Part shown: one piece after another, positions 1-26,877 of the stretch
Numbering within the stretch: the first letter of the stretch is position 1
Layout: each line of letters begins with the position of its first letter
Virus record (IMG/VR): IMGVR_UViG_3300027996_000138
Coordinates: 1 to 26,877 of that record
DNA length: 26,877 nt
Reading direction: 5' to 3' (one strand)
Origin: a virus
Position numbers and translations under genes: made by a program
The notes under the pieces: generated by a model
Database searches by the model: none
Seen by the model: only the letters and a program-made list of their open reading frames with translations
What the model was told of the DNA's origin: nothing

Positions 1-945
1 ATAGAAAAAACTCCAACAGCAACAGAACACATAGTAGCATACAACTCTCGTAACGCAGAAAACAGTATGGTACGTCTTCATACAGGTAACGGTCATGGAT
101 CGGTAAATAATAAGATCCGTAGATTTAGTACTACCGTTGCAGATTTAGGTAACGCGATTACTTATGCAGATTCAGCGACAGATGGTGCAAGTTTTACGAT
201 AAATGAAGATGGCGTTTATATGATTAGTTACACTGATTCCGCTACCTCTGCAGCGGTTTATTTAGGACTTTCGCTAAATTCTACTCAACTAACTACGAAT
301 ATAGAAGACATTACAGTAGCAGATAGATTATCATTTGTACTAACAGCGACTCAAGAAAATCCTATGTCATGGGCAGGGTCTTTAAATAAAGGCGATGTTA
401 TACGAGCGCATACTCAGGGTTCGGCAAATGCAAGTAAAGCAACATTCACAATCTCTAAAATCGGCGTAGGAGATCTTCTCGGGACACCAGTTCCAAGAAC
501 AGCTTATATTAAAGACGTAAAATCAAGTGGTACATCCGGTGGAACTTTTACAAGTGGAGCTTGGAGAACTAGAGACTTAAATACGCTAGAAGGTGATACT
601 GAGTTTGTTAGTTTGAGTGCTAACCAGATAATTTTAGCCCCGGGTAAATATGAGATTGAAGCTTCGGTATCGGCGTATAGAGTAAATCTACATAAAGCTA
701 AAATAAGAAACATCACGGATTCCACTGATGATATAATAGGATCTAATAAATATAGTACTAATGTACCTGCAGATTCAGATTTATCTCATTCAGAAGTAAT
801 AGGTACTATAAATATTACTTCTAGTAAAACTTTTGAAATACAACATAGATCTAGTGCGACTAGATCCAATGATGGTTTCGGAGTAGCCTCTTCATTTGGA
901 GTAGATGAGATTTATACAACTATAAAAATTAAAAAGGTAAGCTAG
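1..945 (+). CDS. Tail fibre / receptor-binding protein, C-terminal part (5' end outside window)
   Basis: The frame is open from base 1 with no start needed inside the window, so this is the 3' end of a longer gene; the first internal ATG is at 67. Two beta-rich modules are visible. The first (about residues 14-140 of the ATG-67 numbering) has the pattern seen in many phage fibres: IRRF, then SFTINEDGVYMISY, then LSLNS. The second (about 145-292) starts AYIKDVKSSGTSGGTF, continues with GAWRTRDLNTLEGD and APGKYEIEAS, and ends EIYTTIKIKKVS, like C1q/TNF-type jelly-roll ends of phage fibres. Inference: an exposed host-binding tip. It is followed one base later by a chaperone-like gene, a usual partner of fibres. 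The fold is assigned by pattern only. Confidence 0.72.
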   Translation: MEKTPTATEHIVAYNSRNAENSMVRLHTGNGHGSVNNKIRRFSTTVADLGNAITYADSATDGASFTINEDGVYMISYTDSATSAAVYLGLSLNSTQLTTNIEDITVADRLSFVLTATQENPMSWAGSLNKGDVIRAHTQGSANASKATFTISKIGVGDLLGTPVPRTAYIKDVKSSGTSGGTFTSGAWRTRDLNTLEGDTEFVSLSANQIILAPGKYEIEASVSAYRVNLHKAKIRNITDSTDDIIGSNKYSTNVPADSDLSHSEVIGTINITSSKTFEIQHRSSATRSNDGFGVASSFGVDEIYTTIKIKKVS

Positions 946-946
946 G

Positions 947-1447
947 TTGAAAGAATTAACGCCTATCCAAATTAAAGAGAAACCACAGTTAGAGTCGCGA
1001 TTAGCGGCTCTACAGGATAGAAACTTGGTAGCAGGTGAATTAAAGATTGGAAACCTTCTTTTACATTTCAACAATAATATCGTTGCAAATGATGACCGTG
1101 AAGAAGCAGAAAGATTAATGGCTCAATTAGAGCAAGTAGACGAGGATCAAGCAGAATTAAGATTGCAGTTTAAGCTTGAGGATATACGCCGACAAAGAGA
1201 CAGAATTCTCGCAGCTACAGATTGGCTGTTTATATCGGATGTCCCTACGCCACAAAAGGATCGTAAGATTTATATGCAATATCGCCAGTATTTAAGAGAT
1301 ATAACTAGCGACATGAAAAGAAGCCCTGATACAGTAAAAGTTGAAGACTTCGAGCATTTTTTAAGAAGAAAGTACCCAGAAGAGTTTATGGACGGTGGAA
1401 GAAATAAAGTAATTATACACAGATTTACATATTACTACAGGAGTTAA
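947..1447 (+). CDS. Tail fibre assembly chaperone-like protein
   Basis: 166 residues. The start is TTG at 947, one base after the fibre stop, with AAGG about nine bases upstream; no earlier in-frame start exists and the next ATG would lose the conserved core. A long charged helix (about 25-95) precedes RDRILAATDWLFISDVP, then YRQYLRDITSD (about 112-122). This W-then-YRQ-LRD arrangement is characteristic of the phage tail assembly chaperone family (Phage_tail_APC type). The C-terminus, KYPEEFMDGGRNKVIIHRF, looks like an additional conserved tail. Inferred role: helps fold or trimerise the neighbouring fibres; probably not part of the virion. The family call rests on the motif. Partner specificity is unknown, since five fibre genes surround it. 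Confidence 0.62.
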   Translation: MKELTPIQIKEKPQLESRLAALQDRNLVAGELKIGNLLLHFNNNIVANDDREEAERLMAQLEQVDEDQAELRLQFKLEDIRRQRDRILAATDWLFISDVPTPQKDRKIYMQYRQYLRDITSDMKRSPDTVKVEDFEHFLRRKYPEEFMDGGRNKVIIHRFTYYYRS

Positions 1448-1448
1448 A

Positions 1449-1700
1449 ATGATAGAACAAGCAGCATGGATTTTACAACAATATCCTTGGATGCAACACA
1501 TAGTTGCAATAATGGTAGTGTCGAGAATTGTATTCAAACCGGCATTTAAAATACTAGCAAGATACGTTGAATTAACAGTTGAAAAAGACGACAATAAAAA
1601 ACTCCATAAGATAATGGATAGCAAGGCGTATAAAATGGCAGCTTTTATTATAGATATGTTAGCTTCTGTTAAACTTCCTGAAATAAAGAAGGGGAAATAG
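1449..1700 (+). CDS. Small membrane-associated protein, holin candidate
   Basis: 83 residues with ATG one base after the previous stop and an AGGAG ribosome site inside the end of the upstream gene. Two hydrophobic stretches are visible: about 17-32 (HIVAIMVVSRIVF) and about 61-76 (AYKMAAFIIDMLASVKL), separated by a charged linker (EKDDNKKLHK). The C-terminus is basic (PEIKKGK). Small two-hydrophobic-segment proteins with charged tails next to fibre genes are common phage holin or lysis candidates, but the first segment contains Arg and Lys (SRIVFK), so a clean transmembrane helix is doubtful. No endolysin gene lies nearby. The function is not recognised and holin is only one possibility. Confidence 0.5.
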   Translation: MIEQAAWILQQYPWMQHIVAIMVVSRIVFKPAFKILARYVELTVEKDDNKKLHKIMDSKAYKMAAFIIDMLASVKLPEIKKGK

Positions 1701-2054
1701 ATGGCTGTTTTAGATCTTTTAATTGTAGATGAATTAGTATCAACTCCGACTACAGTTAGTTCAGACTTTGTAACAAGAGCTTCTGATATAACATATAAGC
1801 AAGATGCATTTGCTATTCAGATGAATTATGATAATGGCGTTAATGTTAATATGACGGTATTTCTAGAAGTTAGTTTAGATGGGATTAACTATGCTCCTAT
1901 CTCTGAGTCACTACAAGTCATAACAGATCCAACAGGGACTATAATATACGATCTTGAAGATTCTGGAACTCATTATATGAGATTAGGCGTAACAGTAGTA
2001 ACTGGATCTATTGATATAAACTTAGTAACCATTCAAATGAGAAGAAATCACTAA
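1701..2054 (+). CDS. Small beta-sandwich virion protein, function unknown
   Basis: 117 residues; ATG directly abuts the previous TAG and is preceded by AAGGGG. The protein is almost all predicted beta strand, with the pattern TVFLEVSLDGINYAPISES, then ITDPTGTIIYDLEDSG, then HYMRLGVTVVTGSIDI. This S-x-DG-x-x-Y-x-P-I arrangement is seen in small phage structural proteins and in bacterial carbohydrate-binding-like beta sandwiches. No signal peptide or cysteine is present. Its place between fibre genes suggests a fibre accessory, decoration or hinge role. That is inference from context only. Confidence 0.6.
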   Translation: MAVLDLLIVDELVSTPTTVSSDFVTRASDITYKQDAFAIQMNYDNGVNVNMTVFLEVSLDGINYAPISESLQVITDPTGTIIYDLEDSGTHYMRLGVTVVTGSIDINLVTIQMRRNH

Positions 2055-2066
2055 AAAGGAATAAAA

Positions 2067-3836
2067 ATGGCTTCGCACTATATAAGTATAAATCTAAATG
2101 CCGCCGGTGGTAGCGATGATCGTAGAGTAAAAGTTTCTAACGACGACTCATTACCGGGGTTCCTCGAAGAAAAGATTGAAGCAGGTTCCACGAAAGTTGT
2201 TGTAACTACGACAACTCCCGGTGGCGCAGAGATCTTAGAAGTAGACGTTGACGAAACTCAAATCAATCATGATAATCTTTTAAATCATGAAGTAGATCAA
2301 CATAGAGTACATGACGACACTACAACAACTACAACTTCACTTTGGTCTTCACAAAAGATTCAAGATGAATTAGATACAAAGATTAATGCAGCAACTCCTA
2401 TGACTGATAACAAGCTTGTAAAAAGTGTTGGAACTTCAGGAGTAGATGTAGAGGCAACAGGGATCGACGTAGATGATTCAAATAATGTAACTGGAATCAA
2501 CAATCTAATTATTGATGGAGATCTTACTGTAAACGGCGACACTACTTCTGTTAATACGGAAACTTTAGATGTTGAAGATGCAAATATAACTATAAATAAA
2601 GGTGGAACTCAAGCTTCTGCTGATGCAGGTAATGCCGGTCTTACAGTTGAAATGTCGGACGCTACAGATGTAGAACTAGGATATGATAGCACTACAGCCT
2701 CTAAAATGGCTCTAGGAGAGGTCGGATCACAATCTGAGATAATTACAGCGACTCATGCTCAAACTGTCTCAAACAAGACGATAGACGCTGATAACAACAC
2801 AATAAGCAACTTAGAAGTAGATAATTTAAAAGCAGGTGTTCTATCAACAGATTTAGACGCAGCAGTTGATAATAATAATATTCCGGGATCTCAAGCAGTT
2901 AAAGATTATGTAGCAGCGAGAGTTGCAGAAAAAGACGATGCTTCTGAGATTACTTATACTCCGGCAGACGGAACAGATTACGATGTAGTACCAACTCATG
3001 TTGACGGTGCATTAGATGAATTAGCGGACCGTACAAATACAGTAGAAGATAACCTAACAGCACATTTAAACACAGATCCTGCTAAACATGCAGCAGCTCA
3101 AATAACAAATGTAGCGACAGGAAACATCGCAGCTACAACAGTACAAGCAGCTATCGATGAATTAGATACAGAGAAATACGCAGCAGCAGATTTTGATGGT
3201 GATTTTGATACTAGATTAGCTACAAAAGATACAGATAATTTGGCGGAAAGTGCTACAAATAAGTATGCAAGTCCTGCTCAATTGGATAAAGTAGATCATA
3301 TAAGTGTAACTCAAGCAGTAGATTTAGACGACGTAGAAGCTAAGGCTTTATCGGCTCTACAGAACGGAGACAATATATCTGAGTTAGTTAATGATTCAGC
3401 ATTTGTAGACGCAGCAGGAGCGCAAACAGCGGCAGTAGTTAACTCTACAGCAGGAAGTGAAACTGTTCAAGCTCCATCAGTAGCGGCAATGAAAGCTTAT
3501 GTTGGACAAAGTGCAGGAGATATATTAGAGACATCTTTTACAGTAGTAAATAACATAGCGGTTTTAACTGACATTACAGGATTTGCTTTTACAAACGGAT
3601 CGGTTAGATCTTTTGAGGCTCAAGTTTCAGTTGATAGAGCAGGAGATGGATTATACGAAAAGTTCGACATAGAAGGGATACAAAAAGCAGGATCATGGGA
3701 AATATCAGTAGAAAGTGTTGGAGATGATTCAGGAATAGAGTTTGATATTGATGCTACAGGACAGGTACAATATACAGCAACTAACTTAACTTCTGGTGGT
3801 ACTTTAAAATTTAGATCGATAACGACGTCAAACTAA
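2067..3836 (+). CDS. Long tail fibre protein
   Basis: 589 residues; ribosome site AAGGA six bases before ATG. The N-terminal part (1-110) contains QINHDNLLNHEVDQHRVHDD, a threonine run, then LWSSQKIQDELDTK, a usual attachment region of phage fibres. Residues about 151-225 carry GDLTVNGDTTSVNTETLDVEDANITINKGG-type sequence, a widespread fibre shaft module. Residues 273-320 and about 450-480 hold shaft repeats (QAVKDYVAARV, KDDASEITY; VVNSTAGSETVQAPSVAAMKAYV) shared with the fibre at 5157. A C-terminal beta domain (about 485-589) includes FEAQVSVDRAGDGLYEKF and ISVESVGDDSGIEFDI. Inference: a trimeric fibre combining an attachment region, a repeat shaft and a distal domain. The receptor is unknown. 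Confidence 0.78.
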   Translation: MASHYISINLNAAGGSDDRRVKVSNDDSLPGFLEEKIEAGSTKVVVTTTTPGGAEILEVDVDETQINHDNLLNHEVDQHRVHDDTTTTTTSLWSSQKIQDELDTKINAATPMTDNKLVKSVGTSGVDVEATGIDVDDSNNVTGINNLIIDGDLTVNGDTTSVNTETLDVEDANITINKGGTQASADAGNAGLTVEMSDATDVELGYDSTTASKMALGEVGSQSEIITATHAQTVSNKTIDADNNTISNLEVDNLKAGVLSTDLDAAVDNNNIPGSQAVKDYVAARVAEKDDASEITYTPADGTDYDVVPTHVDGALDELADRTNTVEDNLTAHLNTDPAKHAAAQITNVATGNIAATTVQAAIDELDTEKYAAADFDGDFDTRLATKDTDNLAESATNKYASPAQLDKVDHISVTQAVDLDDVEAKALSALQNGDNISELVNDSAFVDAAGAQTAAVVNSTAGSETVQAPSVAAMKAYVGQSAGDILETSFTVVNNIAVLTDITGFAFTNGSVRSFEAQVSVDRAGDGLYEKFDIEGIQKAGSWEISVESVGDDSGIEFDIDATGQVQYTATNLTSGGTLKFRSITTSN

Positions 3837-3844
3837 TAGTAAAG

Positions 3845-3873
3845 TTGACAATAAACTATTTATGTAGTAAAAT
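3845..3873 (+). promoter_or_regulatory. Sigma70-type promoter inside the fibre cluster
   Basis: The 45-bp gap between two fibre genes contains TTGACA (3845-3850), a spacer of exactly 17 bp, and TAAAAT (3868-3873), one mismatch from the -10 consensus. A start about seven bases downstream would fall near 3880, two bases before the ATG at 3882. The AAGG at 3874-3877 would then not be in the transcript. It would drive the fibre genes from 3882 onward. Confidence 0.65.
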
Positions 3874-3881
3874 AAGGTTAT

Positions 3882-5141
3882 ATGAGTTTTAATAAAAAAG
3901 ATGGAGAATTAGATTTTAGTAACGTGAAGATGACCCAATTAGGATCATCTCAGTCTATTAGAGCGTCTTTTTCCGAGTTAAATTCCGGACTTAGGACAAT
4001 AGATACTAATACTATAATAAGAGATGCATATACTCATTTTATACAGGAATTAGACTCTAATGGTAATCCAACTAAGGTTACTTATTATCAAGCTACTTCA
4101 CCAGTTATAGACGAGATGTTTTTTGTATCAGATGTAGGAGGTAATTTAGCTAGTAAATATATAGTACTACAAGAGTTTCTTACAAAAAGAGAAATAGTAT
4201 TCTACATAAAAGTAGGAGGATCAGGTACAAATCCGGGACTCGGAGATGAGCAAGTAGCAGTAGATATAGAATTAAACGATCCGGCATCAGTAGTTAGACT
4301 TAACTTTATGAATGCTATAAAACAATATAAGGACTTTCAACTTGAAAGAGTAGGAGGTTATGTAGGAACCTCAATAAAGATAACGTACCTCCAGTTTGGA
4401 GAAACACAAGCCTTGAATGTTACAGATACCGGGTTTTTTGTTATTAGGAGAGAGGAAGGGTCTTCATTTGAAGTAGGTGAGGCATGTATTGAATATGACG
4501 TGGATCAAAATCCCATTTGGAATGGAAACTTACTAAAAGGAATGATATATAACTCTTTTGCAGGAACTTTCGAGAGTTCAGGATCTGCAGGAGCTGGAGA
4601 TTGTGGTCCTATAGACTTTGTAGACGATCTAAAAGAGAATAACAGATTAAAAATAGATGTGATAGGATCTTTAAACTTTGCATCAACATCAGCTTGTGCC
4701 TATTTAAACCAAATAACACAGCAGAATAATATTGATCAAACAGGGGATATTTTAGTAATGGACAACTCTCCAATGAACAGCGATCCGGTAGTTATAGACC
4801 TTTCCATCTCTGGAGAGTATTTAATAACTGCCTCAGGTAACTTTGAGTTTGATTTAAAAGTTACAGCAGATACAAACGATGGTGCGAGAAGAACTAGTAG
4901 AACTGTACTAGAGAGGTTTAACACAGTAAACTCTCTATGGGAAGAGATTGACCCTAATTTAGGATCAACAGTAGCGTATGGTTATCATAGAAATAATGCT
5001 AGTGGAGAAAACACATCATCTAGTAAAATAATATTAGCAGTATCGGCTAATGATAAATTTAGGTATAAAATAAAGTGTTTAAATAACGGATTAATTAAGA
5101 CTGTACCAGAAGGTATTAGTTTAAGTATAAAACAAGTATAA
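3882..5141 (+). CDS. Tail fibre / receptor-binding protein
   Basis: 419 residues. The start ATG follows a short AAGG-TTAT spacing and lies just downstream of a strong sigma70-like promoter, so it may be made from a nearly leaderless message. N-terminal region: DFSNVKMTQLGSSQSIRASF, then QELDSNGNPTKVTYYQ and KYIVLQEF, a pattern found near the start of modular phage fibre segments; VGGSGTNPGLGDEQVAVDI (about 111-129) is another known shaft motif. Residues about 310-419 form a beta-rich head with DGARRTSRTVLE, AYGYHRNNASGEN and IKTVPEG-x-SLSI, clearly homologous to the head of the fibre at 5157. Cysteines at 202, 241, 267 and 272 are unusual for a fibre. Inference: a receptor-binding fibre or adaptor-borne spike. 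Confidence 0.72.
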   Translation: MSFNKKDGELDFSNVKMTQLGSSQSIRASFSELNSGLRTIDTNTIIRDAYTHFIQELDSNGNPTKVTYYQATSPVIDEMFFVSDVGGNLASKYIVLQEFLTKREIVFYIKVGGSGTNPGLGDEQVAVDIELNDPASVVRLNFMNAIKQYKDFQLERVGGYVGTSIKITYLQFGETQALNVTDTGFFVIRREEGSSFEVGEACIEYDVDQNPIWNGNLLKGMIYNSFAGTFESSGSAGAGDCGPIDFVDDLKENNRLKIDVIGSLNFASTSACAYLNQITQQNNIDQTGDILVMDNSPMNSDPVVIDLSISGEYLITASGNFEFDLKVTADTNDGARRTSRTVLERFNTVNSLWEEIDPNLGSTVAYGYHRNNASGENTSSSKIILAVSANDKFRYKIKCLNNGLIKTVPEGISLSIKQV

Positions 5142-5156
5142 CAGGAGATTAATTGT

Positions 5157-6629
5157 ATGTCAATTTTATTAAAAGCGTATCAAGATGTAAATGGTGAACT
5201 AGTAATGGTAGAAGAAGGATCTTTTCAAGATATAGATTCTGTTTCAGCAGGATTAACTAGAGTACCCGGTAAAGATGTTAATGTATCTAACGATCTATCT
5301 ACTAATGAGGACTTAGCAGCTAAGGTAAATCAAAGTCAAATAGTTGACGATAACACTTTCGCCTCCCCAAGTTCTACTCAAATTCCAAGTACATCTTCAG
5401 TTAAATCATATGTAGATTCTCAAGTAGAAAGTAAAGATGAAGCTTCGGAGATATCTTATGATAACTCTACATCAGGTTTAGCAGCAACAGATGTACAAGC
5501 AGCTATTGACGAAGTGGAAGGTAGAGTAGATGTTAGCGAAACAAATATTACTGAACTTACTACAAACCAAGACGATCTTATAACTCTTTCAGGAGTTCCT
5601 GAAAATAGTGTTGATTTAGGTACTTTTGCCGGATCTGTTATCGGAGATAATGTTACAGTAAAAACAGCTCTTAGTCAATTAGAGTCTGCAGTATCTTCTA
5701 CTAGAATTACAGATGTATTCGTTGTGGCAGATATTGCTGCAAGAGATGCTTTAACAGGCATCGACGAAGGAGATGTTGCTGTTGTACAAGACGACGGTAC
5801 AGGAAGGAGACATTCTTACATATATGACGGATCTGCTTGGATTGATATAAAAACAGGTGATCAGGTTTTTACAGTTAATGGACAAACTGATGACGTAGTA
5901 TTAGATACTGATGATGTACTAGAAGGTTCTACAAATCTATACCATACAACTGCTAGAGCTAGAGCCGCAGCAGTAGTCAACTCTACAGCAGGTAGTGAGT
6001 CAGACCAAGCTGCTTCAGTAGTTGCTATGAAAAGTTATGTAACTGGTCAATTAGCTCTACAAGACGAAGCTTCTGAGATAGGATATGATAATTCTACATC
6101 AGGATTAGCTGCTACGGACGTACAGGATGCTTTAGATGAAATAGATGCTAATGTAGATGCTTTAGCTGCAATAACTAAAGAATATGTATACGTTAACCAA
6201 ACTGTTGCTCAAACTGGAATACAAGCTACAGCAACTTCAATAGTATTTGATAATACTGCTATTAATTCTAACGGTTCGGTATTCACAGTAAATAATACTA
6301 ATGGACAAATTACAGTAAATAAAACTTCTACTTTTAAGTTAGAATATGTACTTACTGCAGACACTCAAGATGGTGCTAGACGTACATCAGAGACAATTCT
6401 TGAAATAGATACTGGATCAGGGTTTTCTGCACTGTCTGCGGCTTTAGGTTCTGCCACAGCTTATGGATATCACAGAAATAATGCTTCTGGTGAAAATAGT
6501 GCAGCAGGTCAAGCTATTCTAAGTTTAAATTCGGGAGATAAAGTAAGACTAGTAACTAGAAGAGCTAACGGAACAGGGACAATAAAAACAGTCCCTAATG
6601 GTACTTCGTTTTCTATTGAGGAGAAGTAA
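5157..6629 (+). CDS. Tail fibre protein with repeated shaft modules
   Basis: 490 residues; AGGAG nine bases before ATG. Residues 1-52 (LLKAYQDVNGELVMVEEG, TRVPG, SNDLSTNEDL) match the N-terminus of the next fibre at 6629, suggesting a common attachment domain. Two shaft repeats follow, at about 80-124 and 286-333, each with KSYV, DEASEI-x-YDNSTSGLAATDVQ and a following acidic helix. Between them lie VADIAARDALT...GDVAVVQDDGTGRRH-type sequence (about 188-220) and VNGQTDDVVLDTDDVLEGSTNLY (about 240-262), both common phage-fibre motifs. The head (about 396-490) matches that of the 3882 fibre: GARRTSETILE, YGYHRNNASGEN, IKTVPNGTSFSIEE. Its stop is fused to the next start as TAATG. Confidence 0.8.
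   Translation: MSILLKAYQDVNGELVMVEEGSFQDIDSVSAGLTRVPGKDVNVSNDLSTNEDLAAKVNQSQIVDDNTFASPSSTQIPSTSSVKSYVDSQVESKDEASEISYDNSTSGLAATDVQAAIDEVEGRVDVSETNITELTTNQDDLITLSGVPENSVDLGTFAGSVIGDNVTVKTALSQLESAVSSTRITDVFVVADIAARDALTGIDEGDVAVVQDDGTGRRHSYIYDGSAWIDIKTGDQVFTVNGQTDDVVLDTDDVLEGSTNLYHTTARARAAAVVNSTAGSESDQAASVVAMKSYVTGQLALQDEASEIGYDNSTSGLAATDVQDALDEIDANVDALAAITKEYVYVNQTVAQTGIQATATSIVFDNTAINSNGSVFTVNNTNGQITVNKTSTFKLEYVLTADTQDGARRTSETILEIDTGSGFSALSAALGSATAYGYHRNNASGENSAAGQAILSLNSGDKVRLVTRRANGTGTIKTVPNGTSFSIEEK
5394..5528 (+). repeat. Fibre shaft module, copy 1
   Basis: Encodes residues about 80-124 of the fibre at 5157, with KDEASEISYDNSTSGLAATD at its core. It pairs with the copy at 6012-6155. The protein is far better conserved than the codons, which differ at many third positions, so this is an old in-frame duplication. 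A looser relative lies in the fibre at 2067 (KDDASEITY). Confidence 0.75.
6012..6155 (+). repeat. Fibre shaft module, copy 2
   Basis: Encodes residues about 286-333 of the same fibre, with QDEASEIGYDNSTSGLAATD at its core. It is preceded by AAVVNSTAGSESDQAAS, which also occurs in near-identical form in the 2067 fibre (AAVVNSTAGSETVQAPS). The module therefore spreads within and between fibres. Confidence 0.75.
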
Positions 6630-8008
6630 TGTCAAAAACGCTTAAGGCATGGAAAGATGTCGATGGTGAGGTTGTATATTTGGAAGAGGGTCAGTCTGGA
6701 GAGGGTATAATAGGTCAAGGATTCACAAGAGTCCCGGGATCTGATAGAGTAGTTTCGGATGACCTAAGTACTTATGAGGATTTTTCTAAAACAGCATCTG
6801 AATTAGAAGTAACTCCTACAGGTAATATTTCCTCAACAAATGTACAACAATCTTTAGAGGAGTTACAAACGGACATTGATAATATTGTTAGTGCTAATGG
6901 TTCTATTGATACCCATTCCGACGTAGATACGAGTACAGTAACACCAGTTAACGGTGATTTTTTAAGGTGGGATAGTACTGCAAATAAGTGGGAACCCGAA
7001 GCATCTTTAATAAGCACAACATATACTTATAGAAAATCTTTTGTAGCCGAAAGAAACAACACAAGCACAGGAAAACTTGCATTAGGTAACGGTTCGAATG
7101 CTTCGACAATGGGTGTGGTTATTACTGAAGGTTGCAAGCTTGTTTCAGTTGGTATCTCGTCTTCAGGTACTACAAGCGGACAGTGGCAAATATTCAGAAA
7201 TGGTGCATCTATACATATTACGAATACGAATACACAACTTACTAAAGTTGATGATCTATCCTCGCCTGTAAGCCTAAACTCTGGAGATTACTTAAATGCT
7301 CTTTGTTTTAATGCAGGTGGTGCGGCCCACACTGTAACTTTTGAAGTTGAAATTACAAAAACTATTACGGGATTAAAGGGTGAACAAGGCGAACAAGGTA
7401 CAGCAGGTTCAGATGGTATTGCGCAGGTAAGGACTGGAAACGGCGCACCATCAAACAGCTTAGGTAATGATGGTGATTTATATTTAAACAATGCTACAGG
7501 TGATTACTATACGAAGGTTAGTGGTGTGTGGAGCTTACAAGGTAACTTAAAAGGACCTCAAGGACCTGCAAGTCCTTCAGTTAGTATTTTAAAACTCACA
7601 AACACTTTTGCAAACAATATTAACTCAAGCGGTGGTGTTAACTATGGTGCTTTTAATACCTCAAGAATAATAGACGATTTTGGTTCTGACTTAACGGTTG
7701 CAACTAGTAGTATAACATTTAATATCACGGGTAGATTTAGGTGTGATTTTAATTTCTTTCTTAATAGTTCAAGTCAAAGAACAAATGTTTTATTTAGGTG
7801 GTCTATTAATGGAGTAGAGCAACGAGGTAGGTCTGCACACAACTACATAAGAACAAGTTCTAACCACGATGAAGCCTCTAGTTTTTTATCAGAAGTCTTA
7901 GACCTTTCAGACGGTGACGTTTTAAGAATAAGTTGTGTACAAATAGCAGGTTCAGGTACAGTCGAAACACCTTCAGGTGAAAGTATTTTCACAATAGAGA
8001 GTTTATAA
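6629..8008 (+). CDS. Tail fibre protein with collagen-like segment
   Basis: 459 residues, started by the TAATG overlap with GAGGAG upstream. Residues 1-52 repeat the attachment domain of the previous fibre (LKAWKDVDGEVVYLEEG, TRVPG, SDDLSTYEDF). THSDVDTSTVTPVNGDFLRW (about 95-114) is a common fibre motif. A beta domain (about 130-245) is followed by a short Gly-X-Y stretch, GLKGEQGEQGTAGSDG (248-263), and a second, KGPQGPAS (308-315), flanking NDGDLYLNNATGDYYTK, a frequent companion of collagen-like phage segments. The head (about 325-459) ends GSGTVETPSGESIFTIE and has the same ending pattern (GT-x-x-TP-x-G-x-S-x-x-IE) as the 5157 fibre, suggesting a shared fold. Inference: an additional receptor-binding fibre on the same attachment point. 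Confidence 0.78.
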   Translation: MSKTLKAWKDVDGEVVYLEEGQSGEGIIGQGFTRVPGSDRVVSDDLSTYEDFSKTASELEVTPTGNISSTNVQQSLEELQTDIDNIVSANGSIDTHSDVDTSTVTPVNGDFLRWDSTANKWEPEASLISTTYTYRKSFVAERNNTSTGKLALGNGSNASTMGVVITEGCKLVSVGISSSGTTSGQWQIFRNGASIHITNTNTQLTKVDDLSSPVSLNSGDYLNALCFNAGGAAHTVTFEVEITKTITGLKGEQGEQGTAGSDGIAQVRTGNGAPSNSLGNDGDLYLNNATGDYYTKVSGVWSLQGNLKGPQGPASPSVSILKLTNTFANNINSSGGVNYGAFNTSRIIDDFGSDLTVATSSITFNITGRFRCDFNFFLNSSSQRTNVLFRWSINGVEQRGRSAHNYIRTSSNHDEASSFLSEVLDLSDGDVLRISCVQIAGSGTVETPSGESIFTIESL

Positions 8009-8484
8009 TGAGATTAGGAATTAGTTTTACGCAATATGTTGAAATAAACAACGAACTACCAGATAACTACAAACTAGGTTATGAATTAGCAGGTGAATAC
8101 TTTATTGAAACAATATCGGCTTACAAAATTTCCGAAAAATTAGAACCTATTATTGCTAGTCTGTACAACCAAACACTAGAAGAGTTTCTGATATTATTAG
8201 ATAGAAAACCCGACAGAGAATTATTAAAAGAAGCAGGTGAGGAAGTAAGTCAAAGATTTATGCAAAGAAATTCAGATGATAACATAGATTCTTCCCAGAG
8301 TGCGTGGGTACTTCACAGGTGTAATATTATAACAATGTATCTAGTGATAGGTGCATTAGTTGATGCTAAGGATATTCTTTTAGACCTAGTTCCTGATGAT
8401 ATGAGTGAGCCGTATCACTGGATAACACAAGAGAGAATAAATAAAGTTATTGAAGATATAGAAATAGCTTACCAAAAAGTCTAA
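8008..8484 (+). CDS. Helical hypothetical protein at end of fibre cluster
   Basis: 158 residues, translation coupled to the 6629 fibre by TAATG (one-base overlap), with only a weak purine-rich site upstream. Sequence is mostly helical and acidic: ELAGEYFIETISAYKISEKL, LEEFLILLDRKPDRELLKEAGEEVSQRF, then a hydrophobic stretch NIITMYLVIGALVDAKDILLDLV (about 106-128). No signal peptide and no recognised motif. Being the last gene of the fibre run and overlapping the last fibre, a chaperone for that fibre is a reasonable guess, but this rests on position only. An 83-bp non-coding gap follows. Confidence 0.6.
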   Translation: MRLGISFTQYVEINNELPDNYKLGYELAGEYFIETISAYKISEKLEPIIASLYNQTLEEFLILLDRKPDRELLKEAGEEVSQRFMQRNSDDNIDSSQSAWVLHRCNIITMYLVIGALVDAKDILLDLVPDDMSEPYHWITQERINKVIEDIEIAYQKV

Positions 8485-8567
8485 GAAAGTAAAAAATAAG
8501 TTAATATAATAATATACTTACAAAATTAAAGGGTGTTAATTAGAATACAACATGTTAGAGGAAAAAG

Positions 8568-9257
8568 ATGAGTGATGAATTTGATAAAAAAATAAGACTA
8601 CAGGCTCTACAAAACCTTAGAGATAAGAATCTAGCTAAGAATAGATTCTCCAGTTCTGATATGAATAAGTTCGACCTTGAGAGAGGTAAAAATTTATCAA
8701 AAGGTCAACTAGATAATGACAGTTTTGTAGCAAAAGGTTCTAACAATCCCGATATAACTCCTTCTAGGACCGTAGTTGGTAAAACCGATAAAATTAATAA
8801 TATAGGAGATAAACAAAATTTAATATCTGGAAATGATTTTGTAGCTAAACAAAAAGCCCTTGAAAAAGAACGTATGTTGTCAAGATTTAAAAAAGCCGCA
8901 GAGTCTGGCGACACAAATATGATGAATGCATTAAGAGAAAGAGCTAAGGGTATTAGTCTTGAAAATAAAGTACCAGAAACTTCTCTTAGAAAGGGTTTAA
9001 AGCCTCTAACTAAGGGACTTAAGTCTATACCTATAATAGGAACCCTAGCAGCTCTAGCAGGCTCTGAGGACGCATCAGCAGCTATTCCCATATTAGACAG
9101 CGCAGATAGTGCAGGTATGTCAGGAGCTGATGAGAATCAAATGATGGCTGAAATCCAAGGTAGAAAGGATTATGAAGGATCACAAGCTGCTGAAGATGCT
9201 AAAAGGAACAAACTAGCTGTATTAGCTAAGTTAGCGGAATTAAAAGGAAATCAATAA
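8568..9257 (+). CDS. Probable internal virion / structural protein
   Basis: 229 residues; AGAGGA five bases before ATG. Highly charged and helical N-terminal half (many Lys, Asn, Asp; FVAK occurs twice, near residues 53 and 91), then a hydrophobic segment KSIPIIGTLAALAG (152-165) and an acidic Ala-rich tail with SEDASAAIPILDSADSAG and a final coiled-coil-like helix ending AKLAELKGNQ. The hydrophobic segment parallels KALPFVGAGIGGLATYSEA in the transglycosylase-bearing ejection protein at 20391. That similarity, and its place just before the connector genes, suggests a packaged or ejected protein. It could also be a scaffold-like protein. No known family is confidently recognised. Confidence 0.55.
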   Translation: MSDEFDKKIRLQALQNLRDKNLAKNRFSSSDMNKFDLERGKNLSKGQLDNDSFVAKGSNNPDITPSRTVVGKTDKINNIGDKQNLISGNDFVAKQKALEKERMLSRFKKAAESGDTNMMNALRERAKGISLENKVPETSLRKGLKPLTKGLKSIPIIGTLAALAGSEDASAAIPILDSADSAGMSGADENQMMAEIQGRKDYEGSQAAEDAKRNKLAVLAKLAELKGNQ

Positions 9258-9279
9258 ATAACTAATACATATTACATGT

Positions 9280-9296
9280 AAATTAGCAACTATATA
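9280..9296 (+). promoter_or_regulatory. Shared 17-bp motif, candidate phage promoter (copy 1)
   Basis: AAATTAGCAACTATATA lies in the 53-bp gap before the gene at 9311 and recurs identically at 14904-14920. Its layout, AATTAG followed by an ACTATA core and then a purine-rich stretch with the ribosome site, resembles promoters of single-subunit phage RNA polymerases (the ACTATA core of T7, SP6 and K11 promoters). Alternatively, TATACT (9293-9298) may be a sigma70 -10 box. No matching -35 hexamer is seen. Confidence 0.5.
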
Positions 9297-9310
9297 CTAG
9301 AGGAGATACT

Positions 9311-9550
9311 ATGTCTAAAATGAAGATTAAAGAAGATTTACTAAAAATGCTCAGAGATGAGATGATGGAAGACCATGAAGAACGTGAATACGCTAAACCT
9401 GAATCTAAAATGAAAGCTACGATAATGGCTGATTCTAAAGAAGGTCTTATTGAAGGCGCAAAGAAGATTCCTGATGCTTTAGAAAAAGCTGAAGAATATC
9501 GTAAAATGCGTTCAAGTATGCACAAAAAAGATAAAAAAGAAGACAAATAG
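9311..9550 (+). CDS. Small charged protein of the head-tail module, unknown function
   Basis: 79 residues; strong ribosome site GAGGAG five bases before ATG, downstream of the shared 17-bp motif. The N-terminal half is helical and rich in Lys, Glu and Met (LLKMLRDEMMEDHEEREYAKPES); the core ATIMADSKEGLIEGAKKI looks like the conserved part of a small protein often found beside portal or capsid genes of phages. The C-terminus is strongly basic and acidic mixed (KKDKKEDK). No cysteines, no membrane segment. It would be the first gene transcribed from the candidate promoter at 9280. Function unknown. Confidence 0.55.
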   Translation: MSKMKIKEDLLKMLRDEMMEDHEEREYAKPESKMKATIMADSKEGLIEGAKKIPDALEKAEEYRKMRSSMHKKDKKEDK

Positions 9551-9570
9551 AAATTAAATAAGGGGCTTAT

Positions 9571-10542
9571 ATGTCAAGAATACTAAATGGTGATGCCATG
9601 ATTAACTCGGCGCGTAGACGCACGATGACTCCCGACGATACTTCTGCATTTACTGACCAAGATATCCTAGATATTCTAGATGAGGAATTAAATGCTCAAG
9701 TTTTAGAGAAGCTTAAAGTACTTCACGGTGATAACCTAACAGTAGCTATAGACATCCCTAGAAGTGAAGATGGAACTTACGAGATTCCATATAGAGCAGT
9801 TGGAAATACATTAAGAGATGTGTCATTACTTCAAGGTGAAGTTTTATATGAGCTATCTCAAATAAGTATCTCTGAACTACCGGATCACTCATACTCCTCA
9901 GACTCTAGTAGCTATCTAGAGCTATTCTACATGGAAAACAGTACAATCAAGCTAGTAACTCCTTCAAGGTCTTATACGGCTATTAGAATGCGTTTCATGC
10001 TGCGTCCAAATGTTTTAACTAAGCAAGAAGAAGCAGGAACTATCTCAAATATAGTTGTAGACGATATAGCAGGAACAACTACGTTAGTTTTATCTAGTGT
10101 CGGTAGAAACTTCGTATCGGGCGTAGAGTATGATATTGTAGGGGCAAAATCTCCAAACAAGATCAAAGCTTTTGATAAACTTCCAACAGCAGTATCAATA
10201 GGATCTTCAGGATCAATAGTATTTAACACATCAGATCTATCAAATGAATTAAATGATATCAAAAAAGGTGACTTTGTTACTTTAGCAGGAGAAACTCCTG
10301 TTCCTAATATACCAACTGAAATGCACCCATTATTAGCTCAAGCAGCAGCAGTACAGCTTCTAGAATCAACAACTGATACAGAAGCTTTAAATAATGCTCA
10401 AAAACGTATGGATAAGATGGCAGCATCTATTCAAACACTAGTTGATAATAGAGTAGATTTCGCACCAAAGAAAATAAAGCCGAGACATTCAGCATTATCA
10501 TCTGCTATTGGAGTTAGGCGTAAAAATAGAGGAAGATACTAA
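9571..10542 (+). CDS. Head-to-tail adaptor (connector) protein candidate
   Basis: 323 residues; AAGGGG five bases before ATG. The N-terminus (RILNGDAMINSARRRTMTPDD, then FTDQDILDILDEELN) followed by IPYRAVGNTLRDVSLL (about 72-87) matches the pattern of podovirus adaptor-type proteins that dock under the portal and accept the nozzle. A beta-rich middle (about 110-240) and a helical C-terminal part with HPLLAQAAAVQLLE (about 252-265) and a basic end (RRKNRGRY) complete it. The next gene, overlapping by TAATG, is the nozzle. This order, adaptor then nozzle, is the usual one in short-tailed phages. Family assignment is by motif and order, and the length exceeds T7 gp11 (about 196 residues). Confidence 0.62.
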   Translation: MSRILNGDAMINSARRRTMTPDDTSAFTDQDILDILDEELNAQVLEKLKVLHGDNLTVAIDIPRSEDGTYEIPYRAVGNTLRDVSLLQGEVLYELSQISISELPDHSYSSDSSSYLELFYMENSTIKLVTPSRSYTAIRMRFMLRPNVLTKQEEAGTISNIVVDDIAGTTTLVLSSVGRNFVSGVEYDIVGAKSPNKIKAFDKLPTAVSIGSSGSIVFNTSDLSNELNDIKKGDFVTLAGETPVPNIPTEMHPLLAQAAAVQLLESTTDTEALNNAQKRMDKMAASIQTLVDNRVDFAPKKIKPRHSALSSAIGVRRKNRGRY

Positions 10543-13500
10543 TGGCTGAAAATAGAGCTAATATAATAAAGAATACTGGACTGATTACTCACGGTTCGGA
10601 ACTTTCTCGCCCTGAAGGATCGCTTAATAAAGCTAGGAATGTTAATATAGACGAGGACGGAGTTGTAACTCCTAGACGCGGATTTAATGACTTCAAAGGT
10701 CCCACTACAGGCGGAGAAACAACATCTGCTATAACTAAGCAAATATTCGAGTACAAAGCTAGTATCATAAGACATTATCAAGATAGATTAGAATATCAAG
10801 ATTCTAACGGAGACTTTCAATTAGCAAATGGAAGCTATACTGAACTTAGATCGGGCTACAGAACAAAGAGTCAAGAATCAAACTCAAACTTATATTTCAC
10901 AACAGATTCAGGCATTAAAAAGATTTCTGCAAAGAATCAAGCAGGATTAAATCCAGATATGATTTCTAACGCAGGTGGACTTAAAGCAGGATATGCTTCG
11001 GGAACAATCGTACCTACTGTAGGGGGATTTTTACCTCCAGAATCAAAAGTAGCTTACAGAGTACTGTTTGGAACAAAAGATCCAAATGGTAATTTAATTT
11101 ATGGCGCACCAAGTTCTCGTACAGTAATTACAAACTTCAGCTCAGACGTTTCAGAAGGTGAGCAATCATCGGTTACAATGACTCCTGCAGCAAATGGAAA
11201 TATTCAAGACGGTGACTACTTTAACTATTCTACACGCGGAGTAAAATATACAATAGTATTTGATACTACAGGGGCGGAAGCAGTAAGACCTCAAACTTCG
11301 GATACAATAGGAAGTACATATGTATTTATAAATGTATCTGGTAATGTTGGAGATGATAATGTAAGTGCTGCAATTTTAGCAAATACTATGGCTTCAAATA
11401 TAGCCGGAATAGAAGTTACCTTAACATCAAATGTTGTAACAATAACTAGTACAGAAGAAGGAGATGTTACAAATATCTCTGATGCAAAAGATTCTACAGG
11501 AGTAGACATACCTGCTACATCTAGAATATCTACAAATACTATCACAGATGGTAAAATAGCTCAAGGAGATACTGCAACTGTAAGAATAACAGGCGTTATC
11601 CCAAGTGAAGCAACAACAGACTATTTCTATCAGATATATAGAACTGGTTCAATTTCAGTAGCTTTAGGACTAACAATTAATGACCTAGATCCGGGTGATG
11701 AAATGAATCTTGTTTATGAAGCAGGACTAACTACGGATGAAATAGCAGCAGGTGAATTTGAAGTTACGGATACAACTCCTGATAGCTTTAGAGCCGAAGC
11801 TTTGCCGCTATATACAAATGAAGTAACAGGCGAAGGGATCTTACAATCAAACGAGCAGCCTCCAATAGCATTAGATATAGAACTATTTAGAAACTATATG
11901 TTTTATGCTAATACGAAACAAAAACACCAATTAACATTTACAGTAGTATCTGTGGATGATTTCATATCAGGATCTACAAGATTTGTTGTAGGTAATGGAA
12001 ATACAAGTCGCTATTATACTTTCGTAGGTAGTGCCGAAGTTACAGATGTTACTATTACAGGAACTCCTGCAGATGGAGACTCTATCTTATTAAGCTCATC
12101 TAGTAATGAACGTGAATATTATATATGGTTCGATTTAGTTGGAGATTCTTCTGGAGATCCGGACGTTTCTGGCGCAATAGGATACAGAATTGATATCTCA
12201 GATACTCCTACAAATGATCAGATAGCTTCTAGAATTGAAACAGCTTTAGTAGATGTTGTTGATTTTTCACTTTCAGTAACTACAAATGTTATAACAATTA
12301 CACATACAAATAACGGATATACAGACGGTGTTAGAGCCGGATTATCTTTATCTAACGTAACTATCGCACTACCTAGTGTAGCAGGTACGGGAGAGCTTCC
12401 TGCCACTGATGAAGGTGGAGATGTTTTACTTTCAGGACTTATCTCAGTAGGTCAATCAATTGATGAAACAGCTAGAAGTTTAGTTAAGATCATTTCAAAA
12501 GATCCAGATAGTCCAGTTAATGCGTACTACCTTTCAACAGGAGACGAGTTACCCGGAGAAATCCTACTAGAAGCTAGATCTTTAGAAGATGTTAACTTCT
12601 ATGTAGCAATAGAGGAAGTAGGTAATGATAAAATAGGTGAAGAATTTACTCCTAATTTACCTTACTCAAAAGAAATAGAATCATTTACAGGAACAAATAC
12701 AACTACGGAGATTGAATTAACAGGACATGGATACACTACAGGCGATGAAATATTTATTGGTTACTTTAAGGACCCGGCTATTCCTGCAGATCCTGATTCT
12801 TTTTCCGGTGTTTATACTATCACTGAGTTAGATCCTGTAGACCCAAATAAATTTAGTATAAATGTCGCTACTCCAAATACAGTAGTTGGATTTGTACCGG
12901 CATTTTCTACAATATTCACTCCAGATGTTGAATCAGATAATCAAGAATTAGGTAATAGAGTTTATTATTCTAAAGTAAATGAGCCAGAAGCTGTACCAAC
13001 AATTAACTTTATAGATATAGGTCCTCAAGATGAAGAGATTAAAAGAATACTTGCTTTGCGCGATAATCTGTTTGTCCTTAAAGACGATGGAGTATATGTT
13101 ATCTCTGGGACATCAGCACCTGATTGGTCAGTACGTCTTATTGATAATACTAGGATTATTGCGCCGGATTCTGCGGTTGTTTTAAATAACCAGATTTATT
13201 GCCTTACTGAACAAGGGATCGTAAGAATTACAGATGGTGGAGTTGCAATAGTTTCAAAAGGTATTGAGAATCTTGTTGACAAATTTACCAACAGCGTTAC
13301 TAATTTCGAAGATCAAACTTTCGGAGTATCTTACGAGAATGATAGAGCATATATAATGTTTGCCCCAACAAAAGATGGGGATACATATTCAACACAAGCA
13401 TTTAGATATAACATATTTGAAAGAACATGGTCAAGATGGGAATATAATGTAACTTGTGGAATGGTAAAAGAATCGGACGCAAAACTATATGTAGGTAACG

Positions 13501-14450
13501 GCGATAGAAACTATATATCTAGAGAACGTAAAAACTTCCTAAGAACTGACTTTTCTGATAGGAATTTTAGCTCTACAATTAATCAAAATGGAGTTAATGG
13601 AACTACTATAGAACTCTCTAGCTTAGTAGACGTAGAAATAGGAGATGTAGTATATCAGGAACAGGATGTTACACTTCTATATATAAATAACAGATTACTT
13701 AGAAAAATGGATCTATTCGACAGTGGTATTATAAAGCCAGTTGGTAGTACGATGATTGACACATTCAAAGCTGTTGCAGGTAATAATTTAGCTGATAAAA
13801 TACAAGAAATCAATGATTATTTAGTAACATTAGATCCTGCTAATATCACAGCAAAATCTATCACTATGAATAACCTTCTAATAAGCGTTCAAACCCTCGT
13901 AGGAGAGCTTAATACAACAGGCACTGTTACAGCTATAAAAACTTACAAACTGCCTACAACAGTCCATTTCGAGTCTTACATCAAGTCTATCGATGTAGTT
14001 AGGAATCAAGTAGTAATTCATGCAGCAAGACCCTTTGTTGAAGATAGTGTTGAGATTTACAAGCATATTTCTAAAGAGATAGAGTGGAATGTTCAGCATT
14101 TTGGAGATCCTTCAGCTTTAAAACAAATTAGATACATGACTATTATGTTCGATCAAAATAACTTTAACGAAGCGGTTGCAAAATTCTCTTCTGACATATC
14201 TCAAGGTAAAGTGGAAGTTCCATTTCCCGGAAAAGGTATTAGTTATTGGGGAGATCAAGCATGGTCAGCTCCTAATGATTACTTTGGAGGAACTGGTAAT
14301 GATGTTCCTTTTAGAAATCCAGTACCAAGAGGTAAGCAAAAATGTCGTTATATTACACTAGGATTCGAGCATGAAAATGCTAGAGAACAATTCCGTATAT
14401 TAGGAATAAGTGCAGTTGTAAGAGCGATCAGTGATAGAGGATATAGATAA
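10542..14450 (+). CDS. Large tail nozzle / hub protein (P22 gp10 / T7 gp12-like) with inserted domains
   Basis: 1302 residues; coupled to the adaptor by TAATG with GAGGA upstream. The N-terminus LSRPEGSLNKARNVNIDEDG...TPRRGFNDF (21-51) is typical of short-tail hub proteins: a list of positions set by the genome end, then beta-propeller blades. The blade region about 820-1000 includes RILALRDNLFVLKDDGVYVI, NQIYCLTEQGIVRITDGG and ERTWSRWEY. Two related inserts, at about 218-320 and 508-600, share a YxIxFD strand, an NVVTIT / NVITIT strand and a following turn; TGHGYTTGDEIFI (727-739) is a further known beta module. The C-terminus (1190-1302) is beta rich and ends RGYR. Role: closes the portal channel and conducts DNA at ejection. 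P22 gp10 is about 470 residues and T7 gp12 about 790, so this is enlarged. Confidence 0.7.
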   Translation: MAENRANIIKNTGLITHGSELSRPEGSLNKARNVNIDEDGVVTPRRGFNDFKGPTTGGETTSAITKQIFEYKASIIRHYQDRLEYQDSNGDFQLANGSYTELRSGYRTKSQESNSNLYFTTDSGIKKISAKNQAGLNPDMISNAGGLKAGYASGTIVPTVGGFLPPESKVAYRVLFGTKDPNGNLIYGAPSSRTVITNFSSDVSEGEQSSVTMTPAANGNIQDGDYFNYSTRGVKYTIVFDTTGAEAVRPQTSDTIGSTYVFINVSGNVGDDNVSAAILANTMASNIAGIEVTLTSNVVTITSTEEGDVTNISDAKDSTGVDIPATSRISTNTITDGKIAQGDTATVRITGVIPSEATTDYFYQIYRTGSISVALGLTINDLDPGDEMNLVYEAGLTTDEIAAGEFEVTDTTPDSFRAEALPLYTNEVTGEGILQSNEQPPIALDIELFRNYMFYANTKQKHQLTFTVVSVDDFISGSTRFVVGNGNTSRYYTFVGSAEVTDVTITGTPADGDSILLSSSSNEREYYIWFDLVGDSSGDPDVSGAIGYRIDISDTPTNDQIASRIETALVDVVDFSLSVTTNVITITHTNNGYTDGVRAGLSLSNVTIALPSVAGTGELPATDEGGDVLLSGLISVGQSIDETARSLVKIISKDPDSPVNAYYLSTGDELPGEILLEARSLEDVNFYVAIEEVGNDKIGEEFTPNLPYSKEIESFTGTNTTTEIELTGHGYTTGDEIFIGYFKDPAIPADPDSFSGVYTITELDPVDPNKFSINVATPNTVVGFVPAFSTIFTPDVESDNQELGNRVYYSKVNEPEAVPTINFIDIGPQDEEIKRILALRDNLFVLKDDGVYVISGTSAPDWSVRLIDNTRIIAPDSAVVLNNQIYCLTEQGIVRITDGGVAIVSKGIENLVDKFTNSVTNFEDQTFGVSYENDRAYIMFAPTKDGDTYSTQAFRYNIFERTWSRWEYNVTCGMVKESDAKLYVGNGDRNYISRERKNFLRTDFSDRNFSSTINQNGVNGTTIELSSLVDVEIGDVVYQEQDVTLLYINNRLLRKMDLFDSGIIKPVGSTMIDTFKAVAGNNLADKIQEINDYLVTLDPANITAKSITMNNLLISVQTLVGELNTTGTVTAIKTYKLPTTVHFESYIKSIDVVRNQVVIHAARPFVEDSVEIYKHISKEIEWNVQHFGDPSALKQIRYMTIMFDQNNFNEAVAKFSSDISQGKVEVPFPGKGISYWGDQAWSAPNDYFGGTGNDVPFRNPVPRGKQKCRYITLGFEHENAREQFRILGISAVVRAISDRGYR

Positions 14451-14854
14451 TGAAAATAAATAATGTAACTCAAATAAAAGCAGAGGATTTTCCAGAAGAC
14501 GCTCAACAAATGGCGGAACAATTAGGATTAGTTTTAAATCCTTTTATGCAGCAAGTTGTTGAAATAAATGATAATAGACTAGATTTTGAGAACAGAGTTG
14601 AGAATTTTCGTCAAGTAGAGATGACTGTAGACGCTACAGGTAAGCCGATCCTTAATAATAAGATTAATGTTGGGAAGACCGGTATAAGAGGAATTAATGT
14701 AGTAGCAGCGTTTAATCAGACAAATGTAGGTGGATTTCCTACTCAGCAGCCATTTATCAGCTATACGTCAATAGGCGGCACTACAATCGAAGTTAAGAAT
14801 ATTAGCGGACTTCTAGCTAATCAAAAGTACTTACTGAATATGATAATCTACTAA
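14450..14854 (+). CDS. Small virion accessory protein following the nozzle
   Basis: 134 residues; TAATG overlap with the nozzle and GAGGA upstream. A helical N-terminal part (AEDFPEDAQQMAEQLGLVLNPFMQQVVE) is followed by NRLDFENRVENFRQVEMTVD, then a beta-rich half with INVGKTGIRGINVVAAFNQT, QPFISYTSIGGTTIEVKNISGL and QKYLLNMII. This N-terminal helix plus C-terminal beta-sandwich plan is common in small phage proteins encoded next to the tail nozzle or fibres. A role at the distal tail or as a fibre docking piece is inferred from order. The family name is not recognised. Confidence 0.6.
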   Translation: MKINNVTQIKAEDFPEDAQQMAEQLGLVLNPFMQQVVEINDNRLDFENRVENFRQVEMTVDATGKPILNNKINVGKTGIRGINVVAAFNQTNVGGFPTQQPFISYTSIGGTTIEVKNISGLLANQKYLLNMIIY

Positions 14855-14884
14855 GATATTGATTTCATTAGAATATTGAAAATA

Positions 14885-14899
14885 GTCCTATTTTAGGAC
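14885..14899 (+). other. Short hairpin before the second shared motif
   Basis: GTCCTA (14885-14890), loop TTT, TAGGAC (14894-14899): a perfect six-base-pair stem in the 89-bp gap between 14854 and 14944. No T-run follows, so it is not a standard intrinsic terminator. It may be a weak attenuator, an RNA processing site or an operator. It lies four bases upstream of the candidate promoter. Confidence 0.4.
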
Positions 14900-14903
14900 G
14901 ATC

Positions 14904-14920
14904 AAATTAGCAACTATATA
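14904..14920 (+). promoter_or_regulatory. Shared 17-bp motif, candidate phage promoter (copy 2)
   Basis: AAATTAGCAACTATATA, identical to 9280-9296, sits 24 bases before the start of the first long ejection-protein gene. Here the A/T core runs on into TATAAT (14917-14922), so a sigma70 -10 reading is possible too; the hexamer 17 bp upstream (TAGGAC) does not match TTGACA. Placement at the head of a functional block supports a promoter role. Confidence 0.52.
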
Positions 14921-14943
14921 ATGAGGAACAAAAAGGAATTATA

Positions 14944-16995
14944 ATGGCATTTGTTGATGATCCAAATCAAAAATCTGAAAACGTAGCAGGAGCAGCTCCA
15001 TTGAGTCAAGGTCAAGCTACGCCCCAACCGCAAGGCGAGTCAGCCCCCACTCAAGGAGATTCTTCTCCATCTACAATTCAATCAGGATCAACAGCACCAA
15101 AAACTACTAATAAATCTGGTAAAGCATCTTCAGGGATGTTTACAAACATTCAGAATTATGTAGCTAAAAATCAACCTCAAGCACAAAAGATGGCAGAAAG
15201 TACATTAGGTGAAATTAGAAAAGCTAACGAAGCATCTAAGACAGCTCAGAAGAACGCATTAAGCCAATTTTCGAGTCAAACAGAACAAGGTGGATTACAT
15301 GATACAGCAGCTAGACAGGCTGAGTTAGAATCTTATACGCGCTCTCAAGCAGGTATGGCAGCTCCAACACCTCAAGCAACACCTCAAGTAACACCTCAAG
15401 CTGACGCACCTCCTGTAGATACAGCATCAGTTGATGCTCCAGTACCTCAAACAGGAATTGATGAGTCTCAATTTGCTAACATCTTAAACGCTAAATACCA
15501 AGGTCCTAGAAACTTAACAGAAACTGGAAATATATATTCTCAGCTTCAAAAGCAAGCTCAAAAGTCTGCTGATATGGGACAATTAACCCAAACTGATCAA
15601 GGTAGAGGTCAGTTAATGAAAGACTTAAATACTAGAGGCGGTCGTCAATATGGAGCAGGGATGTCTAAATTAGACTCTATGCTTATGGGACAACAAACCG
15701 ATCAATTACAAGATATAATGAGTGCAGGTAAAGAAATAGGATCTTCACAAGATATAATGAGAAGTGCAGGTCAACAAGCTCAAGATGTTGCAGGACAAAG
15801 AGCTTCCGAAGTTCAGGCTACTAGAGATGCTTCTAGAGGGTCTTTTGGAAATATAGCATCAGAGAGGCAGACTGAAGTAGATAATAGAGTAGATGAAGTT
15901 GTAGCTAATTGGGATAATTTACCGGCACATTTTAGAGAGTCATTTTCTAATCCCGATGGTACTGTTAATCTATCAAAATTAGAAGCAGTAACTTTAGGAA
16001 TAAATCAAGGAGAGGGAGTTTATAACCTTTCTGGAGAAGATCTTTTTGGATCAGCAGATAATGCTATAGTTCAATCAGAGAGAGATCGTTTAATATCACA
16101 AAACGAACAAGGTAATTTAGCTAGGTTACAAGCCTTATCAAACTTAGCAACAGGTATGGGCGATGAGAAATTATACGACATAACAAGCGCAGGAAAAGCA
16201 GATTACAGTAATATAGATAGAGCAGGTACTCAAACAGCTATGGATGCGCTAGACTTGGATCACGTTAGATCTCAAATGGCTAGCGCAGAAAGAGGTTTTA
16301 GAACAGATGCTGCAAAAGATGTAGTAGGGACAGGAAAAGGTCAAAAGACTTACAACAAAGGTTTTATGAAAGGTAGTGGTAAGAAACACTCTACTAGAAC
16401 TTCTACTGCAAATGTAAAAGATATGCTAGATCAAGCAGGTTATGATTTTAACTCAGAAATATCAGATACTAATATAGGAACTAAAGATATATTAAACAAT
16501 CTAGCATCTGCTATTCAAGATACAAGAAAAAATAGCACCTTTGGTGACTTAGGACAAGGTTCAGTTGTTCAAGGAGGGTCCGGAGCAGGAGCAAACTCTA
16601 TGGTTCAAGACTATGGGTTTAATCCTATGAGTGATTGGGGTTCAACTCTGCAAGATGCTTTTGGAGGTCTAGAAGATAGTGGTAGAGAAATTGGAGGTAT
16701 GGGAGGAGATGCTATAGCTACAGTTGGGGATATAGGAAAAGACGTATACGGTACAGCTTCAAAAGCAGTAAAAGATATAGGAAAATTCTGGGGCGGAGGC
16801 GGAAGCGACGCTCAATCAGCAGCTAATCAAATAGCACAAAATGCTGCCAATGCCAATTTACAAAAAAATATGGAACAGAAAATAAAAGACTTGAATTATA
16901 CTAGAAGATCTAATATAATAGAAGGTGAAGACGCAGATTTAAGAAACCAAGCTTTAATGGATATTTTAGCTAATATGGACACAACAAATAATTAA
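14944..16995 (+). CDS. Internal virion (ejection) protein candidate, Gln/Ala/Ser-rich
   Basis: 683 residues; AAGGA six bases before ATG, the first gene after the second shared motif. The N-terminal 60 residues are low complexity (Gln, Pro, Ser, Thr). A helical stretch FTNIQNYVAKNQPQAQKMAE (66-85) is followed by a TPQ repeat (142-153), long coiled-coil-like helices rich in Gln, Asp and Ser, then NWDNLPAHFRESFSNPDGTV. The C-terminal part (about 540-630) is Gly-rich with GGLEDSGREIGGMGG and KAVKDIGKFWGGGG, like membrane-seeking ends of ejection proteins. Composition, size and position after the nozzle match internal core proteins that enter the cell with DNA. No enzyme motif is seen. Confidence 0.58.
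   Translation: MAFVDDPNQKSENVAGAAPLSQGQATPQPQGESAPTQGDSSPSTIQSGSTAPKTTNKSGKASSGMFTNIQNYVAKNQPQAQKMAESTLGEIRKANEASKTAQKNALSQFSSQTEQGGLHDTAARQAELESYTRSQAGMAAPTPQATPQVTPQADAPPVDTASVDAPVPQTGIDESQFANILNAKYQGPRNLTETGNIYSQLQKQAQKSADMGQLTQTDQGRGQLMKDLNTRGGRQYGAGMSKLDSMLMGQQTDQLQDIMSAGKEIGSSQDIMRSAGQQAQDVAGQRASEVQATRDASRGSFGNIASERQTEVDNRVDEVVANWDNLPAHFRESFSNPDGTVNLSKLEAVTLGINQGEGVYNLSGEDLFGSADNAIVQSERDRLISQNEQGNLARLQALSNLATGMGDEKLYDITSAGKADYSNIDRAGTQTAMDALDLDHVRSQMASAERGFRTDAAKDVVGTGKGQKTYNKGFMKGSGKKHSTRTSTANVKDMLDQAGYDFNSEISDTNIGTKDILNNLASAIQDTRKNSTFGDLGQGSVVQGGSGAGANSMVQDYGFNPMSDWGSTLQDAFGGLEDSGREIGGMGGDAIATVGDIGKDVYGTASKAVKDIGKFWGGGGSDAQSAANQIAQNAANANLQKNMEQKIKDLNYTRRSNIIEGEDADLRNQALMDILANMDTTNN
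15367..15402 (+). repeat. Three tandem 12-bp repeats (TPQ coding)
   Basis: Three in-frame copies of ACACCTCAAG plus two variable bases, coding TPQA, TPQV, TPQA. It is a short proline-glutamine linker within the 14944 protein, likely formed by slippage. Confidence 0.8.
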
Positions 16996-17003
16996 GAGGT
17001 AGT

Positions 17004-17339
17004 ATGGAATTATACGCAGCTTATATAAAAGAAAGAGAAGATAGAGAGTGTAAGTATACTGAAGATTGTTTCATTACTTACAAAATATATGGAACAGATG
17101 TATCAGTTTACGACATCTATTCTAAGCCAGAAGTAAGAGGTAAACAAGAGACTTTAGAATTTGTAAAAAAGTTCTACAAGGATCTAAAAGATGACGGAAT
17201 AAAAAGAGTATTTGGATTCACCGATGAAAGAACAGAAGGGTGGCAAAATAGCGAAAGACTGATGTTAAAATATGGTTTTAAGTTATTAGGAAAAAGTCCA
17301 GACGATGATAAATATAATAATTATATGATGATACTATAG
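17004..17339 (+). CDS. Small GNAT-fold (acetyltransferase-like) protein
   Basis: 111 residues; GAGGT three bases before ATG. The order of predicted elements fits the GNAT core: strand CFITYKIYG, strand VSVYDIYSKPEVRGKQE, helix TLEFVKKFYKDLKDDG, strand IKRVFGFTDER, then helix SERLMLKYGFKLLG. RGKQ at about 65-68 sits where the acetyl-CoA pyrophosphate loop (R-G-x-G/A) would be, but the loop is degenerate and the first strands are short, so activity is uncertain. It lies between two ejection-protein genes, a position where other podoviruses also carry small GNAT-like proteins (for example T7 gp13, as family knowledge). It may be a virion or assembly factor and not an enzyme. Confidence 0.5.
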   Translation: MELYAAYIKEREDRECKYTEDCFITYKIYGTDVSVYDIYSKPEVRGKQETLEFVKKFYKDLKDDGIKRVFGFTDERTEGWQNSERLMLKYGFKLLGKSPDDDKYNNYMMIL

Positions 17340-17348
17340 GAGTATACA

Positions 17349-19085
17349 ATGGGTGGAAAAGCCGCAGATCCGAATAAAGCAGCAATGAAGCAGCAACAAG
17401 CTCAAATGGAGAGATTAGATGCTATTGACTTGCCACAGCTACAGAAATATCTACTAGATAGTCCTGAATTAGTTGGACTACTTGAAGCTGAAGGTATTGA
17501 TCCTTCTAAAATGGAAGATATTACAGAGGACTCAGCTTTAAGAGAGAATCAATTAGCGGCACTACAAGGGCTTAAGGATCAATCTGAGCAAGGTTTAACG
17601 TCTCAAGATAAGTATCAGATGGAGCAAATGTTAGGAGATGTCTCAGCTAACGAGAGAGCTTCTCAGGCTCAAATAGAAGATCAAATGGCTCGTAGAGGTA
17701 TGCAATCTTCAGGTGCAGCTCTAATGGCACAACAACAAAATAAACAAAGTGGATCAAATCAAGCAAGACAAAAAGCTATGCAAATGGCAGCTCAAGCTCA
17801 ACAAAATAAGATGGGAGCATTAGCTCAATTAGGTCAACAATCAGGTCAAATGGCTAGTCAAGACTTCGCAAGAAAGTCTCAAGTAGCTTCAGCACAGGAT
17901 GCAATTTCTAGAGCAAACGCTATGAATCGTCAAGGCGTTAACGCTCAAAACTTAGCAGCTAGACAACAAATAGCTAATCAAGGAACTAATATTGGGAATC
18001 AAAATAAGCAGATCGGTAATCAAATAGATCAGCAAAATTTCAATAATGCAATATCAAAAGCAAGTGGACAAGGTAATGTTGCAAATGCTATGAGTAATAT
18101 TGCAGCTAATACTCCACAAGGTCCTAGTGACATGCAAAAGATAGGGACTATTGCAGGTGGAATCATGGGTGCATCAGCAGGTCCTGCAGGAGTAGGAGCA
18201 GGTGCATCAGCAGGTGGAGCAATAGGCGGAATGTTTGAAGATGGTGGTATAGCTAGAAAACAAAAAGAACAAGACGATGCTGATAAGCAACACGCTAGAT
18301 TCAAAAAGAATTATATGAAAAGAGTTCATCAAGAATTAGAAGGTGGAGTTCCGAAATCAGAACCAGTTCATGCTCAAAATGGAGCAATGATGAACGGTCA
18401 GTCAAAAAATCAATACCAACAAGATGCAGACGCTATGGGGTTATATGATTTTACTAAGGGTAATTTAAACGATAACTTACAACAAGGTAATGCAGTAGGA
18501 CTTGGAATTAATAATGACGCTGTAGACGCAAAAAATTATAATCAAGCACAAGATATGATAGCAGAAAAGCAACTAAGAGATCCTGACGCAAGTGCTATGG
18601 CTCAAGGTACTCCAGAGGGGATTGATGGCGCAGCTACAATGTCAGCAGTAGGGGATTTAGCTAAGTTACTTCAAAAAAAGAAAGGACCTGCTAAACAATT
18701 AAATTTAGGAGCTTTTCAAATGCAAAGACCTGAAAATGCTTTAGGGTCTTATCAACCTTTCGCAGATGGCGGTATTCCAATGTACGCTTCTGATGGAATG
18801 GGTGACATAGTTGATTCTGGAATGGATTCATATGCAGATGATAGAGTAGACGCTAAAATAAACGACGGAGAAGCAATTCTTAACGTACCGCAACAACAAA
18901 GATTCATGGATTTAGTTCGTGGGAAAATAAGTGTTGACGAATTAGGAAATGATGATATAGTAGAAGGAGTTCCAAAAGACTACAGGGACGAGCTACATGA
19001 TAAGATAGAAGGCGGAGAATCAAGTGGATCTTCAGATAAAGTTGCAGGACTTGAAAAACTTCTAGAAATGTTGGGGAGAAGTTAA
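17349..19085 (+). CDS. Internal virion (ejection) protein candidate with glycine zipper
   Basis: 578 residues; AGGAG six bases before ATG. Residues 95-250 are Gln/Ala/Met-rich helix with RRGMQSSGAALMAQQQ, a pattern common in phage ejection-type proteins. Residues about 265-296 form a glycine-zipper hydrophobic stretch (IAGGIMGASAGPAGVGAGAS, AGGAIGG), likely membrane-inserting. Two DGG turns follow: FEDGGIARKQ (296-305) and FADGGIPMYASDG (471-483). Then comes DAKINDGEAILNVPQQQRFM (501-520), a conserved box seen at the end of such proteins. Inferred role: released into the envelope at infection to help form a DNA path. It overlaps the next gene by TAATG. Confidence 0.6.
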   Translation: MGGKAADPNKAAMKQQQAQMERLDAIDLPQLQKYLLDSPELVGLLEAEGIDPSKMEDITEDSALRENQLAALQGLKDQSEQGLTSQDKYQMEQMLGDVSANERASQAQIEDQMARRGMQSSGAALMAQQQNKQSGSNQARQKAMQMAAQAQQNKMGALAQLGQQSGQMASQDFARKSQVASAQDAISRANAMNRQGVNAQNLAARQQIANQGTNIGNQNKQIGNQIDQQNFNNAISKASGQGNVANAMSNIAANTPQGPSDMQKIGTIAGGIMGASAGPAGVGAGASAGGAIGGMFEDGGIARKQKEQDDADKQHARFKKNYMKRVHQELEGGVPKSEPVHAQNGAMMNGQSKNQYQQDADAMGLYDFTKGNLNDNLQQGNAVGLGINNDAVDAKNYNQAQDMIAEKQLRDPDASAMAQGTPEGIDGAATMSAVGDLAKLLQKKKGPAKQLNLGAFQMQRPENALGSYQPFADGGIPMYASDGMGDIVDSGMDSYADDRVDAKINDGEAILNVPQQQRFMDLVRGKISVDELGNDDIVEGVPKDYRDELHDKIEGGESSGSSDKVAGLEKLLEMLGRS

Positions 19086-20389
19086 TGGATATTGATAAAC
19101 TTAGAAATGCTCTAATGGGATTAAAAGGTGAAACGCCGGAGATTCCATATGATACAGAAGCTAATCAAAGAGCTGCTATAGAGCAGGCTAATTCTGCTGT
19201 TGAAAATCCAAATACACAAACTAAACCAGAAAGGATTGAGGCAGTACAAGAGCAAGAGAGCTTAGAAACTCCACAAGGTCAACTAGATCAAGCTAGAGAA
19301 ATAGCTAGTGTTCCAAGTAACCCATCGGCAGAAACTAATATTAGAAATGCTGTTGATAAAAAAGATGATAAAACTCCACAGCCTTCTCCAGAAATGCTAA
19401 AATATAAAGCACTTATCGATAAAATGGAAGCATTACAGAACGCTCCTAAAAAGGAAGCTTCTACAGGCGATACTGTTATGAATTGGTTAACTGGTATAGG
19501 TCAAGGAGCAAAAGTATATGCTGATATAAATAATGTTAGAACTCCTAATGTGGACTATTGGGGAGATAAAACAGCTAAAAAAACAGCATCTGCAAAAAAA
19601 GAAGAAATAGGCGGATTAAAGCAATTACAAGATGCTTATGGAAAGTATATGGCATTACAAAATAAAGATAAAGACAAAAAAGGCGATAAAAATAAAATAT
19701 TCCAAACTAGATCAGGACTAGTACAGTTAGGAGAAGATGGTAAGCCTGTACAGATATATAAAGATCCTTATATGGAATCAGGAAGGAAAGTAAAAGAAGA
19801 ATCATTAGATTTAAGAAAAGACTCTTTTAAACTAACTAAAGAAATGAAAGGAAGATTATCAGATACGGAAGTAGACTCTGTGAATAGATTTGATGATGGG
19901 GTCCGTATATTAGATGATATAGATGATTTATTAAAAAACACTGATGTTAACACTGATCTAGGACCTTACGCATCAAAAGCAGAAAGTATGCAGCAGTATA
20001 TACCCGGAATGGAAATGGATGAGCCTTTTGTAAAGACTCAACAATTGGTTGGAATACAATTAGCAGATTATGTAAAATCTATTTCAGGGGCACAAGTATC
20101 GGAAGAAGAGGCTCAAAGATTATTGAAGAATATACCTAATATGTCAGATAAGCCCTTAGCTTTTAAAACAAAACTAGATCAATTTAGAAAAGATTTAAAA
20201 GAATCTAAAGACTTATATTTAGATAATATAGGGATACAGAAAAAAGGTGCTGAGAAATTTAAAGAAGGTAAGAAATCCTCAGAGAGGTATAGTACATCTC
20301 AAGAAAGAGGGATTGAAAATGTTATGAGAAATAATAATGTTAGTAGAGAACAAGCAATAAAAGCTTTAAAAAAAGCAAAGAAGTTATAA
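19085..20389 (+). CDS. Internal virion (ejection) protein candidate
   Basis: 434 residues; start by TAATG with GGGGAG upstream. The N-terminal 130 residues are polar and disordered-looking (Glu, Gln, Pro, Asn). A lysine-rich stretch (about 195-206, NKDKDKKGDKNK) precedes FQTRSGLVQLGEDGKPVQIY. The C-terminal helical part has FVKTQQLVGIQLADYVKSIS then GAQVSEEEAQRLL and IPNMSDKPLAFKTKLDQF (about 316-371). The IS-GA-x-VS-x-x-EA pattern recurs in DNA-ejection-type proteins of podoviruses. No membrane segment or catalytic motif. It is sandwiched between two other candidate ejection proteins, giving a three- or four-protein set like the T7 gp14-gp15-gp16 core in number. No homology to those is claimed. 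Confidence 0.55.
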   Translation: MDIDKLRNALMGLKGETPEIPYDTEANQRAAIEQANSAVENPNTQTKPERIEAVQEQESLETPQGQLDQAREIASVPSNPSAETNIRNAVDKKDDKTPQPSPEMLKYKALIDKMEALQNAPKKEASTGDTVMNWLTGIGQGAKVYADINNVRTPNVDYWGDKTAKKTASAKKEEIGGLKQLQDAYGKYMALQNKDKDKKGDKNKIFQTRSGLVQLGEDGKPVQIYKDPYMESGRKVKEESLDLRKDSFKLTKEMKGRLSDTEVDSVNRFDDGVRILDDIDDLLKNTDVNTDLGPYASKAESMQQYIPGMEMDEPFVKTQQLVGIQLADYVKSISGAQVSEEEAQRLLKNIPNMSDKPLAFKTKLDQFRKDLKESKDLYLDNIGIQKKGAEKFKEGKKSSERYSTSQERGIENVMRNNNVSREQAIKALKKAKKL

Positions 20390-20390
20390 T

Positions 20391-22652
20391 ATGAGTAAAG
20401 ATACTGAATTAGACTTATCAAGTTTTGATGAGGAAATTGAAAATGAATTAGACTTATCAAGTTTTGATGAGGAAGATAACATGTCAGTTTCAGAAGACGA
20501 AGAGATGTCTCCTCAACTAAAACAACTACTAGGAGTAGGTACTGGTACTGCTATAGGAAAAGGTCTTGAAAAGGGCGCAAATGCTATGTCCAAGCCTCTA
20601 AGTAATTTAGCAGAGGATATGGCATATAAATCAGTAGGGGGAACATCAACTCCAACAGGGAAGAAATTTCTAAAGAGTGAACTAGAAAATATAGGCAGAA
20701 CTAGTAGCCCGATTACAACTAGATCATTAGGTAGAAGAGCATTAGATGAAGGGTATGCAGATGTATTCAAAGGAACTGGTACTGCATTTGAAGAAGTAGA
20801 AGATAAAATGCTAGAATCTATAGCAAATAAAAAAGATATACTATCAAATATAGATGCTCCAGTTAATTTAGAAGAAGTTGGGTTAGATATGTATAAGAAT
20901 GCCTCAAAAGACATTGACCTAGCTCTGGGCGGAAAAAATGCTGAGGATACTCTTTTAAAATTGCAGAAAGATATGGAATACCTTCAAGGACAAAGATCTC
21001 TATCAGATGTAGAGAAAGCTAAAGTAGATGTTCAGAATAGACTAAAATATGAACCCGGAGTAGAGGCTATTTCTAGACCTACTCAAAAAATAGAAAGAGT
21101 AAAAGCTAAAGCTCTAAAAGACGCAGTAGAAAGTGGAGTAGAGGCTCAGGGAGATGAAGTTCTTCAAGAGTTTTTAAAAAGTAAAACTGACACTGGAGAA
21201 CGTGGTATAATAAGAAACATGTTATTAGATAAAAACGTAAGAGAATCAGTTAGTCCTGAGATAAGTATAAAAGATATAGGTATGACAGGAGTAGGCGGTC
21301 CCGGTTTAGCAGCAGGTAATAAAGTGTTGCAAAAAAAAGGTGCTTCTATGGTAGCAAAAACTTCCGACCTTTTATCCAAACTGGCTAAATCTAAAGCAAT
21401 GAAAGCACTTCCATTTGTAGGAGCAGGTATAGGCGGATTAGCCACTTATTCAGAAGCAAGAGCTGCAGGAGAAGATGTACCAGATTCTATAGGAAAAGCG
21501 GTAACATCTGAAGGACTAGAGAGTGTTCTAGGATTAGGTAGTTTAGTATTACCAGATAGTACAGGACCTAATAAGAAGTCTCTAGAATGGAGATTGGAAA
21601 ACGGAGAAAAGCTAAATGCCCAAGAGTATAGGGAATTGTCAAATAAGAATCCTGCAATAGCAGAGAGTATGCTTAATAATCCAAATCCTACTATACAGAA
21701 TTTTGGCGAACAATTAATGTCAAAGGAAAAGTCTAATAGTGAACTATTCCAATTACAACAATCTCCGGCTTTTAGAGAGATAATGCGAAGAGAAACTAAG
21801 AAAATGTCATTAGAATCTGATGGTGCAGAGCAAACAAGAGGACCTGCATCTATGATAGAAGGTGATGTTTTAGATAAAGTTAAAAGTTCTTTAGCTGAAA
21901 GAGAGTCTTCTAATAATCCAAAAGCTATTAACGATTTAGGTTACGTTGGAAAATATCAATTTGGTGCAGCAGCTCTGGAAGATTTAGGATATTTAAAAAA
22001 AGGATCTTATAAAGCTCATAAAAACAAAGCTATGAATATGCCGGAACTTTGGACACAAAGAGATGGTATGGGTAACTTAGAGACATTTTTATCTAGTGAA
22101 GGTATTCAAGATTCAGCAGTTTCTGACTACATGAAAATAAACTATAAGAGATTGAAAAATAAAGGCATTGATGTAGAGAATTTACCTCCAGAAGAAGTTG
22201 CAGGTTTATTATCTTCCGCTCACTTGGTAGGGCACGGAGGAGCTAGTGATTTTTATAAAGGGAAAGACTCTGAAGATGCTTTTGGAACTAAAGCCTCAGA
22301 ATACTATGAACTAGGGAAAGGCGCAGCTACCGAAGCGGTAGGAGAAGGGAATAGTAGGGATTTTAATAAAGAGGCTACAGAGGCTGCAGAGCAGAATAAT
22401 ATAGATTACAATAGAGATGCTACAGAGATTCCAGAAGAAGCTTATAGAGAAGTAGATCGTGTACTCCAACAGCAAAGTTCTGGAGATATGTCGCCAATAA
22501 GCCAATTAGACAGCTTATTAGAAAAGATAAATAACATGAGTATCAGTCAAGATGATAAAGATACATTAGAAGACGAAGCTATAGCAATGGAAGGTCACAG
22601 CGACGGTAACAGATTAAAAGAAATGATTCGTAAACTAAATGGACTGAGTTAG
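20391..22652 (+). CDS. Ejection protein with lytic transglycosylase-like domain
   Basis: 753 residues; ATG one base after the previous stop, with only a weak AAAGAAG site. The N-terminus carries two copies of ELDLSSFDEE (6-15 and 19-28). A long helical region follows, then a hydrophobic glycine-rich segment KALPFVGAGIGGLATYSEA (338-356). Residues about 495-645 look like a virion transglycosylase: VKSSLAERESSNNPKAIND with probable catalytic Glu505 (ESS motif), GYVGKYQFGAAALEDLGY (517-534) as the substrate-groove region, and SSAHLVGHGGASDFYKGK (608-625). Such a domain cuts peptidoglycan locally during DNA entry. The acidic C-terminus may mediate core assembly. This is the only peptidoglycan hydrolase seen in the window. 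Confidence 0.72.
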   Translation: MSKDTELDLSSFDEEIENELDLSSFDEEDNMSVSEDEEMSPQLKQLLGVGTGTAIGKGLEKGANAMSKPLSNLAEDMAYKSVGGTSTPTGKKFLKSELENIGRTSSPITTRSLGRRALDEGYADVFKGTGTAFEEVEDKMLESIANKKDILSNIDAPVNLEEVGLDMYKNASKDIDLALGGKNAEDTLLKLQKDMEYLQGQRSLSDVEKAKVDVQNRLKYEPGVEAISRPTQKIERVKAKALKDAVESGVEAQGDEVLQEFLKSKTDTGERGIIRNMLLDKNVRESVSPEISIKDIGMTGVGGPGLAAGNKVLQKKGASMVAKTSDLLSKLAKSKAMKALPFVGAGIGGLATYSEARAAGEDVPDSIGKAVTSEGLESVLGLGSLVLPDSTGPNKKSLEWRLENGEKLNAQEYRELSNKNPAIAESMLNNPNPTIQNFGEQLMSKEKSNSELFQLQQSPAFREIMRRETKKMSLESDGAEQTRGPASMIEGDVLDKVKSSLAERESSNNPKAINDLGYVGKYQFGAAALEDLGYLKKGSYKAHKNKAMNMPELWTQRDGMGNLETFLSSEGIQDSAVSDYMKINYKRLKNKGIDVENLPPEEVAGLLSSAHLVGHGGASDFYKGKDSEDAFGTKASEYYELGKGAATEAVGEGNSRDFNKEATEAAEQNNIDYNRDATEIPEEAYREVDRVLQQQSSGDMSPISQLDSLLEKINNMSISQDDKDTLEDEAIAMEGHSDGNRLKEMIRKLNGLS
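20406..20474 (+). repeat. Perfect 30-bp direct repeat, 39-bp period, in frame
   Basis: Bases 20406-20435 and 20445-20474 are identical and both code ELDLSSFDEE. Nine bases separate them, so the period is 13 codons. The codons are identical as well as the residues, which points to recent duplication. Confidence 0.92.
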
Positions 22653-22660
22653 GAGCTAAT

Positions 22661-23002
22661 GTGGACAGATTGGAATTGGTAGTATCAAAGATTGATGATT
22701 TAAAAAGTGACATGAAAGATAGTCATGATGAAATGAAGCAGGATGTTTCCGAGATAAAAAGCTCTATGGTTGAAATAGAAATAGACCTTAGAAAGAATAC
22801 TGACGACATGAGATACCACATAAAAAGAACCGACCTAACTGATGAAGTTGTAGAACTTTTAAGAGAAGAAATATCCCTAGTAAAAGAAAAGCTTACAATC
22901 ACTTATTTAGCTAAATTAGCTGTAACAGCATCGGCAGGAATTGGAACTATAGCAGGATCTATTTACGGAGTTATTAAGCTTATAGATTTTCTATCGAAAT
23001 AA
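22661..23002 (+). CDS. Coiled-coil protein with C-terminal membrane anchor (XhlA/holin-accessory-like)
   Basis: 113 residues; GTG start with AGGAG exactly five bases upstream. Residues 1-80 are a charged heptad-like helix (LVVSKIDDLKSDMKDSHDEM, IKSSMVEIEIDLRKNTDDM). Residues about 84-110 are hydrophobic (YLAKLAVTASAGIGTIAGSI, YGVIKLIDFL), giving one transmembrane segment and a short end. The plan, cytoplasmic coiled coil plus C-terminal anchor, matches XhlA/hemolysin-type proteins found with phage holins. As last gene of the plus-strand block, a lysis role is plausible but unproven. Its stop touches the stop of the convergent minus-strand gene with no base between. Confidence 0.55.
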   Translation: MDRLELVVSKIDDLKSDMKDSHDEMKQDVSEIKSSMVEIEIDLRKNTDDMRYHIKRTDLTDEVVELLREEISLVKEKLTITYLAKLAVTASAGIGTIAGSIYGVIKLIDFLSK

Positions 23003-23554
23003 TTATTCCTCATCCTCATCAAATTGTTGAATCCATAATTCTGGATCAATAGCACCTATCATATTATCATCTAAAGTTTCCCATGAGACTATATTTATCT
23101 CATTACTAGCTCTACCATGATTAATTATATCTTCATTTCTAGCATAATTGTTACGCTCTATTTCTCTTCTAGGGTGTACCTTATCTAAGAAGTCTTCCAT
23201 TTCATCTATTTGATCCGTATAGAAGCCGCAAAGGTCCCTATCAGCGTCCGTAGTAGTATTAGGTGACTTGTTATATATCTTTTTTCTCGCCGCCTTTATA
23301 ACCTTGATTTGACCCTTTATATCGTCAACTGAAGCTTTATCTATCTTTAGCTCATGAATATCATCATAGCTCCAAGACTTACCTTTAAAACTAGCATTAT
23401 AATATTCCCCATTAAAAGCGTTTAAAAACTCTTTAGCTTCTTCTGGCAATCTTTTGACATAATAATGATTATCCATATAAAACTGGCGTTTCTTCAGATT
23501 CATCTTTGGATCTAAATTTGGATATTTAACCTTACTTCTTTTCTTTTTTCCCAC
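23003..23554 (-). CDS. Conserved phage protein of unknown function
   Basis: 183 residues; AAGGA before the ATG. Basic N-terminus (GKKKRSKVKYPNLDPKMNLK) followed by RLPEEAKEFLNAFNGEYYNA (about 35-54); the KYP-x-LDPK-x-NLK box plus the E-x-x-FLNAF-x-x-EY box is a recurring combination in unnamed phage proteins. The middle is helical and charged; near the C-terminus NNYARNEDIINHGRAS is followed by an acidic end (FDEDEE). No membrane segment. It is the last gene of the leftward operon. The basic head and acidic tail suggest nucleic-acid or protein binding, but no function can be assigned. Confidence 0.6.
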   Translation of the reverse strand: MGKKKRSKVKYPNLDPKMNLKKRQFYMDNHYYVKRLPEEAKEFLNAFNGEYYNASFKGKSWSYDDIHELKIDKASVDDIKGQIKVIKAARKKIYNKSPNTTTDADRDLCGFYTDQIDEMEDFLDKVHPRREIERNNYARNEDIINHGRASNEINIVSWETLDDNMIGAIDPELWIQQFDEDEE

Positions 23555-23594
23555 TGTTTTTCCTTTTCCCTGATTCCAAGGAAATGTTTTTTGT

Positions 23595-23939
23595 TTATTT
23601 TATCTCAGTTAAATAAGAACTTCTAACAATAGTATCAATATAATTAGGATCTGTAGAGTATAGAATAGCTCCTTCTGACCTTTTAAAATAAAACCCATCT
23701 AATTCTAATTTCTCCAAAAGATCTCTAAGCATCGGAGCCATATAAGTGAACCTCTTAGGGTCTGTTCCATGATGATGATCCTCAATTGTTATGGGCTGTT
23801 CTGGAGAGAGCATTGCTTTCGAAATAGCTTGTAATAAATTACCCGTAGTTCTTCCCGATCTTCTTCCGTATTCCCATACAATATTATATTTCTCTTCGTA
23901 TTCTTTTATAGTATCTGATCTTTCTTTTACCCAACTCAT
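23595..23939 (-). CDS. Small P-loop-like phage protein
   Basis: 114 residues; starts by ATGA overlap with the upstream gene, AAGGA six bases before. Residues 24-37 read YGRRSGRTTGNLLQ, positioned after a strand (KYNIVWEY) and before a helix, like a Walker A loop but with Arg where Lys is expected (G-x-x-SGRTT). The rest includes PITIEDHHHGTDPKRFTYMA and RDLLEKLELDGFYFKRSEGA. Too short for a full ATPase; no clear Walker B. Similar short proteins with a degenerate P-loop occur in phages and may bind nucleotide. Activity is uncertain. Confidence 0.55.
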   Translation of the reverse strand: MSWVKERSDTIKEYEEKYNIVWEYGRRSGRTTGNLLQAISKAMLSPEQPITIEDHHHGTDPKRFTYMAPMLRDLLEKLELDGFYFKRSEGAILYSTDPNYIDTIVRSSYLTEIK

Positions 23940-24274
23940 TTCTTTTCCTTTGCAAAAAATTCAGCTTCAATTAAACCTTCTCGACTATAATCGAAACTCC
24001 TCTTATCTAACATATAACTTCGCTTCTTACCTGTTCTTACTTGGGTGAACTCTTTTTTAAACTTTCTAAAGAACTCTATCTTTGACAACTCCCCACCGTA
24101 CACCTTTTTATAAGTATACCATAACATACTATTGTCTACTCTGTCAACCCCTGCAGTAATATTAAATAATCCTATAAAATCAGCAATTTTTGAACCATCT
24201 ACAGAATGCGAAGATACCGGACTTTCATCCGGTTCTTCTAGGAGTTTTAATAAGTCTTCTACCGTGGCTGACAT
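23936..24274 (-). CDS. Hypothetical protein of the minus-strand operon
   Basis: 112 residues; no clear ribosome site, start two bases after the upstream stop, so translation is probably coupled to the protease gene. Acidic N-terminus (MSATVEDLLKLLEEPDESPV), then a helical middle NSMLWYTYKKVYGGELSKIEFFRKFKKEF (about 48-76) that could be a helix-turn-helix-like fold, and a basic strand region RTGKKRSYMLDKRSF. The end, AEFFAKEKK, overlaps the next gene by ATGA. The close link with the P-loop-like gene suggests that the two products act together. No family recognised. Confidence 0.52.
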   Translation of the reverse strand: MSATVEDLLKLLEEPDESPVSSHSVDGSKIADFIGLFNITAGVDRVDNSMLWYTYKKVYGGELSKIEFFRKFKKEFTQVRTGKKRSYMLDKRSFDYSREGLIEAEFFAKEKK

Positions 24275-24276
24275 CG

Positions 24277-25026
24277 TTAGAGACTAAGCTTTACGCGTTT
24301 TCTAATATTTGAAAAGTAATCATAAAATTTAACCGCATTACCTCTTTTAATATTTAAAGGAGCAGTAATAATTGGACAGTTCGAAAATTCAACTAATAAC
24401 GGTCCAAAGAAAGTATTATAAGTTTCAAGTCTAGTTCCCATTAAAGAAGCATCACATAAAACTAAAGCTACTTCATCAGCATGTTTACTACTAACAGCAC
24501 TAGGTCCTGTTAACCATAACTCATCGCTAATCTTATTTCTATAGCTATTAAGAGTCATTCCCACTCTTTTCGACGCTACTTCTTCCATCTCTTTCACATT
24601 CTGATTAAGATGTTGTAATACTGATTCTAGTTCGCCACCTAATTCACCGCTTAAACCGCTTATAGAAGCTCTGTGAGACATTAACGTACCAGATGGTAGA
24701 ATGTATCTATTACCTAGCTGCTGAACAGTCTGGTAGCCCATAGAAGCCGCAAAGATAGTGATCGTATGGAACTTACAAGGTAGTGCGTTTAAAGTGTCAT
24801 AAAATAGCTGACCTGCACTAATAGATCCACCCGGAGTATATAACACAATATAGATGTCATTTCCACCGTTTTTACTACATAGATTAATCGCCTCTACCTG
24901 CTTTTTTGCTACGAATTCATCCGTAAAAGCATTATTGAAACTGATCGTGTTTTTATCGTTTAAAGTAATTGTCTTTCCGAACGATAACATCGGTAATAGT
25001 AGCATAATTGCCAATAATAATTTCAT
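24277..25026 (-). CDS. ClpP-like serine protease with signal peptide
   Basis: 249 residues; AAAGGA five bases before ATG. Residues 1-17 form a signal peptide (MKLLLAIMLLLPMLSFG). The rest has a ClpP/crotonase-type layout: DIYIVLYTPGGSISAGQLFYD (57-77) as the PGGS substrate-binding strand, IFAASMGYQ (91-99) with nucleophile Ser95, LMSHRAS (115-121) with His118, and SKHADEV (180-186) with Asp184, in the same order and about the same spacing as the Ser-His-Asp triad of peptidase family S14. Four cysteines (50, 84, 191, 217) would allow disulfides if exported. ClpP normally works in the cytoplasm with an ATPase; an exported version would act in the envelope without one. SppA-like (S49) relation was considered, but the Ser-His-Asp order favours S14. 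Confidence 0.68.
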   Translation of the reverse strand: MKLLLAIMLLLPMLSFGKTITLNDKNTISFNNAFTDEFVAKKQVEAINLCSKNGGNDIYIVLYTPGGSISAGQLFYDTLNALPCKFHTITIFAASMGYQTVQQLGNRYILPSGTLMSHRASISGLSGELGGELESVLQHLNQNVKEMEEVASKRVGMTLNSYRNKISDELWLTGPSAVSSKHADEVALVLCDASLMGTRLETYNTFFGPLLVEFSNCPIITAPLNIKRGNAVKFYDYFSNIRKRVKLSL

Positions 25027-25040
25027 TCTAATCCTTTTGT

Positions 25041-25271
25041 CTATAAGTTAGTTTTATTTAATTTCTGAAATGTTTCATAAAGAGAACTACACTCTTCATC
25101 AACTTTCAAATAAACACTCCTAGCTTTTTGAATTTTATCAAATTGAAGATACATTAAAAATGAATTATCTAAATTAACCTCTGATAAATTCTCCTTAATA
25201 CTAGCTTCGATCTCTTTTCTTTCTTGAATTTTTTCATCTAACTTAATTTTAATAGCCTTTAATACTCTCAT
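25041..25271 (-). CDS. Small coiled-coil protein
   Basis: 76 residues; ATGA overlap with the gene upstream, ribosome site AAAGGA. Nearly all helix with heptad-like charge pattern (IKIKLDEKIQERKEIEASIK, then FDKIQKARSVYLKVDEECSS). One Cys near residue 61. No membrane segment. It lies directly upstream of the exported ClpP-like gene with a 14-base gap. Function unknown; it could be a structural or regulatory partner. Confidence 0.55.
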   Translation of the reverse strand: MRVLKAIKIKLDEKIQERKEIEASIKENLSEVNLDNSFLMYLQFDKIQKARSVYLKVDEECSSLYETFQKLNKTNL

Positions 25272-25951
25272 TCTAATCCTTTGACAAATGGATGTTCTGG
25301 TCCAAAATAGTCGCTTACAAATTTATCTCTGTTTACAAATCTCAATAGTGGATGTTTTAAGTCCTCTAACTGTAACCATTTAAGCATTTTAGCAGATTTA
25401 TTATCAGAAGTCAAGGTTAAAAGTGTATTTATATAAAAAATAATTGTACGCAATATTCCGGGCTTTTTTCCATAATATTTCATTATATAGTACTGATCTT
25501 CTGGCGGCAAATAAAATGCTAAAGGATAAGCCTCTGTTAAGCTATTTTGCCACATATAATTCCTATGCTCTTTACGAATCTTATATAGGATCTTAGCTGC
25601 TCTATAAGCTGATTTTAACGTCAACTTTTCCGCCTTAAAGTTTGGAAGGTTACAAAAGTTCCAATGATTAAAGTTAAGGTCCGATTGAGTTAATAATCCT
25701 AGTGAAGCCATTCCAATCACTTCATCTTTAGAAAGAGGAGGAGTTAACTGACCCGGAGATCTATCTATTCTTAAAGGAGAATAACTTCTGACACACTCGT
25801 TAAAGCATCCTAATGTAATCTCAAAGCTTCTAGTTTCAGGTGCTAGGTACTTAGAATAGGCAGTATAAATCCACCCATTATTAGAACTTGGATCTACTCC
25901 GTTTCCGGGTTTATCATGCCACCTTGTATATTTATCCTGATATTTATTCAT
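25268..25951 (-). CDS. Hypothetical phage protein, 227 residues
   Basis: The start chosen is ATG at 25951 (MNKYQDKYTRWHDKPGNG), which overlaps the upstream stop by eight bases and has GGAG seven bases before; an upstream ATG at 25987 would add 12 residues deeper in the previous gene. Conserved-looking features: DPSSNNGWIYTAYSKYLAP, a cluster of aromatic and Arg residues, SPPLSK-type segment PPLSKDEVIGMASLGLL, then NFNHWNFCNLPNFK, a basic helix (KSAYRAAKILYKIRKEHRNY) and a hydrophobic stretch GILRTIIFYINTLLTL. No signal peptide. The GW-Y and DE-IG-ASLG boxes recur in unnamed phage proteins. No function assigned. Confidence 0.55.
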   Translation of the reverse strand: MNKYQDKYTRWHDKPGNGVDPSSNNGWIYTAYSKYLAPETRSFEITLGCFNECVRSYSPLRIDRSPGQLTPPLSKDEVIGMASLGLLTQSDLNFNHWNFCNLPNFKAEKLTLKSAYRAAKILYKIRKEHRNYMWQNSLTEAYPLAFYLPPEDQYYIMKYYGKKPGILRTIIFYINTLLTLTSDNKSAKMLKWLQLEDLKHPLLRFVNRDKFVSDYFGPEHPFVKGLE

Positions 25952-26153
25952 CTTCTTTCTCCCATTTACAGTATTTAATAGCCTCATTATTAACTCTCAA
26001 TCCTCTATTATTAAAAGGAGCTAACATTCCTGCCTCTACAGCTAGGTACACAAGATAATCTCCATAGCTATCAAATCTTTTATATACATTAGGATCATGT
26101 CCCCATGCACCATAGGACAGGTCAAAAATACTTACCATATCACTTCTCTTCAT
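25944..26153 (-). CDS. Small hypothetical protein
   Basis: 69 residues; excellent ribosome site AAGGAGAG with ATG five bases on. No membrane segment; aromatic-rich with IFDLSYGAWGHDPNVYKRFD, then YGDYLVYLAVEAGMLAPFNN and an acidic end (KWEKEDE). It overlaps the next gene by eight bases, so the two are probably co-translated and may act together. No family recognised. Coding status rests on the ribosome site, overlap and absence of other frames. Confidence 0.5.
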   Translation of the reverse strand: MKRSDMVSIFDLSYGAWGHDPNVYKRFDSYGDYLVYLAVEAGMLAPFNNRGLRVNNEAIKYCKWEKEDE

Positions 26154-26164
26154 ATACTCTCCTT

Positions 26165-26335
26165 TTATAAATTAAATAATTGCCTTAAAAAGGGTCTTAT
26201 AAGCTCTTTTATCGGGTCGAAATCTACAAATACTATAGAAATTGAAGAGAGTAGCATTATAAGAGTACTTCCTAAAATTACACCTACAATAGATATTATA
26301 AAAAAACTCCCAACTTTATCTAGAAACTTACTCAC
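26165..26335 (-). CDS. Small single-span membrane protein
   Basis: The start is taken as GTG at 26335, with GAGG seven bases upstream; a TTG at 26350 would add five residues but has no better site. 56 residues: short N-terminal cap (SKFLDKVGS), one long hydrophobic segment FFIISIVGVILGSTLIMLL with SSISIVF (about 11-36), then an amphipathic basic end IKELIRPFLRQLFNL. The GTG overlaps, by one base as TAGTG, the end of an open stretch following the RNR stop. Possible roles include a host-envelope modifier; nothing specific can be assigned. Confidence 0.5.
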   Translation of the reverse strand: MSKFLDKVGSFFIISIVGVILGSTLIMLLSSISIVFVDFDPIKELIRPFLRQLFNL

Positions 26336-26418
26336 TATATTACCTCGCAACTTGAGCCGCTACATGCAACTTCTCCGCCTAAATCTGTTGTATCTTCTAC
26401 TTCTAAAACTTCTAATTA
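26335..26418 (-). pseudogene. Possible cryptic or relic second C-terminal tail of the RNR gene
   Basis: After the RNR stop TAG (26419-26421) comes TAA (26416-26418), then 26 sense codons in the same frame, ending at TAG 26335-26337. This segment is acidic (LEVLEVEDTTDLGG) and ends with ACSGSSCEVI, so it carries two Cys like an RNR redox tail. No ATG, GTG or TTG lies in it, so it cannot be translated as an independent gene by usual rules. Its stop overlaps the next gene's GTG by one base, the coupling pattern used elsewhere in this genome. Chance remains possible. Confidence 0.35.
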
Positions 26419-26877
26419 CTAACCTTCACAACTTGCACAATCCTCTAAATCATTTGAGGTTTTAATTCCACTCGTACTTCTACAGTAGTATAAAGTTTTA
26501 ACTCCCAATTCCCATGCTGCAATATGAACCTTATTAAAATACAATGGATCTACATCGAAAGGAAAAAATAGATTTAAACTTTGAGCTTGGCATATATATT
26601 TTTGCCTTTGTGCCGCTTGTTGAACTATTACCATCTGATTTATTTCATAAGCTGTTTTAAACACGTTCTTCTCATCATCAGTTAGAAAATCTAAATGAAT
26701 AACGCTTCCTGAGTTTTTTATGATACTCTTCCATACCTCGTCATTATCCTGACCTTTTTGTTCTAGTAATACTTTAAGATGTTTATTTCTACGTTGAAAT
26801 GTCCCTTTAGCGGTGATATCATTATATGCATTAGAGACAAAAGCTTCGATACTTGGACCTATATCACCACATATAAT
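26419..26877 (-). CDS. nrdA: Class I ribonucleotide reductase large (alpha) subunit, C-terminal part; 5' end outside window
   Basis: The reading frame is open to the right window edge; 152 codons are present, upstream of a GTG (26664) that is not the true start. Recognisable RNR-alpha sequence: VSNAYNDITAKGTFQRRNKH, then KGQDNDEVWKSII, GSVIHLDFLTDDEKNVFKTA, AQRQKYICQAQSLNLFFP and VHIAAWELGVKTLYYCRSTS. The tail ends CASCEG, a C-x-x-C pair expected to pass electrons from thioredoxin or glutaredoxin to the active site. The canonical LYYLRS reads LYYCRS here; the two Tyr of the YY pair are kept. Role: makes deoxynucleotides for phage replication. The matching beta subunit is not in the window. 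It heads (in view) the minus-strand operon. Confidence 0.9.
   Translation of the reverse strand: MICGDIGPSIEAFVSNAYNDITAKGTFQRRNKHLKVLLEQKGQDNDEVWKSIIKNSGSVIHLDFLTDDEKNVFKTAYEINQMVIVQQAAQRQKYICQAQSLNLFFPFDVDPLYFNKVHIAAWELGVKTLYYCRSTSGIKTSNDLEDCASCEG

Follow-up and report, generated by a model that had tools for sequence, protein, structure and literature searches.

Late promoters of described phages

The middle and late promoters of phage phiEco32 consist of a single element, tAATGTAtA, with transcription starting 6-8 bp downstream, and are read by the host core polymerase together with the phage sigma factor phi32_gp36 (PMC8948821). Salmonella phage 7-11, a relative of phiEco32, has its motif in the same genomic positions, but the sequence is quite unlike that of phiEco32, its late promoters (GTAAtg-(16)-aCTA) being read with the sigma factor SaPh711_gp47 (PMC8948821). 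In phage AR9, late promoters of the form AACA-(6N)-TA/G are read by a multisubunit phage polymerase (PMC5312081).

The element described here was found in a window of 26,877 nucleotides (the whole stretch of DNA analyzed, IMG/VR record IMGVR_UViG_3300027996_000138). As in phiEco32, it was a single 9-bp element without a -35, present in several copies before late blocks, in genomes near 80 kb whose late and early genes occupy opposite strands; the start was predicted about 7 bases on, compared with 6-8 bp in phiEco32. Unlike in phiEco32, its sequence was TTAACAACT, and neither a sigma-70 region 2 match nor a gp36 homologue was found in the relatives. By analogy, these phages would share the design and the motif-changing habit of the phiEco32 group, but with a factor that is no recognizable sigma. 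Because the element is one 9-bp block, lacks a -35 and is laid out as the phiEco32 late promoters are, its best explanation is probably a lineage-specific class of late promoters, at which the host polymerase is redirected by an unrecognized phage factor.

Phage 7-11 also has a phage-specific late class in several copies, with a motif that varies between related phages while positions stay, but its promoters are bipartite where a single block was seen here, and no sigma was found here. For AR9, the likeness lies in TTAACA-ACTATA-TA, which holds AACA, six bases, TA and a purine start; however, the conserved block here was TT[AG][AG]CAACT, the window copy reads AGCA, and no multisubunit polymerase signature was found. 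T7, SP6 and K11 promoters are likewise compact contiguous elements repeated before late blocks, AT-rich at the end before the start, but differ in sequence, and no single-subunit polymerase gene was found in the relatives.

A repeated element ahead of two gene blocks

The window is the entire public record, a 26.9-kb fragment, with no record sequence outside it. The 17-mer AAATTAGCAACTATATA occurred exactly twice in the whole window, at 9280-9296 and 14904-14920, both on the gene strand (+), which bore out the initial annotation, including its failure to find a third exact copy. A scan of both strands of the window, as suggested there, found no further copy with up to 3 mismatches (next best at least 4), while copies of the same class were found in the gaps of relatives. 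About 3% of the window was non-coding and the gene strand was otherwise almost gapless; the two copies lay in the gaps 9258-9310, ahead of the 9311 ORF, and 14855-14943, ahead of the 14944 ORF. The features concerned are as follows.

9280-9303, + strand: predicted late-promoter element 1, AAATTAGCAACTATATACTAGAGG; exact copy, core TTAGCAACT at 9283-9291
14904-14926, + strand: predicted late-promoter element 2, AAATTAGCAACTATATAATGAGG; exact copy, core TTAGCAACT at 14907-14915
9311-14854, + strand: block behind element 1; ORFs with orthologues in the same order in relatives
14944-23002, + strand: block behind element 2, ejection-type proteins; ORFs with orthologues in the same order
20391-22652, + strand: tail-lysozyme-like ORF (phrog_27932)

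The only other exact direct 17-mer repeat in the window (20405/20444) was part of an in-gene tandem, an imperfect repeat of about 39 bp at 20405-20460 (+) that duplicates LDLSSFDEE at the start of the lysozyme-like gene. Direct 17-mer repeats of any kind arose in 7 of 100 Markov-1 sequences of window size. The repeat by itself was thus only mildly unusual, so that relatives were needed to decide; it is taken as real because it lies in gaps and, most of all, because relatives conserve it. A better outline of the functional element is the 9-mer TTAGCAACT together with the AT-rich stretch behind it. Transcription is predicted to start near A9299/G9300 for element 1 and near G14923/A14924 for element 2. 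An AATTAG at 8538, offered in the initial annotation as a weak relative, was rejected as a member of the class, for it lacked the core and the corresponding gaps of relatives held no class site.

The block behind element 1 comprised a 79-aa ORF, two ORFs of 323 and 1302 aa that are connector/tail-tube-like by gene order, and a 134-aa ORF. The initial naming of the second block as an ejection module stood, on gene order and the tail-lysozyme-like gene; "connector" fitted the first block on gene order, but no family match was found for its proteins. The left end of the window fell inside tail-fibre genes. Of about six sites, the window should therefore include only the final two, and exactly two were seen; about four more copies would be expected left of the fragment, ahead of terminase, portal and capsid genes. 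Separately, a near-consensus sigma-70 promoter (TTGACA-17-TAAAAT, 11/12) was observed on the late strand (+) at 3845-3873, in the gap before the tail-fibre-like gene at 3882, and from its sequence the tail-fibre cassette may have a host-type promoter of its own.

Conservation in uncultured relatives

Closer kin were three IMG/VR contigs of 41, 77 and 84 kb (G001, G002 and G003), with 57-63% identity in the 1302-aa protein and, as the relatives sharing both gaps, 49-63% protein identity. The two corresponding gaps in all three carried WWTTRACAACTATATATAG, reading TTRACAACTATATATAG in the element 1 gap and TTRACAACTATATAT in the element 2 gap. The individual copies were ATTTAACAACTATATATAGAGA and TTTTAACAACTATATATAGGGA in G001, ATTTAACAACTATATATAGATA and AATTAACAACTATATATAGAGA in G002, and TATTGACAACTATATATAGGAA and TATTGACAACTATATATTAGAC in G003. 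In G001 (L040), the terminase (7968-10499, 843 aa) and portal (10562-13684, 1040 aa) genes were far longer than their counterparts in relatives (about 480-540 and 690 aa, respectively), and their middle parts matched unrelated families; judging from these sequences, both probably contain inteins.

With a weight matrix, each genome yielded 5-8 strong sites, almost all of which lay on the late strand; reversed controls gave few. Gap counts of the core TT[AG][AG]CAACT came to 72 for the late strand against 5 for the other (13 contigs, the window and 12 relatives, with genomes 3-10% non-coding), and most larger related contigs held about 4-9 gap copies. When 2.9 million viral contigs were scanned with the bare consensus, 51 stretches were obtained, and 42 of these carried lineage proteins (10 of the 42 from contigs that had built the consensus). 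The exact 17-mer gave 12 stretches in viral contigs, which were rejected as chance; a single one had any lineage-like protein, and there the match lay inside a homing-endonuclease-like gene. Among 50,697 phage records, the search for near-identical or protein relatives returned one distant Silvanigrella phage and nothing else, and this phage lacked the motif; the 1302-aa protein, used as a query against 84,980 genomes, found no prophage or host. Terminal overlaps indicated that several contigs were apparently complete (G033, 123 bp exact; G031, 190 bp with one mismatch; G016, 126 bp).

Sites in the relatives preceded the terminase cluster, the portal, the scaffold/capsid region, a post-capsid gene, the connector block and the ejection block, and were always sense to late genes and ahead of ribosome-binding sites. 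In six contigs (G001, G002, G037, G038, G016 and G009) a site preceded the first late genes, within or adjoining the divergent early/late junction, and in G003 (L047) a late-type site at 1213 (+) preceded a lone 66-aa late-strand ORF among early-strand genes. The proposal of a phage-specific promoter is strongly supported by this recurrence in the same gaps and on the same strand, by the 4-9 gap copies and by the lineage-specific variants.

One conserved block and several motif classes

The conservation profile of the gap sites formed one block. A weak A/T preference at -4 to -1 of the first T was followed by a near-invariant TTAACAACT, then by ATATAT of falling conservation and by purines at +16 and +17. 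Since the 9-mer was the selection pattern (derived earlier from the relatives' gaps and weight matrix), its own conservation was partly by construction. No second conserved block or -35 was found within 45 bases upstream of the gap sites in relatives.

In more distant relatives the class of the 9-mer differed while positions were constant: TTAACAAGTTA in G014, G017 and G029, TTAACAAAT in G020, and TTAACATAT in G023 and at one site in G004. Such a change of class at fixed positions is the way in which a promoter and the protein reading it diverge in step.

The main alternative of the initial annotation, in which TTAACAAC would be an activator box joined directly to a -10 (TATATA/TATACT) for the host sigma-70 polymerase, fits the TATACT and TATAAT that follow the element in the window copies and the TATATA that follows the 9-mer in many relatives. 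It was weakened by two relatives, G018 and G009, which kept TTAACAACT and lost any TATAAT-like hexamer after it (the following bases being TTTCAAAG, TAAATTGG, AGCATTAG or AGTATTAG), as well as by the missing -35, and is now unlikely.

Search for a polymerase or sigma factor

A promoter for a single-subunit phage RNA polymerase of T7 or N4 type would agree with the footprint of the element, one contiguous stretch of about 17 bp without a second box and AT-rich just before a purine start. The T7 phi10 leader begins with a hairpin, and so did some leaders here: 6 of 72 scored at least 10 for a hairpin at the predicted start, against 1.8 expected, a modest signal. The gene for such an enzyme, which the initial annotation had expected the phage to encode, was found neither in the window fragment nor in 24 related contigs, several of them apparently complete (PF00940, 0/24; T7 as positive control, 9.9e-110), and the Silvanigrella phage had no match either. 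Nor was a homologue of N4 RNAPII (gp16) matched by single-sequence phmmer, where two other N4 proteins used as controls, gp24 and gp25, gave matches of 1e-9 to 1e-16. Early-strand proteins of at least 250 aa in the complete G033 were all otherwise assigned, except one of 269 aa. The large early proteins of complete contigs were ribonucleotide reductase, helicase-primase, DNA polymerase, exonucleases, RIIA, ATPase, HNH and amidoligases. The multisubunit beta-prime signature NADFDGD/DFDGD, searched in long ORFs, gave only chance-like matches in tail-fibre or polymerase-A frames. Reading by a T7-type enzyme was therefore left unsupported, and a single-subunit phage polymerase is, within the reach of these searches, quite improbable.

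Several other genes were noted in these regions. Homologues of N4 gp24 and gp25, ATPase and HNH proteins, were encoded at 5607-8973 of G033 (L133), and the pair also occurred in G014, G020 and G023. The early region of G031 (L138, 5085-10662) held two amidoligase-type proteins and a glutamine amidotransferase-like protein close together, and G003 (L050, 11161-13421) held a nicotinamide phosphoribosyltransferase beside a ribose-phosphate pyrophosphokinase, an NAD-salvage pair in a phage.

Sigma-70 region 2 (PF04542) was absent from the 24 related contigs at E up to 1, while the control, the phiEco32 gp36 sigma, was picked up at 6.5e-5; phmmer found no gp36 homologue in the relatives, and no sigma-like or activator protein was identified in them by sequence. 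As far as these searches go, the protein reading the element would belong to no polymerase or sigma family found here. Near-consensus matches to sigma-70 promoters were present in early-strand gaps, so the host enzyme probably serves the early genes; some matches fell in late gaps too.

An action of the element in RNA, with late leaders carrying it as a site of processing or antitermination or as a translational operator, would suit its constant sense orientation ahead of ribosome-binding sites. It is very unlikely, since the element also occurred at divergent junctions and before the lone late-strand gene, where a promoter is needed, and its conserved part was an unstructured sequence followed by AT-rich bases. 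Chance, for which the 7% of random sequences with some direct 17-mer repeat could be cited, is refuted by the relatives, in which the same gaps were conserved and sites were split 72 to 5 by strand, and its probability is negligible.

Candidate specificity factors

For the preferred reading, a host polymerase redirected by a phage factor, two neighboring genes at the end of the early operon provided candidates.

23936-24274, - strand: candidate specificity factor, winged-helix protein (predicted fold, Pox_D5 match of a homologue, conserved neighborhood)
23003-23554, - strand: candidate partner, conserved helical protein with an NNARNRD motif (family in nearly every relative covering the locus)

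The end of the early operon that faces the late genes carried the winged-helix gene in nearly every relative; the gene for the NNARNRD protein directly followed it in relatives, with one gene between the two in the window. Residues 28-90 of the winged-helix model had a pLDDT of about 90, and one homologue matched Pox_D5 (2.8e-07). Foldseek returned no match at E<=0.001 for this model; VIA-align ranked RFX5 first (Z 6.6), with the phage P4 origin-binding domain, AsfvPrimPol and mpox E5 lower, and these neighbors of a predicted structure support only the winged-helix fold class. Some relatives had, by eye, a tandem duplicate of the gene. The protein could be recognized in G004 only from a short reading frame and in G023 from its position alone, and its divergence did not track the motif classes cleanly.

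The winged-helix protein is the leading candidate reader, on conservation and fold only. A host RNA polymerase guided by this Pox_D5/RFX-like protein as a non-sigma-70 factor, alone or with its NNARNRD neighbor, is a tentative proposal, in which drift of the factor would explain the passage from TTAACAACT to TTAACAAGTTA, TTAACAAAT and TTAACATAT. The 23003 protein was also considered as a diverged sigma, which was rejected (poor model with a pLDDT of 67, no meaningful fold match). A coiled-coil/zinc-ribbon family beside a conserved HNH gene was a further candidate reader. Just upstream of the winged-helix gene, a ClpP-type protease (PF00574) with an apparent signal peptide was encoded at 24277-25026 (-), with homologues in G002, G003, G013 and G033; in G033, a strong sigma-70-like promoter stood ahead of the ClpP/winged-helix/23003 operon.

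A model for late transcription

As judged from sequence comparison, the element is real, a promoter, phage-specific and late, and not on present evidence of T7 type. In the proposed mechanism, early genes would be transcribed from ordinary sigma-70 promoters, and the phage would then make a specificity factor directing the RNA polymerase core of the host to the 9-bp element, whereby the late genes of the opposite strand would be switched on. The core TTRRCAACT (TTAGCAACT in the window) would be followed by about 7 AT-rich bases that melt, and the TAG/TAR purine, some 15-17 bases from the first T, would be the transcription start. Between this start and the first gene of the connector or ejection block would lie 12-45 bases.

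A lineage of uncultured 77-86 kb phages thereby gains a defined late-transcription signal, which dozens of uncultured relatives place before virus-particle genes and with which their operons can be deduced from DNA sequence. The four motif variants at homologous positions would form a natural series for mapping specificity. With a candidate list as short as the winged-helix protein, its neighbor and the zinc-ribbon protein, the reader of this new promoter class should be findable with few in vitro tests.
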